Origin: Neorhizobium tomejilense
GTDB lineage: Bacteria; Pseudomonadota; Alphaproteobacteria; Rhizobiales; Rhizobiaceae
Reading direction: 5' to 3'
NCBI GenBank assembly: GCA_002968845.1
Contig: PVBG01000003.1
Location: forward strand, 310,001-374,000
Length of the DNA: 64,000 nucleotides
A program made the translations under genes and the position numbers. The notes beneath the pieces are model-generated. The model saw only the letters and a list, made by a program, of their open reading frames with translations, was not told the origin of the DNA and searched no databases. Shown one piece after another: positions 1 to 64,000 of this stretch. The first letter of the stretch is position 1. Each line of letters begins with the position of its first letter.

Positions 1-660
1 TTCCCGACTGGTTACATGGCCGCGGACTTCTGCAACATCCAGCCGGGCGACACCATCGCCATCTGGGGCTGCGGCCCAGTAGGCCAGATGGCAATCCGCT
101 CCGCCTTCCTGCTCGGCGCCGAGAGGGTCATCGCCGTCGACACCGTGCCGGAGCGGCTGGCGCTCGCAGCCTCCGCCGGCGCGCTCACTCTCGATTTCCT
201 CGACGAGGACATCTACGACCGGATCATGGAATTGACCCGTGGTCGCGGCGCGGATGCCTGCATCGATGCGGTCGGCACCGAAGCGGATGCCTCGGCGAGC
301 TGGGACTCACGCATCGACCGGATCAAGGTCGCGACCTTCATGGGCACCGACCGGCCGCACGTCCTGCGCCAGGCGATCCATTGCTGCCGCAATTTCGGAA
401 CCGTGTCGATCGTCGGCGTTTATGGCGGCTTTCTCGACAAGATCCCCATGGGATCCGCGATCAACCGCGGCCTGACCTTCAAAATGGCTCAGACGCCGGT
501 GCAGCGCTACCTGCCGATCCTCATGGAGCGCATCCAGAAGGGAGAGATCGATCCGTCCTTCGTCATCACCCATCGAGCTGCTCTGGAGGACGGGCCGGAG
601 CTCTACAAGACCTTCCGCGACAAGCAGGACGGCTGCATCAAAGTCGTCATGAAACCCTGA
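1..660 (+). CDS. Zinc-type alcohol dehydrogenase, C-terminal part
   Basis: The reading frame is open from the first base and ends with TGA at 658-660, so only the C-terminal ~219 residues lie in the window. A nucleotide-binding glycine motif (GCGPVG) and a following helix rich in GAERVIAVD mark the NAD(P)-binding half of a medium-chain dehydrogenase. The insert and the tail resemble the formaldehyde-dehydrogenase-like branch. The zinc-binding N-terminal half lies upstream of the window, so metal ligands cannot be checked. A short-chain dehydrogenase gene follows 13 bases later, which suggests one transcript. The substrate is unknown. Family assignment is firm; exact reaction is not. Confidence 0.85.
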
Positions 661-673
661 AAAGGAGAGAAAC

Positions 674-1474
674 ATGAATCCCGTGGAAACAGGCAGGGGC
701 CTTGCGGTCGTCACCGGCGCATCGACCGGCATCGGTTACGAACTGGCGAAATGCGCGGCACAGGATGGTTACGACCTCGTCATCGCCGCCGATGAGCCGC
801 AGATCCAGGACGCAGGGGTAAAGCTCAGGGAGTTCGGCGGCAAGGTCGAGGCGATGCAGGCGGATCTTGCCACGCCGGATGGCGTAAGGCGATTCGTGGC
901 GGGTATTACCGCGCTCGGACGGCCGGTCGACCTGCTGATGGCCAATGCGGGCAGGGGTCTGGGCAACGGTTTTCTCGACGAAGACATTCGCGAAGTACAG
1001 CGCGTCGTCGATACCAATATCAGCGGCACGATCGCGCTGGTCCATGACATCGGCAACCGCATGCGGGCGCGCGGCCAGGGCCGCATTCTCTTCACCGGTT
1101 CGATCGCCGGCTTCGTGCCGGGAACCTTCCAGGCTGCCTATAACGGCACCAAAGCCTTCATCAATTCCTTCTCCTTCGCGTTACGTGAGGAACTGAAGGA
1201 TACCGGCATCACGGTGACCTGCCTGATGCCCGGTGCGACGGACACCGAGTTCTTCGAACGCGCCGACCTCCTGGACACCCAGGTCGGTCAGTCCAAAAAG
1301 GACCATCCGGCTGTCGTGGCAAAGATCGGTTACAATGCGATGATGGATGGCGAAGGCGATGTCGTTTCGGGCTGGAAGAACAAGCTGATGTCGGCGGCCG
1401 CCAATGTCACGCCGGCCGGCATGCTCGCCAAGCAGCACCGCAAGATGGCCGAACCCGGCTCAGCCAACAACTGA
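674..1474 (+). CDS. Short-chain dehydrogenase/reductase (SDR)
   Basis: This is a 266-residue classical SDR of normal length. The cofactor motif TGASTGIG is near the N-terminus, NAG follows in the middle, and the catalytic set is a serine in the FTGSIAG segment with the YNGTK pair. An acidic residue after the second strand hints at NAD over NADP, but this is inference. A clear ribosome-binding site (AAAGGAGAG) sits just before ATG 674. It lies directly downstream of the alcohol dehydrogenase and ends before a strong hairpin, so the two probably form the end of one operon. Substrate is unknown. Confidence 0.9.
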   Translation: MNPVETGRGLAVVTGASTGIGYELAKCAAQDGYDLVIAADEPQIQDAGVKLREFGGKVEAMQADLATPDGVRRFVAGITALGRPVDLLMANAGRGLGNGFLDEDIREVQRVVDTNISGTIALVHDIGNRMRARGQGRILFTGSIAGFVPGTFQAAYNGTKAFINSFSFALREELKDTGITVTCLMPGATDTEFFERADLLDTQVGQSKKDHPAVVAKIGYNAMMDGEGDVVSGWKNKLMSAAANVTPAGMLAKQHRKMAEPGSANN

Positions 1475-1487
1475 TCAGATCATTCGA

Positions 1488-1510
1488 GGCGGGCCTTCCG
1501 GCCCGCCTTT
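1488..1510. terminator. Shared hairpin terminator between convergent genes
   Basis: A perfect 8-bp GC-rich stem (GGCGGGCC, loop TTCC, GGCCCGCC) is followed by TTT. It lies between the SDR stop and the stop of the opposite-strand oxidoreductase, so it can end transcription from both sides, although the T run is short. Confidence 0.75.
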
Positions 1511-1523
1511 GCCAACTCTCCCG

Positions 1524-2582
1524 CTATGCGATCGGCGCCTTGTAACCGGCCTCGCGAGAAGAGCCGTAGATCCGGTCGATCACCTTGCCCACATCGACAA
1601 TCCTCTCGCATGTGGGATCATACCGTTCTCCCGCAGCCAATCGCCGGGCCCAATCGGCCGCCGCGCGTCCGCCCCAGTCGTCCGGAGGCTCGATCAGGGT
1701 TTCGCGCGATGTGCCGTAAAAGCGTTCGAGGGTGAAATCGTAGAACGACCCATCGACATTGCGCATCGATATCCCCCCGTTCGTGCCGTAGAAACTTGCC
1801 TCGATGATAGCCTCGCGGCCGGCCTGCAATCGCCATGAGCAGGCAAGGCGGACCGCCATTCCATCGCCAAGCGTCAGGTTCGCGACGGCATAGTCCTCAA
1901 CCTGATGATCATTGGCGATGATCGGCCGGCCGCCGGCCATCAGGTGACCGGAGACGGATGTCACAGCCGGGAAATCGAGGGACCAGAGCGCCATGTCGAC
2001 CAGATGGACACCGAGATCCATCAGGCATCCGCCTCCCGATTTGGCCTTGTCGTAGAACCACGGCTTGTCGGGTCCATAGGCATTGTGGAACACGAGGTCG
2101 GCTGCAAATATCTTTCCCAGTTCTTCTGCCCGGATGATCTCGCGGATACGGGACATGCCCGCGGTATGCCGGTAGGAAAAATCGACCTCCAGCAGCCTGT
2201 CGGACACCTTTGCCGCCTCCACGACCGCTGCCACTTCTTCTGCCGAGCGGCCGAGCGGTTTCTGGCAGAAGACCGAGACGCCCGCCCGCAGCGCGGCGAT
2301 GGACTGTTCCGCATGCTGGGCGCTGGGGGTCGCGATAACGACGCCATCCAGACCGTGAGCGAGGAGCGCATCGAGATCGTCTGCCATTGCGGCACCGGGC
2401 GCGATCTTTTTCGCCTCCGCCGCCATGTCCCCGGAAAGGTCGGCGATCGCGACGGCCTCGGCAATCCCGGTATCGAGGATGGCCTGCATGCGGTGCCGGC
2501 CAATCCAGCCCACCCCGAGGAACCCGAGCCTTACAGGCCTGGAGGAAACGGACACTGTTTTTTCGGAAATCATTTCATTCAT
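1524..2582 (-). CDS. Gfo/Idh/MocA family oxidoreductase
   Basis: This is a 352-residue NAD(P)-dependent sugar or inositol dehydrogenase-type protein. The N-terminus has the Rossmann motif GVGWIG. The usual EKP motif appears as QKP (CQKPLGRS), and the C-terminal half has the family's LMDLGVHLVDM segment. The open frame runs further upstream, but ATG 2582 is preferred because it overlaps the end of the upstream dehydrogenase in an ATGAATGA arrangement; ATG 2573 is the alternative. The pair is therefore translationally coupled. It probably oxidises or reduces a sugar for the neighbouring glycan locus. The Q in place of E in the EKP motif is a mild oddity. Confidence 0.85.
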   Translation of the reverse strand: MNEMISEKTVSVSSRPVRLGFLGVGWIGRHRMQAILDTGIAEAVAIADLSGDMAAEAKKIAPGAAMADDLDALLAHGLDGVVIATPSAQHAEQSIAALRAGVSVFCQKPLGRSAEEVAAVVEAAKVSDRLLEVDFSYRHTAGMSRIREIIRAEELGKIFAADLVFHNAYGPDKPWFYDKAKSGGGCLMDLGVHLVDMALWSLDFPAVTSVSGHLMAGGRPIIANDHQVEDYAVANLTLGDGMAVRLACSWRLQAGREAIIEASFYGTNGGISMRNVDGSFYDFTLERFYGTSRETLIEPPDDWGGRAAADWARRLAAGERYDPTCERIVDVGKVIDRIYGSSREAGYKAPIA

Positions 2583-3567
2583 CGTAGAGCACCAATGCCT
2601 TGAGAAAGTTTGCCGGACGGTCGCGGGTATCGTTGAGCGCCTGGTCGAGCTGGTCCAGGCGGTAGCTGTGCGTGTAAAGCGACGAGGGATCGAGCCGGCC
2701 GGTCGCGACGGCTTCGATCGCCTCGCGAATGCCTTCGATGTACATGGCGGGATCGCGCTCATGGGCATTGACGACATCCAGCCCTCGCCAGTTCCAGAGC
2801 TGCATGTTGACCTGACGCGGACCGTCCTGGTGATAACCGGCGATGATCAGCCTGCCGCGCTCCATCGTCAGCTCCGCGGCGAGATCGAGCGGCCATTGCT
2901 TGCCGACGGCCTCGATGACCCGTTCGCAGAACCGACCGTCGGTGAGCCGGCGGACTTCCTCGATGATGCGCCAATGGTCGTCCATGACGATGATCTCGGC
3001 TGCGCCCATCCGCCGGGCGACCTCCAGCGAAAACGGCCGCCGCGAAATGGCGATCACCCGCGCGCCGGCATTCGACGCGAGCCGGGTCAGCAGAGCTCCG
3101 AGGAAGCCGATGCCGATGATCGCCACCGTCTGGCCGGGCTCTATTCCGCTGCGGCGGAGGATGTTCATGGCGCAGCCGAGCGGCTCGCCGGGGAAGGGTT
3201 TTCCCTCCAGCGCTGGCGGCAGAGGAACGACCATATCCTCGTCGGCCACGTCATGCGTGGCATAGGCATGATAGGAAAGGGCGGCAACGCGGTCGCCGAT
3301 CTTGACGTTGCGGACGCCAGGGCCCACCGCATCGACATGCCCCCAGCCTTCGTGCCCCAGGCCGCCCGGTTCGGTGGGAAACGTCATCCAGTCGGGGCCG
3401 GCCCACGGGCCGAGGTTGGACGCGCATACGCCGCATCCTTCCAGCCTGATCCTGACCTGACGAGGGCGGGGCTCGGGTAAAGGCCGCGCCTCCACGGCAA
3501 TCCTGCCCGGGCCGGTCATAATGGCGGCCTTCATCTCCTTCAGCCGCGGCATCGTCGTGCTATCCAT
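2575..3567 (-). CDS. Zinc-binding alcohol dehydrogenase family protein
   Basis: This 330-residue protein has the medium-chain dehydrogenase layout. The zinc-ligand segment GCGVC is near residue 46, the GHEGWGHV motif follows, and a GIGFLG nucleotide motif sits mid-protein. No four-cysteine structural zinc loop is visible, as in shorter members. The order with the downstream Gfo/Idh/MocA enzyme, with overlapping start and stop, suggests two successive redox steps on one sugar-like substrate. It runs away from the forward glycan operon. Alternative N-terminal starts exist (MKAAIMTGPG begins 11 codons later). The reaction is not determinable from sequence. Confidence 0.85.
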   Translation of the reverse strand: MDSTTMPRLKEMKAAIMTGPGRIAVEARPLPEPRPRQVRIRLEGCGVCASNLGPWAGPDWMTFPTEPGGLGHEGWGHVDAVGPGVRNVKIGDRVAALSYHAYATHDVADEDMVVPLPPALEGKPFPGEPLGCAMNILRRSGIEPGQTVAIIGIGFLGALLTRLASNAGARVIAISRRPFSLEVARRMGAAEIIVMDDHWRIIEEVRRLTDGRFCERVIEAVGKQWPLDLAAELTMERGRLIIAGYHQDGPRQVNMQLWNWRGLDVVNAHERDPAMYIEGIREAIEAVATGRLDPSSLYTHSYRLDQLDQALNDTRDRPANFLKALVLYDE

Positions 3568-3675
3568 GCCAGATTCTCCTCTTCGGAACGCGTGACACGG
3601 CGGGTGGAACTGGAAACCCGCGGCAGAGTTCCGGAAGAAGTTGAAGAAGATGAAGTCATAGAAGATGAAGCTGCA

Positions 3676-4233
3676 TCAGCGGTCAGCTTGCCGCTCGATC
3701 TCTTCCATGACCACTTCCGGCGGTACGTTCCGTTTCATCTCCTCGATTTCATGCTGTTCGACCTCGGTTTCGATGCCGAGTCTGTCGGCGATTGCCGACA
3801 CCATGGCGATCAGCTTCGTCGTCTCATGTTCGTTGAGAAGCGATATCTGGAGGCTGAGGTCCGCGCGTTTATCGTCCTCGAGCGCCATGCGGTTCTGGCT
3901 GATCAGCACGAAGGTCGAAATGAAGATGGCCTCCACCGAAGCCACCATCGCCAGGATGACAAGCGAAGGGTCGAAGGCGGGCATCACCGGCAGCCATCCG
4001 ACGTTGACGAGGATCCAGAGACCGAAAACCAGCGCATGAAGGTAGACGAAGGGCATGCTGCCGGCAAAGTTGGTCATCGATTGCGCAATGCGCTCCTGCC
4101 GCGACATCGTCTTCTGGTCTGCGGCCCGGCGCTGGATCAGCGCGTTGATATTGCGGTCGAGAACGGCGGAGACCGCCTGGCCCTTCCGGGTGACATCGGT
4201 GGCCCGGGTCTTTTCTTTTTCCTGATCGGTCAC
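3676..4233 (-). CDS. DUF1003 family inner-membrane protein
   Basis: This 185-residue protein matches the DUF1003 pattern. A charged N-terminal segment leads to two hydrophobic spans (one around LHALVFGLWILVNVGWLPV, one around LVILAMVASVEAIFIST) and then QNRMALEDDKRADLSLQ and a long acidic helical tail. The family is widespread in rhizobia and has no firm function. It stands alone on the minus strand between the dehydrogenase pair and the forward glycan operon. The same 13-base sequence (GATGAAGTCATAG) occurs on both sides of the gene. Confidence 0.85.
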   Translation of the reverse strand: MTDQEKEKTRATDVTRKGQAVSAVLDRNINALIQRRAADQKTMSRQERIAQSMTNFAGSMPFVYLHALVFGLWILVNVGWLPVMPAFDPSLVILAMVASVEAIFISTFVLISQNRMALEDDKRADLSLQISLLNEHETTKLIAMVSAIADRLGIETEVEQHEIEEMKRNVPPEVVMEEIERQADR

Positions 4234-4307
4234 ATCTCTATCCCGTCATGGCGCGTCCATTTTTCTCCTAACCGGAGACTCCGCGCGCGGTTCCGGCCGC
4301 TGGGGAT

Positions 4308-4353
4308 GATGTCATTGATGAAGTCATAGATGACAAAGATGTCATTGATGAAG
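4308..4353. repeat. 16-bp direct repeat with 30-bp period upstream of the DUF1003 gene
   Basis: The sequence GATGTCATTGATGAAG occurs at 4308-4323 and again at 4338-4353. The pair lies between the divergent DUF1003 gene and the epimerase gene, a position suited to an operator. No regulator can be named. Confidence 0.5.
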
Positions 4354-4420
4354 GAACTTTCGTTCCCGACTGCTGTTCGGCGACCATCGAAATCCATGTT
4401 CCATGCATTTAGGACATCCG

Positions 4421-5527
4421 ATGGCAACGATTCTTGTAACTGGTGGTTGCGGCTTTATCGGCCGTCATGTGACTGAAGAACTTCTGGAAAATGGCTACGA
4501 CGTACGCATTCTCGATGCGCTGATCGATCAGGTTCACGGCGACGCGGAAGCGTCCGTGCCCGATGCGGCGGAAGTCTTCCGCGGCGACGTCAGAGACAAA
4601 TCGGCAGTCGAAAAAGCACTAGAGGGCGTAGACGGCGTCATCCATCTCGCTGCCGAGGTCGGGGTCGGCCAGTCGATGTACGAGATCGCCCGTTACGTCG
4701 GTGGAAACGACCTCGGTACGGCGGTCCTCCTCGAAGCCATGATCGGCAGGCCCATCAGGAGGATCGTGGTGGCCTCGTCCATGAGCGTCTATGGCGAGGG
4801 GCGTTACCGGACAGCCGATGGAGACCAGCTCGGCTTCATCCGGCGGAAGCCGGAGCGGATCAGGATCGGTCAGTGGGATCCCCTCTCTCCCGATGGAAGG
4901 GCGCTGATACCGATTGCCACCGACGAGGAAAAGCCGGTCGACCTCGCCTCGATCTATGCGCTGACGAAATATGCGCAGGAAAAGCAGGTGCTTATTTTCG
5001 GCGAGGCCTATGGGGTCGAGGCGGTGGCACTGCGGCTGTTCAACGTCTTCGGCGCCGGGCAGGCGCTTTCCAACCCCTATACCGGCGTGCTCGCCAATTT
5101 CGCGTCCCGGCTCGCCAACGGCCAGCCACCGATGATCTTCGAGGACGGCCAGCAGCGCCGCGATTTCGTCCATGTGCGCGATGTCGCCCGGGCATTCAGG
5201 CTGGCGCTCGAAAAGCCGAACGCCCCCGGCCATGTCATCAACATCGGCAGCGGACAGGCCTATACGATCGCGGAGGTGGCAACCTTGCTGGCGGAGGCGA
5301 TGGGCGTTCCGGACATCGCCCCTGATATCATGAACAAGGCCCGTTCCGGCGATATCCGCAACTGCTTTGCCGATATCTCCAAGGCCCGCGAACTCCTGGG
5401 CTTCGAACCCGGATATCGTCTGGAGAACTCGCTGGAGCCGTTCGCCGAATGGGTCCGCAGCACGGGCGCCGTCGATCGCGGTGCCGAAATGAAGCGGCAG
5501 CTCGAAGAGCGGGGGCTGGTATCATGA
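4421..5527 (+). CDS. NAD-dependent epimerase/dehydratase
   Basis: This 368-residue extended SDR has the TGGCGFIG cofactor motif at residues ~8-15. The catalytic YALTK pair (Tyr ~179, Lys ~183) follows, with a serine-rich strand before it. It resembles UDP-glucose 4-epimerase/dTDP-sugar dehydratase relatives and presumably converts a nucleotide sugar for the glycan made by this locus. ATG 4421 is preferred over ATG 4403 because AGGA lies a suitable distance before it. It opens a forward operon: its stop overlaps the next start as ATGA at 5524. The specific sugar is unknown. Confidence 0.88.
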   Translation: MATILVTGGCGFIGRHVTEELLENGYDVRILDALIDQVHGDAEASVPDAAEVFRGDVRDKSAVEKALEGVDGVIHLAAEVGVGQSMYEIARYVGGNDLGTAVLLEAMIGRPIRRIVVASSMSVYGEGRYRTADGDQLGFIRRKPERIRIGQWDPLSPDGRALIPIATDEEKPVDLASIYALTKYAQEKQVLIFGEAYGVEAVALRLFNVFGAGQALSNPYTGVLANFASRLANGQPPMIFEDGQQRRDFVHVRDVARAFRLALEKPNAPGHVINIGSGQAYTIAEVATLLAEAMGVPDIAPDIMNKARSGDIRNCFADISKARELLGFEPGYRLENSLEPFAEWVRSTGAVDRGAEMKRQLEERGLVS

Positions 5528-7566
5528 ACCCAACCGTTCCGTTCCCTGCAGATCCCGTCCGTCGCAAGTCCTATGGTTTCGTCGAGTGGTTCCGGCCGGG
5601 CGAGTTCGATCGGACCGAGCAGTTGCTGCCCAACATCCTCGCGAGCGGTGCCGGCTATCTGCGCACCCATCTCTCCTGGGCCGAGTATCTCGCGCCCGGC
5701 GGCGAAGAGTGGTTCGACTGGCTGATCCCGCGCCTCGGCAGCCAGATCGATCTCCTGCCCTGCATCCACTATACGCCGCCGTCGATGTCGCGGACCGGCC
5801 GGTCCTCCGGTGCGCCGCGCGATCTCAAATCCTATGCGGATTTCGTCGATCATGTGCTGACCCGCTACGGCCGGCATTTCAGTCACATTGAACTGTGGAA
5901 CGAGCCGAACAATCTGCTGGACTGGGATTGGCGCGACGACGGCGACTTCCTCCTGTTTTGCGAAATGGTGGGCGGGGCTGCCTATTGGGCAAAACATCGA
6001 GGCTGGAAGCCGGTGCTTGGCGGCCCGTGTCCCTTCGATCCCTATTGGCTGAACCTGATGGGCGAGCGGGGCGTTCTGGGTGTCGTCGACGCCGTCGGGT
6101 TCCATGGCTTTCCAGGCACTTGGGACAGCGAGACCGGCACCTGGGGCGGCTGGGACATGCATCTCGGCGAGATGCGCAAAATCCTCGATCGTTATAATCG
6201 GGATGCCGAAGTCTGGATCACCGAAACCGGTTATTCCACCTGGCGCAGCGACGAGATGGAGCAGGCCCGGCGTTTCGTAAAGGCGCTCTCCGTGCCCGCC
6301 GATCGCATGTATTGGTATTCGTGGTGCGACGTGCCGCCGGACGTGCCGGTGCAGGAGGGGCTGTGGTTCGATCCGCGGCATTATCATCTCGGCGCGGTCA
6401 CCCATGACTATCAGCCGAAACTGCTTGCCCGACTGTTGATGGAAGGCGGTGTTTCTCGTCTCGAGGACGTGACGCAACTTGCGGCTCCGAACCTTTCGGC
6501 CGGTGCGGCGCCCGTCGTGGTCACTGGAGGCAGCGGCTTCATCGGTTCCAACCTCGCCGATAGTTTTCTGCAGGAAGGCGAGGATGTAGTGATCCTCGAC
6601 AATCTCAGCCGACCGGGCGTCGATCAGAACCTTGCGTGGCTGACCGAGCGCCACGGCAAGCGGGTCCACCCGGTGCTTGCCGACGTGCGGGACCTGCGCA
6701 GCATCGAGGCGGCCTTCAGCGATGCCAAGGCGGTCTTTCATTTCGCGGCGCAGACCGCGGTCACCACGAGCCTTGCGCATCCGATCGACGATTTCGAGGC
6801 GAATGCGCGGGGCACGGTCAACGTGCTGGAAGCCGTGCGAAAGGCCGGAAAGAATGCCCCGGTGATCTTCGCAAGCACCAACAAGGTCTATGGAGCCCTC
6901 GACGATCTGAAGATGCTGGAGGTGGAGGACCGCTACATTCCGGCGAACGAAGGCGTGCGGTCACACGGCATCGGCGAGGACAGACCGCTCGATTTCTGCA
7001 CGCCCTACGGCTGCTCGAAAGGCGTTGCCGACCAATACGTCCTCGACTACGCCAAATCCTATTCGATCCCGACCGCGGTTTTGCGCATGAGCTGCATCTA
7101 CGGGCCGCGACAGTTCGGAACCGAGGATCAAGGTTGGGTGGCGCATTTCCTGATCCGCGCCCTATCGGGCGAGCCGATCTCCATCTACGGCAACGGCAAA
7201 CAGGTGCGGGACATCCTGCATGTCGATGATGCCGTCCAGGCCTACCGGGCGGTGCTTTCCAACATCGCTGAGGTCAAGGGCGAAGTCTTCAATCTCGGCG
7301 GCGGACCGTTGAACGCCGTCAGCATTCTGGCCGTCCTCGAAGAGATCGAGAAGCTCGCCGGGCATCCGCTGGAAACCGGCTTCGGCGACTGGCGCGCCGG
7401 TGACCAGTATTATTTCGTCGCGGACACGCGAAAGCTCGAACGCCAGCTCGGCTGGCAGGCACGGGTGCGCTGGCAGAGCGGCCTGCGGCACCTCGGCGAA
7501 TGGCTGGCCGACAACCGCTTCGGTGGCCGTTCGCGTCCTCGGCAGAAGCAGAAGGTGCGGGCATGA
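5524..7566 (+). CDS. Glycoside hydrolase (clan A-like) fused to NAD-dependent epimerase
   Basis: This 680-residue protein joins two enzymes. Residues ~15-310 look like a clan-A TIM-barrel glycosidase: WNEPNN holds a candidate acid/base Glu127 and WITETG a candidate nucleophile Glu234. No signal peptide is visible, so it appears cytosolic. Residues ~328-665 form an extended SDR with TGGSGFIG (334-341) and a TPYGCSK catalytic pair (Tyr495, Lys499). This half resembles CDP-tyvelose/paratose-2-epimerase-like enzymes. The gene starts inside the previous stop (ATGA) and ends overlapping the next start. The fusion suggests coupled trimming and sugar interconversion, but that is inference; substrate identity is open. 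Confidence 0.82.
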   Translation: MNPTVPFPADPVRRKSYGFVEWFRPGEFDRTEQLLPNILASGAGYLRTHLSWAEYLAPGGEEWFDWLIPRLGSQIDLLPCIHYTPPSMSRTGRSSGAPRDLKSYADFVDHVLTRYGRHFSHIELWNEPNNLLDWDWRDDGDFLLFCEMVGGAAYWAKHRGWKPVLGGPCPFDPYWLNLMGERGVLGVVDAVGFHGFPGTWDSETGTWGGWDMHLGEMRKILDRYNRDAEVWITETGYSTWRSDEMEQARRFVKALSVPADRMYWYSWCDVPPDVPVQEGLWFDPRHYHLGAVTHDYQPKLLARLLMEGGVSRLEDVTQLAAPNLSAGAAPVVVTGGSGFIGSNLADSFLQEGEDVVILDNLSRPGVDQNLAWLTERHGKRVHPVLADVRDLRSIEAAFSDAKAVFHFAAQTAVTTSLAHPIDDFEANARGTVNVLEAVRKAGKNAPVIFASTNKVYGALDDLKMLEVEDRYIPANEGVRSHGIGEDRPLDFCTPYGCSKGVADQYVLDYAKSYSIPTAVLRMSCIYGPRQFGTEDQGWVAHFLIRALSGEPISIYGNGKQVRDILHVDDAVQAYRAVLSNIAEVKGEVFNLGGGPLNAVSILAVLEEIEKLAGHPLETGFGDWRAGDQYYFVADTRKLERQLGWQARVRWQSGLRHLGEWLADNRFGGRSRPRQKQKVRA

Positions 7567-8681
7567 GGGGGCGTGACAATCCTGTCGGCAGCCGTCGGCT
7601 GCTGATGACGCTCGACGCCGTCGGCGGCGTCTGGCGATACGCGCTCGATCTCGCTTCGGGTCTGCGATCGAACGCGGTCGACGTCGTCTTCGCCGGTCTG
7701 GGACCTAGACCATCGGTCGAGCAGGCACGCGAGGCGGAGGCCCTCGGAAAGCTGGTCTGGCTCGACGCCCCGCTCGACTGGATGGCCGAAGACGAGGCGG
7801 CACTGAGACCTGTTCCGGACCTCATCGCCAATCTTGCGGAGCGGGAAGGCATCGACCTCGTCCATCTCAACCTCCCATCCCAGGCGGCGGGATTGGCGAT
7901 CGAGATACCGGTGGTGGCCATGTCCCATTCCTGCGTCGTCACCTGGTTTGCCGCCGTTCGCGGCCACGCGGTGCCCAATGACTGGCAGTGGCAGTTTCGC
8001 CTCAACCGGCAAGGGTTCGATCGTGGGGACGCGGTGCTTGCGCCGAGCCGTAGCCATGCGGCGGCGTTGCAACAGGCCTACGGACCGATTGCCGGATTGC
8101 AGGTCGTCCGCAATGCAAGCCTGGTCGAGCATCCGCGCGGCCCGAAAGAGGATTTCGTCTTCGCCGCCGGCCGCTGGTGGGACGACGGAAAGAACGGCGC
8201 TGTGCTGGATGCCGCAGCCAAACACGTCGACTGGCCGGTGGTCATAGGGGGCGCGAACCGCGGGCCGAACGGGCAATATCTGCCGCTCGAAAATGTCCAA
8301 TGGCGAGGTGAGCTTTCCCACAACGAAACCATGATGCTGATGGGCCGCGCCGCAATCGTCGCATCGCCTTCCATCTATGAACCGTTCGGCCTGGCGGCTT
8401 TGGAAGCGGCCCGCAGCAGAAGCGCCTTGGTGTTGGCCGATATCCCGGCCTACCGGGAGCTCTGGGATCGCGCGGCCCTGTTTGCCGATCCTCACGACCC
8501 GCAGGCATTCGCCCGGACTATCAACCGCCTTTCCCGGGATACGCGGTTGCGGGAAGAACTGGCAGAAGCAGCACTTTCCCGTGCTCGTTATTATACGCCG
8601 GAGGCCCAGGCCGCAGCGGTCATGCAGATTTATGACCGGCTCCTGCCGGCGAACCACCACGCACGCACCGCAGCGGAGTGA
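7563..8681 (+). CDS. Family GT4-like glycosyltransferase
   Basis: This 372-residue GT-B fold glycosyltransferase has an N-terminal segment with LDAVGGVWRYALDLA, typical of GT4. Its donor-binding region reads ASPSIYEPFGLAALEAARSR and carries the E-x7-E-type motif expected to contact the nucleotide sugar. ATG 7563 overlaps the upstream stop as ATGA, so it is coupled to the fusion gene. It likely transfers a sugar to a growing glycan at the cytoplasmic face of the membrane. No transmembrane segment is seen. Donor and acceptor are unknown. Confidence 0.87.
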   Translation: MRGRDNPVGSRRLLMTLDAVGGVWRYALDLASGLRSNAVDVVFAGLGPRPSVEQAREAEALGKLVWLDAPLDWMAEDEAALRPVPDLIANLAEREGIDLVHLNLPSQAAGLAIEIPVVAMSHSCVVTWFAAVRGHAVPNDWQWQFRLNRQGFDRGDAVLAPSRSHAAALQQAYGPIAGLQVVRNASLVEHPRGPKEDFVFAAGRWWDDGKNGAVLDAAAKHVDWPVVIGGANRGPNGQYLPLENVQWRGELSHNETMMLMGRAAIVASPSIYEPFGLAALEAARSRSALVLADIPAYRELWDRAALFADPHDPQAFARTINRLSRDTRLREELAEAALSRARYYTPEAQAAAVMQIYDRLLPANHHARTAAE

Positions 8682-8683
8682 TC

Positions 8684-9814
8684 ATGAAGTTCATTTTTTA
8701 CACCCATTCCCTGATTTCCGACTGGAATCACGGAAACGCTCATTTTCTTCGAGGCGTCATGCGCCACCTGATCCGCCGCGGCCATGAGGCGCTTGCGCTG
8801 GAGCCGCAGGATTCCTGGAGTCGTGCCAACCTCCTGAAGGAGCAGGGGCCTGTCGCCGTCCAGAAGTTCCGTGAGACATTTCCCGAGCTCACGGCGCAGA
8901 TCTATGACGGGGATTTCGACCACGAGGCCGCGATCGCCGACGCCGATGTGGTCGTTGTCCACGAATGGACCGAGCCGGAGCTTGTGGAACGGATTGGAAG
9001 GATCCGGCGCAACGGCGGCAGGTTCACGCTGATCTTCCACGATACGCATCACCGCGCCGTTTCGGCCGAAAGCGATATAGCCGGTCTGCGGCTTGCCGAC
9101 TACGACGCGGTTCTGGCTTTCGGCGAGACGTTGCGGCAGCGATATCTCAAGGCGGGCTGGGGCAGGGCCGTCTTCACCTGGCATGAGGCTGCAGACGACA
9201 CGCTGTTCCATCCGCGGCCGGACATTGCCAAGACGGGCGATCTCATCTGGATCGGCAACTGGGGTGACGACGAACGGTCCGCGGAGATCATGGAGTTTCT
9301 CATTCGCCCCGCCAAGGCGCTGAAGCTCGACGCGACGGTGCGCGGAGTCCGCTATCCGGAACACGCGCTGGAAGAACTCAGCCAGACCGGGATCGCCTAT
9401 GGCGGCTGGATTGCCAATGCCGAGGCACCGCTCGCGTTCGCACGGCATAAAGCGACCGTGCATATTCCGCGACGGCCCTATGTCGAAAACCTGCCGGGCA
9501 TTCCGACGATCCGTGTCTTCGAGGCGCTGGCCTGCGGCATCCCGCTGATCTCGGCCCCCTGGAACGACGCCGAAAATCTCTTTCGCCCGGAGACCGATTA
9601 CCTGGTCGCCCGCAATGGCGAGCAGATGACGCGTCTGCTGCGGGATGTTCTGTCCGATCCGAATCTGGCGGAATCCCTGACCGCCTCCGGTCTGGCAACC
9701 ATCCGCGCCCGCCACACCTGTCGCCACCGCGTCGATGAACTGCTCTTCATCCTCAGTCAATGCGGCACCGAACGGGTTACCGGCAAACTGGCAGCAAGGG
9801 AGGCAGCCGAATGA
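8684..9814 (+). CDS. CgeB-like glycosyltransferase (first of three)
   Basis: This 376-residue protein belongs to the CgeB-like/Glyco_trans_1_2 group. It opens with KFIFYTHSLISDWNHGNA and has the C-terminal donor-site segment RVFEALACGIPLISAPW. The start ATG 8684 follows the previous stop by two bases. It shares its N-terminal pattern (strand, S-L-x-S-x-W-x-G) and C-terminal pattern with the next two genes, so the three are paralogues that likely arose by tandem duplication. Each may add a different residue of one oligosaccharide. Specificity cannot be read from sequence. Confidence 0.82.
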   Translation: MKFIFYTHSLISDWNHGNAHFLRGVMRHLIRRGHEALALEPQDSWSRANLLKEQGPVAVQKFRETFPELTAQIYDGDFDHEAAIADADVVVVHEWTEPELVERIGRIRRNGGRFTLIFHDTHHRAVSAESDIAGLRLADYDAVLAFGETLRQRYLKAGWGRAVFTWHEAADDTLFHPRPDIAKTGDLIWIGNWGDDERSAEIMEFLIRPAKALKLDATVRGVRYPEHALEELSQTGIAYGGWIANAEAPLAFARHKATVHIPRRPYVENLPGIPTIRVFEALACGIPLISAPWNDAENLFRPETDYLVARNGEQMTRLLRDVLSDPNLAESLTASGLATIRARHTCRHRVDELLFILSQCGTERVTGKLAAREAAE

Positions 9815-10902
9815 AGATCGCCTTTTACGGATCGAGCCTCGTCTCCGCCTACTGGAACGGCGCCGCCACCTACTACCGCGGCCTCCTGCGGGCCCTGGCG
9901 CAAAAAGGCTACGACATCACCTTCTACGAACCGGATGTCTACGACCGCCAGAAGAACCGCGATATCGACCCGCCGGACTGGTGCAGGGTCGTCGTTTACG
10001 AGGGCACCGTCGACGCGTTGAAGGCCGTTACGGTGAGGGCGGCCGACGCCGATATCATAGTCAAGGCAAGCGGGGTCGGTTTTGAAGACGACCTTCTGCT
10101 CGAAGAGGTCCTTCGCAACGCCCGGCCAACGGCGCTGAAGATCTTCTGGGACGTGGACGCGCCGGCGACGCTTGCCGAACTGCGGGCCGCCCCTGGGCAT
10201 CCGCTTCGCCAGGCTCTCAGCAGGATCGACCTCGTTCTGACCTATGGCGGCGGCGACCCCGTCGTCAACGCCTATCGTGCCCTCGGGGCAGCCAACTGCG
10301 TCCCGGTCTATAATGCGCTCGATGCTGAAACCCATCATCCGGTACCGGCACTACCGCGCTTCAACGCCGATCTCGGTTTTCTCGGCAATCGTCTGCCGGA
10401 CCGCGAGGCGCGCGTCGAACAGTTCTTCCTGGAACCGGCCGCACGACTGCCCCGGAAGACGTTCCTGCTCGGCGGCTCCGGCTGGCAGGACAAGCCGATG
10501 AGCGACAACGTGCGCTCCATCGGCCACGTCTCGACCCGCGATCACAATGCCTTCAACGCGACGCCGAAGGCTGTGCTGAACATTTCCCGCGCCAGCATGG
10601 CGGAAAACGGCTTTTCGCCGGCGACGCGGGTGTTCGAGGCGGCCGGCGCCGAAGCCTGCCTGATCACCGATTATTGGGAAGGCATCGACCTCTTTCTCAA
10701 GCGCGACGAGGAGGTTCTGGTCGCCCGCGACGGCCAGGACGTGATCGAGATCCTGTCCGGCCTGACGCAGGAGAGGGCAAAGGCGATCGGAAAGAGGGCG
10801 CTGGCTCGCGTGCTTTCCGAACACACTTACACCCACCGTGCAGGCGAGGTTGATGCGATCTTCCGGGCCCATGCCGACGCCCGCATGGAGGCTGCGGAAT
10901 GA
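9811..10902 (+). CDS. CgeB-like glycosyltransferase (second of three)
   Basis: This 363-residue protein starts KIAFYGSSLVSAYWNGAA. Near the C-terminus it carries ATRVFEAAGAEACLITDYW, the donor-binding part of the Glyco_trans_1_2 fold. ATG 9811 overlaps the previous stop by four bases, and its own stop overlaps the next start the same way. Compared with its two neighbours the segment after the conserved Glu reads AGAEACL instead of ACGIPL or ACGTPI. This may alter donor choice, but that is speculation. Confidence 0.82.
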   Translation: MKIAFYGSSLVSAYWNGAATYYRGLLRALAQKGYDITFYEPDVYDRQKNRDIDPPDWCRVVVYEGTVDALKAVTVRAADADIIVKASGVGFEDDLLLEEVLRNARPTALKIFWDVDAPATLAELRAAPGHPLRQALSRIDLVLTYGGGDPVVNAYRALGAANCVPVYNALDAETHHPVPALPRFNADLGFLGNRLPDREARVEQFFLEPAARLPRKTFLLGGSGWQDKPMSDNVRSIGHVSTRDHNAFNATPKAVLNISRASMAENGFSPATRVFEAAGAEACLITDYWEGIDLFLKRDEEVLVARDGQDVIEILSGLTQERAKAIGKRALARVLSEHTYTHRAGEVDAIFRAHADARMEAAE

Positions 10903-12014
10903 CAAAGCAGCTCGACATCGTTTTCCTCGGACTGTCGCTGTCGTCCTCATGGGGCAACGGCCATGCCACGACCTTCCGGGCGCTGATCCGGGGGCTGAAG
11001 GCTGCCGGGCACCGCGTGTTGTTCCTGGAGCGCGATGTTCCCTGGTATGCGAACCAGCGCGACCTTGCCGATCCCGATTTCTGCGAACTCGCCTACTATT
11101 CCGACGTCAGCCGAATGATCGATGCCTATGGCGGTCGCATTCGGCGCGCCGACGCCGTCATCATCGGCTCCTATGTGCCCGACGGCGTGAGCGTCATCGA
11201 TGCGGTGGCGGACCTTCAGCCGAGACGCTTGTGCTTCTACGATATCGACACGCCGGTGACGCTTTCCAAGCTCGAAAGGGTAGACGAGGAATATCTGGCT
11301 CTCCGGCAGATCCCGCTCTTCGACACCTATTTTTCCTTCTCGGGTGGCGAGGTCCTGACGCGGCTGGAGCGGCGTTTCGAAGCAAAGAAAGCCGAGGCGC
11401 TTTATTGTTCGGTCGATGTGGACCGGTACCGAAATACCGGTGAAACTTTCCGGTGGGATCTTGGTTATCTCGGCACATTCAGTGCCGACCGCCAGCCGAC
11501 GCTCGAAAGGCTGCTGATCGAACCGGCAAGGCGGTTGCCGCACTTACGCTTCGTGGTGGCCGGCCCGCAATATCCCGAGGACATCGACTGGCCTGCCAAC
11601 GTGCAGCGCATCGAGCATCTGCCGCCGAGCGAGCATGCCGGCTTCTACAGCCGGCAGCGATTTACCCTGAACGCCACGAGGGCCGACATGATCGCCGCCG
11701 GCTGGTCTCCGAGCGTTCGCCTGTTCGAAGCCGCCGCCTGCGGCACGCCGATCGTCAGCGATTTCTGGCGTGGCCTCGACGAGCTTCTGCCCGATAGAGA
11801 AGCCCTCATTGTCGCAAGGCAGCCGGAGGACGTGGTGAAGGCGTTGACCGAGATCGGCGAGGAGGCTCGCCTCTCTCTGGCGGAGGCCGCCAAGGCTCGC
11901 GTCCTGAAAGGCCATACCGGCCTTGCCCGTGCCCGCCAGCTCGCCGCCGCCCTCGAAGACCTACCCGAACGATCCGCCCGCACCGAACCGATGATCCAAT
12001 CCCTGTCAGCCTAA
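10899..12014 (+). CDS. CgeB-like glycosyltransferase (third of three)
   Basis: This 371-residue paralogue begins with DIVFLGLSLSSSWGNGHA and has SVRLFEAAACGTPIVSDFW near the C-terminus. It is coupled to the preceding gene by a 4-bp overlap. After its stop there is a short gap with a clear ribosome-binding site (TAAGGAG) for the next gene. Together the three proteins are strongly diverged but alignable by eye at both ends. They are probably cytosolic or peripheral, since no membrane span is apparent. Confidence 0.82.
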   Translation: MTKQLDIVFLGLSLSSSWGNGHATTFRALIRGLKAAGHRVLFLERDVPWYANQRDLADPDFCELAYYSDVSRMIDAYGGRIRRADAVIIGSYVPDGVSVIDAVADLQPRRLCFYDIDTPVTLSKLERVDEEYLALRQIPLFDTYFSFSGGEVLTRLERRFEAKKAEALYCSVDVDRYRNTGETFRWDLGYLGTFSADRQPTLERLLIEPARRLPHLRFVVAGPQYPEDIDWPANVQRIEHLPPSEHAGFYSRQRFTLNATRADMIAAGWSPSVRLFEAAACGTPIVSDFWRGLDELLPDREALIVARQPEDVVKALTEIGEEARLSLAEAAKARVLKGHTGLARARQLAAALEDLPERSARTEPMIQSLSA

Positions 12015-12026
12015 GGAGTGCCCTCA

Positions 12027-13070
12027 ATGCTTCAAAGAACCCGAAACGGAAAAAGCAGAACCGTTCTTGTTGCCGGAGGGGCCGGCTTCGTCGGCTCGCA
12101 CCTTTGCGATGCCCTGCTTGCCCGCGGTGATCGGGTGATTTGTGTGGACAGCTATATTACCGGTTCCAAGGACAATGTCCGTCCGCTGCTGAACCATCCG
12201 GACTTCCGGCTGATCGAGGCGGATATCTGCGAGTTCGACCGCGTCGACGAGCCGCTGGACCAGGTCTACAACCTCGCCTGCGCCGCGTCTCCGCCGCAAT
12301 ATCAGGCCGATCCCGTCCACACGATGATGACCTGTGTCAGCGGCACCGGCAATCTCCTGTCGCTTGCCGAACAGCACGGTGCCAGCTTCCTGCAGGCCTC
12401 GACGAGCGAAGTCTATGGCGACCCGGCCGAGCATCCGCAGCGCGAGGACTACCGCGGCAACGTCAACTGCATCGGCCCGCGGGCCTGCTACGACGAAGGC
12501 AAACGGGCGGCGGAGGCCCTCTGCTTCGACCTGCTCCGGAGCGCAAGGGTGGATGCCCGGGTGGCGCGCATCTTCAACACCTACGGTCCGCGCATGCAGC
12601 CCAATGACGGCCGGATCATCTCCAATCTTCTGGTCCAGGCGATCTCCGGCAAGCCGCTGACGATCTATGGCACCGGCGAACAGACGCGCTCCTTCTGCTT
12701 CGTCAGCGATCTGGTCGCCGGCCTGATGGCGCTGATGGATGTGGATCCCAATCCTCAAGCGCCGGTCAACCTCGGCAATCCCGGCGAGTTCACCATCAAC
12801 GAGCTCGCCGCCCTGGTGCTCGCCATGGTGCCGACGGTTTCGAAAATGGTCCGCAAACCGCTTCCGCAGGACGATCCCCAGCGCCGCCGGCCGGACATTT
12901 CGCGGGCGAGCGAACTGCTCGGCTGGGAGCCGAAAGTGCCGCTGCGGGAGGGATTGCGCCACACGGCGGACTGGTTCATCGCGACGGTCGGGAGTGATGC
13001 GGAGAGGAAGCCGCGCAGTAGCACTGTCCGGACCCAGCCGGTCTCTCCCGAAATGGGCATGAGGGTCTGA
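12027..13070 (+). CDS. UDP-glucuronate decarboxylase-like SDR
   Basis: This 347-residue extended SDR has the motif set seen in UDP-xylose synthase (UXS) enzymes. These are GGAGFVGSHL for NAD binding, NLACAASPPQYQADPVHT, TSEVYGDP, GPRACYDEGKR with the Tyr and Lys catalytic pair, and FNTYGPRM. The family decarboxylates UDP-glucuronate to UDP-xylose. ATG 12027 is chosen because TAAGGAG lies just upstream; an in-frame GTG at 12018 is less likely. The C-terminal ~30 residues are a variable tail. It suggests that xylose or a derivative is part of the glycan, an inference from family membership. Confidence 0.85.
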   Translation: MLQRTRNGKSRTVLVAGGAGFVGSHLCDALLARGDRVICVDSYITGSKDNVRPLLNHPDFRLIEADICEFDRVDEPLDQVYNLACAASPPQYQADPVHTMMTCVSGTGNLLSLAEQHGASFLQASTSEVYGDPAEHPQREDYRGNVNCIGPRACYDEGKRAAEALCFDLLRSARVDARVARIFNTYGPRMQPNDGRIISNLLVQAISGKPLTIYGTGEQTRSFCFVSDLVAGLMALMDVDPNPQAPVNLGNPGEFTINELAALVLAMVPTVSKMVRKPLPQDDPQRRRPDISRASELLGWEPKVPLREGLRHTADWFIATVGSDAERKPRSSTVRTQPVSPEMGMRV

Positions 13071-13072
13071 CC

Positions 13073-13852
13073 ATGGATGCGGGAAGAGGGAGAACGCGCG
13101 AGGACCTGCAACGGCGGATCGCCGAGCTCGGTCCCTGGTTCCACAACATGGAAATCGGCGGCGTGCAGACGGCGCCGGATCATTTCCTCGGCGATTATCC
13201 GGCCTTCAAGTGGCGCGGTTTTCAGCATGTCATTCCCGAAGACCTCGAAGGGCGCAGCGTCCTCGATATCGGCTGCAATGGCGGCTTTTATTCCCTGGAG
13301 ATGAAGCGGCGGCATGCCGGCCGCGTCGTCGGCATCGATTCCGACCCGCGTTATCTTGCTCAGGCGCGGTTTGCCTCGGAGCAATCCGGCCTCGATATCG
13401 AGTTCAGGCAGATGTCGGTCTATGACGTCGGGCAGTTGCGTGAAAAGTTCGACCTCGTGATCTTCATGGGGGTGCTCTATCATCTGCGCCATCCGCTGCT
13501 GGCGCTCGACCTTCTCCACGAGCACGTGGTCGCGGATCGGATGCTCTTCCAATGCCTGCAGCGCGGCGACGAGCGGGCTCCGGATCTCCAGGAGAATTAT
13601 GAGTTTTCCGAATGGGCGGTCTTCGACCGGCCGGATTACCCGAAACTCTTCTTCGTCGAAGAACGTTACGCCGCGGATCCGACCAACTGGTTCATCCCCA
13701 ACAAGGCGGCGATAGATGCGATGCTGCGCAGTTCCGGCTTTACGATCGAGGCCAATCCCGAGCGCGAGGTCTATCTCTGCCGGCGCGGCGAGCGACACTA
13801 CATGGTCGAACCGCCTCCGCGGATTTCTCCCGCAAATCCCGGGCAGCTCTAA
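13073..13852 (+). CDS. TIGR04290-type SAM-dependent methyltransferase
   Basis: This 259-residue protein has the class I methyltransferase motif VLDIGCNGGFYS near residue 62 and an acidic residue ending the next strand (GIDSD). Its overall layout, including WFHNMEIGGVQT and FKWRGF near the start and a late NWFIPN, fits the TIGR04290 group related to the tRNA-modifying CmoB proteins. Members of this group usually sit in rhizobial glycan loci, as here. It begins three bases after the UXS-like stop and closes the operon. Methylation of a sugar is the likely role but is not proven. Confidence 0.8.
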   Translation: MDAGRGRTREDLQRRIAELGPWFHNMEIGGVQTAPDHFLGDYPAFKWRGFQHVIPEDLEGRSVLDIGCNGGFYSLEMKRRHAGRVVGIDSDPRYLAQARFASEQSGLDIEFRQMSVYDVGQLREKFDLVIFMGVLYHLRHPLLALDLLHEHVVADRMLFQCLQRGDERAPDLQENYEFSEWAVFDRPDYPKLFFVEERYAADPTNWFIPNKAAIDAMLRSSGFTIEANPEREVYLCRRGERHYMVEPPPRISPANPGQL

Positions 13853-14050
13853 AATTGACCCCGATAGGGTCGATGGAGTAGGGAAGGCCGAGGCGGCATC
13901 TCCGCACGTGCAGGCCGGCGATAGTGCCGAAGGTCTTCGCCGTCACGCCGATGACCGACAACGAAAGCACGTTGGTCGCAGACATCAAGCCGCCGTCAGC
14001 TGTAAACCCAGATTGTTGGTTCTTCGAAGCGCGACAGCCGCCCGCCATTG
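13853..14050. other. Intergenic stretch after the glycan operon
   Basis: I see no supported gene in this ~200-base stretch. A weak 5-bp hairpin (GACCC/GGGTC at 13857-13871) just after the methyltransferase stop could help end transcription, but no T run follows. Confidence 0.35.
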
Positions 14051-14458
14051 TCAGCCGGCGATTTGCAGTTCAACCACCGACTTGTCGAGGATCGACCAGA
14101 CCTTCACAATCTTCGAACCCTCGAACTCATAGGTGACGTGCTCCGCGAACGAGATCGTGCGGCCGTTGACGGGCAAGCCGAGGAATACTCCTCGTGGTGA
14201 ACATCTGAATTCCAGGCGGGCCGCGATCATCGGCGGCTCGCAGACCACGAGCGACGCGCTAAAATATAGGTCGGGAATGTCCTCATAATCCTTGATCAGC
14301 ATCTCGCAATAGCCTTTCAGTCCGAAAGCGCGGCCATTGTGTACGGCGTCGTCGCGGACGAACTCTCCAAGTTCGCTCCATGCCTGCCGATTGAGGCATT
14401 CCAGATAACGGAGGTAGGTCTCCCGCAAAGCCGCCGGGCCAGTGTCCTCATTAGTCAT
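14051..14458 (-). CDS. SnoaL-like / ester-cyclase-type protein
   Basis: This 135-residue protein has the NTF2-like fold pattern of SnoaL-type proteins: YLRYLECLNRQAWSELGEFV, then an ALxD-like HNGR segment, a middle MLIKDYEDIPDLYF, and a C-terminal strand pair ending in KIVKVWSILDKS. ATG 14458 overlaps the stop of the upstream minus-strand frame by 8 bases. A second member, clearly homologous along its whole length, lies at 56167-56559. Family members range from cyclases to binding proteins, so no reaction is claimed. Confidence 0.72.
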   Translation of the reverse strand: MTNEDTGPAALRETYLRYLECLNRQAWSELGEFVRDDAVHNGRAFGLKGYCEMLIKDYEDIPDLYFSASLVVCEPPMIAARLEFRCSPRGVFLGLPVNGRTISFAEHVTYEFEGSKIVKVWSILDKSVVELQIAG

Positions 14459-14813
14459 TTTGCTTCGCCTTCCAATCCTCGAACCAGCCTGGATACGGAG
14501 TGTTCTTCGCCAAGTGCCGATTGAAGTCCGGAGCGCCGTCCGACCACCACACGGAGCCACGATCGCGCAGAGCTGCCTTTGCCTGTTCAACCCGCATTCT
14601 GACGACGTTGCCGCCGTACCACAACCGGCCGCCGGCGCGTGTTGTTACGCAAACGGTGACCGTTGCGTACTGGAAAATCTCTCCGGCTCCGTCGCTAATC
14701 AATTCTCGAATTCGCAGTTCGAGATGCGATCCACTGTTAGCTGGAGGAAAACGCGTGAGCGCAGCATCGTCAGGATTTTCCCATATGTTAAGCTTCGCGG
14801 TCCTGCTCACCAC
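14451..14813 (-). CDS. Hypothetical protein upstream of the SnoaL-like gene
   Basis: This open frame has protein-like composition in its second half, including SVWWSDGAPDFNRHLAKN and TPYPGWFEDW, which I take as conserved. Its stop overlaps the SnoaL-like start. The start is uncertain: GTG 14813 gives 120 residues, ATG 14597 gives only 48. The N-terminal part overlaps a small forward frame, so one of the two may be wrong. I do not recognise a named domain. Confidence 0.45.
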   Translation of the reverse strand: MVSRTAKLNIWENPDDAALTRFPPANSGSHLELRIRELISDGAGEIFQYATVTVCVTTRAGGRLWYGGNVVRMRVEQAKAALRDRGSVWWSDGAPDFNRHLAKNTPYPGWFEDWKAKQND

Positions 14814-14919
14814 GGTAAGCCTGCTTGGGGTCGGTATCGCACTATACAAGTACGTGATCCCAGGTGAATACTCACCGTCAAAAAGACCTTCAGCGGCAAA
14901 CCCCGAGTGGGATCGGTGA
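14755..14919 (+). CDS. Possible small membrane protein
   Basis: A 54-residue frame starts at GTG 14755 after a good ribosome-binding site (GGAGG, 7 bases upstream). It has one clear hydrophobic span around LSFAVLLTTVSLLGVGIALY and a short polar tail. It overlaps the far end of an opposite-strand frame. It could be a genuine microprotein or chance; no family is recognised. Confidence 0.35.
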   Translation: MSAASSGFSHMLSFAVLLTTVSLLGVGIALYKYVIPGEYSPSKRPSAANPEWDR

Positions 14920-15103
14920 CAAGGCGTGACCGCCAGCTCGCCGAGGCGGACGCTGCTTGACTTGCGGGGGGAGTCGGGGCATTGAAGGACAACCGTTTCG
15001 GTCGGCGTTTTGAGAGCGGATTTACCGCCACCGAGCCGCCACCGAAACAACGGAAATACACGGGAACGAACGGGGATCAACCGACGTTTCCGGAACGTTG
15101 GAA

Positions 15104-15185
15104 TGGAGTGTAGCGTCACCTGGAGCGTACTGGTCACTGGTTTGGGACCAGAGGGTCGGGAGTTCGAATCTCTCCACTCCGACCA
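15104..15185 (+). tRNA. Degenerate tRNA-Pro(UGG) with 7-nt duplication
   Basis: The acceptor stem (TGGAGTG with CACTCCG, one wobble), D arm, T arm (GGGAG TTCGAAT CTCTC) and encoded ACCA end are all recognisable, and TTTGGGA gives a UGG anticodon loop. Between the D arm and anticodon arm a 7-nt block is doubled (ACTGGTC 15129-15135, ACTGGTT 15136-15142). This leaves an 82-nt molecule with an A-A mismatch at the anticodon-stem base and wobble pairs in the D stem. It is probably a relic; function cannot be excluded. Confidence 0.6.
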
Positions 15186-15236
15186 CGCTTTTAGGTGAGG
15201 CTCCTTATCCGTTCCATTCCATGGAGCGTTACAGGA

Positions 15237-15542
15237 ATGGCCGCCAAGATCTATCGTCCCGCAAAGACCGCCATGCAGTCCGGCAAGGCCAAGACCCATC
15301 TCTGGGTGCTGGAATTCGACCAGGAACAGCCGCGCCGCATCGATCCGATCCTTGGCTACACATCCTCCGGCGACATGAAGCAGCAGGTTCGGCTGACGTT
15401 CGAAAGCCAGGAACAGGCGGAAGCCTATGCCAAGCGCGAAGGCATCGAATACCGCGTCATCCAGCCGAAGGATCCGAACCGCCAGATCGTTTCCTACACC
15501 GACAATTTCCGCTTCAGCCGCACCCAGCCCTGGACGCATTGA
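15237..15542 (+). CDS. Complex I NDUFS4-like subunit
   Basis: This 101-residue protein matches the NDUFS4/AQDQ (18-kDa) accessory subunit of respiratory complex I found in alphaproteobacteria. Segments include IYRPAKTAMQSGKAKTHLW, DPILGYTSSGDMKQQVRL and DNFRFSRTQPWTH. Length is normal for bacterial members. ATG 15237 has AGGA close upstream. It lies between two tRNA sequences, away from the nuo genes, as is usual for this subunit. It acts at the peripheral arm of NADH:quinone oxidoreductase. Confidence 0.9.
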   Translation: MAAKIYRPAKTAMQSGKAKTHLWVLEFDQEQPRRIDPILGYTSSGDMKQQVRLTFESQEQAEAYAKREGIEYRVIQPKDPNRQIVSYTDNFRFSRTQPWTH

Positions 15543-15585
15543 TTTTTGAGCCGCTCGGGCTTTCCCGGGCGCCGCTGCCGAGATC

Positions 15586-15662
15586 GGCCCCTTAGCTCAA
15601 CTGGATAGAGCAGCTGCCTTCTAAGCAGCAGGTCGCAGGTTCGAGTCCTGCAGGGGTCGCCA
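15586..15662 (+). tRNA. tRNA-Arg(UCU)
   Basis: A complete 77-nt cloverleaf is present. The acceptor stem is GGCCCCT with AGGGGTC (one G-T pair). The anticodon stem is GCTGC/GCAGC with loop CTTCTAA, giving anticodon TCT at 15620-15622. A standard T arm (GGTTCGAGTCC) and an encoded CCA follow. The 3' end borders the accessory region, so it is a candidate integration site, although no integrase or second copy of its 3' end is seen in the window. Confidence 0.95.
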
Positions 15663-16070
15663 ACTCTTTCAGGGACTTGCGGCGCGCGTGCTTGTGTTGT
15701 CGCAATCCCGGGGGCGGCGGGGAATTCCACCAGCCGCCGGGAGATTGACAAAAAGTCGGCGCAAAATCAATAGCATACGCTACTACCAAATGGGCAGCGT
15801 TGCCTCATCCTTTTTGAGGAAGGGTATCATCTGCCTACGAAGCGTGCGGTCGCTAGTGAAACTGCCAAGGAAACGTACGGTTTTGACCCAGGACAAGGCT
15901 AGCCACGCCAACCGCTGGGCAGCAATTTGGGCAGCATCCGAGTTTTTTTTCGCTGGTGACGGTTGGGAGCTGGAGGAAAGCCTAAAAGATCAGCCCTGTC
16001 TCTCCGAAAGACCGGAAAATTCTACGACAGCTTTGCGGGCATGACCAGCCGCTTGATTGCTCGACAGACC
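15663..16070. other. Gene-poor junction downstream of tRNA-Arg
   Basis: About 400 bases hold no frame I can support. The GC content is lower and codon-like structure is weak, as at an island border. No integrase remnant was recognised. Confidence 0.4.
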
Positions 16071-16352
16071 TTAAATGACTTTGATGTGCAGCGAGCTCCG
16101 GTCAGAACGCCAACGGACCCCAGCACCGACGAGTTCGTTTCGTTTATCATTTTCGGCGATAAACTGAACGCCGTTGGCCTCGAGCACCTGCCGCAACTTG
16201 CCACTGGTATATGCGGTCAGTGGTCTCTTATTACGTTCAAAGTCGCTGAGTGATTTTTGCGAGACACGCGAGCGGCAGGCCAGCTCGATCTGGCTCCAGC
16301 CGATGAGCCCCCGGGCTGCCCGTATGAGGTCCGCAGTTAACAACGTCGCCAT
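16071..16352 (-). CDS. XRE-family helix-turn-helix regulator
   Basis: This 93-residue protein has a single Cro/CI-type HTH (ADLIRAARGLIGWSQIELA through SLSDFERNK) and a short tail (LEANGVQFI) typical of small rhizobial XRE proteins. It is paralogous to the gene at 16510-16791, sharing ARGL-GWSQ, the F-E-x-K/N helix and a GV/GIEFIA strand. Its target is unknown; it could be autoregulatory or a lone antitoxin-like protein. No toxin gene is adjacent. Confidence 0.8.
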   Translation of the reverse strand: MATLLTADLIRAARGLIGWSQIELACRSRVSQKSLSDFERNKRPLTAYTSGKLRQVLEANGVQFIAENDKRNELVGAGVRWRSDRSSLHIKVI

Positions 16353-16509
16353 TCACTGTGAACCTCCACAATCTGGAATTTCCGTGCGCATTGTTCCTAG
16401 CTCCGAGAATGCTGCTTAGTAGGAAATCCGACGGTGGAGGAGCTACCCGCTATCTACCCCTCCGATGCGGGGTGGTGTGAGCTGCGGCAAAAGGTTGCGC
16501 GTGCAGCTG

Positions 16510-16791
16510 TTAGATTATTTTGATGCCATCGTTGGGATTAGACGGCCTGAACCTGAGCCCGAGCCCGTCGAGGTGATTCGTCATCGAATTGCTCGCAATG
16601 AACTCAATGCCTCCTTGCTTGAAAGCCTCGTAGAGCTTCTGCCTCACCACTGGCGTGGCTGTACCACCTTTGGATTCGAAACGAGAAACTGAGCGAAGGC
16701 CCACCCCAGCCTTTTCGCTAAGGTCCTCCTGACTCCAATCAAGGAGTCCGCGCGCGGCCTTGCTCAATTGAGGGGTCAGAATGGTCGACAT
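16510..16791 (-). CDS. XRE-family helix-turn-helix regulator (paralogue)
   Basis: This 93-residue protein has LSKAARGLLDWSQEDLSEKA followed by the recognition helix region SVSRFESKGG. A C-terminal strand reads GGIEFIASN and the end is LGLRFRP. Its length and architecture equal those of the neighbour at 16071-16352. The two are separated by ~160 bases with no gene. Both are likely DNA-binding repressors of the region; no operator could be assigned. Confidence 0.8.
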   Translation of the reverse strand: MSTILTPQLSKAARGLLDWSQEDLSEKAGVGLRSVSRFESKGGTATPVVRQKLYEAFKQGGIEFIASNSMTNHLDGLGLRFRPSNPNDGIKII

Positions 16792-16936
16792 GTCTACTGA
16801 AGACCGGTTTTACCGGGGTCTGTCAAATAGGGCGATTAAGCCGCCAAAAATGACTTGAAATACGCCGATAATGGCGTATAACACGCCGAAGAATTCAAGA
16901 CGCGAATCGCCATGTTGGACGAACCCGGAGGTTAAG

Positions 16937-17311
16937 GTGCATCGAAATTCGAAGGGGAACGAAGGACCATCGCGCTCGGAGGATGCCTCCTCCGAAGCCT
17001 GGTTCGGCATGTCTCAGAGCGATCTAGTGTCGCATCTCAGGCTTCTGGCAAATGACTTGGAGCGAGGTAGCCCAAGTGTATGCGAGAATGTAGTCGCAGT
17101 AGAGGAGTGGGCTCTGGCCCGTCGCGCGGTACCCTGCCTGATCGGGTTTTCGCAGGGCCATCCCAAAGTGGCCAATGGTGCCCCGCTCTTCTCAAGCGAG
17201 TTGTTCTTCCTCGATACTGATCGCGGTCTCGCAAGAACCTTTTCGCGCTGGTACAGCCTCGGCGACCGCGCCGACCCTGAGTTCTGGAACGCGAGAGTCT
17301 CGAGATGGTGA
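16937..17311 (+). CDS. DUF6634-like protein
   Basis: A 124-residue protein with the segments LRLLANDLERG, WALARRAVPCLIGFSQGHP and LFFLDTDRGLARTFSRWYSLG. These fit my recollection of the small rhizobial DUF6634 family, whose function is unknown. GTG 16937 is chosen because CCGGAGG lies six bases upstream; ATG 17009 is a shorter alternative. It precedes the FtsH-like gene by ~140 bases on the same strand and may share regulation with it. Confidence 0.6.
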   Translation: MHRNSKGNEGPSRSEDASSEAWFGMSQSDLVSHLRLLANDLERGSPSVCENVVAVEEWALARRAVPCLIGFSQGHPKVANGAPLFSSELFFLDTDRGLARTFSRWYSLGDRADPEFWNARVSRW

Positions 17312-17449
17312 GTGTGTAGCGGGGTGACGAAGAGCGCCTTGATCGCGCACCCAGATAGCTACGTTTTCAAGCTGGCGTATTCGTGTTCCTGGCTACTGGA
17401 GCTCGGACGTGTCTCGCTATGACCGCAGAAAGTTCGGTTGGGATTCTTA

Positions 17450-19429
17450 ATGTCTGACTACAGAAATCTAAAAGGGCGGCGACATGTCTGGAAGATCGGC
17501 CAAGGCATGCAAACGGACCTGGCGCTTCCGACTTTTCTGGCCTATTGCGGCATCGTGTCGGCGCTGCGGCACGTGGCGCGACCCAAGGCAGTCTTCAGGG
17601 CGATATTGCGGGTGGAAAATGCCGATGCGCTTGGCTGCTTCGAGCAGGCCGCCAAGTTGTTCCTGCGCACCTTGGTCAACGACCGGCTGGACTACGAGCG
17701 GGGCATGGTGGGGGTGGTGCAGAACCCGACAAAAGGAGACCGAGCCGAATACGACGTCCTTTGGAAGGCTACCCAGAAGAGCCAGGTCATCCTGCTCTGC
17801 GAGAGTGAACTTCAGTTCGACAAGGAAACGGACCTCTATGTCGATCTGGATATCGTGCTGCCGAGACCCACTGAACGGCAGCTAAAAGCGGGTTTCAAGA
17901 GGGCCGGTCAGCCTCTGGCGAATGACGATCTTTACCGACTTCTGTCCGCCCCATGGTCGAGCCTAAGATTGGCGTTTCCCGTTGACCGTCCCCTTAATGC
18001 TGGTTTGAGGCGTCTTCGCCAAATTCAGGCGAAGGAAACGTCGCCCAGACATTCGGCTCGAGAACCCGGTTCTAAGCTCGACGAGATGAAAGGATTCGGA
18101 GAAGCGGCCGAATGGGGAACACAACTTGCACAAGACCTAGCGGACTACTCGAAAGGCAGCATCGCCTGGAATGAGGTGGATGGCGGGGTCTTGATTTCGG
18201 GAGCGCCTGGCACCGGCAAGACTCTGTTCGCGGAAGTGCTGGCCCGAACCTGCGGGGTGCCTATGATTGTTGCTTCGTCCGCACAGTGGCAAGCTAAAGG
18301 ATATCTCAGTGACTTCCTCAAGGCGATGCGGAGTTCCTTCGCCGAGGCTCGATCCAAAGCACCTTGTATCCTGTTTATCGATGAGGTCGACTCGTTCGGA
18401 GACCGCTCGGTCGAAGGCCACAACGCTGACTACAATAGACAAGCCATCAACGGCTTCCTTGAACTCCTCGATGGATATGAGCGGAGAACCGGGGTTGTCG
18501 TGGTCGCGGCCACGAACCATCCTGGTCATCTCGATCCGGCTATCAGAAGGGCAGGTCGCCTCGACCGTCACCTAGTCATACCGCTGCCAGACGGAGAAGC
18601 GCGCCTTCATATTCTGAAGCATCACTCCGGGCTCGAGGTTCCTATCGAAGATATGGAGAGGTTTCTTCAAGCGACGCACGGCTTTTCCGGGGCCGACCTC
18701 GAGCAGCTCGTACGAGACGGGAAGCGGCGCGCGCGCCGCCATGCGGGTCAGTTTTCTATCAAAGACGTCTTGAGCTTTGTCCCGCCGTTGGTCTCACTTC
18801 CGCACGATTTTCTGAGGCGGACCGCGCTCCACGAAGCCGGACATGCGATCGTAGGCCTTGAAGTCGGTGTCGGCGAGCTGACAGCGGTGCAGATCATGGA
18901 TGAGATCGTTCCGGGAGGCTATAACGCCATCGGGGCGGCGCGTTTCGAGGTATCGGACTTCGAGCGAAAGACACGCGACTACTATCTGCGGTATCTGACG
19001 ATGCTCCTCGCCGGGATTGCCGCGGAGTCTCTTGTCCTTGATGACTTCGCGGACGGTTCTACCGGTGGGCCGAAGTCAGACTTGGCAAGGGCAACTGAGC
19101 TCGGCACGAGGATAGAAGCGTGTTTCGGAATGGGTGACACGCTAGCGGTGGAAATCGTCGACCAGGAGGACCTCCCGCATCTACGCGCGCGGCGACCGGA
19201 ATTGCGGGAGGCGGTTAAACGTCTCCTGGCCGAGCAGTTCGATCGCGCTACCGATATTCTGGAGCGCAACAGACATGCGCTTACCGACGTAACTGATCAG
19301 CTAATGATACTGAGACAAATGAGCGGGTCATCCATCCGCATGTCTATCGAGAAATATCGCAGAAGGGGGGTGAGCCTGGTGAAGCAAACCAAGACGTCAA
19401 ATTTCCACCGAAGCGCCGCGGCTACGTGA
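17450..19429 (+). CDS. Soluble FtsH-like AAA ATPase with M41 zinc-protease domain
   Basis: This 659-residue protein has a ~200-residue N-terminal region I do not recognise. An AAA module follows (Walker A GAPGTGKT 251-258, Walker B ILFIDEVD 307-314, arginine-finger region RRAGRLDR 366-373), then an M41 peptidase domain with HEAGH at 461-465 and a third zinc-ligand candidate Asp544. Unlike housekeeping FtsH there are no N-terminal membrane spans, so it should be a cytosolic ATP-dependent protease. The N-terminal region probably selects substrates. ATG 17450 is used because the upstream in-frame start is only a TTG. It stands among nuclease-type genes; a stress or defence role is inference. Confidence 0.85.
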   Translation: MSDYRNLKGRRHVWKIGQGMQTDLALPTFLAYCGIVSALRHVARPKAVFRAILRVENADALGCFEQAAKLFLRTLVNDRLDYERGMVGVVQNPTKGDRAEYDVLWKATQKSQVILLCESELQFDKETDLYVDLDIVLPRPTERQLKAGFKRAGQPLANDDLYRLLSAPWSSLRLAFPVDRPLNAGLRRLRQIQAKETSPRHSAREPGSKLDEMKGFGEAAEWGTQLAQDLADYSKGSIAWNEVDGGVLISGAPGTGKTLFAEVLARTCGVPMIVASSAQWQAKGYLSDFLKAMRSSFAEARSKAPCILFIDEVDSFGDRSVEGHNADYNRQAINGFLELLDGYERRTGVVVVAATNHPGHLDPAIRRAGRLDRHLVIPLPDGEARLHILKHHSGLEVPIEDMERFLQATHGFSGADLEQLVRDGKRRARRHAGQFSIKDVLSFVPPLVSLPHDFLRRTALHEAGHAIVGLEVGVGELTAVQIMDEIVPGGYNAIGAARFEVSDFERKTRDYYLRYLTMLLAGIAAESLVLDDFADGSTGGPKSDLARATELGTRIEACFGMGDTLAVEIVDQEDLPHLRARRPELREAVKRLLAEQFDRATDILERNRHALTDVTDQLMILRQMSGSSIRMSIEKYRRRGVSLVKQTKTSNFHRSAAAT

Positions 19430-19714
19430 TCACGAAGCGGTGCCGAGTTCCACTAGCCGGTTCCTGTCGCGGGCCAGCGTCCGCAGCATGGAGTCCAATT
19501 CCCGCGTGACCAGTGCAATGGAGAAGTACTGCTGTCGGGCCAGGCGCTCCTGTCCCGCGCTGTCCGGATCGAAGTCGTGAGTTTGTGCGGCGGCAAGACG
19601 TGCCTCAGCCTCAGCCCTCAGGACTTCAAGCTTCGCTTGGACGGATCGGAATCCCATTGTTGCCTGCGAGAATTGAGCATCCAGATCTTGATACAGCTTT
19701 GCGACGTTTTCCAT
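19430..19714 (-). CDS. Small coiled-coil protein
   Basis: A 94-residue, almost fully helical protein with heptad-like repeats (SVQAKLEVLRAEAEARLAAA and VTRELDSMLRTLARDRNRL). It is convergent with the protease gene; the two stops are adjacent. The start could be ATG 19714, or ATG 19657 within it. No family is recognised and no membrane segment is present. Confidence 0.5.
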   Translation of the reverse strand: MENVAKLYQDLDAQFSQATMGFRSVQAKLEVLRAEAEARLAAAQTHDFDPDSAGQERLARQQYFSIALVTRELDSMLRTLARDRNRLVELGTAS

Positions 19715-19848
19715 GAGGTCTTCCTTTTCCAGATCATGAAAAGGGTCGCCGGCAAAAGCAGACCGGTCAAGCCTTTTGCGAACATCCTCACGTCGAGCCG
19801 CAATTGCGGCACCGACCGTCTGCTCTCAAGAAAAAGCTCCAGATATAG

Positions 19849-20649
19849 ATGAAAGCCGTAGTCTTTTCCGATCTCCACCTAGACCATTCCGGGGAACCAG
19901 ACTTCGCGCCCGATGTGGCCGAGGACGTCGATGTCGTTATCGTGGCCGGAGATGTCACCGCGCCAGTCGCTTCAAGCTGTCGTTGGGCGTGGAGGAGCTA
20001 TGCGCGTCACGGCGTGCCCGTTGTGATGGTCGCCGGAAACCACGAACACTACCGGCATGGGTACGAAGAGAGCATAGCCGACGTTCCTGACCTGCCGCAC
20101 GTTCATATGCTCGAAAACAGAAGTGTCGTGATAGCTGGTGTCCGTTTCCTCGGAGCGACGCTCTGGACCGACTTCGAGCTCTATGGAAACCAGGAACTGG
20201 CGATGAGCGCGGCAAGTATTGGCATGAACGACTACCGGTTCATCACGTCGCGCGATGCACAGGGACGTCCTCGAAGATTTACCCCGGAGATCACCCTCGG
20301 CCTTCATCGTGGCAGCCGCGCTTGGCTGGAACAGACGCTAGCCTTGCCCTTTGAAGGGCCGACGATCGTCGTCACGCATACCGCGCCACATGAGATGTCC
20401 GTAGCGGAAGAGTTCAGAGGTGATCCACTGACGCCCGCCTTCTGCTCCAATCTCTCGGAGATGATCGAAAGGTTCGAGCCTGAGTTCTGGATACACGGGC
20501 ATACCCATAGCTCCTTCGACTACGTCGTTCCGGGCACGCAGACGCGCGTGATCTGTAACCCACGCGGGTACGTCAGGACTGGGTTTAACAGAAGTTCGGT
20601 AGAGAACATGATGTTCATTCCGGGCAAGACGTTCATCGTCCCTGTTTGA
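19849..20649 (+). CDS. Calcineurin-like metallophosphoesterase
   Basis: This 266-residue protein has all five metallophosphoesterase motifs in order: FSDLHLDH at the N-terminus, VAGDV, GNHEHY, VVTHTAPH and HGHTHSSFDY near the end. It should bind two metal ions and hydrolyse phosphoesters; the substrate (nucleotide, nucleic acid or protein) is unknown. It lacks a signal peptide. It follows the protease region on the same strand and precedes a PD-(D/E)XK-type gene, so it may belong to a functional cluster. Confidence 0.88.
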   Translation: MKAVVFSDLHLDHSGEPDFAPDVAEDVDVVIVAGDVTAPVASSCRWAWRSYARHGVPVVMVAGNHEHYRHGYEESIADVPDLPHVHMLENRSVVIAGVRFLGATLWTDFELYGNQELAMSAASIGMNDYRFITSRDAQGRPRRFTPEITLGLHRGSRAWLEQTLALPFEGPTIVVTHTAPHEMSVAEEFRGDPLTPAFCSNLSEMIERFEPEFWIHGHTHSSFDYVVPGTQTRVICNPRGYVRTGFNRSSVENMMFIPGKTFIVPV

Positions 20650-20798
20650 AGCTCCGGGAGGCAACAGCGCGGCGGCCGACTTCCCCCATTGCCAAGGACG
20701 CCACGGAGCGGACGCGGGAAAACTGTGGGCCGAGCACCATCTGAGTGCGACTCACAGCTCAAGATGGTATCGGTGAGATCAAACACCGGGACTCGACC

Positions 20799-22034
20799 AT
20801 GGCCAGGCAGCACGTCACTCCGCTATTGATCTCCGTCGACGAGAGGACGGTGTCACCCGTGATACCGCTTGGTCTGGGCGTCGGGGGGCATGGGCTGACC
20901 GAAGCCGCGATTCAGGAATTCGTACATCGTTTTCCGGCGTGCCTCCCGATCGCAGAAATCGACCCGATGTTCACCGGACCCGTTGCGATCTGCCGTGAAC
21001 TGGTCACTCCAGCGGGAGCGATCGACAACTTCCTGGTGACGCCGTCTGGCCTTCCTGTTCTTGTAGAGTGCAAGCTCTGGCGCAATCCAGAGGGTCGACG
21101 AGAAGTAGTCGGGCAGATTCTTGACTACTCAAAGGAGCTGACGAAATGGTCAGCTTCCGATCTCCAACGGGAAGCAAGCCGCCGCGTCGGCCGGAAGGGC
21201 AATGTCCTGCTCGACCTCGTCAGGGAGGCTGGCCATGATGTAGACGAGGTGATGTTCAACGATGCGCTGACCTTCAACCTGCGGCGCGGTCGTTTCCTCC
21301 TGTTGATCGTTGGAGACGGTATCCGGGAAGGTGTGGAGGCCATCGCCGACTATTTGCAGGCTCACGCGGGATTGCATTTCACCCTCGGGCTGGTCGAGAT
21401 GCCGATCTACCTCACTCCTGCCGGTGAGAAACTGGTGGTGCCCCGAGTTCTAGCGAAGACCCATACGATCGCTCGGACGGTCATAGCCGTGCCTGAAGGT
21501 ATGATCGTCGCGGATGAAGATGAAGAGGGCGAGGGGAGTTTCATTCCGATGGACACGCCCGAGAAAAACGAGGCACGGGAGAGACGGCGTCAAATCCGGC
21601 ACAGGTTCTGGACCGAATTTTTGAGAAACTTGAAGCTTGACGACCCCGAGCAGATGCTTCCTGCACCCTCCCTTGGCGGTCATGTTGTTTTCAAGCTCGG
21701 CGCTCCGGGAGGGTCCAGCTGGATCACTGTTTACCGTGACGCGCGTTACGACGCCGTGGGCCTGGCCCTTTCGTCGAACCTGAACTCGCCGGGAGAACGA
21801 GCGTCGAAACTACTTGCCGAGGATGCACGCCAGATTTCCGAGGAACTCAGTGGAGCGACGGTAGATTTCTCCGGTGACCGGCCGGACATTTCGCAACGGC
21901 TTGTCGTTCGAGATCTCGAAGATCCGGTGGAGAAGGAGAGAGCGTTGGCGTGGCTCCGGGAGAGGACGAATGCTTTTGTGAACTCCCTCAGACCGCGTAT
22001 CCGGTCCGCGCTTCAGGAGCTGGCCACGGAGTAG
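20799..22034 (+). CDS. PD-(D/E)XK nuclease-like protein (NucS/DUF91-like)
   Basis: This 411-residue protein has a nuclease-like core at residues ~70-110: acidic AIDNFLV, then VLVECKLW (the E-x-K motif) and GRREVVGQILDYSKELT, as in NucS/DUF91-type nucleases. The C-terminal half (from ~260) has a second alpha/beta region with RHRFWTEFLRNL and PGGSSWITVYRD that I do not recognise. ATG 20799 follows a plausible spacing from the phosphoesterase. It likely acts on DNA, possibly in repair or defence. Confidence 0.65.
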   Translation: MARQHVTPLLISVDERTVSPVIPLGLGVGGHGLTEAAIQEFVHRFPACLPIAEIDPMFTGPVAICRELVTPAGAIDNFLVTPSGLPVLVECKLWRNPEGRREVVGQILDYSKELTKWSASDLQREASRRVGRKGNVLLDLVREAGHDVDEVMFNDALTFNLRRGRFLLLIVGDGIREGVEAIADYLQAHAGLHFTLGLVEMPIYLTPAGEKLVVPRVLAKTHTIARTVIAVPEGMIVADEDEEGEGSFIPMDTPEKNEARERRRQIRHRFWTEFLRNLKLDDPEQMLPAPSLGGHVVFKLGAPGGSSWITVYRDARYDAVGLALSSNLNSPGERASKLLAEDARQISEELSGATVDFSGDRPDISQRLVVRDLEDPVEKERALAWLRERTNAFVNSLRPRIRSALQELATE

Positions 22035-22089
22035 CGTCCGAATGCTGCCAACTTATGTGAGCCACTGAGACTGCCGTCCGGGATGAAGA

Positions 22090-22992
22090 ATGCTAAGCTC
22101 GACTGAAATTGCTCAGATGAAAGGTCGGATCAATGAGGCGCTCTCAAACGAGGTTCTGACGGATTGGCAGAGGCGCTTTCTAAGCGAAATTCAAGATAGG
22201 ATTAGTCGCTACGGAGTTCGAACCAAGCTCAGTGAAAAACAACTTTCCATGTTGAAGCGCCTTACGGGAACGCCAACGGAATGGCGGGACCTTGGGGTTG
22301 TTGCTGACAATCCCCGACCTGAGCCCCATCCACCGTCGCCGCGTGACCCATCAAGAGTTCAGCGCCCACGCGGGCGAAATCCTCTGCGCCGCAACCCCTT
22401 TCGCGTCAGCAATCCATTCCGTCCCCGTTATCTCTTGCGGCCCCCGCGTGCGTTCCGCTCAGTGCCCACCCTTGGTCGTGGGCTAACGCTCGCGTCGTTG
22501 GCAATGGTGATGATCGTTGGGTTTATCGGAAGCTTTTTGGCCCCTGATGCGACCACCGGGGACACTGCGCTCAAAAATTCGATCGTCGCGCCGCAGCCCA
22601 AAGCTTCGGCGACGCGAGGTCGTTCAAGCTTCTCCATTACTGACGGGGACACGATACGTCTGGATGACGGGACTCGAGTTCGTTTGGTGGGCTTTAACAC
22701 ACCAGAGAAGTTCGAACCGCGATGTTCCCGTGAGGCCGCGCTTGGAAACAGAGCGTCCGAGCGTCTCAGGGAACTGGTGGCGACGGCAACCTCAACCGAT
22801 CTGAAGCTTGTTGCGTGCGCATGTGCGCCTGGGACCGAGGGCACCAAGAAGTGCAATCATGGTAGGAGTTGCGGGACGCTTAAGGTGAACGGCCGCGACG
22901 TTGGGCAGACCTTGATCTCTGAGGGTCTAGCCGTTCCTTTTGTCTGTGGCGCAAACGCATGTCCGCCGACACCGCGTCCATGGTGCCGTTGA
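22090..22992 (+). CDS. Membrane-anchored staphylococcal-nuclease-like protein
   Basis: This 300-residue protein has an N-terminal ~75-residue helical domain and a proline/arginine-rich linker. One hydrophobic span lies around LTLASLAMVMIVGFIGSFLA (~133-152), followed by an SNase domain. The SNase part keeps the DGDT metal site, the RLVGFNTPE segment (usually G-I-D-T-P-E; Asp is replaced by Asn here) and a later GRSCGTLKV Arg region. The Asn change could reduce activity. The C-terminus is cysteine-rich (CGANACPP). The topology would place the nuclease in the periplasm if the N-terminus is cytosolic. Confidence 0.72.
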   Translation: MLSSTEIAQMKGRINEALSNEVLTDWQRRFLSEIQDRISRYGVRTKLSEKQLSMLKRLTGTPTEWRDLGVVADNPRPEPHPPSPRDPSRVQRPRGRNPLRRNPFRVSNPFRPRYLLRPPRAFRSVPTLGRGLTLASLAMVMIVGFIGSFLAPDATTGDTALKNSIVAPQPKASATRGRSSFSITDGDTIRLDDGTRVRLVGFNTPEKFEPRCSREAALGNRASERLRELVATATSTDLKLVACACAPGTEGTKKCNHGRSCGTLKVNGRDVGQTLISEGLAVPFVCGANACPPTPRPWCR

Positions 22993-23588
22993 TCACGTTC
23001 CAACGCTTTCTTTGCAAGCCGCCAGCTAAGCGATCGGCAGGTGGCCTCGCTGGATACGAGCACAGTATGGCCCAGATTGCTTCGCTGTTGCGCCTCCGCG
23101 GAACCATGGTGTGCCCTACCGGACAGTGATATTTGTAGGAGCTGTAGCTTTTTATCTGCGGCGAGCAGCGATTGTTCGAGGTCCTGAACTCGGCGGCAGC
23201 AGTAGGCTGCCAGTCCAACGGCGTAGCACCACCATTGTACACGGGGTGCTTGGCTAAGTTGATGGTCGATACCCATCGCCGGTCTCGAGCAGCGGATACT
23301 GTCGAGCAGCATTTCTGTCCTAGATCGGAAACGTGTTGCGGCTGGGGAGAATTCTAAGCTGCATATGCCGGAAATCCGCGAGCAAATGAACAGGTCGCGC
23401 AACGCCATTCCGGCAAGTTGCACGGCTGCTGATTAATTGTACATCGATTGATCGCTTGAGCTGTGTATGGCTACATGCGCGAAAACAGGAGTGGCGAATA
23501 ATAACCTGTTCGCGATGTAGTTGAGGGATTGAAGGCATGCACTGCCAGTGTAAGTTGTCCAAATCAGAAAGCTTGGGCAAGCGATTCT
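22993..23588. other. Region without a supported gene
   Basis: About 600 bases precede the zinc-hook ATPase. A minus-strand frame (to 23423) runs into the nuclease gene antisense and has only weak protein-like features (a hydrophobic patch and a short helical stretch), so I do not call it. Promoter elements for the ATPase probably lie near 23450-23580, but none is clear. Confidence 0.4.
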
Positions 23589-26282
23589 ATGAGCATTACC
23601 GATGATCTACTCGCATTTGCGAGGACGAGACCGGCCTGGGAACAGGACTTGTTCAGGCGCGTCTATACGCAGCCTGATCTGGTCGAAAATGACTTCGTTG
23701 AGGTTTTGGCCATGATTAAGGCCGCTAATGGGATCGAACTCCACGTTGCGGCGAGTGATCCAGTTCCGCTTACAGTCGATCACGTGTTGCATAGGGCTGA
23801 CGGAGCTGATCCTGTAGTGCTCGGTTCGATCAACGACATTCGTAGCGCGATGCAGTTGGCATCAGGACAAACGCTGTCTTTCGCGGTCAATGGGTTGACG
23901 ATAGTTTACGGTGAAAACGGAAGTGGCAAGAGCGGGTACTGCAAGCTTCTAAAGCAGATTTGCCGCGCTCGGCGAGAGCGCAATGACGAAGTCGTTCTGG
24001 AGAACGCCTACTCGACGGACAGGCTCTCCAAGCCATCACTCACGGTGCGCTTCAAAGTAGGGCAAGCCGAAGTCCAGGATCATCGGTGGGAAACGGGCGC
24101 TCCGCCTCCGCAAGCCTTGTCCCGGGTGAGCGTCTTCGACAGCCGCTTGGCACCCCTCTATGCTGATAAGCAAGACAAAATCGAGTTTCTGCCGGCTGGG
24201 TTGGATGTATTGCCGCGGGTGGTCAAGGCATGCACGGAAATAAGCCGACGCTTGAACGACGAAATGGAGCCGTTGAAGACGATCGTAGGCAGCCCTCTGC
24301 CCGACATAGAGCGGGACACCCCACAGGCCGAAGCCATCGGGAAGCTCAACGAGAAGACCGCTCTGAAATCCATTCCAAGCGCGTCTGCTTATCAGAATCT
24401 TGCGCTTTGGTCGTCAGCTGACGACACGGAGATCGGGTTGGTCCAGGACGATATACGTAGCGACCGGGCAGCTCTTGCCAAAGAGAAGACTCGCGGTGTC
24501 GGCATTCTGAAAAAGCTCAAAGAGCAGCTCGTACGTGCGGAAAACCTATTGTCCGCCGACGCGATCATACGTTTGAACTCTACAATAGCGAATTGCGTCG
24601 CAACCCGGGAGGCAGCGACTCTTGCTGCGAGCCTCGAATTCCGCGAAGACCCGCTTGCAACGGTAATCGGTTCTGAATCGTGGAAGCAGATGTTTGGATA
24701 TGCGGTAGCAGTGTACGCTAACGCGTTTCATGGGGCGGAATTGCCATCGCACGGCGATCACGACGTTTGCCCCCTTTGCGCTCAGAAACTATCTCATGGA
24801 GCGTTCGATAGGCTCGTTAAGTTCCGCGCGCTCATCGCGAACGAAGCGGCAAAGCAAGCTGAGTCAACGCTTGCGGCTCTGACCTCCGAGGTTTCGTTTC
24901 TACGACAGTTGACCCTGCCGCTGGCCGATCAAATCGTCAGTGCTTTGACTCCTTTCTTCGCGGAAGGCAGCGCTGAAGCGAGCGTTGTGAGCAACCTACT
25001 CAGATGGTTGGTATCCGCTGATCAGTTTCGGTCAGCGCTTACGAAGTCTGCCGAGGCACTCCAAGATGTTACATTCCTCGGCGTACTGGAACCGGGCAAG
25101 TCCAGCGAGGTGGAAACTTGGGCAAGCGCGCTAGCCGCTGCCGCAGCGGCTGATCAGGCTGCCGCGACTGATCCCGAACGTTTGAACCGCCTCAAGATCG
25201 AACTCCGAGATCTTCGCGGACGCAAGCAGCTCCATGACAATCTTCCAGCGGTCCTCCAACGAAGGACCCAACTGGTGAGCTTGTTGAAGCTTTCCGGATG
25301 CATTGCTTCTCGCCATAGCGCGCCGATCTCATCTAAAAATACTGAACTGTGCGAGAAGCACCTGACCGAAGACTTCCGCAGGAGGCTGCAGAAGGAAATA
25401 GGCGACTTGGGCATAGAGTATCTCCCTGTCGTTGTGACTGGACGGACCGATAAGGGGGTCAGTTATGTTGGGCCCGACCTGTCGAAGTCGATTTCAGCGA
25501 AGACCTCGAATATCTTGAGTGAAGGCGAGTTCCGCGCGTTGTCGCTCGCTTGCTTCTTCGCCGAAATTGGTTCCATTGACGGCCATGACGGCGTGATCCT
25601 AGATGACCCCGTTTCCTCGCTCGACCATAAGCATGTTCGGCAGGTGGCCACCCGTATCCTTGCGGAAGCCAAACACCGTCAGGTGATCGTATTCACCCAT
25701 GAATTGAGCTTCTATTATGAACTCTGGCATCAGGCCATGGAGGCTCACGTCGATGTCTTGCGACATTGGATCGTGAAAACGGAAGAACATGGCTTTGGCA
25801 CTGTTCGAAACGACGATGCACCATGGCAAGTCAAGTCCACCAAGGATCGCTTGGCAGCGCTGGACATCAAGTTGACATCCATGGCCAGTAGGGCATCAAA
25901 AGACACCGAGGCTTACGAACGTGAAATCACCGATTTCTTTACTGGGCTGAGAGAGACTTGGGAGCGCTTGGTCGAGGAGATGCTTCTCAATGGTGTTGTC
26001 GGCCGCTTCCAGCCCGGAGTGATGACACAGTCTCTGAGTGGGGTTGAGGTCAGGGACAGTGACTTTACCGCAATACATTTCGGAATGCGCAAGACCTCAG
26101 AGCTTTCCGGTCACGACTGGTCCAAAGGCAGGTTGCCCTATTCTCCCAGCGTCGATGATATGAAGCGCGAAGTTGAGACGGTGAGGACCTATCTCGCTGA
26201 GCTTAGAAAGAGGCGTGACGAACTGGCCTCCACTCGACGAAAAGCCGTGTCGGCTCCGCAGAAGGCAGAGACGCTAGGATAG
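23589..26282 (+). CDS. ABC-type AAA ATPase with zinc hook (RloC/Rad50-like)
   Basis: This 897-residue protein has an N-terminal ~100-residue helical lead and Walker A GENGSGKS (~108-115). Long helical arms are interrupted at ~394 by CPLCAQKL, a Rad50-type zinc-hook CxxC. An ABC signature LSEGEF follows (~643), then Walker B with DDPVSSLDH (~672) and a switch histidine in FTHELS. The layout matches SMC-like ATPases of the AAA_13/RloC/PrrC group that act in phage defence. The C-terminal ~200 residues are not recognised as the RloC nuclease. ATG 23589 starts the conserved SITDDLLAFARTRP; an earlier in-frame start at 23529 is less likely. No partner nuclease (such as an HNH gene) follows. Confidence 0.78.
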   Translation: MSITDDLLAFARTRPAWEQDLFRRVYTQPDLVENDFVEVLAMIKAANGIELHVAASDPVPLTVDHVLHRADGADPVVLGSINDIRSAMQLASGQTLSFAVNGLTIVYGENGSGKSGYCKLLKQICRARRERNDEVVLENAYSTDRLSKPSLTVRFKVGQAEVQDHRWETGAPPPQALSRVSVFDSRLAPLYADKQDKIEFLPAGLDVLPRVVKACTEISRRLNDEMEPLKTIVGSPLPDIERDTPQAEAIGKLNEKTALKSIPSASAYQNLALWSSADDTEIGLVQDDIRSDRAALAKEKTRGVGILKKLKEQLVRAENLLSADAIIRLNSTIANCVATREAATLAASLEFREDPLATVIGSESWKQMFGYAVAVYANAFHGAELPSHGDHDVCPLCAQKLSHGAFDRLVKFRALIANEAAKQAESTLAALTSEVSFLRQLTLPLADQIVSALTPFFAEGSAEASVVSNLLRWLVSADQFRSALTKSAEALQDVTFLGVLEPGKSSEVETWASALAAAAAADQAAATDPERLNRLKIELRDLRGRKQLHDNLPAVLQRRTQLVSLLKLSGCIASRHSAPISSKNTELCEKHLTEDFRRRLQKEIGDLGIEYLPVVVTGRTDKGVSYVGPDLSKSISAKTSNILSEGEFRALSLACFFAEIGSIDGHDGVILDDPVSSLDHKHVRQVATRILAEAKHRQVIVFTHELSFYYELWHQAMEAHVDVLRHWIVKTEEHGFGTVRNDDAPWQVKSTKDRLAALDIKLTSMASRASKDTEAYEREITDFFTGLRETWERLVEEMLLNGVVGRFQPGVMTQSLSGVEVRDSDFTAIHFGMRKTSELSGHDWSKGRLPYSPSVDDMKREVETVRTYLAELRKRRDELASTRRKAVSAPQKAETLG

Positions 26283-26679
26283 TTCAGGGCGAGGCCTTAG
26301 GCACCCATGAGCGCTCATGCGATTGCACGGTTGACTGCGGCCTGCTCGGTCTTGCGGCGTAGTTCAAGCCTGTTTGTCCGGTGACTTCGTTGGACCATTA
26401 GAAGTCTTTCCGCCCCGGCCTACGTAGTCCAAAGCAGCCTTGTTGAAGGTCTTATCTTTTTCGTACCAAACGGGGCTCTGGGTAAGCGGTGTTTTCCTCG
26501 CACATTGACCAAGCTCGATTGGGCTTTCCGAAAAATGCCGCTACGACATTGATGGCAAGAATGCGCCAAATGCAGTCATTGCGGCTGCCGCAAAACTACC
26601 TATTGTGCGACGGAACAAATATAGGCGCAAAACCGCGAAAAAAGTTGCGATTTTTGCGACAGGCGGCGAGACCGACACA
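26283..26679. other. Intergenic region with a dispersed repeat copy
   Basis: No gene is supported in this ~400-base stretch. Near its end lies a copy of a ~40-bp dispersed sequence (26572-26610) and several nearby TTGCGA/CGCAAAA words, leading up to the MBL-fold gene start. Confidence 0.45.
26572..26610. repeat. Dispersed repeat A, copy 1
   Basis: This ~40-bp segment (core TCATTGCGGCTGCCGCAAAA) aligns with 34826-34866, with similar sequence for its full length and about three quarters of positions shared. Both copies are intergenic. Confidence 0.5.
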
Positions 26680-27540
26680 ATGACCACCGCACTGCAAAAC
26701 AACGAGCATCAGGCTATTGCGACCAACGACGACTGGTTCGAAGTTCTGAAGATCACCGATTACCTGTTCGCCATTTCAGAGCCACGCCACTATGAGCACA
26801 CTGTCATCTATCTGCTGCTCGGTAGTGACCGTGCGATCCTCATCGACACCGGCTGTGGCATTGGCAATTTGCGACGTGTCGTAGAGCAGCTGACATCCTT
26901 GCCGATCACAGTTGTCAACACGCACACCCATCTGGATCATCTCGGCAGCAACCATCAGTTTTCCGAAATTATGATGTTCGATCATCCGCGTTCGCGATGT
27001 TTATCGGAGAACGGCACATCCCAGGAACTTCTTCATTGGGAGCTTCAGAGGGAAGAACTTGTCACACTGCCCTGGCCGGATGACTTTCGAATTGAGGAGT
27101 CTGTGCTCCCTCCCTTCAAAGTATCGCGGTGGATCAAAGACGATGATGTCCTGGAAATCGGCGACATTCGCTTGCGGGTGCTTCACACACCGGGCGAGGC
27201 ACCGGACCATGTGTGCCTCCTCGATCAAACCCATGGAATCCTGTTCTGCGGTGATATCCTGTTGAATGGCGCGGTCTGGTGCCATCTGGATGGCGGCGAC
27301 GTTGGCGAATTGCACGCGAGCTACGAGCTTCTGATGCGCCATTTCGATGCGTTCGACATTCTCATGCCCAGCCACAATGCACCTTGTCAGAACAAGGACT
27401 TGTTGCCGATCGCACTGGCTGCGTCGGGTGATGTGCTTTCGGGCAAGGCGCAATCTCAGGCGGGCACTGACCTCTGGGGGCGGGACTATAATAAGTATGA
27501 CTTCCGTAGAATCTCGATCCTGTCCAGGTTTTCGCCGTAG
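26680..27540 (+). CDS. MBL-fold metallo-hydrolase
   Basis: A 286-residue metallo-beta-lactamase-fold protein with the metal motif THTHLDHLGS near residue 84, HTPGEAPDH, FCGDIL and a late MPSHN histidine. These give two metal sites. The family covers glyoxalase II, lactonases and other hydrolases; the substrate is unknown. ATG 26680 is chosen; longer in-frame starts would run through the repeat. It is followed on the same strand by a dioxygenase gene, suggesting a small metabolic cargo inside the defence-rich region. Confidence 0.85.
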   Translation: MTTALQNNEHQAIATNDDWFEVLKITDYLFAISEPRHYEHTVIYLLLGSDRAILIDTGCGIGNLRRVVEQLTSLPITVVNTHTHLDHLGSNHQFSEIMMFDHPRSRCLSENGTSQELLHWELQREELVTLPWPDDFRIEESVLPPFKVSRWIKDDDVLEIGDIRLRVLHTPGEAPDHVCLLDQTHGILFCGDILLNGAVWCHLDGGDVGELHASYELLMRHFDAFDILMPSHNAPCQNKDLLPIALAASGDVLSGKAQSQAGTDLWGRDYNKYDFRRISILSRFSP

Positions 27541-27759
27541 CAAGCGCGCCATGGCTACTGGCCGCTGCCCAAGCGGGCATCTGGCAAGATATTGCCACAG
27601 GAGGTTGTTATCGTTCTCCTTTCGAGATATGAATATTTCCATGATGTTCATGTCCACATTCTTCCCGCTGATCTGAGCGACTGAAAGTCGTTCCGGCGCT
27701 TTGCGCCATTCAGATCAAAACGGCTCCGCTTGAGGCGGCAGCCGAACGGAGAATGTGTA

Positions 27760-28551
27760 ATGCCCAAAATTGAGCATATCGGCCTGACTCCCAGTCAGGT
27801 TCAGAGCTTCATTGATGATGGTTTTGTCAAAATCGAAAATGCCTTCAGCGCTGACCTTGCGAAACAAGGCAGGGACGAATTGTGGGCCGACATAGGTCTG
27901 TCACCGAACGATCCTGAAAAATGGGTTCAACCCGTTATCCGGGTGGCGTCCAAGTCCTCGCGCCCCTTCATTGAAGCCGCTAACACGCCGCAACTGCACA
28001 AAGCCTATGATCGGCTTGTTGGGGAGGGCCGTTGGCTTGCCCCCAAGGGTCTAGGAACCTTTCCGATCCGCTTTCCGTCAGCAGTATCCCCTGGCGATGA
28101 TGGCTGGCATGTGGATGTGAGTTTTGGCACCGACAATCCCGATTTCATGGAGTGGCGGGCCAACGTGAAGAGCAGCGGGCGCGCATTGTTGATGCTGTTC
28201 CTGTTTTCCGATGTTAGCGATGATGATGCGCCGACGAAGATACGGAAAGGCTCACATGGTGTCATTGCGAGAGAGTTGCTGCCCTATGGCGACGGGGGAG
28301 CAACCCTCCGGCAGCTCTCGGCCAACGGTTACGCTTCGACTGGGGATTGCGCGGTGGAACTGGCGACGGGTGCGGCAGGCACAGTTTATCTGTGCCACCC
28401 TTTTCTGGTCCATGCTGCACAACCTCACCAGGGGCAGCGGCCGCGCTTCATGGCGCAACCACCGCTCCTGCCTAAAGGCGAGTTTGACCCGACCTTGCCC
28501 CCCTCTCCGATTCAGGTTGCTATCCGTCAGGCATGTGGGTTGACGTTTTAA
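27760..28551 (+). CDS. Phytanoyl-CoA dioxygenase (PhyH) family protein
   Basis: This 263-residue protein has the Fe(II)/2-oxoglutarate oxygenase signature. An HVD metal pair lies in GWHVDVSFG, a distal histidine in YLCHPFLVHAA, and a 2-oxoglutarate-binding arginine in QRPRFMAQ. ATG 27760 is preferred over an earlier in-frame start because of its spacing from GGAG upstream. Substrates in the family are diverse. Its neighbour is an MBL-fold hydrolase, but no pathway is evident. Confidence 0.85.
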   Translation: MPKIEHIGLTPSQVQSFIDDGFVKIENAFSADLAKQGRDELWADIGLSPNDPEKWVQPVIRVASKSSRPFIEAANTPQLHKAYDRLVGEGRWLAPKGLGTFPIRFPSAVSPGDDGWHVDVSFGTDNPDFMEWRANVKSSGRALLMLFLFSDVSDDDAPTKIRKGSHGVIARELLPYGDGGATLRQLSANGYASTGDCAVELATGAAGTVYLCHPFLVHAAQPHQGQRPRFMAQPPLLPKGEFDPTLPPSPIQVAIRQACGLTF

Positions 28552-28561
28552 ACACATAATT

Positions 28562-28587
28562 CCGGGGTCGCACGCAGCGGCCCCGGA
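28562..28587. terminator. GC-rich hairpin after the PhyH gene
   Basis: A hairpin CCGGGG...CCCCGG with further CG pairing inside lies 10 bases after the dioxygenase stop. No T run follows, so it is only a weak candidate terminator. Confidence 0.4.
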
Positions 28588-28700
28588 GTCTCAAGGCGTT
28601 CGTCGCTGAATTCCTAGAGACCGTCCTAAAACGCTACTCTCGATCGGTCGGGACCGGCACGGCCTCCCTAAAGTCTGCGGCCAACTTTGAAGGTTGGACC

Positions 28701-28739
28701 TTTTGCAAAATCATCGTCGCGAAACTCACCCGCAAAAGT
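28701..28739. repeat. Dispersed repeat B, copy 1
   Basis: This segment contains TCGTCGCGAAACTCACCCGC followed by AAAAG and aligns with 62256-62292. Both lie in intergenic DNA. Confidence 0.4.
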
Positions 28740-28831
28740 CAGTGTTCTGTAACCGATATTTGCGACGCCAGTGACCGGTTCGGGCCGAAAGCGGCCATCG
28801 GGACGGCCCGTTCATCAATGTGGCCAAGCCT

Positions 28832-29632
28832 CTATTCCGACTTCTCCAAGCCTTTGGCGACCCGGTCTTCGAAATGACTCCGCTCAAGGTCTTGCCTAAT
28901 CGAAGTCATCGTAGACTCGACCCTGATAATGTCCTTCGATTGAATGTCCATATCGCTAATCATGGCGAGGAATTCCTTGTCGATGTCGGTGATGCTCGAC
29001 TTGGTCGCCAAGTGGGTGTTTCGATTTATTGAGAAGGCAAGAAAGTCTGCCACCTGCAGAAGCGGGTCGATGCGCGAGTTCTCATATCGTCCATCATAAA
29101 GATTGCCCCACTGCCGGAAAGATTTTGGTGCGAACAACGAGCCGGCTTTAGCTCGCCCGGCATCGACCCTGACCACAAGAGGTTCGGGAGGCTGCGGAAC
29201 TGACTTTCTGACCTTCAACACCAGCAGAAATAAAGCTCTGCCGTCTCGTTCGGAGAGGTCAATTCCGTCTACGACATGACTCGGATTGTAATTGTGGTCG
29301 GCGAACGTGCGGTCATCTACGGTCTGAATGTGCACGCGCCACCGGTGAAGTCGATAAATCTCAGCGAAAAAGCTAACGACGCGCAGATTTACGCCGGCAG
29401 CGCAGGACTTCCAAGCGCCCCTGCGATTGTAGATGTCACTGAAATGCAATTCTGGGAGCGGTGCGCCCAAAGTCTCTTCCAGCCAAGTCACGCAGTCTCG
29501 GATATTCTGCCGAATGTAGTTTACTTGCTCGTCTGGGAATTCGATCGCGACGTAGGTCCTCCTCGCACCAGTTACATACTTCGTTGGTGTAATCCGCTCC
29601 GGACCATAAGTATCGTCAATCGCTACGTGCAT
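28832..29632 (-). CDS. DUF3800 family protein
   Basis: A 266-residue protein with the DUF3800 arrangement: an N-terminal acidic strand (AIDDTYG), a middle ELHFSDIYNRRGAW segment, and a late DPLLQVADFLAFSINR helix with acidic residues. The fold is RNase H-like and possibly nucleolytic. Members are common in mobile and defence regions, and their role is not established. It is the only minus-strand gene between 19.7 and 36 kb. Confidence 0.75.
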   Translation of the reverse strand: MHVAIDDTYGPERITPTKYVTGARRTYVAIEFPDEQVNYIRQNIRDCVTWLEETLGAPLPELHFSDIYNRRGAWKSCAAGVNLRVVSFFAEIYRLHRWRVHIQTVDDRTFADHNYNPSHVVDGIDLSERDGRALFLLVLKVRKSVPQPPEPLVVRVDAGRAKAGSLFAPKSFRQWGNLYDGRYENSRIDPLLQVADFLAFSINRNTHLATKSSITDIDKEFLAMISDMDIQSKDIIRVESTMTSIRQDLERSHFEDRVAKGLEKSE

Positions 29633-30011
29633 CTGCTAGCCCCGATTCTTTGTGCGCCTCTCGGCAACTTCCCGCTATCGTTTCTCGTTTTCGTTGCGTG
29701 AGGTGGCAAACGGGCCAATTCAAGTCGTCCGTCGGTGAGAGGTACATCCTCGAAATCGGTCGACCTGCACGGTCCACCCGTTCGCTCACGAATGCCAGAC
29801 TTAGACCACTTCCATCAATTTTCGATGCCCATGATCCGGCACATTTGCTGAAGACCTGGGAGCGCCATGTTCAGAATCCAAGTCGATTAATATCACAGCA
29901 CACCAACCGCCTGAGCCTCCCTTCTCCAAAGTCTTCCAGGACGGGCCTTGCCGCCGTCCCCCAAATACACTCAAGGTGAGCACTGACTCATTCAACGCTG
30001 AGAGGAAAGCT
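29633..30011. other. Intergenic region before the GmrSD-like gene
   Basis: About 380 bases hold no supported gene. It should include promoters for the divergent DUF3800 and GmrSD-like genes. GAGAGGAAAGCT just before 30012 is a good ribosome-binding site. Confidence 0.4.
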
Positions 30012-32138
30012 ATGAAACCTTATACTCGATCGATAATCGAACTTTTCGATGGGAAGAAAAGGTTTCTTATCCCACTCTACCAAAGACAGTATGCCTGGAA
30101 GGCCCATCCGCAGCTTGAATTGCTATGGGAGGACATCGAGCGGTCCGTCGCACGTCTGATGGAAGACCGGCGGTCTCTCACCCCCCATTTCATGGGAGCC
30201 ATCGTCATCGCTCAAGTGAAGACCTTCGGCAAGGAACTCCAGGCGTTCGAAATTATCGATGGACAGCAGCGTCTGACCACGTTTCAGCTCTTACTGGCAG
30301 CTCTCCGCGATGTCGCTGGAGCGCACGGATCAAGCTACGAGGCTGAACTCCAGAAATACCTGCTCAACGAGGGGATCATGAACGATCCGTTGAAGGAGAG
30401 GTACAAATTGTGGCCGTCGATCACCGATCGCCGATCGTTCGTGAAGATCATCGATCCGAACGTCGACACCCACGCCTTTGGTCCGCCTCCGGATGATGAA
30501 GCAGATGTAGTCCGCCGCTCTGTTGCCGCACACGAATACTTCAAAGAAAAGATCGCCGCCCATGTGATCACGGATGAAGGGTTTGATGAGCGTAGGTTTG
30601 AAATCCTTTTCGAGGCATTGAAGGAAGGCCTTGCTATCGTCTCCATCGAACTGGAAGGGGGCGACGATCCGCAGACGATCTTCGAAACCCTGAATAGTCG
30701 CGGGGTGGATTTGACCCCGGGCGACTTGATGCGCAACTTCATCTTCCAGCGCGCAAAGGGAATGGGCCAAGTAGATCACTCACTGTTAGTCGATACGCTC
30801 TACGAGAGGCATTGGCTTCCGCTCGACCGCACTTTCTGGGCTCAGTCGGCGTCGAGAGGGAGGCAATCACGCAGTCGTCTGGACTGGATGCTGACGGATC
30901 ATCTCTCTATGCAAATCGGAGACCTAGTGTCCGTAGAAAACCTATTCGAGCGGTATCGACGGTGGCTATTGAACGTCAGGCCGTTCCCAAACGTGACCGC
31001 CGAGCTCGAATCAATTTCGGCCACCGCAGCGATTGAAAAGCAGCTCTTCGATCAGGCCCCGTCAGACCCGATCGGCAACTTCGGGCGATTTGCGGATGCC
31101 TTCGACGTGTCCACCGCCATGCCCCTGGTCATCTATCTCGCCACTGATCCAAGCGCTAGCGCCGACATCGATCGGGCACTGGCGATTCTCGTCAGCTACA
31201 TCTTGAGGCGCGACATTTGCGGCCTGACCACCAAGAACTACAACCGTCTCTTCATCGGCATCATCGAGCGCCTCCGCCTAGCCGAAGGCAACAAGCTCGA
31301 TGTCTTGATCGGATACCTTTCGGGCCGACAAAGCGACACCGATCGCTGGCCTGACGATGTCGAATGGCAGCGGGCTTGGCTCGGGCGAGGTCAATACAAG
31401 GGGCCGCGGCAGGCTCGTCTTCGTTACATTTTCGAAGCGATCGAGCTTGCAAAGCGATCAGCGCTGAACGAAGACATCGCGATCAGATCGACACTTACCA
31501 TTGAACACATCATGCCCCAGACTTGGCAGGGGAGCTGGCCTATCCCAGGTTTCGAAGTGGAAGAAGACGATCTGGACATCGATCCCGACTACGTGCTCAA
31601 GAGAACTGAACGAGACGCCGCCATCGATCGTATGGGAAACCTGACGCTGCTTACACATTCCTTGAATGCGTCGGTATCCAACGGTCCATACTTCGTGAAA
31701 ATGCCCGCCGTTCGAGCTCATTCCAGCCTAGCGTTGAACCGCGATCTAAATTCATATTCCGAATGGAGCGAAGAAACCATCCAAGCACGGGGCATTGATC
31801 TGTTCAATACGGCGAGGGGTATTTGGGAAGCGCCTATTCGACAGGAACTTCAGGGTCAACCTTTCATTGAAGAGAACGTCGCCCTTCCGCCCTCGGGCAC
31901 CAAATGCAGGTTCAAATATGGCGGTAAGGAATATTCCGGCGTGATTGAGGACGGCCACCTGGTGGTCCAAGGTTACACGCCGTTCGCGACGTTTTCCGCG
32001 GCCTCACGAGCAATAACAAATACCCGCCGAAACGGTTGGAATGATTGGCACCTCCTGGACTCTGGTGGGGGTTGGACGCTTGTGCACGATTGGCGATTTC
32101 AACAAGCCGTTTCGAAGCTCGGACCATTGAACCTTTAG
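30012..32138 (+). CDS. GmrSD-like DUF262/DUF1524 protein with RAMA-like C-terminus
   Basis: This 708-residue protein opens with a DUF262 (ParB-like NTPase) domain: IPLYQRQYAW near residue 20 and IDGQQRLTTFQ near 83. A helical region follows, then a DUF1524 HNH-type nuclease with IEHIMPQTWQ (~497) and GNLTLLTHSLN. The last ~90 residues (FKYGGKEYSGVIEDGHL, FSAASRAITNTRRNGWNDW) resemble the RAMA domain thought to bind modified DNA. GmrSD enzymes restrict phage DNA with glucosylated hydroxymethylcytosine, so this is a likely type IV restriction factor. ATG 30012 is chosen over a GTG at 29976 for its ribosome-binding site. Confidence 0.85.
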   Translation: MKPYTRSIIELFDGKKRFLIPLYQRQYAWKAHPQLELLWEDIERSVARLMEDRRSLTPHFMGAIVIAQVKTFGKELQAFEIIDGQQRLTTFQLLLAALRDVAGAHGSSYEAELQKYLLNEGIMNDPLKERYKLWPSITDRRSFVKIIDPNVDTHAFGPPPDDEADVVRRSVAAHEYFKEKIAAHVITDEGFDERRFEILFEALKEGLAIVSIELEGGDDPQTIFETLNSRGVDLTPGDLMRNFIFQRAKGMGQVDHSLLVDTLYERHWLPLDRTFWAQSASRGRQSRSRLDWMLTDHLSMQIGDLVSVENLFERYRRWLLNVRPFPNVTAELESISATAAIEKQLFDQAPSDPIGNFGRFADAFDVSTAMPLVIYLATDPSASADIDRALAILVSYILRRDICGLTTKNYNRLFIGIIERLRLAEGNKLDVLIGYLSGRQSDTDRWPDDVEWQRAWLGRGQYKGPRQARLRYIFEAIELAKRSALNEDIAIRSTLTIEHIMPQTWQGSWPIPGFEVEEDDLDIDPDYVLKRTERDAAIDRMGNLTLLTHSLNASVSNGPYFVKMPAVRAHSSLALNRDLNSYSEWSEETIQARGIDLFNTARGIWEAPIRQELQGQPFIEENVALPPSGTKCRFKYGGKEYSGVIEDGHLVVQGYTPFATFSAASRAITNTRRNGWNDWHLLDSGGGWTLVHDWRFQQAVSKLGPLNL

Positions 32139-32163
32139 CGCCCAACCTTCACGGCAACACCCT

Positions 32164-32475
32164 ATGCGGCTGCCTGACGGCTCCTACAGGGCCAAGGTGG
32201 ACGACTTCGCGGTCATGTTGCTTCCTAAGAGCAAGGGACGCTGGAAGTTCCCCATGATCCATGAGGGCGGCTACATGGCCCGCTGGCCGGATAGCCTTGA
32301 TGCTGCGAAAGCAATGGCGCTGCTCACGCTGAGGACAGCGCAGGACACGCTCGTGAAGTTCGGGATGGAGGAAGCTCGCAAGCGGGCCAATCCTCGTGCG
32401 CAGCGACCTTGGAGACTATGCAGAAAGGTACGAGCCAAGACGTGGCCGAATGGGGACGTTTCAGGCATCCTGTAA
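32164..32475 (+). CDS. Hypothetical protein
   Basis: A 103-residue frame with protein-like composition (SKGRWKFPMIHEGGYMARWP and DAAKAMALLTLRTAQDTL). The last ~20 residues are basic and may be out of the original frame. It starts 25 bases after the GmrSD-like gene, with no strong ribosome-binding site. No family is recognised. Confidence 0.45.
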   Translation: MRLPDGSYRAKVDDFAVMLLPKSKGRWKFPMIHEGGYMARWPDSLDAAKAMALLTLRTAQDTLVKFGMEEARKRANPRAQRPWRLCRKVRAKTWPNGDVSGIL

Positions 32476-32528
32476 CTAACCTAATTAAGGATAGAATTGA
32501 CGCGCCTCCCTAACCTAGTTATAGATAG
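32476..32528. promoter_or_regulatory. Tandem 19-bp operator-like repeats
   Basis: CTAACCTAATTAAGGATAG (32476-32494) and CTAACCTAGTTATAGATAG (32510-32528) match at 16 of 19 positions, 34 bases apart. They lie in a locally AT-rich stretch upstream of the 32574 gene, as a regulator site would. No regulator is identified. Confidence 0.45.
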
Positions 32529-32573
32529 CCACCTTCTTAAATCGGTTAAGGAGATAATTCAAAGGCTCTTAAC

Positions 32574-32927
32574 ATGACGTCGACCACAGTTGAACTTGAC
32601 CCGGTGTGCAAAGCTCTCGATGACATTGCTTCCGCAATGGAGCGCGCGCTGGCCGGGATCACGACGCTCCGCTCTCTTCTGGCCCCAGAGGATCAGAAGA
32701 ACGAAGCGGAATTCGATCCCCGAGACCCCGGAAACAAATACGCAATTGGTGGGCTCTTGAAGCTCACGGATCGGGGCATTGAGATTTGCTACCGCCTCTT
32801 TGATGCGGGCAAGACGCGATACGCAGTGAAGGAACTAATGGACATCAGCTTCGGCGCTGCCGATCACCGGTTCAAAGCTTGGGAAAAAGCTGGCGGCGTA
32901 AATCGCCCAAAAATGCCATTGGATTGA
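32574..32927 (+). CDS. Hypothetical protein
   Basis: A 117-residue mainly helical protein with DPVCKALDDIASAMERALAG and LTDRGIEICYRLFDAGKTR. It is preceded by AAGGAGATAA about 25 bases upstream and two AT-rich direct repeats. I do not recognise a family. Its composition is that of a real gene. Confidence 0.55.
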   Translation: MTSTTVELDPVCKALDDIASAMERALAGITTLRSLLAPEDQKNEAEFDPRDPGNKYAIGGLLKLTDRGIEICYRLFDAGKTRYAVKELMDISFGAADHRFKAWEKAGGVNRPKMPLD

Positions 32928-33318
32928 GGGACGACCGTTGACCATCAGTGATGGCTAAGCTGCTCCCCGGCATTCGGACTGGAGCATGATTGATATGCAT
33001 AGCGGTCTCTAACATGCTGGCCCCCCGCTGGTCGGAGTCGAGGAAAATCTTCTAGCGATTGCGCTATTTCGTACGCGGTGTCCTGCTAGCGCTTTGGCCC
33101 ATAGGGGCGAATCTAACCCTGCCATTTGCCGTCTGATGTTCCGACGGTGAGGCGGGCGGGTCGGGGAACATTGGCGCTATTCCGTCCCCGCAGAACGAAC
33201 ATGGACCCCACTCGACATCTTCCTGCTCATCGAGCATTTTTCGTCAGCAAACTCGTGGAACATACGACTGTTTGCAGTGTAGGTCGGGTCGACCGGCGCG
33301 CCGGCGCGAAGGGGTATC
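32928..33318. other. Region without a supported gene
   Basis: Roughly 390 bases hold short frames in several directions, none with convincing composition or start signals. Nothing else is visible. Confidence 0.4.
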
Positions 33319-33762
33319 ATGCCACGAGGGAAACCGAAGCCGCGCCGCGCATTCGCCTTGCCGGAGATCGAGGTCGGTGACTGGCGTGGGGAGTTCGCTG
33401 GTCCACCCTCGGGGAACATCGGTCAGCACATACAGCCGGGGCCGCCCATCAAGGTGGTAGAGTTTACCTACTTGCTGGTCGGGTCGGTGGTCATTTCGCC
33501 GATCAGCAAGTTCCGCTGGCCGGCAGTAGTCTCCTTCTGGGTGCGAACGCCGTTGACACCCGAAAGAATCGAAGCTGGCCTGATGTTTAAATCCGATGAA
33601 ATTCCGTCTGTGAATGTCAGCTTCGAAGTCACCCGGCAGCAGTTCACCGAGACCTGCTGGCTGTTCAGAGAAAAATTGCTAACGGACTTTCATTTCCGAA
33701 TTGGACCTGGGACAGATAATCATTGGCCGCTGGAGAGCTGGGGAGCTAGTTTTCGGCTTTGA
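33319..33762 (+). CDS. Hypothetical protein
   Basis: A 147-residue protein with strands such as VVEFTYLLVGSVVISPISK and alternating charged segments. It follows an AGGGG ribosome-binding sequence. The composition is normal for the region. No known domain is recognised; it overlaps the upstream reach of the next frame, whose preferred start lies further on. Confidence 0.5.
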   Translation: MPRGKPKPRRAFALPEIEVGDWRGEFAGPPSGNIGQHIQPGPPIKVVEFTYLLVGSVVISPISKFRWPAVVSFWVRTPLTPERIEAGLMFKSDEIPSVNVSFEVTRQQFTETCWLFREKLLTDFHFRIGPGTDNHWPLESWGASFRL

Positions 33763-33878
33763 TTGACCGCGATTGCAGATGCCTCGCCAAAGAAGTCGCC
33801 GTGCGCGCCCATGCCAAACCGACCTACTCACGCGTTAGCGTTATTCCCGTTCCCATTCGCCAAGTGAGAGAAAAGCCG

Positions 33879-34622
33879 ATGCTTGAAGACGACCGGATAT
33901 GGCATGTACGAGATTTGGTGAAGGAGCACGTTTCAAGCCCATCGCTGCGGCACATTCGGGACCCCTCTGCAATACTTTCGATCTCGCGTCGGATTCTGAA
34001 GAAAATCGATCGCGGCTCTGGAATTTGGCAGAAGTGGGAGGGAGAACGCGAGGTCCTCATAAAATCGGCCGTAGCATGTTGGATTCCAACGGACAGCCTC
34101 CGAAACTATATGAATCTCTTTTCCGGTCCGAAGCTCACTTCCACGGACGTTGCGCAACGCATGAAGGCCATCGCAGAAGAACCTTATACCTCCTACCCAA
34201 ACGATGAGCTACGTGAGGGATGCCTGGCGATCTTCAATGAAGAAACGGAGCTTGGAACAGAGCTGCCGGCAATTATCGGTCGTATCGCCGATTTCGTTTT
34301 GGAAGAGGAGGAGCGTCTACGCGTTGAGCGCGAGCAGCGCTACAAGCAGGCCCGCCTTGAAGAGCAGGATGCCGCCGAAGCCAAATTGATGGCTGGCGCG
34401 GATTGTAAATGGACGCAGTTGCGGGGAGCGCCTCACGTTTATTGTCGAACGAACGGGCGAACGTACCGGCTGTCGCCGACAGCCGAAAAAAAATGGCAGC
34501 TTTTCCGCGTAGACAGGCCGTCCCCGGACGACAAGGGTGAATACATCGGCCGATACAGTGGCCGTGGTAACGCGACAAAAGTCGTCGCTGAGATGGCATT
34601 CCAGGCGGAGTACCGGCGCTAG
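33879..34622 (+). CDS. Hypothetical protein
   Basis: A 247-residue protein. The first two thirds are helical (VRDLVKEHV, ISRRILKKIDRG) and end in a charged coiled-coil (EEEERLRVEREQRYKQARLEEQ). The last ~60 residues form a compact segment with YCRTNGRTYRLSPTAEKKW and GRYSGRGNATKV. ATG 33879 follows GAGAG at suitable spacing; an upstream TTG at 33759 would add 40 less protein-like residues. No family is recognised. Confidence 0.55.
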   Translation: MLEDDRIWHVRDLVKEHVSSPSLRHIRDPSAILSISRRILKKIDRGSGIWQKWEGEREVLIKSAVACWIPTDSLRNYMNLFSGPKLTSTDVAQRMKAIAEEPYTSYPNDELREGCLAIFNEETELGTELPAIIGRIADFVLEEEERLRVEREQRYKQARLEEQDAAEAKLMAGADCKWTQLRGAPHVYCRTNGRTYRLSPTAEKKWQLFRVDRPSPDDKGEYIGRYSGRGNATKVVAEMAFQAEYRR

Positions 34623-35184
34623 GAGCGAAACTTAACTTGTTGCGCCATCGTGCCCAGGTTGACAGGTGGTCTGCCTAGCGCTCCACTCTGAGTTCCGCGG
34701 CTGGACAGACGACGGCAAACGGCTTGTCCTTCAAAGAAGGACGTAAGAGGCATGCCGCTCGCACCTTGGCCGAAATCATACGCTACACTTTACTGATCGC
34801 AGTATGATGGAGGTATGCGCCATGAGCGGTCATTGCGACTGCCGCAAAATCTTCCCTATTCTGCGATGTCGGAGAAGTTAGGAAAACGAGTGTCCCTGGG
34901 AGTTTGCGAAACCGAAATAGCAGCTGACCTCCTCCGGATGTCACGCAGCATCCGTACGGGCGCGACAGGCTGAAGACAGTCTCGTCATGGAAGCGATCCA
35001 CGAGCCTGACGAGTTTTAGACCTTCAGAATGGCTTCGTGCCGACGATGCCCCCCGGTTTGCTCGGATTTTCCTTGGGCTGCATGCCAGCCAGAAAATCTA
35101 TCTATCTAAAAATTTATCGGGCTTCTGCGCCTTCAAAATCAACGATATCGTTCGTGCATGTTTATGATGGGCATGGAGGTTCGA
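34623..35184. other. Intergenic region with dispersed repeat A
   Basis: About 560 bases without a supported gene lie between the hypothetical protein and the microprotein. The stretch contains the second copy of repeat A (34826-34866). Confidence 0.4.
34826..34866. repeat. Dispersed repeat A, copy 2
   Basis: The core TCATTGCGACTGCCGCAAAA differs from the copy at 26572-26610 by one base over 20, and the flanks remain similar for ~20 more bases. It is in intergenic DNA. Confidence 0.5.
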
Positions 35185-35307
35185 ATGGATGTAAGCCTGA
35201 TTACCGGAGGAATCTTAGCAACCGCTGCGCTGCTCGGTGCTGTTACCGCACTGCTCCGCGAGCTCCGGAACTGGAAGAAGCCAGACAACGACGGGTCGCA
35301 GCCATGA
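35185..35307 (+). CDS. 40-residue single-span membrane protein
   Basis: A short frame starts at ATG 35185, with GGAGG five bases upstream. It encodes a hydrophobic helix (LITGGILATAALLGAVTALL) followed by a basic tail (RELRNWKK). Its TGA overlaps the next gene's ATG as ATGA, so the two are translationally coupled. Size and topology resemble small holin-like or toxin-like peptides, but this is only a shape comparison. Confidence 0.55.
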   Translation: MDVSLITGGILATAALLGAVTALLRELRNWKKPDNDGSQP

Positions 35308-35846
35308 GCAACGAACAGGACGAAATCATCTGCCCGAACTGCGACAGCCGTGAGTTCGTCAAGAATGGAAAAGTCCGGACAGTCCAGCGGTATCGATGCT
35401 CGAGGTGCAGCATGAATTTCGTCATGGACACGAAGAACCGCCAGCCCCCTTTCCACAAATACCTCGAGGTCATGTACCGGACTCGAGGATTGCCGAAATC
35501 CGAGCACGTGGAAGAGGCCGCCGTCAAACGCTGGGTAGTGGAGGCCAAGGAGCATAATGCATGGTTCCTACGCGCGATCGTCGATATCGCCATTGCATAT
35601 ACCAGCGACACGAATCCCCGCTTTGTGGATGTACCTCTCGACACCGTGGGCGCGAAAGGCCTTTTCGCCTACGGCTGGATTTTCAATGCCTACGAAGCCG
35701 CCCTAAACCGATCTGCTATGATCCACCTCAAGGGCGATGACTTCCGGTACTGCGAACGGCTGCTGACATACTTTGCAGACGACGCCCTGAAGACCGAGAT
35801 TTTCAACTACCACCTCAACCACGTCGTTCCGCTCAGACGGAAATGA
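35304..35846 (+). CDS. Zinc-ribbon (InsA-like) protein
   Basis: This 180-residue protein begins with a four-cysteine ribbon (CPNCDSREFVKNGKVRT then RCSRC) like the N-terminus of IS1 InsA and other DNA-binding transposase subunits. The remaining ~140 residues (WFLRAIVDIAIAYT, FAYGWIFNAYEAALNRSA) match nothing I recognise and show no transposase catalytic motif. ATG 35304 overlaps the microprotein stop. It may be a regulator or effector paired with the small membrane protein. Confidence 0.65.
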   Translation: MSNEQDEIICPNCDSREFVKNGKVRTVQRYRCSRCSMNFVMDTKNRQPPFHKYLEVMYRTRGLPKSEHVEEAAVKRWVVEAKEHNAWFLRAIVDIAIAYTSDTNPRFVDVPLDTVGAKGLFAYGWIFNAYEAALNRSAMIHLKGDDFRYCERLLTYFADDALKTEIFNYHLNHVVPLRRK

Positions 35847-36366
35847 TTTCGTGACCAAACGGCATGGTCGGGATCGTTTGTTTGTGAATGATTGTCCTCT
35901 GATTGCCATCTCCGGTACCTACACCCACCCTCGGTTCTGCATGGCAGAACATCCAAGAACGGTCTTGGCTTCGCACTCAAGGAGGCCGAGTTGCCCTTCG
36001 GGCTGTCCGCACATGCCACCCTTGTCCTCTTTGCATGCCCCGCCACTTGATCCTTTTAAGGGTGAGTGCAGGTGCCGAGGATGGTAATCACAAGGGGTCT
36101 CCCTACGCCCTGGTGGGCTTCAGTTCCGAAGAAAGAGGGGCTCCTCAGGCTCAAAGGATGGCCGCGCAGGCGCTGTTTCCGCATGTGTTTATCCCGTTCT
36201 TGATGCCAGTACAGCGACCTTCCCCGGCTTCGCCATGTCCGATTTCACCCAGACGGAAGCGTTGTCCTACGGCCTCGCAGATCGGGTTCGTTGGTTGGGA
36301 GTAGAAAGACAGAGGAGGCAGTGACCGATGCGCGGTTGTACAGGCGCGGTCCACCACGATCTTGAT
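35847..36366. other. Region without a supported gene
   Basis: About 520 bases contain no frame with convincing start or composition. The sequence may include old decayed genes, but none is recognisable. Confidence 0.4.
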
Positions 36367-37113
36367 TTAGGAATTTCGCTCAATCGGGCCGGAGATAAAG
36401 TCTAGGAAACGCTCGCCCACAGGCGTGAGAAGCGATCCATGGGTGTCCAAGGTGCCTGATATCGCATAGACGGCGATCATCCGTTCGTTTTCGAGATCAT
36501 CGTGAATGCGGTCAAGGGCATCTTTGGATACGCCTCTCGGGACGAGATCACGAGCAAGTAATTCCTTCATTGGAGCATGCAAATTTGGATTGCTTTCAGG
36601 AAACAAATGGGCAAGCGATCCTGGGTTTTGATAACATTTTAGAACCGCGACATGGTGCCCGCTGAAACGGCTTATGGTCTGTACAAACGACGCTTGGATG
36701 ACATCGTCAAGCGTAAAGCCGGTGGCGACGTTAAGAACTGCATTCACAAGGTATTCGCGCTTTTCTTCGACAGACGTCCTCATGGCTGCCTGTGTTGTCT
36801 CGAACACGGCGCTGATGAAGGATTCGTTGTTTGCTAACTCCGTAGGATTGAAACCTTCAAAGCGAGCTTCAAGGCGCGCGAGACCTTCTGCTATACGAGC
36901 GTGAAAAGCTGCTCTGCGCTTCTCTAGGGGTTCCCGAACGAGCCTCTCAACCAAGGCGTTCTTTACCCCTGAGACGCCTGGAATAACGCTGGCTACAATC
37001 TCTGTGGCTATGTCGAGCGTGCCCATAGCCACAGACTTGGTGCAAGACTTGTCATCTGGATAAGGTGGAATGAGCGGGAGTTCCTGATCTTCTGAAGCCA
37101 CGCAACTCTCCAA
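36367..37113 (-). CDS. Hypothetical helical protein
   Basis: A 248-residue protein, mainly helical, with ALVERLVREPLEKRRAAFHA, a segment VEEKREYLVNAVLNVATGF, and a C-terminus ending LLTPVGERFLDFISG. The last motif is common in small unknown proteins of bacterial defence regions. The start may lie at ATG 37113 or at the later ATG in VAMGTLD. No membrane span is certain, although IVASVIPGVSGVKNAL is mildly hydrophobic. Confidence 0.6.
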   Translation of the reverse strand: MESCVASEDQELPLIPPYPDDKSCTKSVAMGTLDIATEIVASVIPGVSGVKNALVERLVREPLEKRRAAFHARIAEGLARLEARFEGFNPTELANNESFISAVFETTQAAMRTSVEEKREYLVNAVLNVATGFTLDDVIQASFVQTISRFSGHHVAVLKCYQNPGSLAHLFPESNPNLHAPMKELLARDLVPRGVSKDALDRIHDDLENERMIAVYAISGTLDTHGSLLTPVGERFLDFISGPIERNS

Positions 37114-37188
37114 TGAGGTTAATCTCTCATATCTCAGAAACCGCTTCGAACGCTAGTCACTATGTCAGCCTTGGGCCGACAGCAGACT

Positions 37189-37443
37189 TCAGCCGTTTGT
37201 TCGTCCCGAATAATTCCACGGCAAAAGCTCATCGATGCAACTCTGCCTGTGACCGTTGACGATGGCGGTGAGCGTCGCAGTCAAATAGGTCAGCGGATCG
37301 ACGGCATTGAATTTGCAGGTTTCGATCAGCGAGGCGATTGTCGCCCAATTCTCTGCTCCCGCGTCATGGCCTGCAAAGAGCGCGTTCTTCCGGTTCAGCG
37401 CAATACCATTGATCGCGGTGTCGGACGTCTTGTCGACGCGGAC
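37189..37443 (-). pseudogene. IS66-family transposase, C-terminal relic
   Basis: The minus strand encodes INGIALNRKNALFAGHDAGA, ASLIETCKFNAVDPLTYL and DELLPWNY, the well-known C-terminal end of IS66 TnpC transposases. Only ~85 residues remain. The DDE core and the tnpA/tnpB genes are absent, and no terminal repeats are visible. It lies just downstream of the four-gene operon and marks past transposition at this site. Confidence 0.8.
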
Positions 37444-37775
37444 ATGAACGAAGCGTCCACTCGACTGAAGGCACTGCAGACACAGCAGCAGCTGGCCATC
37501 CAATCCCTTTCAATCGCCAACGCGGCTGCAGATAGTATTGTCACTCTCTTCCGATAGGGGCTGGCGTGAAATCTGGTGATGTCTCGGAAGGCACCTAAAG
37601 CGCTGCTTGGGCGTCCGGGTGAACTCATCTCGGCTGCAGGAGAATCGCGGAAAGGATATCATGACATCGCAGGTACCGATAACCTTTTCGCCAGAGCATG
37701 GCGCGACCATAGAATGGTATTATGCGACAAAACCTACGCATTCTGGAATCACTTCAGGAGCGCACCGGTGGAAGT

Positions 37776-39131
37776 CTATCTTGTTCGTGTTCTTTCGGTC
37801 TCTGTCGATGCGAGCCACTCTGCTTCAGCATCGTTCGTAACGAGCACTGACTTGACAGGCATAACCCCCACGCCGACTGCTCTCACTACAGAAATCCCCC
37901 CTCCATCGGCGGCGAGGTCTGCGCTCAGAGCCGCAAATGCATCACAGAAGGACTCCTCGGCTTTGACGTCGTCCTTTCCGTCTCGCACCGCGCCAGGCCT
38001 ATCGAAGGCCACGGTGCGCATCTGTACCATCCCATCCAGATTTCCGCCGATCTCGACGCCGTAGGTCGCCGAGGCCCGGTCACGGAGGATGATCTTGCCA
38101 TCCCGCACCCAGGCCGTTTCCATTTCCTGACGAACTTCATAACCCATTCGGGCCAACCCAGAGAGGAGGACGGTGCGACGATGGGCGTTTGCATTACGTG
38201 TGCGCGCCTCGTCTAAGATTTGCAGGGACCGCTGCAGAATCCCCAGCAGGTCAGCCGTTTTCGCTTCCTGATTTAGCAGGGATCCGATCTCCACGGCTTT
38301 CGCAGTTGCGACCGGCTCGGCCAAGTTGGTTAGTTCCGCGGCAATCCCCTCCAAGGTTATCGCCAAGCCCGCGCGGATAACAGCATCCTTCCGCGCCGCC
38401 GACACGTCGAGCACTAGGCTGTCAATCAGAAGCCCTTGTCGTCCCTCGCGGTTCTCCTCCTGTATAGCAGCGAGACGTTCATCGAACGCGGAGGCCGCCC
38501 TCTGGTCGAGCGCCCTAAGCTCGTCGACAATCCTTTCACAAGCCGCGACAGCTTGCGCGGTTGGAGTGCCGGGTTCCGCCGTGATCCACTCGGCCAATGT
38601 CTGACGATCCTCGCCTCCGCCGAGATAGGCGGCGAGGTCCTTTTGTCGTTCTGACAGCCCTGCCGTACGGCTTTCCGGGGCCAACAGCGCGAACGCTGCT
38701 GTGATGCCCTTGGCCAATTCCTCTGGAGCATGTTTTCCTGGGGCATCGAGGACGGGCGGAACCGCAATGCCCTTTGCAATTAAGGCCTGCTTGAGGCTCT
38801 GGGCGAGAGAGGCCGCCCTCCGTTTATTTTTGCGCTCCAACGCTGCGGCATCGGCGGCCTTTGCGATACGACGTTCGATGTCGGTGGCCAGAAAAGCGAC
38901 TTCGGCCGGAATCTGTTTTTGAACTTCCGCAAATTTGTCGTTGGCAAGAAGAGTGCGGATTGCGGACAATCGCTCCCTTGCTTCCTGGACATCCGTTTCG
39001 TCGACAACATCGTTCCTATGACCCACGCGCTGCCATCGCTGAAGCGCTGCCGCCAAACCAGCTATCTGACCTTCGCAGATCTCGATGAGTTCCTGACGGG
39101 TGACAATCCTGACGACCTTGGGACCACTCAT
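37776..39131 (-). CDS. Helical protein, last gene of the AAA/radical-SAM/helicase operon
   Basis: This 451-residue protein is mostly helical. The N-terminal 130 residues include coiled-coil-like LTRQELIEICEGQ-type and ERRIAKAADAAALERKNKRR segments. The C-terminal ~110 residues, from ARMGYEVRQEMETAWVRDGK onward, look more globular, with beta strands (GVEIGGNLDGMVQMRTVAF). It starts with SGPKVVRIVTRQEL and its ATG overlaps the giant gene's stop as ATGA, so it should be made with it. No domain is recognised. It could be an adaptor or effector of the system. Confidence 0.75.
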   Translation of the reverse strand: MSGPKVVRIVTRQELIEICEGQIAGLAAALQRWQRVGHRNDVVDETDVQEARERLSAIRTLLANDKFAEVQKQIPAEVAFLATDIERRIAKAADAAALERKNKRRAASLAQSLKQALIAKGIAVPPVLDAPGKHAPEELAKGITAAFALLAPESRTAGLSERQKDLAAYLGGGEDRQTLAEWITAEPGTPTAQAVAACERIVDELRALDQRAASAFDERLAAIQEENREGRQGLLIDSLVLDVSAARKDAVIRAGLAITLEGIAAELTNLAEPVATAKAVEIGSLLNQEAKTADLLGILQRSLQILDEARTRNANAHRRTVLLSGLARMGYEVRQEMETAWVRDGKIILRDRASATYGVEIGGNLDGMVQMRTVAFDRPGAVRDGKDDVKAEESFCDAFAALSADLAADGGGISVVRAVGVGVMPVKSVLVTNDAEAEWLASTETERTRTR

Positions 39132-42100
39132 TCAGCCGCCTCCTGGAAAAGCACAGCATCGACCGCAGCCTTGAGGTTTCGTTTTTCTTCCTGGCGCGAA
39201 TGATACCATCCGTAGCACGATACCCGATGGACCACAGGAATGGACCGACGAAGGACCGAGGGTCTCCAGACTTCGCGGGCCCGCGCGGTATCAAGAATCC
39301 TGTGGCGCGGGGCGTCACATTCGATGCCGAGCCCATATAGGCCGGTTCTTGGATTCTCTATTGCGAAATCCAAACCGAATGCTGTCCCGTCACTGACCTG
39401 ATTGGCTTTGACACCAATTTCGCCGAGATACTCCGCTACGGACGAGGCAAAGCCGTCAAGACTGTCATCGTCGTCGAAAACAGAGGCATTTGACCGCTCG
39501 GTCATCATGCGGTTCAGCAAAACCCGGCCATTGTCCAACTCTCCATCTGACATCGCCCGGGCGTATTCAAGATACCCTTGCAAGTAGTCACGAGGAATCG
39601 ATGGGCGTCGCCTGCTAGTCAGCAAGTCAGAGACCGAGCCGATCGGCATCGATGTCACCAGGATGACTCTGGACCGCGCCCTGGTGACGGCGACATTCAA
39701 GCGCCGCTCACCACCTTTTTGGCCCAAAACGCCGAAGTTCCGGCGGAAAGTGCCCTGCGTGTTCCGACCAAATGTCGATGAGAAGATGATATGATCGCGC
39801 TCGTCGCCCTGTACGTTCTCTACGTTCTTGACGAAGAACCCGACGTCCTCACCGCCCTCGACGCGATCTCGTTCCCGTGCGAGAACGCCGCTGAACCATG
39901 GATCGCCTTCCGCTTCGTCATCGAGGATTTCTTCAATCAGGTCCGCCTGTTTCCGGTTGAAGGTTACAACACCGATGGTGGGGACCTTCCCGCTTTTACT
40001 CCAGGTTTCCCGTAGGATCTCGACGACCTTCCGTGCTTCGGTCTCGTTCGTCTGGTTCTCATATATACCATCCGCGCGGACGACCTCAATCGGGCGCACT
40101 CGACCGATTTCGTCGTCGGGATGGCGAACCGGCACGTTCAAGCGGTTACCGTAGAACGAGGCATTGGAAAAGCCTATTAGCTCACGGTATTCGGAGCGGT
40201 AGTGGATTTGCAGGGTCGTTGACGGGAGTACCGTCTTGGCGAGCTGAAGCAGGTCAGGGCAATCCTTGATCTCCCTGCGGTTCCATGTCTCATTGTAGGT
40301 CTCCCGCTCGGCGTCGCTCGCATCTTCCTGAAGTTCCTCATCATCGAATGCGTCTGCCTCGTCGTTCTCAACCTTGCTGCTGAAGAAGGCCGTTGGTGGC
40401 ATCTGCTTTTCGTCACCGCTGACGATGACTACCTGTCCACGGTATAACGACGGCAGGGCGTACTCGACTGGCATTTGGGACGCCTCATCGTAGATGACGA
40501 TGTCAAATAGGCCTTTCCTGAGCGGCAACACGCGGCTCGCGACATCTGGGTTCATCAACCAGACGGGACGCAGCTCCATAAGACCGAGATCGGCCCCTTT
40601 CTCCATGAATTCTCTGAGCCGCTGCGCGCGCTGTCCGCGCAACCGTGTGATGGGCTCCCATTCGCGATCGGAGGCAACACGCGAGAAATCGATGCCTTTC
40701 GTCAACAGCATTCGGTTAGCCTTGCGCATGGAGACGTCTGCGTCAGCGAGCAAGCGGACCTTTTCCTGAAGCTCGGCGGGCTCATACATCAGGGCCAGAT
40801 TTTCGGTTTCAAGCCTCGTCTTCCAAGAAAGTAGTGCCTCCCTGCGAATAATCCGGCGTACTTCAGCCTCCAGTGCTGGCGTCGGGATAGGGGATAGGTC
40901 GGCGGCGCGAGGGCGCAGCTCCTTAAATACCGCCAAAGCCCCCGCGGGAATCCCATTCAATCGAAGTCTGAAACGCTGATACGGCTCCAGGCCTGAGGCT
41001 GCTTCGAGAGTTTTGCCAATCTCGTAGGCATTCGTTCCATTCTCATCGATTACCGTGGCGCGTTGCTCGATCCACCGAGGATCAAACCACTGGGCGAGAT
41101 TGGAGAGAGCGGCGTTAGAAAACTGCTTCGCCTCGTATCGCTCGTACGCTAATTCCGTGCTGTTGCGTAGCTCTTCATACGCGGCCCGCGTTGAAGCCTT
41201 AAGGACATATTCGATGGCTGTCTGCGAGGGGTGTGACGATGCGGCGTCAGCGATCAATTGAACCTTGACCAAAGCGAGAGCGCGATGAGCGGCGATATCT
41301 GCAAGCTCGACCGATGTGAGTCTGGTCGAGATCAGCTCTGCTTCGCCCAACTGCTGCAAGTTTGCACTAAGCTTTGTCCGTAGGGGTCTAAGGCAAACTT
41401 CCCACTGTAGAGAAACCAGAAAGTTGTGCGGCGAGTTCGGATCGAGATTGAGTTCGGTCAACTGAGCCCGCAATTTCCTGGCACGGAACCACCGGAACGG
41501 GCTCAAACGACCAAGGAACGAGGGCTTCGAGATCACGGCTTTCGAAAGGCTAACAGCATCCGACAACGTCTGATCCGCCATTGAGGTCGTAGCCGGTCGA
41601 TGACTATCAGTGGGCGCTTCGCCTGGCACGGCCTTGAGCTGCTCGCGCACCGCGACCAGTTCCCTGACTATGGAAACGGCCTTGCTGTCGTCGGTCCCGT
41701 TCCGTTTGAGCAGGCCCCGCCAACGGGCGAATTCGGCCCATTCTTCGACGCTGAGGTCCCTGAAGTCTTGATCGTGCTCTGCGAGCCATTCCCGAAAAGG
41801 CTCAGGCTCTTCCATCGGAAGCGCCCCTTCTGTTTTCTTGAGAATACTAAGGCGCTGGTTCTCGCTGTTCCGGAATGACGTCAGGTCAGCTTTGAATGCA
41901 TTAACTGTCGCGGCGTCGGGCTGGAAAACCTTTACGACCTGGAGATCGTTCCCTTCGAAATTGGCGGGCAACCAGAAACGGGCGTTGGGGCCGCAGGTGT
42001 CGGCGAGTGCATCCACTTCCTCCCGCTTCAGTGAAGTCATGAGCCTTCGCAACGAGGGAACGTCAATAGGTGGGCCGCCACGCTCCAATCGGAGAAGCTC

Positions 42101-45100
42101 GCCGAGCAGCGCGCGGTACGACAGGCCACTTGCCTCGTCGTCTTTGTGGATTGATACGTGATGACGGTCGAGGTCCGCCTCAACGCTTTGGATGCGTTGC
42201 GCGAAGCTCTGTCGATCACGCCTCCAATTCTGATTTCCGTACGCTCCCCGCTGCGCCTCTAGCTGTTCTCGGACAGCCTTCAATACTGGCTCGCGGTCTT
42301 TGTTCATGTCGGTGATCATGAAAATACGATCTTCTAGGCCTTCCGCCTCAAGCCGCTTTTTGACCACTTCGAGCGCCGCCTGCTTCTGGCAGATGACGAG
42401 AAGGCTCTTTTTCCGCCCGATCGCATCTGCGACCATATTGACGATAGTCTGGCTCTTTCCCGTACCCGGCGGCCCCTCGATCAGTAGGCCAGGAGCGTTT
42501 CGAGCCTCCAGGACCGCAGCCTCCTGGGAGGGGTCGCTGGCAACTGTAAAAAAGCGATCAATCTCTTCGACGCGTGGGGAAGCGGGTGGGCGAGGCGGAT
42601 TCTCCGTTACCTTCAGTGCAGTGTCGAGGCCGGAGCCGTTGAGCGGCCTGCTCTTGAGCTGGCGTAGGTCTTCGACGATCGCCTGGCCCATGTAGGCGAG
42701 GTGGAAGAAAGAGGCGGCGCAAGCGATTTCGGGAACGCCGATCTCTGTCTGGGCGTCCTTGTTTGGCAGCGCGGTTAGACTGCGTCCGCGGGGTTTTGCG
42801 AGCCCTGAGAAGCCGTCCACCACATCTGCGGCGGTGAGGGTCGCTCTCCCGAGTAGATCGTTTGCGGCCTCCTGCCATCGTCTGGCGGCTTCTATCCCGA
42901 TTATCCCCTCGAAGGCAGGGTTCAGTCGGACCTCGTCACGATCTCTATCGAAAGCAACCGTGGCATGGCCGCGATTCCCAACCTCAGGAACGACCTTAAG
43001 CGGCCATAAAAGGATAGGCGCAATCTTCGGCTTCGACCTGTCATCGCGGTGGATCAATATCGGGAAGCCGAGGTAGAGACCGTCGATACCCGTGTCGCGC
43101 TTATAGAGAAGCGAGTGGTGGTGAAGCGCTCGAAGTCGTCGTTCCAGTGTTTCGGACTTTGCAAACGCTGCGGGGTCGAGGCTTTCAGCACGGTCTGTGC
43201 GCGCGAGCAGGTGATCCAGAAGGGCAGTGGCGGGCCGCCGTGCCGTATCAAGCTCAATGATATCAAGGCGAGGGGTCGTCTTCCCAATCGTCATCCGCGT
43301 GAGAGGACCTCGGAGAATGCTGCCTGAAATTTTCTTCGAGAAGTAGTCAAGCAAAGTCGAGACATACGACTGCTTTGGAGGCTCCTTCCAGCTCGCCGCA
43401 GGAACGGCGAGCAATGCCAGAGCGCGATCCAGCGGGATCCGGCGGTCGAGGCGAAATTGATCTGCCCACTCATCGACTCTTGGAATATCGCATCGTGCGA
43501 AACCGGCGAGCCGTTCCTCCACAAGCCGATGAAGATCCCGGCGGGAATTTGACAGAAGAGCGGTGGCCTCGACCCTGTCGAAGGAAGCGATACTAACCTT
43601 TGCTGCTGTGGCTTCCGCTTCCTCCAGAATTTCATTCAAGGAACGGAACTGGCCGACCTGCGCCGACAATAACAGGATCAGGTCTTCCTCGGTGGTCTGC
43701 CTTCTTTCGAGAAGCGTGTTCAAACCGGGGTGGTCCGTGTCCGGCAAGAGCTTGCGTCGCTCCGCCCATAAGGCTGCAAGGCGAGCTTTTGACGTCGAGA
43801 GCAAATTGATCTTGAGTTCGTCTTCGTCTAGTGCGATCTCAAACTGTTTGGCCCTGGCCCGGGTTGCCTCGCCCCGTTGTCGAAGCCGCTGAAGCCATTC
43901 TTCTGCCTCCAGGCGCGCCAGAAACTCCGTCGCGCTTCCGAATACGAGCTGAGTACCCTGATCTGGATGATCGAGCAGCCAGCCTGGCGTGACGAGATTG
44001 CCCTTTACCACCAGCGGCATCAACGGGTGAAGGATCTTCAACGTGATGGAAAGCCGGAGATCGTCACTCAGCCCTTCGGTGTGGGCCAATCGTCGGACCG
44101 CAGCCTGCATGCCAGCCTCGAGCCCAGCGTCCTGTACCCAGGCAGCAACGACTCCGCGTACCGCTTGGGTGCGGGCTTCGTCCCAGTTCTGCGGTTCGGC
44201 GGCGGCCAGAGCGTAAGCCGTCGGCCTTGTGAAGCCTTTGCCTCCAAGTCGAATCGAAGCGCGACCTTCGAGATCGGCAACCTGAACTGCTTCCGGAGGA
44301 AGGGGAACGTCGTCCCCTTCGGTCCAGGCTCGGACCTCGTCCCACTGCCATCGGCTGCGGTGATCGCGGGCGAGTAGACCCTTAAGAAGTTGCCCGGTCG
44401 CCGGATCGAGTGCCTCCGGAATATCCACGCCATTCGTTAAAACATTGATGAGAAAGGCCTGTGGATTGACGTGCTCGAAACATTTTCCCTGCGTGGCGAT
44501 TTCCAGCAAGACCATTCCCAGGCTCCACCAGTCGGAGGCGGCAGCGACACCGCCAGCGATGGCTTCGGGGGCCATGTATCTTGTGGTCTCAAGGGGCGCG
44601 ACAACGTCGAGATCGTAGTCCGAAAGCCTAGCGGAGCCGAACCCGGTGATCACGAGGTCGAGAGGAACTTTCGTCCGCACGAGAATATTTTCGGGGCGCA
44701 CGTCGCGGTGTCGAAGACCAGCCTGAGAAAATGAGGCCAGCGCGCGCCCGACCTCCATCGCAATGGTCCGTATAGAGACCGCATCTTCTGAGTATGTGAC
44801 GCTCAGTGCCCCGGCGGCAATAAGCTCACTGACTTCGTAGACGCGCTCTTGCCATCTGCCGACAGCCATGATTTCCGGGATATGATCGTGTGGCATCCCC
44901 ATAAGAGCGTCGAAGACCGCACGGTCAGGCTCCGATCCTTGCGCATACAGCGTCAAAACGCCGGAACGGCCCGACTCCTGATGTGTCGAAGTAAACTGCT
45001 CTTGCACAGAACCATGAGACGGCATTGGTGCGACCAGCGTCCAGCCGTCAATCTCCGTCGGCAGGGCAGGCGCTTCGGCCACCGTTTGATTGGTTTCCGG

Positions 45101-45382
45101 GACCCGCGCGGTAGCCGCCACCGGTTCGTCGGCATCCAGCACTGCACCGCATTCAAGGCAAATGAGATCGCCCTCATCGATTGGATGACCATTTGGGCAG
45201 CAACGCTGCTGCGGCGTTCGAGATGAGGCCGAAACCGCTGCAACGACTTCGGCTTGCCCTGCCGCTTGGACGGGGTACGCGGAAAGGTCCCAGTTACACG
45301 TCGCGCCGTCTGGAAGGCTGCCCTCGCAAAAGAATTCGCTGAGCGGGCGTTCTGTTTTGCAGTTTGGGCAAAATCTGATCAT
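39128..45382 (-). CDS. Zinc-ribbon / kinase-fold / UPF1-like SF1 helicase / Vsr-like nuclease fusion
   Basis: This 2084-residue protein has, in order: two zinc-ribbon-like segments (CPNC at 5-8; CCPNG and CLEC at 61-78); a protein-kinase fold (~110-345) with HRDVRPEN (225-232), APE (271-273) and DWWSLG (284-289); helical linkers; a DUF4011-like region (~760-830); SF1 helicase motifs (GPPGTGKS 970-977, YDEASQ 1631-1636, GDEKQ 1656-1660, NVAVTRARSR 1896-1905); and a Vsr/MTES_1575-like nuclease (~1975-2075; D2005, IECD 2020-2023). The kinase DFG reads GFG and no VAIK lysine or glycine loop is clear, so it may be a pseudokinase. The gene overlaps both neighbours by 4 bp. Helicase-kinase proteins occur in Mokosh defence; a defence role here is inference. 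Confidence 0.88.
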   Translation of the reverse strand: MIRFCPNCKTERPLSEFFCEGSLPDGATCNWDLSAYPVQAAGQAEVVAAVSASSRTPQQRCCPNGHPIDEGDLICLECGAVLDADEPVAATARVPETNQTVAEAPALPTEIDGWTLVAPMPSHGSVQEQFTSTHQESGRSGVLTLYAQGSEPDRAVFDALMGMPHDHIPEIMAVGRWQERVYEVSELIAAGALSVTYSEDAVSIRTIAMEVGRALASFSQAGLRHRDVRPENILVRTKVPLDLVITGFGSARLSDYDLDVVAPLETTRYMAPEAIAGGVAAASDWWSLGMVLLEIATQGKCFEHVNPQAFLINVLTNGVDIPEALDPATGQLLKGLLARDHRSRWQWDEVRAWTEGDDVPLPPEAVQVADLEGRASIRLGGKGFTRPTAYALAAAEPQNWDEARTQAVRGVVAAWVQDAGLEAGMQAAVRRLAHTEGLSDDLRLSITLKILHPLMPLVVKGNLVTPGWLLDHPDQGTQLVFGSATEFLARLEAEEWLQRLRQRGEATRARAKQFEIALDEDELKINLLSTSKARLAALWAERRKLLPDTDHPGLNTLLERRQTTEEDLILLLSAQVGQFRSLNEILEEAEATAAKVSIASFDRVEATALLSNSRRDLHRLVEERLAGFARCDIPRVDEWADQFRLDRRIPLDRALALLAVPAASWKEPPKQSYVSTLLDYFSKKISGSILRGPLTRMTIGKTTPRLDIIELDTARRPATALLDHLLARTDRAESLDPAAFAKSETLERRLRALHHHSLLYKRDTGIDGLYLGFPILIHRDDRSKPKIAPILLWPLKVVPEVGNRGHATVAFDRDRDEVRLNPAFEGIIGIEAARRWQEAANDLLGRATLTAADVVDGFSGLAKPRGRSLTALPNKDAQTEIGVPEIACAASFFHLAYMGQAIVEDLRQLKSRPLNGSGLDTALKVTENPPRPPASPRVEEIDRFFTVASDPSQEAAVLEARNAPGLLIEGPPGTGKSQTIVNMVADAIGRKKSLLVICQKQAALEVVKKRLEAEGLEDRIFMITDMNKDREPVLKAVREQLEAQRGAYGNQNWRRDRQSFAQRIQSVEADLDRHHVSIHKDDEASGLSYRALLGELLRLERGGPPIDVPSLRRLMTSLKREEVDALADTCGPNARFWLPANFEGNDLQVVKVFQPDAATVNAFKADLTSFRNSENQRLSILKKTEGALPMEEPEPFREWLAEHDQDFRDLSVEEWAEFARWRGLLKRNGTDDSKAVSIVRELVAVREQLKAVPGEAPTDSHRPATTSMADQTLSDAVSLSKAVISKPSFLGRLSPFRWFRARKLRAQLTELNLDPNSPHNFLVSLQWEVCLRPLRTKLSANLQQLGEAELISTRLTSVELADIAAHRALALVKVQLIADAASSHPSQTAIEYVLKASTRAAYEELRNSTELAYERYEAKQFSNAALSNLAQWFDPRWIEQRATVIDENGTNAYEIGKTLEAASGLEPYQRFRLRLNGIPAGALAVFKELRPRAADLSPIPTPALEAEVRRIIRREALLSWKTRLETENLALMYEPAELQEKVRLLADADVSMRKANRMLLTKGIDFSRVASDREWEPITRLRGQRAQRLREFMEKGADLGLMELRPVWLMNPDVASRVLPLRKGLFDIVIYDEASQMPVEYALPSLYRGQVVIVSGDEKQMPPTAFFSSKVENDEADAFDDEELQEDASDAERETYNETWNRREIKDCPDLLQLAKTVLPSTTLQIHYRSEYRELIGFSNASFYGNRLNVPVRHPDDEIGRVRPIEVVRADGIYENQTNETEARKVVEILRETWSKSGKVPTIGVVTFNRKQADLIEEILDDEAEGDPWFSGVLARERDRVEGGEDVGFFVKNVENVQGDERDHIIFSSTFGRNTQGTFRRNFGVLGQKGGERRLNVAVTRARSRVILVTSMPIGSVSDLLTSRRRPSIPRDYLQGYLEYARAMSDGELDNGRVLLNRMMTERSNASVFDDDDSLDGFASSVAEYLGEIGVKANQVSDGTAFGLDFAIENPRTGLYGLGIECDAPRHRILDTARAREVWRPSVLRRSIPVVHRVSCYGWYHSRQEEKRNLKAAVDAVLFQEAAE

Positions 45383-46035
45383 CGTTGCGCACGTGGTCTG
45401 GGGTTGGAACGGTCTTGGGTTACGGTAAAGGTTTGCAGTTGCTTGCCGAGCACCTTCCGGAGATTTTCGAAATCGGTGCGTCCAGGAATACCTGCCATCC
45501 AGACTTCGCCCTCGGCATCCAGCATTACGTCGAAGCGCCGGGGTCCTGGCTCTTTCATAAAATGTGAAAATTCCCGGCAGCCCCGTTCCGTCAGCAGATG
45601 AAGTCGCTGATTGTCGCTTCCCCTTAGCGCCAGCCTGTCAGTCTCACTCATGACGAAGGGATCAGTGATCAGAGCGTCAATCAGTCCATCCATCGCCGAT
45701 AGGTGTTTTTCGATGTATTCTAAGGGATGACCTGAATAAACCAGCACATTGCCGTCCAAATGGCTTCTCGTCTCCTTGAGCAGGGCTGCTAACGCTTCGG
45801 GTTGATCGAAAGGTTCACCGCCTGAGATTGTCAGGCCGTCAGCCCTGACCAGCCAAGGCATGATCCCTCTGACCACTTCTGAAACCGTCGTCCTGCCGCG
45901 GCCGACAGCCCATGTGTCAGCGGAGATGCATCCTGGGCATCTGATGGAGCAGCCTTGAAACCAGATGCCGATCCGGCTGCCGGGGCCTAAAGTGGTGACT
46001 GGAAAGTGCATGCGGGAGATTTCGATGCCGGTCAT
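45379..46035 (-). CDS. NrdG-like radical-SAM protein
   Basis: A 218-residue radical-SAM protein with the cluster motif CSIRCPGC (Cys29, 33, 36; CX3CX2C) and a SAM-binding GGEP (72-75). It resembles the activating enzyme of anaerobic ribonucleotide reductase (NrdG) and 4Fe-4S single-cluster proteins. No nrdD or other glycyl-radical enzyme lies nearby, so it is unlikely to serve that role. It is coupled to both neighbours by ATGA overlaps. It may modify a partner protein or a nucleotide. The C-terminal ~70 residues (EGEVWMAGIPGRTDFENLRK) are an extension of unknown role. Confidence 0.85.
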   Translation of the reverse strand: MTGIEISRMHFPVTTLGPGSRIGIWFQGCSIRCPGCISADTWAVGRGRTTVSEVVRGIMPWLVRADGLTISGGEPFDQPEALAALLKETRSHLDGNVLVYSGHPLEYIEKHLSAMDGLIDALITDPFVMSETDRLALRGSDNQRLHLLTERGCREFSHFMKEPGPRRFDVMLDAEGEVWMAGIPGRTDFENLRKVLGKQLQTFTVTQDRSNPRPRAQR

Positions 46036-47870
46036 GGGGATCTCGATTTCTCCGTGAGGCTTATCGAGGTCACGGCCCCAGGTATCAAATCCGATATCTC
46101 GAAAGCACCGGACGTTGCACCCGTATCAAAAAGCGCTCTCGCCAACGGATTAGCCAAATGGGCTTCGACCATATTCCGGATGCCGCGACCGCCGTTTGTG
46201 AGGTCTTTTAGGCAGAGTTCTCTCAGTATCTGCAGAGCGCGGTCGGATATGACAAGCGTGAAAGCCAGCGAGGCCGTGTCTTCCAAAAGCCCTGAAACGA
46301 TCTGCTCGAATATCTGTTCGGCAATCGGTCTCCGGATAAAGTCGAAGACTATGACGTTTTCGCCTATGCGGTTCAGGATTTCCGGTCGATTGAGGACGAG
46401 TTTGAAGTGGTTCTCGATCTCCTGGCGGACTTTCGTTGATACAGTTTCCTGGCCGTCGTCGGGTCCGACATTTGCAATCCGCTCCCCGTCGGCTCCGGTC
46501 CGGTAAATACCGAGGTTGGAGGTGAATAGGATGATCGCCTCGGAGAAATATACCCGATCACCGCGACCTGACGTTAGGACACCATCGTCGAGAATCTGAA
46601 GGAACTTATCGAGGATACGTGGGTGAGCCTTTTCGATTTCATCGAACAAGATGACGCTGAACGGCTTTTCCCGTACGGCGTTAGTGAGTTCGCCACCGAC
46701 GTCATATCCGACATATCCTGGGGGAGCGCCGATCAACCTCTGGTCGGCATGCTCCGCGCTGAATTCCGACATATCGAAACGGATGTAGGCCGAGTCATCT
46801 CCGAATAGGAGGCTAGTCACCGTCTTGGCCAGCTCTGTTTTTCCAACACCAGTCGGCCCCGCAAGGAACGCCACACCTCTTGGACGGCCAGTTGACCCGG
46901 ATCTTCCAATCCCGGTCACCGCACGCTTGATGATGTCAAGCAGGTGGGTGACAGCGTGCTCCTGGCCTTTGACCCGCCGACGGATATATTCATCCGCTCC
47001 AGCGATCTTGGCGCGGTCGATCCGTTGCCACGGATCTTCCGTGACGCCAACTTTGTAACGCCGGACAGCATCGGCGATCTGCGTAATCGGCAATCCTTCG
47101 GTTCGCCCGAGTTGAGCAATTGAGTTCAGGTCTGAAAGGAGCAGCCCGTCGGTCAGATTGACGAATGTCTCCTCCGCCGCTGCCGCCTCTGCAGGACTGG
47201 TTTCATGTCCGGCCTTGAGAATTCGCAGAAGTGATCCGGCTAGGGATTTTCTAGTTGCCCCATCAGGGGAGGGGATGCTGATTGTTCGAATTCGCGGATT
47301 GTCGACAGTGAGCCAGTCGGGAAGATCGGCTTCACGGTCCGAGATCCATATAACGGTATTGTAGAACGGTCTTCTCTCGGGACCTGCTGGCCTGCTGGTT
47401 GCAGAGTGAGAGGCAATTTGGGCGCGGGTGAACAGTGCGTGCTCGGGAGCAGACAGCACGTCGCTCCGATTTACGAGCCGAGACGCGAAGTCGATGATCA
47501 GCGTTGCGGGCGGCCCCTTCGAAGCGACAAATGCATCAAGCGATGCTGCCAGGACATCCAATCCGATGCCGCCGCTGTTCGAGCCACCAAATCCGTTGCG
47601 CCTGAGGGTATCATGCAAAGTCTGCTCGGGACCACCGCCAGGCAGGCTGAAGCCGGAAAAGGGCCGGAAAAGGATAACATCCTCGTACCCCAGGGCTCGA
47701 AGCTCCGCGTCGAGGCAGTTAATGAGCGGAATGGCCGCGGTAGGGCCGTTGGGCACCCCGATCGCCTGAAGGTCGCGAACGTTGTCGCTGATCACGAACT
47801 GGCTTTTCAGTGGTAGAAACCGGATTAAATCTCGGAGCCAACGCGGTTTTGAAAATGCTGTTTCAGTCAC
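46032..47870 (-). CDS. ClpA/B-type AAA+ ATPase, first gene of the operon
   Basis: This 612-residue protein has a C-terminal ClpA/B D2-like module. Walker A is GPTGVGKT (338-345), the pore loop GYVGYD (385-390), Walker B ILFDEIEK (407-414), the arginine-finger region NRPEILNRI (494-502) and sensor 2 GGRGIRN (560-566). The first ~270 residues look like a degenerate AAA fold without Walker A (a Walker-B-like ATLIIDFAS sits at ~122). There is no Clp N-domain or M-domain, so it is not a normal disaggregase. It starts at GTG 47870 after GGGGAAGGG and heads the four-gene operon. It probably remodels or unfolds a protein for the system. Confidence 0.85.
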   Translation of the reverse strand: MTETAFSKPRWLRDLIRFLPLKSQFVISDNVRDLQAIGVPNGPTAAIPLINCLDAELRALGYEDVILFRPFSGFSLPGGGPEQTLHDTLRRNGFGGSNSGGIGLDVLAASLDAFVASKGPPATLIIDFASRLVNRSDVLSAPEHALFTRAQIASHSATSRPAGPERRPFYNTVIWISDREADLPDWLTVDNPRIRTISIPSPDGATRKSLAGSLLRILKAGHETSPAEAAAAEETFVNLTDGLLLSDLNSIAQLGRTEGLPITQIADAVRRYKVGVTEDPWQRIDRAKIAGADEYIRRRVKGQEHAVTHLLDIIKRAVTGIGRSGSTGRPRGVAFLAGPTGVGKTELAKTVTSLLFGDDSAYIRFDMSEFSAEHADQRLIGAPPGYVGYDVGGELTNAVREKPFSVILFDEIEKAHPRILDKFLQILDDGVLTSGRGDRVYFSEAIILFTSNLGIYRTGADGERIANVGPDDGQETVSTKVRQEIENHFKLVLNRPEILNRIGENVIVFDFIRRPIAEQIFEQIVSGLLEDTASLAFTLVISDRALQILRELCLKDLTNGGRGIRNMVEAHLANPLARALFDTGATSGAFEISDLIPGAVTSISLTEKSRSP

Positions 47871-48420
47871 ATCCCTTCCCCCAATACAGGCACACTATGA
47901 GCAGCAACCTCAAATGGCTAGTGTGGCATCGGATCTTTCGAATTCTATGCAACCGATTATTCGGTCCGCAACCCGTGCGTGGTAATATTGTAAGGGAGAG
48001 ATGGTGCGGAGGTCGCCATGGCGGAGCAATTTGGACTCCGTCCGATAGTGTGGAACTGCCAGGCGTTGTGAAGGAGCATCGCGCGGAAGGTCGCTTGCCA
48101 CTTTCGTGACCACTATCGGACTAGGCACGGCGTCATAGCGGCCCGATCGAGGTCAGTACCGGACGAGGAACCGCGAATATGCGCAGTGCCTTTACGGGAA
48201 GGTGATGTTAGCCTTCATAAAAAAGCAGACGATTACGACCCGGACAGGCAGGATTCTGACGAGGCGATCTATTGACGGCGACTTTGTCGACCAGGGGCAT
48301 GCCCTGGTCCTGGGGAAACAGGTCCGCGATGGCGATTTTCGTTGCCACCAGCGCCTTGAATCATATCCGAGAACCGGAGGTTAGCTAGGCTCGCCGTTTT
48401 CCGGGAGACGGCCGGATGAT
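47871..48420. other. Leader region of the four-gene operon
   Basis: About 550 bases lie upstream of the AAA+ gene, with no supported gene. An 11-bp inverted repeat with a 60-base gap (48040-48121) is the only clear structure. The promoter of the operon should lie here. Confidence 0.45.
48040..48121. repeat. Widely spaced 11-bp inverted repeat
   Basis: GTCCGATAGTG (48040-48050) is exactly complementary to CACTATCGGAC (48111-48121). The spacing suits a regulator binding two sites or a long-stem RNA. It lies ~170-250 bases upstream of the operon start. Confidence 0.45.
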
Positions 48421-49368
48421 TTACAGAGCGGCCATGATGAGTTTCCTGACTTGCTTATCCAGGGCGAATTCTAGCAGACGCTCGAGCGCTCGGAGGCTGG
48501 TTAAAACGTCGCCTCTGACCGTTTCGAAATCGAGGATATGGTTGATCGCAGGCGTCTTCACGTTGACGAAGGCCATGGACTTCGTCGGACGGACAATCAT
48601 GTCGGGTTGCAGGTATGGACCCAAGGACTCGGCCAACTGCTCCGCATTCCTGGTGGCCACAGCAAGCTCACAGCCGATACCCTTGAACTTGTGGATCAGG
48701 CGAACACTGTTGCCGGCATACAGGGGAGGGAAGTAAATCCAGCTGCCGTCCTTCCCGACGACATCCGGTTTTATCAGGCGCAGTTGCGGGGACTCGGAGC
48801 AGGCGACCGCCCAATAGTTCTGGTAGAATTCCATCATTGCGGTGTCGGGCGACTTCACATACCCCTTCCTGTAGTCCGCAATCGCGCTTTCGAAGACATG
48901 GCGCTTGAAGGCGAACTCGGGTCGGTCCGAGAGGAAATCGACAATGACCTCGTAGGACAAGTTGGCGTCTATCTGCGAGAAATGCTCGGCCGCCAGCGCC
49001 TCATAGTAATTCCGCGGCGACATAAGAACCACTTTGAAGCGGTGCCACTGCCCGTTCAGGATGCCTGCTTTGCCGCGCATACGGTAGCGGGCAAACTGCC
49101 GGTCCATCAGGGGCGCTCGGACTTTGTTCTCAATGAGGATTGCAGACCGTCCGCCGGAACTTTCTACCACCATCTCGATGTCCGTTTCACCCAACGATGT
49201 ATCGGCAACCGAGCGTCGGATCGCCACCGGTCTAGCATCAAGGGATTCGCCAGCAATCGCCAGAATTGCGGCCAGGAATTCCGGTGAACTGTGAATAAGG
49301 TCCATTGCCAAGACATCGGTGACGATTTCGTCGACGCGAGCGATGGTGTCGAATGTCAGGTAAATCAT
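48421..49368 (-). CDS. PD-(D/E)XK nuclease superfamily protein
   Basis: A 315-residue protein with a nuclease-type core: ETDIEMVVES then AILIENKVRA (the E-x-K motif), followed by QFARYRMRG, as in PDDEXK-like defence nucleases. The rest (YEVIVDFLSDRPE, DGSWIYFPPLYAGN, LQPDMIVRP) suggests a target-binding domain. ATG 49368 has TGGAG eight bases upstream; an in-frame start 48 bases earlier is less likely. It is on the same strand as the four-gene operon but ~550 bases upstream of it. Confidence 0.7.
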   Translation of the reverse strand: MIYLTFDTIARVDEIVTDVLAMDLIHSSPEFLAAILAIAGESLDARPVAIRRSVADTSLGETDIEMVVESSGGRSAILIENKVRAPLMDRQFARYRMRGKAGILNGQWHRFKVVLMSPRNYYEALAAEHFSQIDANLSYEVIVDFLSDRPEFAFKRHVFESAIADYRKGYVKSPDTAMMEFYQNYWAVACSESPQLRLIKPDVVGKDGSWIYFPPLYAGNSVRLIHKFKGIGCELAVATRNAEQLAESLGPYLQPDMIVRPTKSMAFVNVKTPAINHILDFETVRGDVLTSLRALERLLEFALDKQVRKLIMAAL

Positions 49369-49692
49369 GGTCGGCTCCAGGCTCTTCCAGCCCAATCGGA
49401 CGTCAAGATCCGTCAAGGGCTTCTATCCGTGATATCTGTGTTGGCACATGATGAGACGAAGGGGATCTCAATCCCTTCCTCGAGTCCGAGTCGGGCCGAC
49501 TATTGAGTTGCGATCATAGACCATATTGGGCAGAATTGCTCTCTGACACAGGGGAGTGGGCGTCCTACAGAATGGTCATCCCTCGAGCAGGAACACGCGG
49601 CGGGCTGCTTGTGGCAGCAGAGATTAATACACATGGAATGCTGCCTACCTCAGCCCCAAAAGTGAGCCCCGCGACGATAAAAGTAGAGGGTG

Positions 49693-50508
49693 ATGATCAC
49701 ACGTAGCGGTCTCTTCCACCTGTGGAAACGTCAGGTCTTCCTACGCAGCCGCCACGAAGATTTCGACGCATTGCTATCCATGCGCTCTTGGGCAGGAATA
49801 TATCTGCTCGGATGCGCTAATGAGGTGGTCTACGTCGGCCAGACCGCGAGCTTCGACGAACGGCCGATTCAAAGCCTGGGCAACATCTATCACCGGGTAG
49901 ACGACACCGCTCTACCTTGGTCATTAGCTTTCGCGCCCTGTCCTGTCGATGAGATGAACGAACGAGAGAGCACGGCCATTCGTGCCTACGCGCCACGCTT
50001 CAACACATCGATCCCGAGCTTAGGGAAAAGCCTCGGCAGACTGCCCGAGATAGCTGCCGTGGGAGCGATCTTCAAAGACCAGGATGGTCCCTGTGGTGCA
50101 TTTCGCCCAGAAAGCCTTCAGCGCCAGATTGAGCGTGCCCTCGCCAATCCAAGCCCGCCTTGGGCGCGAAAGAGAACTAGGGCGAAGGTTCGACCAAAAA
50201 TAACACGAACTACGGCCCCACCTGCTATCCCTGCTGAATGGAACAAAGCGGATTCAGACAGGGTGGTGAAAGCTTACGGCGTGCCCCTCGACGAGCCGCT
50301 ACGCTACCCAATCAACCTTTGCGATGAGGGTTCGGTGGTAACAAAAGATGGAGAGCTCCTCGGGACATGGACCATGGATAATCACGAGCACCCATCCTTT
50401 ACACCCGACGGCGCGTCAGAGCCGCTGCTGTCACACGTGTTGGTCGGACTGCTCTGCATGAATATACGCGCGTGGCACGAAGGCGCTGAAGCAGATTACA
50501 TTTCGTGA
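49693..50508 (+). CDS. GIY-YIG nuclease-domain protein
   Basis: This 271-residue protein has the core AGIYLLGCANEVVYVGQT near residue 36. It lacks the exact GIY-YIG spelling but keeps the spacing, and it has RESTAIRAYAPRFN with the family's catalytic Glu. The C-terminal half (from ~180) is unrecognised and may bind DNA or a partner. It faces away from the PDDEXK gene. It could be a homing-type or defence nuclease. Confidence 0.65.
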   Translation: MITRSGLFHLWKRQVFLRSRHEDFDALLSMRSWAGIYLLGCANEVVYVGQTASFDERPIQSLGNIYHRVDDTALPWSLAFAPCPVDEMNERESTAIRAYAPRFNTSIPSLGKSLGRLPEIAAVGAIFKDQDGPCGAFRPESLQRQIERALANPSPPWARKRTRAKVRPKITRTTAPPAIPAEWNKADSDRVVKAYGVPLDEPLRYPINLCDEGSVVTKDGELLGTWTMDNHEHPSFTPDGASEPLLSHVLVGLLCMNIRAWHEGAEADYIS

Positions 50509-50524
50509 CCTGACAAATTACCGA

Positions 50525-50992
50525 TCATCCGCTTCCCGGCAAACAACTGCTTTTCGCGAGCACCTGGGTGTCGAACCAAGCAAGAGAGCGACCATCCCTC
50601 GAGCGAACTTCAAGCTGTGCGATCGGCGCGCCTTTCTCTCTATCCACGAGTAAAGATCGCTTCTCGTCGGCAGCGAACAGGTGGTCCTCACCCCATTGAC
50701 GGAGCGATACGATCACCGGGAACAAGCCGCGGCCCTTCACCGTGAGGACGTATTCCCGATAGGCGGTTCCATCTGAGGCTGGCGCGGTTTCGAAGATCCC
50801 CCGTTCCACGAGGTCGCGCAATCGCGTCGCCAGCACCCCTTTGCCTATGCCCAGTCCTGACTGAAACTCGCCGAACCGGCGCGAGCCGTCGAATGCGTCT
50901 CGGATGATCAGCAGGGACCACCAGTCGCCGATTACATCGAGCGAGCGGGCTATCGGGCATCCAGCATTCCACTGGCTGACACGTTTCACCAT
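50525..50992 (-). CDS. HxlR-family transcriptional regulator
   Basis: A 155-residue winged-helix protein with CPIARSLDVIGDWWSLLIIR and the HxlR recognition region VLATRLRDLVERGIFE. The C-terminal ~50 residues are an extension. It is divergent from an MFS efflux gene with a palindrome between them, the classic layout for local repression of the transporter. It likely senses a small molecule or redox state through its conserved cysteine. Confidence 0.9.
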   Translation of the reverse strand: MVKRVSQWNAGCPIARSLDVIGDWWSLLIIRDAFDGSRRFGEFQSGLGIGKGVLATRLRDLVERGIFETAPASDGTAYREYVLTVKGRGLFPVIVSLRQWGEDHLFAADEKRSLLVDREKGAPIAQLEVRSRDGRSLAWFDTQVLAKSSCLPGSG

Positions 50993-51017
50993 CGGTGATC
51001 TCCCTCGGGTTAAACTG

Positions 51018-51032
51018 GTTCTAACTTAGAAC
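51018..51032. promoter_or_regulatory. Palindromic operator candidate for HxlR
   Basis: GTTCTAA-C-TTAGAAC is a perfect 7-bp inverted repeat in the gap between the divergent HxlR and MFS genes. This is the expected place for an HxlR dimer to bind and control both promoters. Confidence 0.65.
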
Positions 51033-51095
51033 TAGAATCAAACCAGGCCAAGTGGTCTCAACAGGGGCTAGAACGAGATTGCGAGGAACTTCCAA

Positions 51096-52310
51096 ATGGA
51101 TGCCAGGTCAACCCGATTTACCCACGAGGCGCAAAGAGACGGCTTGTCGGGAGTACAGTCGCTCATCATGGCGGCGGCGGCGGGCCTCAGCGTGGCCAAC
51201 GTGTATTATGCCCAGCCATTGCTTGACCTCATGGCGAAGGACCTTGCCATTTCGCCAGCCGCCATCGGTCTCATCGTGACGCTGACCCAGGTCGGCTATG
51301 GGTTGGGCTTGATCTTCATCGTGCCGATCAGCGACCTTGTGGATCGGCGAAGTCTCGTCAAGGTCCAAGGACTGCTGGCGGCTATCGCTCTCGTGGTCGT
51401 GGCGACTGCAGGGTCGAAAAGGATCCTTCTCCTCGGCATGGCCCTTGTGGGGCTGCTGGCGGTCCTGGTGCAGATACTTGTCGCCCATGCGGCGGCCCTG
51501 GCTACGCCGGCCCAGCGGGGCAGGGTCGTCGGCATGGTCACCAGCGGCGTCGTCACCGGTATCCTTGCTGCGCGTTCGGTAGCCGGTGTGGTTGCTGATG
51601 TCGGCGGATGGCGGGCGGTGTATATGGCCTCTGCGCTATCCATGGTCGTCATGGTCGGCGTTCTCAATTCTGTGCTGCCCAAGCCTTCCGCAGGGCCAGG
51701 TTCCGGAACTTATGTCGATGCGCTGATCTCTATCCCGCGCACGTTCCTGCGCGAACCGGTCCTGCGTCTTAGAGGGGGCCTCGCGCTCCTCATCTTTGCG
51801 TCCTTCAGCACGTTCTGGACAGCCTTGGTCCTGCCGCTCAGTGCATCGCCGTTTTCCTATTCGCATACCAGGATTGGTCTATTCGGCCTTGCCGGACTGG
51901 CCGGAGCGATTGCGGCGACCTATGCCGGAAGACTTGCTGATCGCGGCCATGGCAAATGGACGACCGGGGTCTCTCTGGTGCTCTTGTTGGCATCCTGGGG
52001 GCTAATCGCTCTCCTTCCGTCTTCCATTCCGCTGATGTTGGCAGGCGTGCTGTTGCTCGACCTGGGAGTCCAAGCCGTCCACGTCACCAATCTCAGCGTC
52101 GTCGTGGCTCTGGATCCACAACGCAGCGGTCAGCTGATCGGAGGCTATATGATGTTCTACTCTGTCGGCAGCGCCATTGGGGCGATCACAGGAACGTCCG
52201 CCTACGGCTGGCTCGGCTGGCCGGGAGTCTGCTTGATGGGAGGAACCTTCAGCTTCTGTGCGCTCGCATTGGGGGTCGCCACGCGGCTGACAGCCAGTGC
52301 CGATCGATAA
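51096..52310 (+). CDS. MFS transporter
   Basis: A 404-residue integral membrane protein with about 12 hydrophobic spans, beginning around LIMAAAAGLSVANVYYAQPL. The MFS loop-2/3 signature appears as DLVDRRSLVKVQG. It is most like drug-exporter-type MFS members (YnfM/sugar-efflux group). It is probably under control of the divergent HxlR regulator. The exported compound is unknown. Confidence 0.88.
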   Translation: MDARSTRFTHEAQRDGLSGVQSLIMAAAAGLSVANVYYAQPLLDLMAKDLAISPAAIGLIVTLTQVGYGLGLIFIVPISDLVDRRSLVKVQGLLAAIALVVVATAGSKRILLLGMALVGLLAVLVQILVAHAAALATPAQRGRVVGMVTSGVVTGILAARSVAGVVADVGGWRAVYMASALSMVVMVGVLNSVLPKPSAGPGSGTYVDALISIPRTFLREPVLRLRGGLALLIFASFSTFWTALVLPLSASPFSYSHTRIGLFGLAGLAGAIAATYAGRLADRGHGKWTTGVSLVLLLASWGLIALLPSSIPLMLAGVLLLDLGVQAVHVTNLSVVVALDPQRSGQLIGGYMMFYSVGSAIGAITGTSAYGWLGWPGVCLMGGTFSFCALALGVATRLTASADR

Positions 52311-52376
52311 CCCGTACTCGCGCCTGCCTCTTGAGGAAGTCGCCGACAAGACTGTTTTGCTGAAGCTATGTCGGGG

Positions 52377-52889
52377 TCAAGTGGCGGATGCAGGCGGAAC
52401 CGTTCCGTCAGGCGTGAGGCCGTCGACTGCATTGGGCAGGTTCTCGGAGAGGCGTTTTAGGATTTCCTCTTCTGACATGCCGGTTCGCGTGGCGATGTCT
52501 CGCAGGACATCTGGTCCCAGCGCTGAAGCGAGCTCGCTATCATTGATCGGATCGTTCGCCCCGGGCTTGACCCATGACTCAGCTTTCTTCTCCTGCCCGG
52601 CCTGACGGAATTGGTCGAGGAGGTCGCTCAAGCCGCCGTTAAGTATCGACCCGATGCTGCCACCACTGACCAAGCTTCCAAGTCCGCCTGTCCGCAACCT
52701 GCTAAGAATGTCGTCGATACCGCCATCCGATCCGGGGGCTGCATTCGCCGCGCTTCCCTGTGTCGCTCCACCCGGCGACGTCCGTTGGCGCTCGGCTACG
52801 CCCTTTAGGATTTCGGCGATCCGATCGCGGTTCTGAAATCCTGCGACTGCGAGGACGGCGAGAAGCGCTTTGAGTGGTCCGCTGGCCAT
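52377..52889 (-). CDS. YidB-family (DUF937) protein
   Basis: A 170-residue protein with the YidB/DUF937 layout: GGIDDILSRLRTGGLGSLVS, GLSDLLDQFRQAG, then INDSELASALGPDVL, IATRTGMSEEEILKRLSENL and DGLTPDG. A hydrophobic N-terminal segment (LKALLAVLAVAGF) could be a membrane anchor or weak signal. Convergent with the MFS gene. The function of the family is unknown. Confidence 0.85.
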   Translation of the reverse strand: MASGPLKALLAVLAVAGFQNRDRIAEILKGVAERQRTSPGGATQGSAANAAPGSDGGIDDILSRLRTGGLGSLVSGGSIGSILNGGLSDLLDQFRQAGQEKKAESWVKPGANDPINDSELASALGPDVLRDIATRTGMSEEEILKRLSENLPNAVDGLTPDGTVPPASAT

Positions 52890-53166
52890 GTCTGGTCTCC
52901 TTGATCTCGGCGATAAACGAGCGATCTTGGCTGTGGTTCCGCATGAGGCATCCTGATGAACCAGAAACCATCTCGCTCGAGGGTTACATGAAGTCGTCGA
53001 TCGTCTTGTAGAGGCCGTGGATGGTCCTCGCTACCTGATCCCCATGAAACGTCTCTGGCGGGCGTTGGAACAAGCCACCCCTTGGTCGACGTGCATGTCT
53101 CCGTGCCGTTGTCGGTCTTGGCATCCTCGGCAGGCGCGCTACCTCCGTCAAAAACGGGAGAAGCCG

Positions 53167-53517
53167 ATGAAAGTCCAGAAATTCTATGTGGCGGACGCGA
53201 ACCTGGTCAGGTCTCCGGGACAGGATGCCGATATATTCGTCGGGAACCTGGTCGACGAGAAGAACGGCGGGCCGATCACCATCGGCTACGGCCGGTACGC
53301 TCCGGGTCAGACCCTCACAGAAACCATAGCGGTCGATGACGTCATGATCGTTCTGGAAGGACGGCTGGCGGTCTCGACGGGAGCCGGCACCGTCACGGCG
53401 GGTCCGGGCGAGATCGTCTACATGCCCAAGGGGGAGTCGGTGACGATTACGACGGAGGGGGAGGGAGCGCTCACAGCCTATGTGACATATCCCCACTGGG
53501 CAGAGGTTCACGACTAG
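53167..53517 (+). CDS. Cupin / EutQ-like protein
   Basis: A 116-residue single-domain cupin with RYAPGQTLTETIAVDDVMIV and GPGEIVYMPKGESVTIT, most like the EutQ-type cupin of ethanolamine catabolism. No other eut gene is in the window. GGGAGAAG lies just upstream of ATG 53167; an in-frame start further upstream is unlikely. Metal-binding histidines are not conserved, so a classical dioxygenase role is doubtful. Confidence 0.7.
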   Translation: MKVQKFYVADANLVRSPGQDADIFVGNLVDEKNGGPITIGYGRYAPGQTLTETIAVDDVMIVLEGRLAVSTGAGTVTAGPGEIVYMPKGESVTITTEGEGALTAYVTYPHWAEVHD

Positions 53518-53527
53518 AACTATCGGT

Positions 53528-54079
53528 TCAGCCATTGCCGACGAACTGAGGAGCGCTTCCGATGAAGCGCCGCCCCCGGCACCATTTCGGCGAAACCTGT
53601 TCCCGCGATGAAAGGCACCGCGGTTTGACATCTTCCAGGCTATCCTGGAGCAGACCGACGAACGCGAAATCGGTCACCGTCATCACGGAGCGACCACATG
53701 CCAGCCGCTCGCGCACCTCGACGCCGATCCGGAGAACCTCCGACGATTGCATTCCCGAGGTCTCGACCTCCTCCAGAATATCCGTGGCGGCATAACGTCC
53801 GCCACAATACGAGGCGATTGCGTCATTGGTCGCGAAGTCGAGGAGCGTAAAGACGAAAGTGTGGGCGTCGGCGTCATGCGAAATGCCGGTACGACAATCG
53901 TAATCGTGCCCGATCGACGCTGCCTTCCCGCCTCTGATGATCCCATAGTAATTGTACCAGTGGCCAGATCGGGTGAGGTACTCGGCTTTCCATACAGCTT
54001 GGTCAAACTGCGTGGCACCTTCCGCGACATCGCAGAGGTCCTGGATCGTATCGAAAAAATCCGAGCGAAAGTCGTCCAT
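53528..54079 (-). CDS. Hypothetical protein
   Basis: A 183-residue protein with aromatic-rich segments (GHWYNYYGIIRGGK, TFVFTLLDFATND, YCGGRYAATDILEEVETSG). It follows a small HTH-like gene on the same strand with a 14-base gap, so the two may be a pair. No family is recognised. The C-terminal ~30 residues are basic and rich in Cys/Arg and could be a frame-slipped tail. Confidence 0.55.
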   Translation of the reverse strand: MDDFRSDFFDTIQDLCDVAEGATQFDQAVWKAEYLTRSGHWYNYYGIIRGGKAASIGHDYDCRTGISHDADAHTFVFTLLDFATNDAIASYCGGRYAATDILEEVETSGMQSSEVLRIGVEVRERLACGRSVMTVTDFAFVGLLQDSLEDVKPRCLSSREQVSPKWCRGRRFIGSAPQFVGNG

Positions 54080-54093
54080 TGATATTCCGCGCT

Positions 54094-54300
54094 CTACGCG
54101 AGCGCCGATTTGATACGGCGGATGTAGTCGGGCTTCTGCATTCGCCCTTCTTCCGCGAGCCTGATCTCGGTCTCGGTCAGGCCGGTCGCGATAGCGAGTT
54201 CGCTCACGCTGTAACCTTTTGACAGTCGGGCGCTGAGGAGGCTCCCGGCGGTCTGCGCGGGTCTGTCCGATAAGATGCTGCGGGTGCTAGAGATGTCCAT
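54094..54300 (-). CDS. Small helix-turn-helix-like protein
   Basis: A 68-residue protein with an HTH-like centre (SELAIATGLTETEIRLAEEG) and GGAG six bases before ATG 54300. It is likely co-transcribed with the hypothetical gene that follows, resembling a small regulator-partner pair. No toxin-antitoxin family can be named. Confidence 0.55.
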   Translation of the reverse strand: MDISSTRSILSDRPAQTAGSLLSARLSKGYSVSELAIATGLTETEIRLAEEGRMQKPDYIRRIKSALA

Positions 54301-54728
54301 GGAAACTCCATCATTTGGGGAGATGAAGAACTGCGATCATCGACAGAGGTTCCGGCAGATAAAGCAACGATGTCGAAGACAGGGGCGTTGGAATGGGACG
54401 GGAGGGTCGGCCTAGACCGATCTACCTTATTCACTGAGCCAGCGTCCCCGGTGAATGGACTGCATTATTCACAGGCTGTGATGGAAAAGAGGGTATGTTC
54501 TGTGGATATGCTGTGTACGTGCGCTGCTTGTTCCGCCTGCTTATGAAGGGGGTAACGCGAAAGAAGCCCGGCTAATCGATGCCGGGCCTTGGGTCCGCCA
54601 CATCTCCTGGGAGATGTGCCTGTATATGCCCAAATCAGTTTCCTGGCCAGCCGGAAGCCTGAAAATCATCAATATGCTGGCGACAAAAGGATGAACCTAG
54701 TGAATATCAAAGCTGGCGGTGGCAGCTC
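54301..54728. other. Intergenic region with two hairpins
   Basis: No gene is supported in ~430 bases. Two strong hairpins lie in it: GCCCGGC/GCCGGGC (54566-54587) and CACATCTC/GAGATGTG (54599-54618). They could be terminators or part of a small RNA. Confidence 0.5.
54566..54618. terminator. Two adjacent perfect hairpins
   Basis: The first has a 7-bp stem with an 8-base loop and CTT after it; the second has an 8-bp stem with loop CTGG. On either strand there is no long T run. They may be a terminator for the minus-strand microproteins at 54729-54934. Confidence 0.45.
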
Positions 54729-54806
54729 TTATCGCCACCATGCGCCGTAAGCGAGCATGGCGAGGACGACCGTGACCAAAAGCGCCGTTTCGACTGTTTC
54801 GCTCAC
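54729..54806 (-). CDS. 25-residue membrane microprotein
   Basis: A GTG-started frame overlapping the preceding stop (GTGA) encodes a single hydrophobic span (ALLVTVVLAMLAYGAWW) with a final Arg. Such coupling to an upstream small gene suggests a real microprotein. It is too short for a family match. Confidence 0.4.
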   Translation of the reverse strand: MSETVETALLVTVVLAMLAYGAWWR

Positions 54807-54934
54807 ATCAGGACCGCCGTGGCAGCGGCCAGATCAGCCCGCGAAAGGGTGCTCACCGGGAGGCTAATCACCGTCTCCGAGTCCCGGTAAAATGCGACCG
54901 AAGGATGCTGGTGGCCGACACAGGTCGCGTTCAT
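54803..54934 (-). CDS. 43-residue small protein
   Basis: ATG 54934 has GGAGGA six bases upstream, a very good ribosome-binding site. The product (with SVAFYRDSETVISLPVSTLS) has normal composition and no hydrophobic span. Its stop overlaps the GTG of the 25-residue membrane peptide, so they form a two-gene unit. Function is unknown. Confidence 0.5.
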   Translation of the reverse strand: MNATCVGHQHPSVAFYRDSETVISLPVSTLSRADLAAATAVLM

Positions 54935-55070
54935 CGTGTTTCCTCCACACCATCAACCGGTAGAGGAGTGCGATGTTCCTCTTTCGAAAAGGTTTACGGC
55001 TTTCCCAATCACGGCCGTGAGGTCTTGAATATTGGGCTTGGGGTAAATCAACCCTGCAAATACCCGAAAA

Positions 55071-55085
55071 CCTAAGCGGCTTAGG
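55071..55085. promoter_or_regulatory. Palindrome upstream of the two microprotein genes
   Basis: CCTAAGC-G-GCTTAGG is a perfect 7-bp inverted repeat ~140 bases upstream of the 43-residue gene, in an intergenic stretch. It is a candidate operator or decayed repeat. Confidence 0.35.
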
Positions 55086-55163
55086 TGAGATTGTCCGGGC
55101 TGGCTACGTCGCCGTTCGGGCGCACGAACCGTGCGGGGGGCACCCGTGCCGTCATGGGGTTAG

Positions 55164-55364
55164 ATGCCGTTGACCCGACCACCCGCAGCTCATGGGCCTG
55201 AGGATTTCGCGTTCATGCTGGAACAACGGCCCGCCAACATCGCGCTCCTTGGCAACGGCAGCTCGGCAGGCCTGCATGATCCCGCCTATGACTTCAACGA
55301 TGCCGCGATACCATACGGTGTCGCCTACTGGACGCGATTGGCCGAGGTAGCAATGCCCTGCTGA
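55164..55364 (+). pseudogene. M20 amidohydrolase (hippurate-hydrolase type), C-terminal relic
   Basis: The frame encodes HGPEDFAFMLEQRPANIALL, GNGSSAGLHDPAYDFNDAAI and a final AYWTRLAEV, the conserved C-terminus of M20 amidohydrolases. The catalytic N-terminal and dimerisation domains are absent, so this is a remnant of a lost gene. It ends just before the SUKH gene on the other strand. Confidence 0.75.
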
Positions 55365-55378
55365 CACCCTGAGAGTTC

Positions 55379-55951
55379 TCAGCTGAGGCGGGCGAACTTG
55401 TCGAGCAGATCGTCGAAATCTTTCGCAATGGGAGCGTAATAGCCGATCTCCGTAAGATATTCGACGGCTGCGTCTGCGGACTTGCCGTCCAGGTCGTCGT
55501 GGGTAAGGCCGTGGAACAACTCGCCGTCGGTATAGATGATCCTGCCCGCATGCTCGCCTTCGGTGATCTCGACGAGGGTGGAGAAATCACCGCCGAGACC
55601 GACAACATGGGCGAACGGTGTGAGGCCATAGTCGTGAAAGCCCATCTCGGGTGCGAGGGCTTCGAGGTCGAAATAAGGATGGCCGTTGCCTATGCCGAAC
55701 AGGGTGTTGATATCCGAGAGGATGAACGCGTCACGACGCTGGTCAGTAGGCAGTGCATCAATGCCATCGTGAGGAAGAGCGTAGTCCAGTCCATTCTCCC
55801 GCATCAGGAAACGCCGATATGCATCGGAGAAACGGACACCGTAGTCGCGCTCGTATGCGGCCAAGCCCTCCGCGTTCGCACCGCCGTAACGCCTGATGAC
55901 CAGGGGCGATGCCACGAATTTCGAAAGACTGTCCGACGGTCGGAACGGCAT
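55379..55951 (-). CDS. SMI1/KNR4 (SUKH) family protein
   Basis: A 190-residue protein with the SUKH start pattern (LAAYERDYGVRFSDAYRRFL then ENGLDY), a middle FLSDIN-like ILSDINTLFG and late GEHAGRIIYTDGELF strands. SUKH proteins often act as immunity proteins against secreted or contact-delivered nuclease toxins. No toxin gene is present, so it may be an orphan immunity gene. Confidence 0.75.
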   Translation of the reverse strand: MPFRPSDSLSKFVASPLVIRRYGGANAEGLAAYERDYGVRFSDAYRRFLMRENGLDYALPHDGIDALPTDQRRDAFILSDINTLFGIGNGHPYFDLEALAPEMGFHDYGLTPFAHVVGLGGDFSTLVEITEGEHAGRIIYTDGELFHGLTHDDLDGKSADAAVEYLTEIGYYAPIAKDFDDLLDKFARLS

Positions 55952-56166
55952 AATGTTGTCACTGCTCAGTGTGGCCTCCTGTCATGTTATGGGCTGTGAT
56001 CCCCGGTCTTTCTAAGTGTGACAGGAGATCGCGTCGTCAAGGCAGCTTTCGCGCTACCTGCCAATGAAGACGCCAGTCGCCGACTTGGAGGAAGGGGAGG
56101 GTGCGCCATATCTCCACCTTTTAAGGACTGCTCGGCATTTGGGCCTTCGGCGGAGGGAGACAGCCA

Positions 56167-56559
56167 ATGATCGGAAAACTCGCTGATACATATCGTGCCT
56201 ACCTGGATTGCCTCAATCGGCAGGCCTGGGACGAGCTTGGCCGCTTCGTTGACGATAACGTACAGCATAACGGTCGGCTGCTAAGGTTACGGGGTTATCG
56301 GGAAATGCTGGTGAAGGATTTCGCAGATATTCCGGATTTGCACTTCAACATTCAATTGCTTGTCTGCGAGCGGCCGCGCCTTGCCGCCCGCCTGTCATTC
56401 GATTGCTCCCCGAACGACGAGTTCCTGGGCCTGAGTGTCAACGGACGTCGCGTGTCCTTCACGGAGAACGTCTTCTACGAGTTTACGGGATCGAAGATCA
56501 GTTCGGTATGGTCGGTGGTTGATAAGGCCGCAATCGAGGCCCAGCTCGTTGATTCGTGA
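56167..56559 (+). CDS. SnoaL-like / ester-cyclase-type protein (paralogue)
   Basis: A 130-residue NTF2-like protein homologous to 14051-14458 over its full length: YRAYLDCLNRQAWDELGRFV here versus YLRYLECLNRQAWSELGEFV there, and both end in a VWS...DK segment. It stands alone with ATG 56167. Function is unknown; the copies may reflect an old duplication in the replicon. Confidence 0.7.
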   Translation: MIGKLADTYRAYLDCLNRQAWDELGRFVDDNVQHNGRLLRLRGYREMLVKDFADIPDLHFNIQLLVCERPRLAARLSFDCSPNDEFLGLSVNGRRVSFTENVFYEFTGSKISSVWSVVDKAAIEAQLVDS

Positions 56560-56666
56560 GTCGGCCAGCCGCCTCCTTGGCCGAAGTGCCTGGGCCGATT
56601 CGCGGTGATGACGACACCCGCACCCTAAATGCGTGTGGGGCTTGAAGGTGAAGCTTACTTAAACGG

Positions 56667-56987
56667 TCACAAAGAGGACGGAGGTTTTGCAAGGGGTTCA
56701 ACGTTAGCCGTAATTTGTTCGAGGTATGCCGCTAGCTTGCGCGCCTCACTCAATTCAATCGGAACCCATACCGTGGCATCTCCACCCTTGGATTTGATCA
56801 CCACGTACGTTTCCGCCGACGACTTGCGTCGCCTCAACTGGCACCAGCAAAGTGCTTTTCCTACTGATGACACGATCGCAATTTCTGAAACTATCTCGTC
56901 AACCATCAACCCTTTTACGGCGTTGAATTGCGCGCTCAACCAAGACATCACTGTTGCCCCATACCTTGCATTGTTGGTGGCCGGCAA
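56667..56987 (-). CDS. Hypothetical protein
   Basis: A 106-residue frame with a convincing C-terminal half (TYVVIKSKGGDATVWVPIEL then ARKLAAYLEQI). The start is uncertain; a start near VDEIVSEIAIVSS would give ~80 residues. No family is recognised. Confidence 0.4.
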   Translation of the reverse strand: MPATNNARYGATVMSWLSAQFNAVKGLMVDEIVSEIAIVSSVGKALCWCQLRRRKSSAETYVVIKSKGGDATVWVPIELSEARKLAAYLEQITANVEPLAKPPSSL

Positions 56988-57148
56988 TTTTGAGCCTCGG
57001 ATCTCTTCCTTTTACGAATATGAAGTCAAGCAGTCTTCCTATCGGCAGTACAGTTCGGGGAAACATGACAGCGACAACCGCTCGGAACCTCCGCGGCCCC
57101 CCTGTAGCCAATGCGGTGCGCTTTCCATCGACGTGATAGGGGGTGGCA

Positions 57149-57412
57149 ATGAAACTGATAAGGATCTCCCGCCGGCTGATTTATGCGCTTGTCGCGAGCG
57201 CAATCGCCGGAGCGATAGCAGCCTCAAGTCTCACGATGATCGCCCTGCACGGCGGGGCCCATGCCACCTATTGCCCGTCAGCCAGCGCTTTCTGGATATT
57301 CCGCTGCGTACCGACCCTTAGAGCGCTCGTGATGTTTGGGTGGGTAAGCCTTTTGACGGGAATGCCAGTTTTTATGTTCCTGGTCATCATTCTGGGGATC
57401 GGTAGGCGGTAG
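57149..57412 (+). CDS. Small membrane protein
   Basis: An 87-residue protein with two or three hydrophobic spans (LIYALVASAIAGAIAASSL, MFGWVSLLTGMPVFMFLVII). ATG 57149 is used; an upstream GTG would add two residues. Family unknown. It precedes another membrane protein. Confidence 0.55.
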   Translation: MKLIRISRRLIYALVASAIAGAIAASSLTMIALHGGAHATYCPSASAFWIFRCVPTLRALVMFGWVSLLTGMPVFMFLVIILGIGRR

Positions 57413-57515
57413 GACGGAGTGGGACGATGGCGTTTTCAGCGTGGGCCAGTCCCGCGTCCCCTTGATCACAGATGATGAAATGTAATGCGGGTGACCCTCC
57501 GCGCTTGGACAAGCC

Positions 57516-58112
57516 ATGAAGAGACGAATGACCTCGGTGACCAAGTATATGGCGACTCTAGGTGTCGTTGTTGCCGTCATCCTCGCGATGTCGGCGCTAG
57601 CGCTATTGACTTGGCTCATCGCCGTTTCTGTTGGCAACGGTGAAATTCAAAAAGATGGCGTTATCTTTTTGGGATCAATCTGGCTTGCCTTAGCTTCATG
57701 TTTTGCTGCTGGCTTGACGCTTATCCTTGGCAGGGAGCGTCGATGGCGGCGCGGTGCGCTTGCGGGATCAGTGGCGTGCCTGCTTCTCGCCGTCCTCGCC
57801 CTGTATCTTCATGGTTCCCGAGAGTACCACCCGATCGACACCGAGGAAGCGGCCCGCCCCATGCTGGAGTTCCTGATCAAGCAGGAGGCGCGTTCCTCTC
57901 CGGACAAAATCAGGGTTGTTGATCTCGACCGACAAATCCGCAACATCCGTATCCTCGGCCCCCGGATGTCATTCGATCCCCCAACGGCCCGCTACATCGA
58001 GTTCGAATTCGATACGGGATGCGGAGAAGTGATCGAGTTGACCGCGATGACGGGCAGCGTGGAAGGAACCGAGCTTTCGGGGCTTGCGAACAGGGCCTAT
58101 TGCGCCCGATAG
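57516..58112 (+). CDS. Membrane protein with C-terminal soluble domain
   Basis: A 198-residue protein with three hydrophobic spans (ATLGVVVAVILAMSALALL, IFLGSIWLALASCFAAGL, ALAGSVACLLLAVLALYL) and a ~90-residue soluble tail (PMLEFLIKQEARSSPDKIRV, TGCGEVIELTAMTGSVEGTE). It may be part of a small membrane unit with the preceding gene. No family is recognised. Confidence 0.6.
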   Translation: MKRRMTSVTKYMATLGVVVAVILAMSALALLTWLIAVSVGNGEIQKDGVIFLGSIWLALASCFAAGLTLILGRERRWRRGALAGSVACLLLAVLALYLHGSREYHPIDTEEAARPMLEFLIKQEARSSPDKIRVVDLDRQIRNIRILGPRMSFDPPTARYIEFEFDTGCGEVIELTAMTGSVEGTELSGLANRAYCAR

Positions 58113-58206
58113 GCGGATGTCTGACTGGCGGCACTCAGGGGACATTGTGGCGTCTGAAATTCCCTCTATTTCCCGTCAATTTGATCTCGACCACGAAGGT
58201 TAGCCA

Positions 58207-59022
58207 ATGGGATGGGATGCACTCGGGCGATGGGGAGAAGACGCGGTTCGCATCGAACCGCTGGCTGGTGGATCGGCCAACGACGTGTGGAGCGTTCGCA
58301 TCCACGGCCGGATCGCCGTCGGGCGTCTCGGCTCCAGGAGCGACGCTGACCTCGCATGGGAAACAGACCTGCTCCGATACCTCGACCGTGAAGGCATGAC
58401 CGTTCCAGTACCGATCCCGACGACGGACGGCCGCCTGTTCGCGGACGGTCTGGTGGTGATGAAATACATGGAGGGCGGACCGCCCGAGACGAAGTCCGAC
58501 TGGCGTCGCGTCGCCGACGCGCTCCGGGAACTGCATCGATTGACACTGGGCTGGCCGCAGCGCCCAAGTTGGCGGTCATCGATCGACCTCCTGCAGGCCG
58601 AGACCGGAACGAGGATCAACCTCACCGCGATGCCGCCCGAGGGTGTTCTTCGATGTCGAGCAGCGTGGGCACGGCTCATCGGGCGTCGGACATGCGTTGT
58701 CCACGGCAACCCAAATAACCCGGGCAACGTCCGCATGACCGCAGACCGGGTCGCGCTGATCGACTGGGATGAGTCCCACGTCGACATCCCCGACCTTGAC
58801 CTTGTGCTGCCCGACAACGCCGCCGATCTCGATGACGACGCGCATGACATCGCCGCACAAGCGTCAGCCGCATGGGAGGCCGCCGTCTGCTGGAAGGATG
58901 ACTACGCGGTCAAGTGTCTTGCCGAAGTTCGTGCGGTTCGATCAGTCTCGGTGGGGAGCGAGAAGGCAGTGGTGCAATCGTTTACCGCTCGTTCCAGCAC
59001 GGTTGGTAAGGCGGAAGGATGA
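58207..59022 (+). CDS. Aminoglycoside phosphotransferase-like protein with extended C-terminus
   Basis: A 271-residue kinase-like phosphotransferase (APH/choline-kinase fold) with GGSANDVWSV, a Brenner-like VVHGNPNNPGNV (usually HGD, here HGN) and metal-binding ALIDWDES. The aspartate change in the catalytic motif could lower activity. The last ~27 residues follow a codon (245, CGA) that is TGA in a second copy of the gene's 3' end at 59671, so the gene seems to have lost its original stop and gained a tail. Confidence 0.72.
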   Translation: MGWDALGRWGEDAVRIEPLAGGSANDVWSVRIHGRIAVGRLGSRSDADLAWETDLLRYLDREGMTVPVPIPTTDGRLFADGLVVMKYMEGGPPETKSDWRRVADALRELHRLTLGWPQRPSWRSSIDLLQAETGTRINLTAMPPEGVLRCRAAWARLIGRRTCVVHGNPNNPGNVRMTADRVALIDWDESHVDIPDLDLVLPDNAADLDDDAHDIAAQASAAWEAAVCWKDDYAVKCLAEVRAVRSVSVGSEKAVVQSFTARSSTVGKAEG

Positions 59023-59023
59023 G

Positions 59024-59404
59024 ATGTCGACACACACAATAACGCTGACGCCGATACTTATTCTAAATATCTACTTCTCGCTATCTGTTCTCGTGATCTG
59101 CATTTCATCGTTCGTATTTCGAAATAGATACGGAATTAATATAAGATATGTATACATAACTTTGTTCATGTCAGGATGTTATCTTGCCGATATCATTTAT
59201 CTCGATTTGATGCGCTATGGATACAAGGGACTGAAATACACCATCGGCGGGGCGTTGTTCATATGGCCTCTTTTCTACATGTTGATGGCTGTGTCTCAGG
59301 CCGTGACGAATTCCTTCGGGATAAGCAGGCATCGGGGGTTTAGTATCACGTGTTTCTGTCTGATGTTTGACTCCCTGGTCACACTGTTTCTGGTATACAG
59401 CTGA
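59024..59404 (+). CDS. AT-rich membrane protein
   Basis: A 126-residue protein with four hydrophobic spans (LTPILILNIYFSLSVLVI, RYVYITLFMSGCYLADII, GGALFIWPLFYMLMAV, SITCFCLMFDSLVTLFLV). Its codons are much more AT-rich than its neighbours', which suggests recent transfer. It starts one base after the phosphotransferase stop and lies between two copies of that gene's 3' end. Confidence 0.6.
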   Translation: MSTHTITLTPILILNIYFSLSVLVICISSFVFRNRYGINIRYVYITLFMSGCYLADIIYLDLMRYGYKGLKYTIGGALFIWPLFYMLMAVSQAVTNSFGISRHRGFSITCFCLMFDSLVTLFLVYS

Positions 59405-59670
59405 AGGAGCCTGCTGAGGTCCGGAGGTAACGACATATACGCCGACTTGGATCTCGATGTTCTCCACGCTCAAGCGCGAATATCAAATTTGTGGCAGCCA
59501 TATTGAGGATAAGCGAGAAGCTCTCGCAGGAGCTGTCTGCGGGGGATCAACGAATGAGACGTCAACGACACTGAACGGTTTAAGACGGCATCCTCGATGC
59601 GATAACGCCCAGCTGGTTGTCGAGCCACGCCAGCATTCTTGATAATTGCAAGTGGCGGGGACCCGAGAAT

Positions 59671-59806
59671 GCCGCCGATCTCGGCGATGGCGCGCATGAC
59701 ATCGTAGCGCAAGCGTCAGCCGCATGGGAGGCAGCCGTCTGCTGGAACGACGACTACGCGGTCAAGCGGCTTGCCGAAGTTCGGGCAGTCTGAGCAGTCT
59801 CGGTGG
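59671..59806 (+). pseudogene. Duplicated 3' fragment of the phosphotransferase gene
   Basis: This 136-bp stretch aligns without gaps to 58819-58954, exactly 852 bases upstream, with most positions identical and in the same frame. It keeps the AWEAAVCW segment and ends in LAEVRAV followed by TGA (59791-59793), probably the ancestral end of the gene. It has no start of its own. Confidence 0.8.
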
Positions 59807-59862
59807 AGCGGCGGGTCGTATCATACAGGAACATCCGGCGACGGCATTGCGGCCAACGGGAG

Positions 59863-60606
59863 TCATTGCCGCAGTATCGGGATGTCGAAGACCAGCAGCC
59901 CAGCCTTTTCCAATTCGAGTTGCGCCACGACCCGGCCGTACGGGTCGATCACGGTGGTAGGTCCCCACGACACCCGTCCATCTCGCTCTCCGAAAATGTC
60001 CGATGAAACGAGCCAGAGACTATGCTCCTTGCATCTCTCGGCACGCACCATGTTGTGCACATCACGGTACTCTGCTGCTCGTTGGCGAGGCATCATGTTG
60101 TTCGCGAGACAGACGATCAATGTGCCACCTTGATCGGCGATCACCTTCGCCATGGCCGGGAAGTTCGTGTCGTAGCAGATGTTGATACCAAACGTCAGTC
60201 CTTCGACCGAGAACACAGGGGTTTCCGCACCTGGAGCGAAGAAGCCCTCCGACTTGAGGAGATGTGTTTTTCGGTAAAACCCTTTGATCGCTCCACTCTG
60301 GATGACCGCTGCGGTGTTGAAGAGACTACCTGAACTTGCCTCGATCATGCCCAGGGCGATGACCATGTCCGTCAACGGCAGTCGAGCGACGATGGATTGA
60401 AATTCTGGCGAAGCGAGGTCTAGTGCAGATCGCCGGGCCTCGGCCTCGTCAAGCAGATATCCCTGTAAGAAGCATTCCGGGAAACAAAGCAATCGGGCAC
60501 CACGAGCCGATGCCTCGGTGATGACCCCCGCGGCGTAGGATAGGGAAGCTTCAACGTCTCCCCTGAATTCTGGCGTCTGCACGGCGGCGATGCGGACGGT
60601 GTCCAT
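59863..60606 (-). CDS. Carbon-nitrogen hydrolase (nitrilase family)
   Basis: A 247-residue protein with the nitrilase triad: Glu in CFPECFLQGYLL, Lys in GFYRKTHLLK and Cys in NICYDTNFPAM. It probably hydrolyses an amide or carbamoyl compound; length is normal. It overlaps no neighbour and its stop is ~55 bases from the duplicated phosphotransferase fragment. Confidence 0.87.
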   Translation of the reverse strand: MDTVRIAAVQTPEFRGDVEASLSYAAGVITEASARGARLLCFPECFLQGYLLDEAEARRSALDLASPEFQSIVARLPLTDMVIALGMIEASSGSLFNTAAVIQSGAIKGFYRKTHLLKSEGFFAPGAETPVFSVEGLTFGINICYDTNFPAMAKVIADQGGTLIVCLANNMMPRQRAAEYRDVHNMVRAERCKEHSLWLVSSDIFGERDGRVSWGPTTVIDPYGRVVAQLELEKAGLLVFDIPILRQ

Positions 60607-60689
60607 GCCTCAGGTCCTTTCATCGCGAAGAATCAGTCGAACGCCACGCCACTAATCCAGTGATCAACCGTCGTGGGTATGGGATATTG

Positions 60690-61094
60690 CTATCGGAGAG
60701 ACGGATAACTTCCGTGATAGGTTAGGTTCGGGGTGGACCGAAGCTCAACCTCATCGTCACCGAACGCCGTCTGGTCCACAAGGACAAAGGTATTCGCGGG
60801 TGTCCCGCTTTTCTCGATTTCGGTAACATCCGTGTCGTGTAGCCGAGACCGCAAATAGTCCCAATCCGGCTCTTGGCCGCTTTTCCATATGACTTCAATG
60901 AAATCGCTGTCGAGGCGGTGACCTAGTTCCGATTTTAGTGGCCATATGGGATTGCGGTCCTCCCACGCGGCGTACTCGTCGTCAGACGCGTCGCCATTGG
61001 GTTCAGGTTCCCAATGAGGATGTCCGAATGCGGACGCATCTTCGTTGGCTTCGAACATCGCGGTGAAAACGTGTACTTTGGCTTCAGCGGACAT
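60690..61094 (-). CDS. Possible immunity protein (Imm22-like)
   Basis: A 134-residue acidic protein beginning with KVHVFTAMFEANEDASAFGH, with a central HRLDSDFIEVIWKSG. This suggests the Imm22 group of immunity proteins. ATG 61094 has AGGAG nine bases upstream. No toxin gene lies nearby. The assignment rests on pattern only. Confidence 0.5.
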   Translation of the reverse strand: MSAEAKVHVFTAMFEANEDASAFGHPHWEPEPNGDASDDEYAAWEDRNPIWPLKSELGHRLDSDFIEVIWKSGQEPDWDYLRSRLHDTDVTEIEKSGTPANTFVLVDQTAFGDDEVELRSTPNLTYHGSYPSLR

Positions 61095-61396
61095 TGTGAC
61101 TCCTTGTGTTAGTCCGTCCGACATAGATAGCGCAAATGTATGCGTCTGAGGCCACTTTGTAGACTGCGGCCGCTTCGCGCCAACACCTTCCCCAGAACGG
61201 GCTCTCGCCAAGCCTAAGATTGACAGGCAACAAACCTTCTGCGAACAATTAGTCCTCGGTGGATACGACCTGCTGCTTGCGCCCCCTTGGGGTACGGTGA
61301 ATGTATCGAGCCGCTTATGGCTCTCTTTGCCCGAACGAACGGGTCAGCAACGCAAGCCCCTGACGCTTTCCGTTCGTTTATGCAAAGGATCATCCC

Positions 61397-62224
61397 ATGC
61401 GCGATTTCCGCGATGCCAAAGCTATGGCAAAAACCCTACGTGAAGCGCTTCACGCCAAATCTTTCGCCTTCACCAACAGTGAGAGCCAGGAGCTCGTTGC
61501 TCGAATTCTTGGCTTTCGAGACTGGAACGTATTGGCCGCAATGATCCAAGCGACGCAGCCGCCAGCTAAATCGGTGAGTAGCGAAACGTCTATTCCAGCG
61601 GGGGCGGAGATCCCCCTCGTTCCTATGCGGGACTTGGTCATGTTTCCGCACATGATCTCGCGGATTTTCGTGGCGCGCGAGAAAACCCGACAGGCCGTGG
61701 AACACGCTCTTGCCAGCGACCGGCGCGTTCTCGTCGTCGCCCAAAGGCATGGCGGCGACGATCATCCCGGCACTCTTGAAGCCTTCTATCCAGTGGGAGT
61801 CATAGCAAACGTAGTCGATCGCCAGACACAGGTGGACGGGACTCTCAAGGTTACCGTCTGCGGGCTTCAGCGAACAGGCATGGTCCGGCTCACCGATGAC
61901 GTGTTTCTGGCGGCGGAGATTACACCAATCGACGACGAACGCGGCCAGTCGACGGAGGCAGCCGCTCTGTCGAGTGCGGTTCTCGATGCGTACCAGATCT
62001 ACGCCGAGGTCGATTTTTCTAAACTACCGCCGGGATCTAAGGCCAGGTTCGGCCTACCGTCGATCGGAAATCCGAGCCTGTTAGCCGACACAGTCGCCCC
62101 GTTGCTATCGACCACTATCGAACAGAAGCAGCAACTCTTGGAAACCAATGACGTGGTGACTCGTCTGCATAGACTCATCGAGCTGATGAGCGATGGCCGA
62201 CCCAAAGCCGTCGCAAAGTACTAA
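61397..62224 (+). CDS. Glyoxalase-type N-terminal segment fused to a Lon N-terminal domain
   Basis: A 275-residue protein. Residues 1-50 (MRDFRDAKAMAKTLREALHA, LGFRDWNVLAA) match the small lead domain of rhizobial glyoxalase-superfamily proteins. Residues ~70-270 match the substrate-binding LON N-domain (IPLVPMRDLVMFPHM, TRQAVEHAL, VGVIANVV). There is no ATPase or protease part, so it is not a Lon protease. It may be an adaptor or stand-alone sensor. Confidence 0.78.
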   Translation: MRDFRDAKAMAKTLREALHAKSFAFTNSESQELVARILGFRDWNVLAAMIQATQPPAKSVSSETSIPAGAEIPLVPMRDLVMFPHMISRIFVAREKTRQAVEHALASDRRVLVVAQRHGGDDHPGTLEAFYPVGVIANVVDRQTQVDGTLKVTVCGLQRTGMVRLTDDVFLAAEITPIDDERGQSTEAAALSSAVLDAYQIYAEVDFSKLPPGSKARFGLPSIGNPSLLADTVAPLLSTTIEQKQQLLETNDVVTRLHRLIELMSDGRPKAVAKY

Positions 62225-62255
62225 CTTTTGCGACGTATCGGCTTTCTCTCAAGGG

Positions 62256-62292
62256 GTTTGCGGATTCTCGTCGCGGAACTCGTTCGCAAAAG
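62256..62292. repeat. Dispersed repeat B, copy 2
   Basis: This segment aligns with 28701-28739 around TCGTCGCGGAACTCGTTCGC followed by AAAAG. It lies just after the Lon-N fusion gene. Confidence 0.4.
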
Positions 62293-62440
62293 CTGGAGTT
62301 TCGCGGCGAATTTTTCCGCATTAGGTAGCAAAGACCACCGAAAAACCGTAACCGATGTGCGGTTCCCACATTGTCCTGCCTGTCTTGACCTGTGATGGGC
62401 TTTGCATCGATGATGCGAAGGGAGCTTCTCCAAGAGAACG

Positions 62441-62764
62441 ATGACGTTCATGGTAACACCTAGCGAGACTTTTGACGGCATACCGCCTGTTGAACCCGCT
62501 CCGGACGAGCAGAAGACAACACTGGATCAAGATTTTCTCGATGACTGCCAGAATGCCATTGTCGAGTTAAAGCACAATAACGCTTGGATTTTCAGAGAGG
62601 AGCTTCAAACGCGCAGCGCCATTTGGGGAGAGCTTTTGCGTCGCGACTTCCTGATATCCGGTGAAATTCCGATTGAATACGTCAACAGGCTGATATGCTG
62701 GAAGGCTAGCAACGGTCGGGCCGCGATCGCGATCGCAGTCGGGCAAGTCGTGAAGCCACTCTGA
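62441..62764 (+). CDS. Hypothetical protein
   Basis: A 107-residue mainly helical protein (DFLDDCQNAIVELKHNNAWI, VNRLICWKASNGRAAIAI). The start is ATG 62441 or the next ATG three codons later. No family is recognised; it follows the Lon-N fusion by ~220 bases. Confidence 0.5.
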   Translation: MTFMVTPSETFDGIPPVEPAPDEQKTTLDQDFLDDCQNAIVELKHNNAWIFREELQTRSAIWGELLRRDFLISGEIPIEYVNRLICWKASNGRAAIAIAVGQVVKPL

Positions 62765-62939
62765 AGAGCTGCCTGGTTTAGGTTGGCTGTGGCCATCGGC
62801 GTCGCCTGGATCGCCAGCAAACGGTCTGTGATCTTCGTCGACATGAACAGCGCCCAGGGCGTCTGTTCGACGCTCTCACAATTACAACGTCAAATTACCG
62901 CCTTTCAGAGAGCAGGGCCCCCTATTGCGGAGCAGCGTT

Positions 62940-64000
62940 TCAGTAAAGGTTTTGTCGACGGACGCCGCCAGTCCTTTCCTGCTCCCGTGCGATGCGTTCC
63001 GCTCCAGTCGCACAAACCCGAGGGGGTGACGACGGTGAGACATTCGCCCAGTCGGCTTGAAGTTTGACGAAGAGATTGCGCTTGTCATCGACCAGAGGCG
63101 GCGGAGAAATCCCCATTCGGTGCATCGCCACAAACAGATCATTAAGTAGGTCATATGAAAGATTGGGCTTAGCCCACAGGGCCAGCAGGACAGGTTCGGC
63201 GACCACGCGCGCGGAAGAGCCGACGCGACATAAGCCTTCTATGGCTGCTCCATCAACGGAGGGTAAAGAAGCGCGTGGATTCATCAGATAGGGCAAGGCA
63301 TCGGGGCCGAGGTCACCCAGCCGCCGGAGTAGCGGCTGCACCTCCCAAAGCCAGTGATCGTTGCCGGCACTCGCGTAAACCGCCAGAAGACGGGATTTGA
63401 GTTCAGCGAATTCGCCTGGGGGCAGAGCGGCCGCGAGTCGAGCAAGGACAAGGCCGCTCTCGCGCGCCTTTAAATGCAAGCGCGCTGCTCGTTCGATGCC
63501 CGTCATGACCGCATCGGCGTGGGAGGCAAGGACATCGGCGCGACTGACCAGGACATCGATGCGCCATTCAGTGACCTTCGCTGTCGGGTCTGCGATCATC
63601 CCGTCGACGTTGGCAAGCTGGCGTGCGATGATTGCCTCCTGTATCCTGACAATCTTCGCCAGCACCACAACGCTATCGCTTCCGGCTCGATCGTCGGTCG
63701 CGATAGGCACGAGCCCGAGAGCCCGTGCGAGGACATTTGAATCTTGCCTGTATGGGGTGCTGCCCTGGACAATGGGCGTATGACTGTTTCGCGAGAACCC
63801 GGCACTGCATTCCCATCTCGCCGCTCCAGAATCAAGACCGCAGCCGATGAGCGGCATCGGTATCCAACCGAGAGGTGCGGCGACGCCCCCGAGGACCTGG
63901 AAACTGCGGCCGTCCGGCATGGTGATGGTCGTCGTTATCCGTGTCACTGGAAGGCTTTTCTCGAAACCCTTCGTCTCCTTCCGGCTCACCGTAACGATCG
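62940..64000 (-). CDS. Unknown protein, 5' end beyond the window
   Basis: A frame of at least 350 residues reads to the window edge without a stop, so it may continue. GTG 63989 is a possible start within the window. Segments include SFQVLGGVAAPLGWIPMPLI and later helical repeats (LARLAAALPPGEFAELKSRL, LLRRLGDLGPDALPYLM) that suggest a HEAT-like region. No family is recognised. Confidence 0.55.
   Translation of the reverse strand, partial: IVTVSRKETKGFEKSLPVTRITTTITMPDGRSFQVLGGVAAPLGWIPMPLIGCGLDSGAARWECSAGFSRNSHTPIVQGSTPYRQDSNVLARALGLVPIATDDRAGSDSVVVLAKIVRIQEAIIARQLANVDGMIADPTAKVTEWRIDVLVSRADVLASHADAVMTGIERAARLHLKARESGLVLARLAAALPPGEFAELKSRLLAVYASAGNDHWLWEVQPLLRRLGDLGPDALPYLMNPRASLPSVDGAAIEGLCRVGSSARVVAEPVLLALWAKPNLSYDLLNDLFVAMHRMGISPPPLVDDKRNLFVKLQADWANVSPSSPPRVCATGAERIAREQERTGGVRRQNLY

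Follow-up and report, generated by a model that had tools for sequence, protein, structure and literature searches.

A four-gene operon joining an Hsp100-like unfoldase, a radical SAM protein, a pseudokinase-helicase-nuclease giant and a helical partner in Neorhizobium tomejilense: a possible defence system

Introduction

Helicase-nuclease proteins are common in bacterial defence, and in no description that we found are they linked with an unfoldase as well as a radical enzyme. Among the closest described systems is Mokosh (MkoA/MkoB, MkoC), which has a COG1112-type SF1 helicase and, in type I, an active Ser/Thr kinase. The section of a review that treats Mokosh lists a PLD-like domain (types I and II) or a NERD domain (type I) as further parts (PMC10952713). 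Hhe (NF042953), ProA (NF058533) and PADLOC PDC-S37 are DUF4011 defence proteins with a helicase-nuclease core. The FtsH-type vWA-MoxR ternary systems, as outlined in the passage devoted to them, comprise an ATPase, a helical domain and a radical SAM effector and have been proposed to act in biological conflict (PMC7159879). At the defence hotspot cDHS1 of Pseudomonas aeruginosa, a small gene, a large DUF4011 gene and a radical SAM gene are adjacent, and the text on this hotspot states that the DUF4011 and radical SAM genes are conserved in every isolate, being core and not accessory (PMC10250203).

We analysed a window of 64,000 nucleotides from Neorhizobium tomejilense, in which an earlier note had pointed out a four-gene operon with an apparently unfamiliar combination of parts. 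In PADLOC, NCBIfam and the open-access literature searched, no named system or paper with this gene set was found.

Results

The operon consists of four minus-strand genes (Table 1), and both the ORFs and the coding-strand sequence confirmed that all three junctions are 4-bp ATGA overlaps, as the earlier note had it. In the relatives, among the loci inspected, the 4-bp overlaps are only partly kept: L008, L178 and L185 have a short gap between AAA and rSAM, and the rSAM/giant junction deviates in L178, L184 and L185. The proposed protein types (ClpA/B-type ATPase, radical SAM protein, zinc ribbons, SF1 helicase and Vsr-like nuclease) also held, except for the kinase, which stands as a fold and not as an activity.

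Table 1. Features of the operon, in gene order, and of its context in the window
Feature	Positions	Strand	Basis
AAA protein, Hsp100-like double-ring unfoldase, operon gene 1	46032..47870	-	ORF, 612 aa, GTG start
Ring domain 1 (residues 6-260), AAA fold without Walker A	47091..47855	-	motif scan; alignable over 13 rows, all layouts
Ring domain 2 (residues 330-595): Walker A, Walker B LFDEIEKAH, pore-loop-like GYVGYD, TSN	46086..46883	-	motifs; invariant columns
ATGA overlap AAA/rSAM	46032..46035	-	coding-strand sequence
Radical SAM protein (rSAM), NrdG/PflA-like activase type	45379..46035	-	ORF, 218 aa
CX3CX2C cluster motif (Cys 29, 33, 36)	45928..45951	-	sequence motif
ATGA overlap rSAM/giant	45379..45382	-	coding-strand sequence
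Giant: zinc ribbons, pseudokinase, DUF4011, SF1 helicase, Vsr-like nuclease	39128..45382	-	ORF, 2084 aa
N-terminal zinc ribbons (residues 1-80)	45143..45382	-	conserved Cys columns
Predicted pseudokinase (residues 105-355), HRD kept, beta-3 Lys and DFG Asp lost	44318..45070	-	Pkinase E 4.7e-21; columns, 120 relatives
DUF4011 and SF1 helicase core (residues 740-1913): Walker A GPPGTGKS, DEAS box, motif VI	39644..43165	-	Pfam, conserved columns
REase_MTES_1575 (Vsr-like) nuclease (residues 1978-2073), D...ECD...H	39164..39451	-	Pfam E 8.2e-14; 113 relatives
ATGA overlap giant/partner	39128..39131	-	coding-strand sequence
Partner protein, last operon gene	37776..39131	-	ORF, 451 aa
GmrSD-type restriction enzyme, context, outside operon	29976..32138	+	Pfam, PADLOC
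PDC-S06 candidate defence protein, context, outside operon	23529..26282	+	PADLOC E 6.3e-168

Pfam assigned Pkinase, DUF4011, AAA_11/AAA_12 (SF1 helicase) and REase_MTES_1575 (Vsr-like) domains to the giant. The zinc ribbons were called by reading the sequence, and their Cys residues (5, 8, 19, 29, 62, 75 and 78) are conserved in 102 to 112 of the 120 giants, with gaps at these positions in the remaining rows. In the kinase columns, HRD is present in 120/120 giants, whereas the DFG Asp is found in 3/120 and the beta-3 Lys in none of the 119 rows with a residue at that place; the giant of the window has GFG instead of DFG. Judged by these columns, the domain is a pseudokinase, in which kinase activity is very unlikely. 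The helicase and nuclease motifs are nearly invariant, with the Asp and Glu of the DEAS box in all 113 giants compared, the nuclease Asp in 113/113 and the His in 112/113. An exception is L177, where Ala replaces the Asp of the nuclease ECD.

The helicase-nuclease core of Hhe and ProA is present in the giant, which scored 483.4 bits against ProA (best stretch residues 902-2081) and 307.7 bits against Hhe (residues 1372-2066), far under the curated cut-offs of 1500 and 2000 bits, respectively, and 459 bits against PADLOC PDC-S37 (residues 1584-2078). Unlike these three, it carries N-terminal zinc ribbons and a pseudokinase and is joined by an unfoldase, an rSAM and the partner. MkoA matches its helicase part (E 8.4e-45), but the giant differs from Mokosh in its Vsr-like nuclease and degenerate kinase, and none of the four proteins of the operon gave a Pfam match to PLD-like, NERD, vWA or MoxR domains at E 0.1. 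Like the vWA-MoxR ternary systems, the operon combines an ATPase and a helical domain with a radical SAM protein; the passage on those systems mentions no helicase-nuclease giant (PMC7159879).

The AAA protein belongs to the ClpA/B-type (Pfam AAA_2, E 4e-45) and has the Hsp100 features of two AAA rings in its predicted fold and of Walker A, Walker B and a pore-loop-like motif in the second. The predicted fold aligns with ClpB, ClpC and ClpA over residues 6-609, and an 888-aa protein of the host that is presumably ClpB shares 39% identity with the second ring over residues 265-582. Unlike in these Hsp100 proteins, the alignment begins past the Clp N-domain, the operon includes an rSAM, and the first ring has no Walker A: the pattern GxxxxGK[ST] occurs once, at residue 338, and a motif scan of the AAA protein for an ATP-binding first ring found no Walker A pattern before it.

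For the rSAM, Pfam returned Fer4_12 (E 9.4e-24) and a Radical_SAM match below the cut-off, and the PDB match was pyruvate formate-lyase activase (E 3.5e-7). The CX3CX2C motif, the SAM-binding GGE motif and the GSxNQ motif, the latter two kept in at least 90% of 16 aligned rSAM rows (one of them false), liken it to the NrdG/PflA activases. The score with the NrdG model, 83 bits, is below its cut-off of 126, and, unlike in NrdG systems, neither class III RNR (NrdD, PF13597) nor a glycyl-radical domain was matched in the host genome, while the PF13597 control was positive in 6/14 genomes. A motif scan also found the classical glycyl-radical motif absent from the partner, rSAM and AAA proteins.

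The partner matched no Pfam family above its cut-off, and a search at E 0.001 yielded 88 proteins (window's own counted). M1-S2-G3-P4-K5, G330, Y331, D388, E392 and C396 are invariant in 58 aligned close-family rows, and the predicted structure (model pLDDT 90) shows long helices and a small alpha/beta C-terminal domain.

As support, the earlier note had asked for unrelated taxa in which the four families co-occur with their order kept, and this was found in 10 of the 12 loci inspected (window counted); of the other two, one has the order kept but the genes broken (L183) and one is truncated. The four proteins co-diverge (Mantel r 0.82-0.94, p <= 0.0008, n = 9 loci). The set is a real unit and not a chance assembly, because the same order recurs in Bradyrhizobium, Rhizobium and Caballeronia, among others.

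The unfoldase and rSAM pair, often with the partner, also occurs without the helicase-nuclease giant, alongside genes for FHA, kinase and PP2C proteins in other phyla or with a Mokosh-like helicase and a PIN protein. In a selection of 33 unfoldase-family loci, in which near-identical plasmids were counted once each, an rSAM lay in the fetched stretch of 29 (20/24 once the loci used to start the rSAM profile are set aside) and was missing from that of four, and the partner domain and FHA were present in 20 and 11, respectively. Two of these loci, G022 and G034, entered through the partner search and not the AAA search (27/31 for rSAM without them), and the partner profile had been broadened in rounds by nine proteins from the same loci. 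A contig scan with the AAA alignment gave at least four true relatives among the 80 matches listed; the remaining 76, all lacking the first-ring domain, served as ordinary ClpB controls, with an rSAM in one and a partner or FHA in none. Ten random 20-kb stretches contained no rSAM, partner domain or FHA. The unfoldase/rSAM pair, often with the partner, is a separate module that is reused in other clusters. The selection omitted weak AAA matches (G064, G178, G291, G325, G759, G714 and a second place in G212); three omitted weak-match loci that were fetched (L230-L232) held none of the families. The omitted G325 stretch (L173) has a partner-like ORF among the matches listed.

Where sampled, the operon is patchy and rare. 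Counting the host each time, the kinase region of the giant was found in 2/394 genomes of the family, the AAA domain in 1/385 genomes of the class and the partner in 3/60 relatives. Eight plasmid records cover at least 80% of the giant, and the identical eight are the eight best AAA matches; in each of them the partner lies no more than about 11 bases from where the matched giant ends. Some copies are on predicted conjugative plasmids. Among phages, 148 of 50,697 records had AAA matches, none covering 80% of the query, and there was no partner match; in a viral AAA scan, 80 loci showed 33-41% identity to the query, and the matches all lay from its residue 171 onwards. Within E. coli genomes, a search for near-identical DNA only gave no match to the AAA gene.

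The earlier note had also placed the operon among defence genes, which applies to some copies: the window has a GmrSD-type enzyme and PDC-S06 (Table 1), and G034 has KwaB of Kiwa at a distance of about 2.7 kb. For five copies, PADLOC matches at E 1e-20 were no more frequent in the flanks than in the controls. A suggestive difference appeared at 1e-60, a threshold chosen afterwards, with seven family names in 80 flank proteins (two from the window) against one in 101 control proteins. As to the IS66 relic that the earlier note put beside the operon, the ORF at 35037-35846 has a zinc domain of the IS1/IS1595 type.

Discussion

We tentatively favour, as a possibility somewhat short of probable, an accessory defence against phages or plasmids, in which the predicted helicase-nuclease would be licensed by the unfoldase/rSAM/partner module. 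The pseudokinase and zinc ribbons would form a docking or sensing head, taking the place of the kinase and the zinc-ribbon FHA protein that related clusters encode separately. The rSAM might modify the partner (or the giant), its putative substrate, and the unfoldase would pull the same protein, exposing a site or switching the complex, after which the licensed giant would translocate on foreign DNA and then cut it. Such a putative defence role is consistent with the shared order, co-divergence, module pairing and patchiness, with the conjugative-plasmid copies and some defence neighbours, and with the nearly invariant helicase and nuclease motifs, the Aristaeella cluster described below and a host lacking a detectable NrdD or glycyl-radical domain. 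Against it stand the PADLOC flank counts, the core-like P. aeruginosa genes, the Ala of L177, the 4/33 loci without an rSAM in the fetched stretch, the lack of the classical glycyl-radical motif in partner, rSAM and AAA, and the sister clusters, whose FHA, PP2C and kinase genes do not obviously point to defence. An oxygen-sensitive activase would be a further point against it, being odd in presumably aerobic soil bacteria.

Rather unlikely, in our view, is a host DNA-repair or stress system, in which the helicase-nuclease would process damaged host DNA and the unfoldase clear stalled complexes. In the part of a clinical-isolate paper that concerns them, 'PA2727 + PA2728' are classed under replication, recombination and repair (PMC4918941), and the other clusters of the module form a signalling set (FHA, PP2C, kinase). 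The P. aeruginosa cDHS1 flanks have similar gene types side by side, and their core status allows a repair or housekeeping role; however, they are likened to the operon by description and not by sequence, and the text on the hotspot describes them only as conserved flanks (PMC10250203). Repair is also at odds with the rarity of the giant's kinase region and of the AAA domain, the copies on plasmids, one of them broken (L183), and the defence genes next to some copies. The NrdG-like core in a host with no detectable NrdD or glycyl-radical domain, together with the lack of the classical motif in partner, rSAM and AAA, would suit an rSAM that is a sensor and not an enzyme, its Fe-S cluster reporting redox or nitrosative stress in infection and gating the unfoldase, so that the nuclease is freed; we think this improbable, as a pure sensor would not need the GGE and GSxNQ motifs. 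The invariant Gly330-Tyr331 and Cys396, and a Gly-aromatic pair and Cys that recur by eye in distant partners, could indicate that the activase puts a radical on a conserved Gly of the partner, which would then be a glycyl-radical protein of a new type, acting on nucleotides or on the giant. Known glycyl-radical enzymes have a barrel fold, whereas the partner is predicted to have a helical body and a small alpha/beta domain, and 'LGY' is a common helix-to-strand turn, making this very unlikely. That the four genes are chance neighbours with translational coupling and no joint function would agree with the partly kept overlaps, but is scarcely credible given the gene order and co-divergence over distant taxa and the specific pairing relative to the controls.

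Returning to defence, should DNA cutting be licensed by the pairing, radical chemistry would serve to arm an immune nuclease. More broadly, though we regard this as doubtful, a module in which an Hsp100 motor acts with a radical SAM enzyme to modify a shared partner might control bacterial conflict and signalling in general, having been built into three effector layouts: kinase/FHA/PP2C, a PIN protein together with a Mokosh-like helicase, and the giant with its pseudokinase, helicase and nuclease. The comparison also provides a common frame for unlabelled genes in several phyla, in which an orphan NrdG-like protein accompanies a half-dead Hsp100 ring, frequently along with one and the same partner family, and this makes the joint function testable using one operon. 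In Aristaeella, a DUF4011 helicase lies beside a separate kinase, partner, FHA, rSAM, AAA and PP2C, a cluster that links the pieces fused in the giant.

Organization and Conservation of the Four-Gene Operon

The four genes run head to tail and, as the earlier note had read them, share an ATGA at each of the three junctions. A purine-rich stretch, GGGGAAGGG, lies ahead of the GTG start of the AAA gene. Neither promoter-like sites (6 versus 4.1 expected in shuffled sequences, sd 1.9) nor terminator-like sites (11 versus 11.5) were in excess.

Features of the operon and its surroundings in the window
Feature	Position	Strand	Remark
Four-gene operon	47870-37776	minus	genes head to tail
Gene 1		minus	ClpB/ClpA-type AAA protein
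Gene 2		minus	small radical SAM protein (rSAM)
Gene 3		minus	giant, 2084 aa: zinc ribbons, kinase fold, DUF4011, SF1 helicase, Vsr-like nuclease
Gene 4		minus	partner, mostly helical, no assigned family
tRNA-Ser and tRNA-Arg	15.1-15.7 kb		region 15091-32138
FtsH-like AAA/M41 protein	17438-19429		beyond the two tRNAs
SNase-domain ORF	22090-22992
PDC-S06 candidate	23529-26282
GmrSD-type restriction enzyme	29976-32138
331-aa ORF	48421-49416	minus	directly upstream of the operon; sub-threshold PDDEXK_4 nuclease match
272-aa ORF	49690-50508		by eye, start resembles a GIY-YIG nuclease; nothing matched in Pfam at E 0.1

We inspected 12 loci with the giant: the window, Bradyrhizobium hipponense (L008), the Rhizobium plasmids L183, L184 and L191, Caballeronia (L185), L177 to L181 and L257. 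The order AAA, rSAM, giant, partner was complete in ten of them. Gene order is kept in L183 (Rhizobium sp. C104 plasmid), with the rSAM and giant genes in pieces; in L181, the giant is shortened and no partner was found. Pairwise identities of the four proteins were strongly correlated (Mantel r 0.82 to 0.94, nine of the 12 loci). At least 80% of the giant occurs in eight of 72,556 plasmid records, all with AAA and partner; three further records match the partner, and a piece of the giant adjoins in two (Microvirga, Roseomonas). The third, the R. leguminosarum plasmid CP022566, holds one third of the partner, and none of the 30 giant matches listed lies on it. The four genes are thus a real, conserved unit.

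The Giant and Its Kinase Domain

Residues were counted in the best 120 of 654 relatives of the giant, including the window's own protein; seven are shorter, and the helicase and nuclease counts use the 113 rows above 1900 aa. The kinase proposed earlier stands as a fold only: HRD is present in 120/120 rows, the beta-3 lysine is absent from all 119 having a residue at that column, the DFG aspartate is kept in three of 120 and the HRDxxxxN asparagine in 24. By these residues, the domain is a pseudokinase. The helicase DEAS box keeps its Asp and Glu in 113/113 rows, as do the nuclease Asp, Glu/Asp and Asp, with the His in 112. Judged by alignment, it is the helicase-nuclease end that is conserved and not the kinase active site. 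In a separate, smaller alignment, Ala replaces the second nuclease Asp in the L177 giant.

The AAA-rSAM Module in Other Genomes

Relatives of the first ring of the AAA protein were found in nine of 398 Pseudomonadota genomes (four strong, host counted), in 8/369 genomes in the class of genome G212, in 1/385 in the host's class (the host itself) and in 9/299 in the phylum to which the Clostridia MAG G455 belongs, this MAG counted. We selected 33 AAA loci, comprising the strong ones, four from a profile scan of contigs, the named plasmids, and genomes G022 and G034. Within the fetched stretches, 29 loci carried rSAM, 20 the partner domain and 11 FHA, the genes being sometimes non-adjacent (e.g., L207). 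Among 76 ordinary ClpB loci, the corresponding counts were 1, 0 and 0, and ten random stretches held none of the three. Nine of the 33 loci had supplied the seeds of the rSAM profile; with these removed, rSAM was present in 20/24. The starting partner profile already finds four partners beside AAA (L207, E 2.5e-27; L228, 2.7e-10; L226, 1.8e-9; L209, 1.2e-4), so the link does not depend on later profile rounds alone. Partners of Aristaeella, Methylocaldum, Gaiellasilicea, L207 and L227 begin with MSGPK or nearly so, with the variants MSGSPK in Geminocystis and LSGPK in L221; such a start is absent in the L182, L209, L223, L226 and L228 partners. L229, from G455, holds a clear member of the AAA family, and rSAM, partner and FHA were not found within the fetched 20 kb.

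The module occurs in three layouts, the first being the window type, in which the helicase-nuclease itself bears the zinc ribbons and the degenerate kinase as fused domains. In the second (11 loci), AAA stands with rSAM and FHA, usually with the partner (10/11), a kinase as a separate gene (10/11) and PP2C (7/11); the zinc ribbon is carried by the FHA protein in L186 (Pfam) and, by eye, in L221, L223, L226 and L228. Aristaeella has a DUF4011 helicase as an additional separate gene. Kinase, FHA, AAA and rSAM genes cluster in L221, L223, L225 to L228 and L186, in most cases together with the partner and frequently with PP2C. The third has the fixed order Mokosh-like helicase, PIN protein, ~370-aa protein, AAA, rSAM, in five plasmid loci (Moellerella, Photobacterium, Polaromonas, Acinetobacter and Leisingera; L187-L190, L193), where the partner profile had no match. 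Additional radical SAM genes lie close by in L190 and L188.

The rSAM and Partner Proteins

Of 16 aligned rows, at least 90% keep each of the rSAM motifs CX3CX2C, GGE and GSxNQ; one row is false (the neighbouring ORF of L010, not an rSAM). The closest model is NrdG, with a score under its cut-off; NrdD and the glycyl-radical domain had no match in the host genome (99.99% complete).

Scoring the 7996 candidates with most shared words gave at least 88 proteins related to the partner. In an alignment of 55 of these and three loci, M1-S2-G3-P4-K5, G330, Y331, D388, E392 and C396 are invariant. The partner model (pLDDT 90) is mainly helical with a small C-terminal alpha/beta domain and had no good match to any PDB entry.

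Possible Function of the Four-Gene Set

The set is real, conserved and apparently undescribed; none of the libraries used gives the unfoldase/radical module as a named system. Nearest in kind are the DUF4011 helicase-nuclease defence proteins, from which the set differs in carrying this module. Gene fusion and residue loss suggest that the giant's fused head (ribbons and degenerate kinase) retains a docking role and gives up phosphorylation, and because of this the unfoldase, rSAM and partner would act directly on a nuclease.

We count in favour of defence the patchy presence (the giant's kinase region in 2/394 genomes of the host's family and the partner in 3/60 relatives, each count including the host), the copies on plasmids, one copy being broken, and the nuclease and helicase. 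The GmrSD and PDC-S06 genes in the window, and KwaB ~2.7 kb from the operon copy in G034, count likewise. Against defence or neutral are the flanks of five operon copies, where PADLOC matches show no excess at E 1e-20 and stand out only at 1e-60. Nine other flank proteins, checked singly, had no match at 1e-20. Taken jointly, a defence role and licensing of the giant's DNA cutting by the module make a tentative proposal, to which we give slightly less than an even chance.

A comparison with P. aeruginosa bears on this. We take PA2725-PA2728 of this species to comprise a chaperone and a radical activase along with two hypothetical proteins. PA2727 is termed a 'histidine kinase' in one paper (PMC4918941) and a 'similar DNA helicase' in another (PMC3697988). 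These P. aeruginosa genes are possibly the same operon as that of the window. A further paper places DUF4011 and rSAM genes of P. aeruginosa in the core genome, flanking the hotspot cDHS1 (PMC10250203), a status that counts against defence or is neutral.
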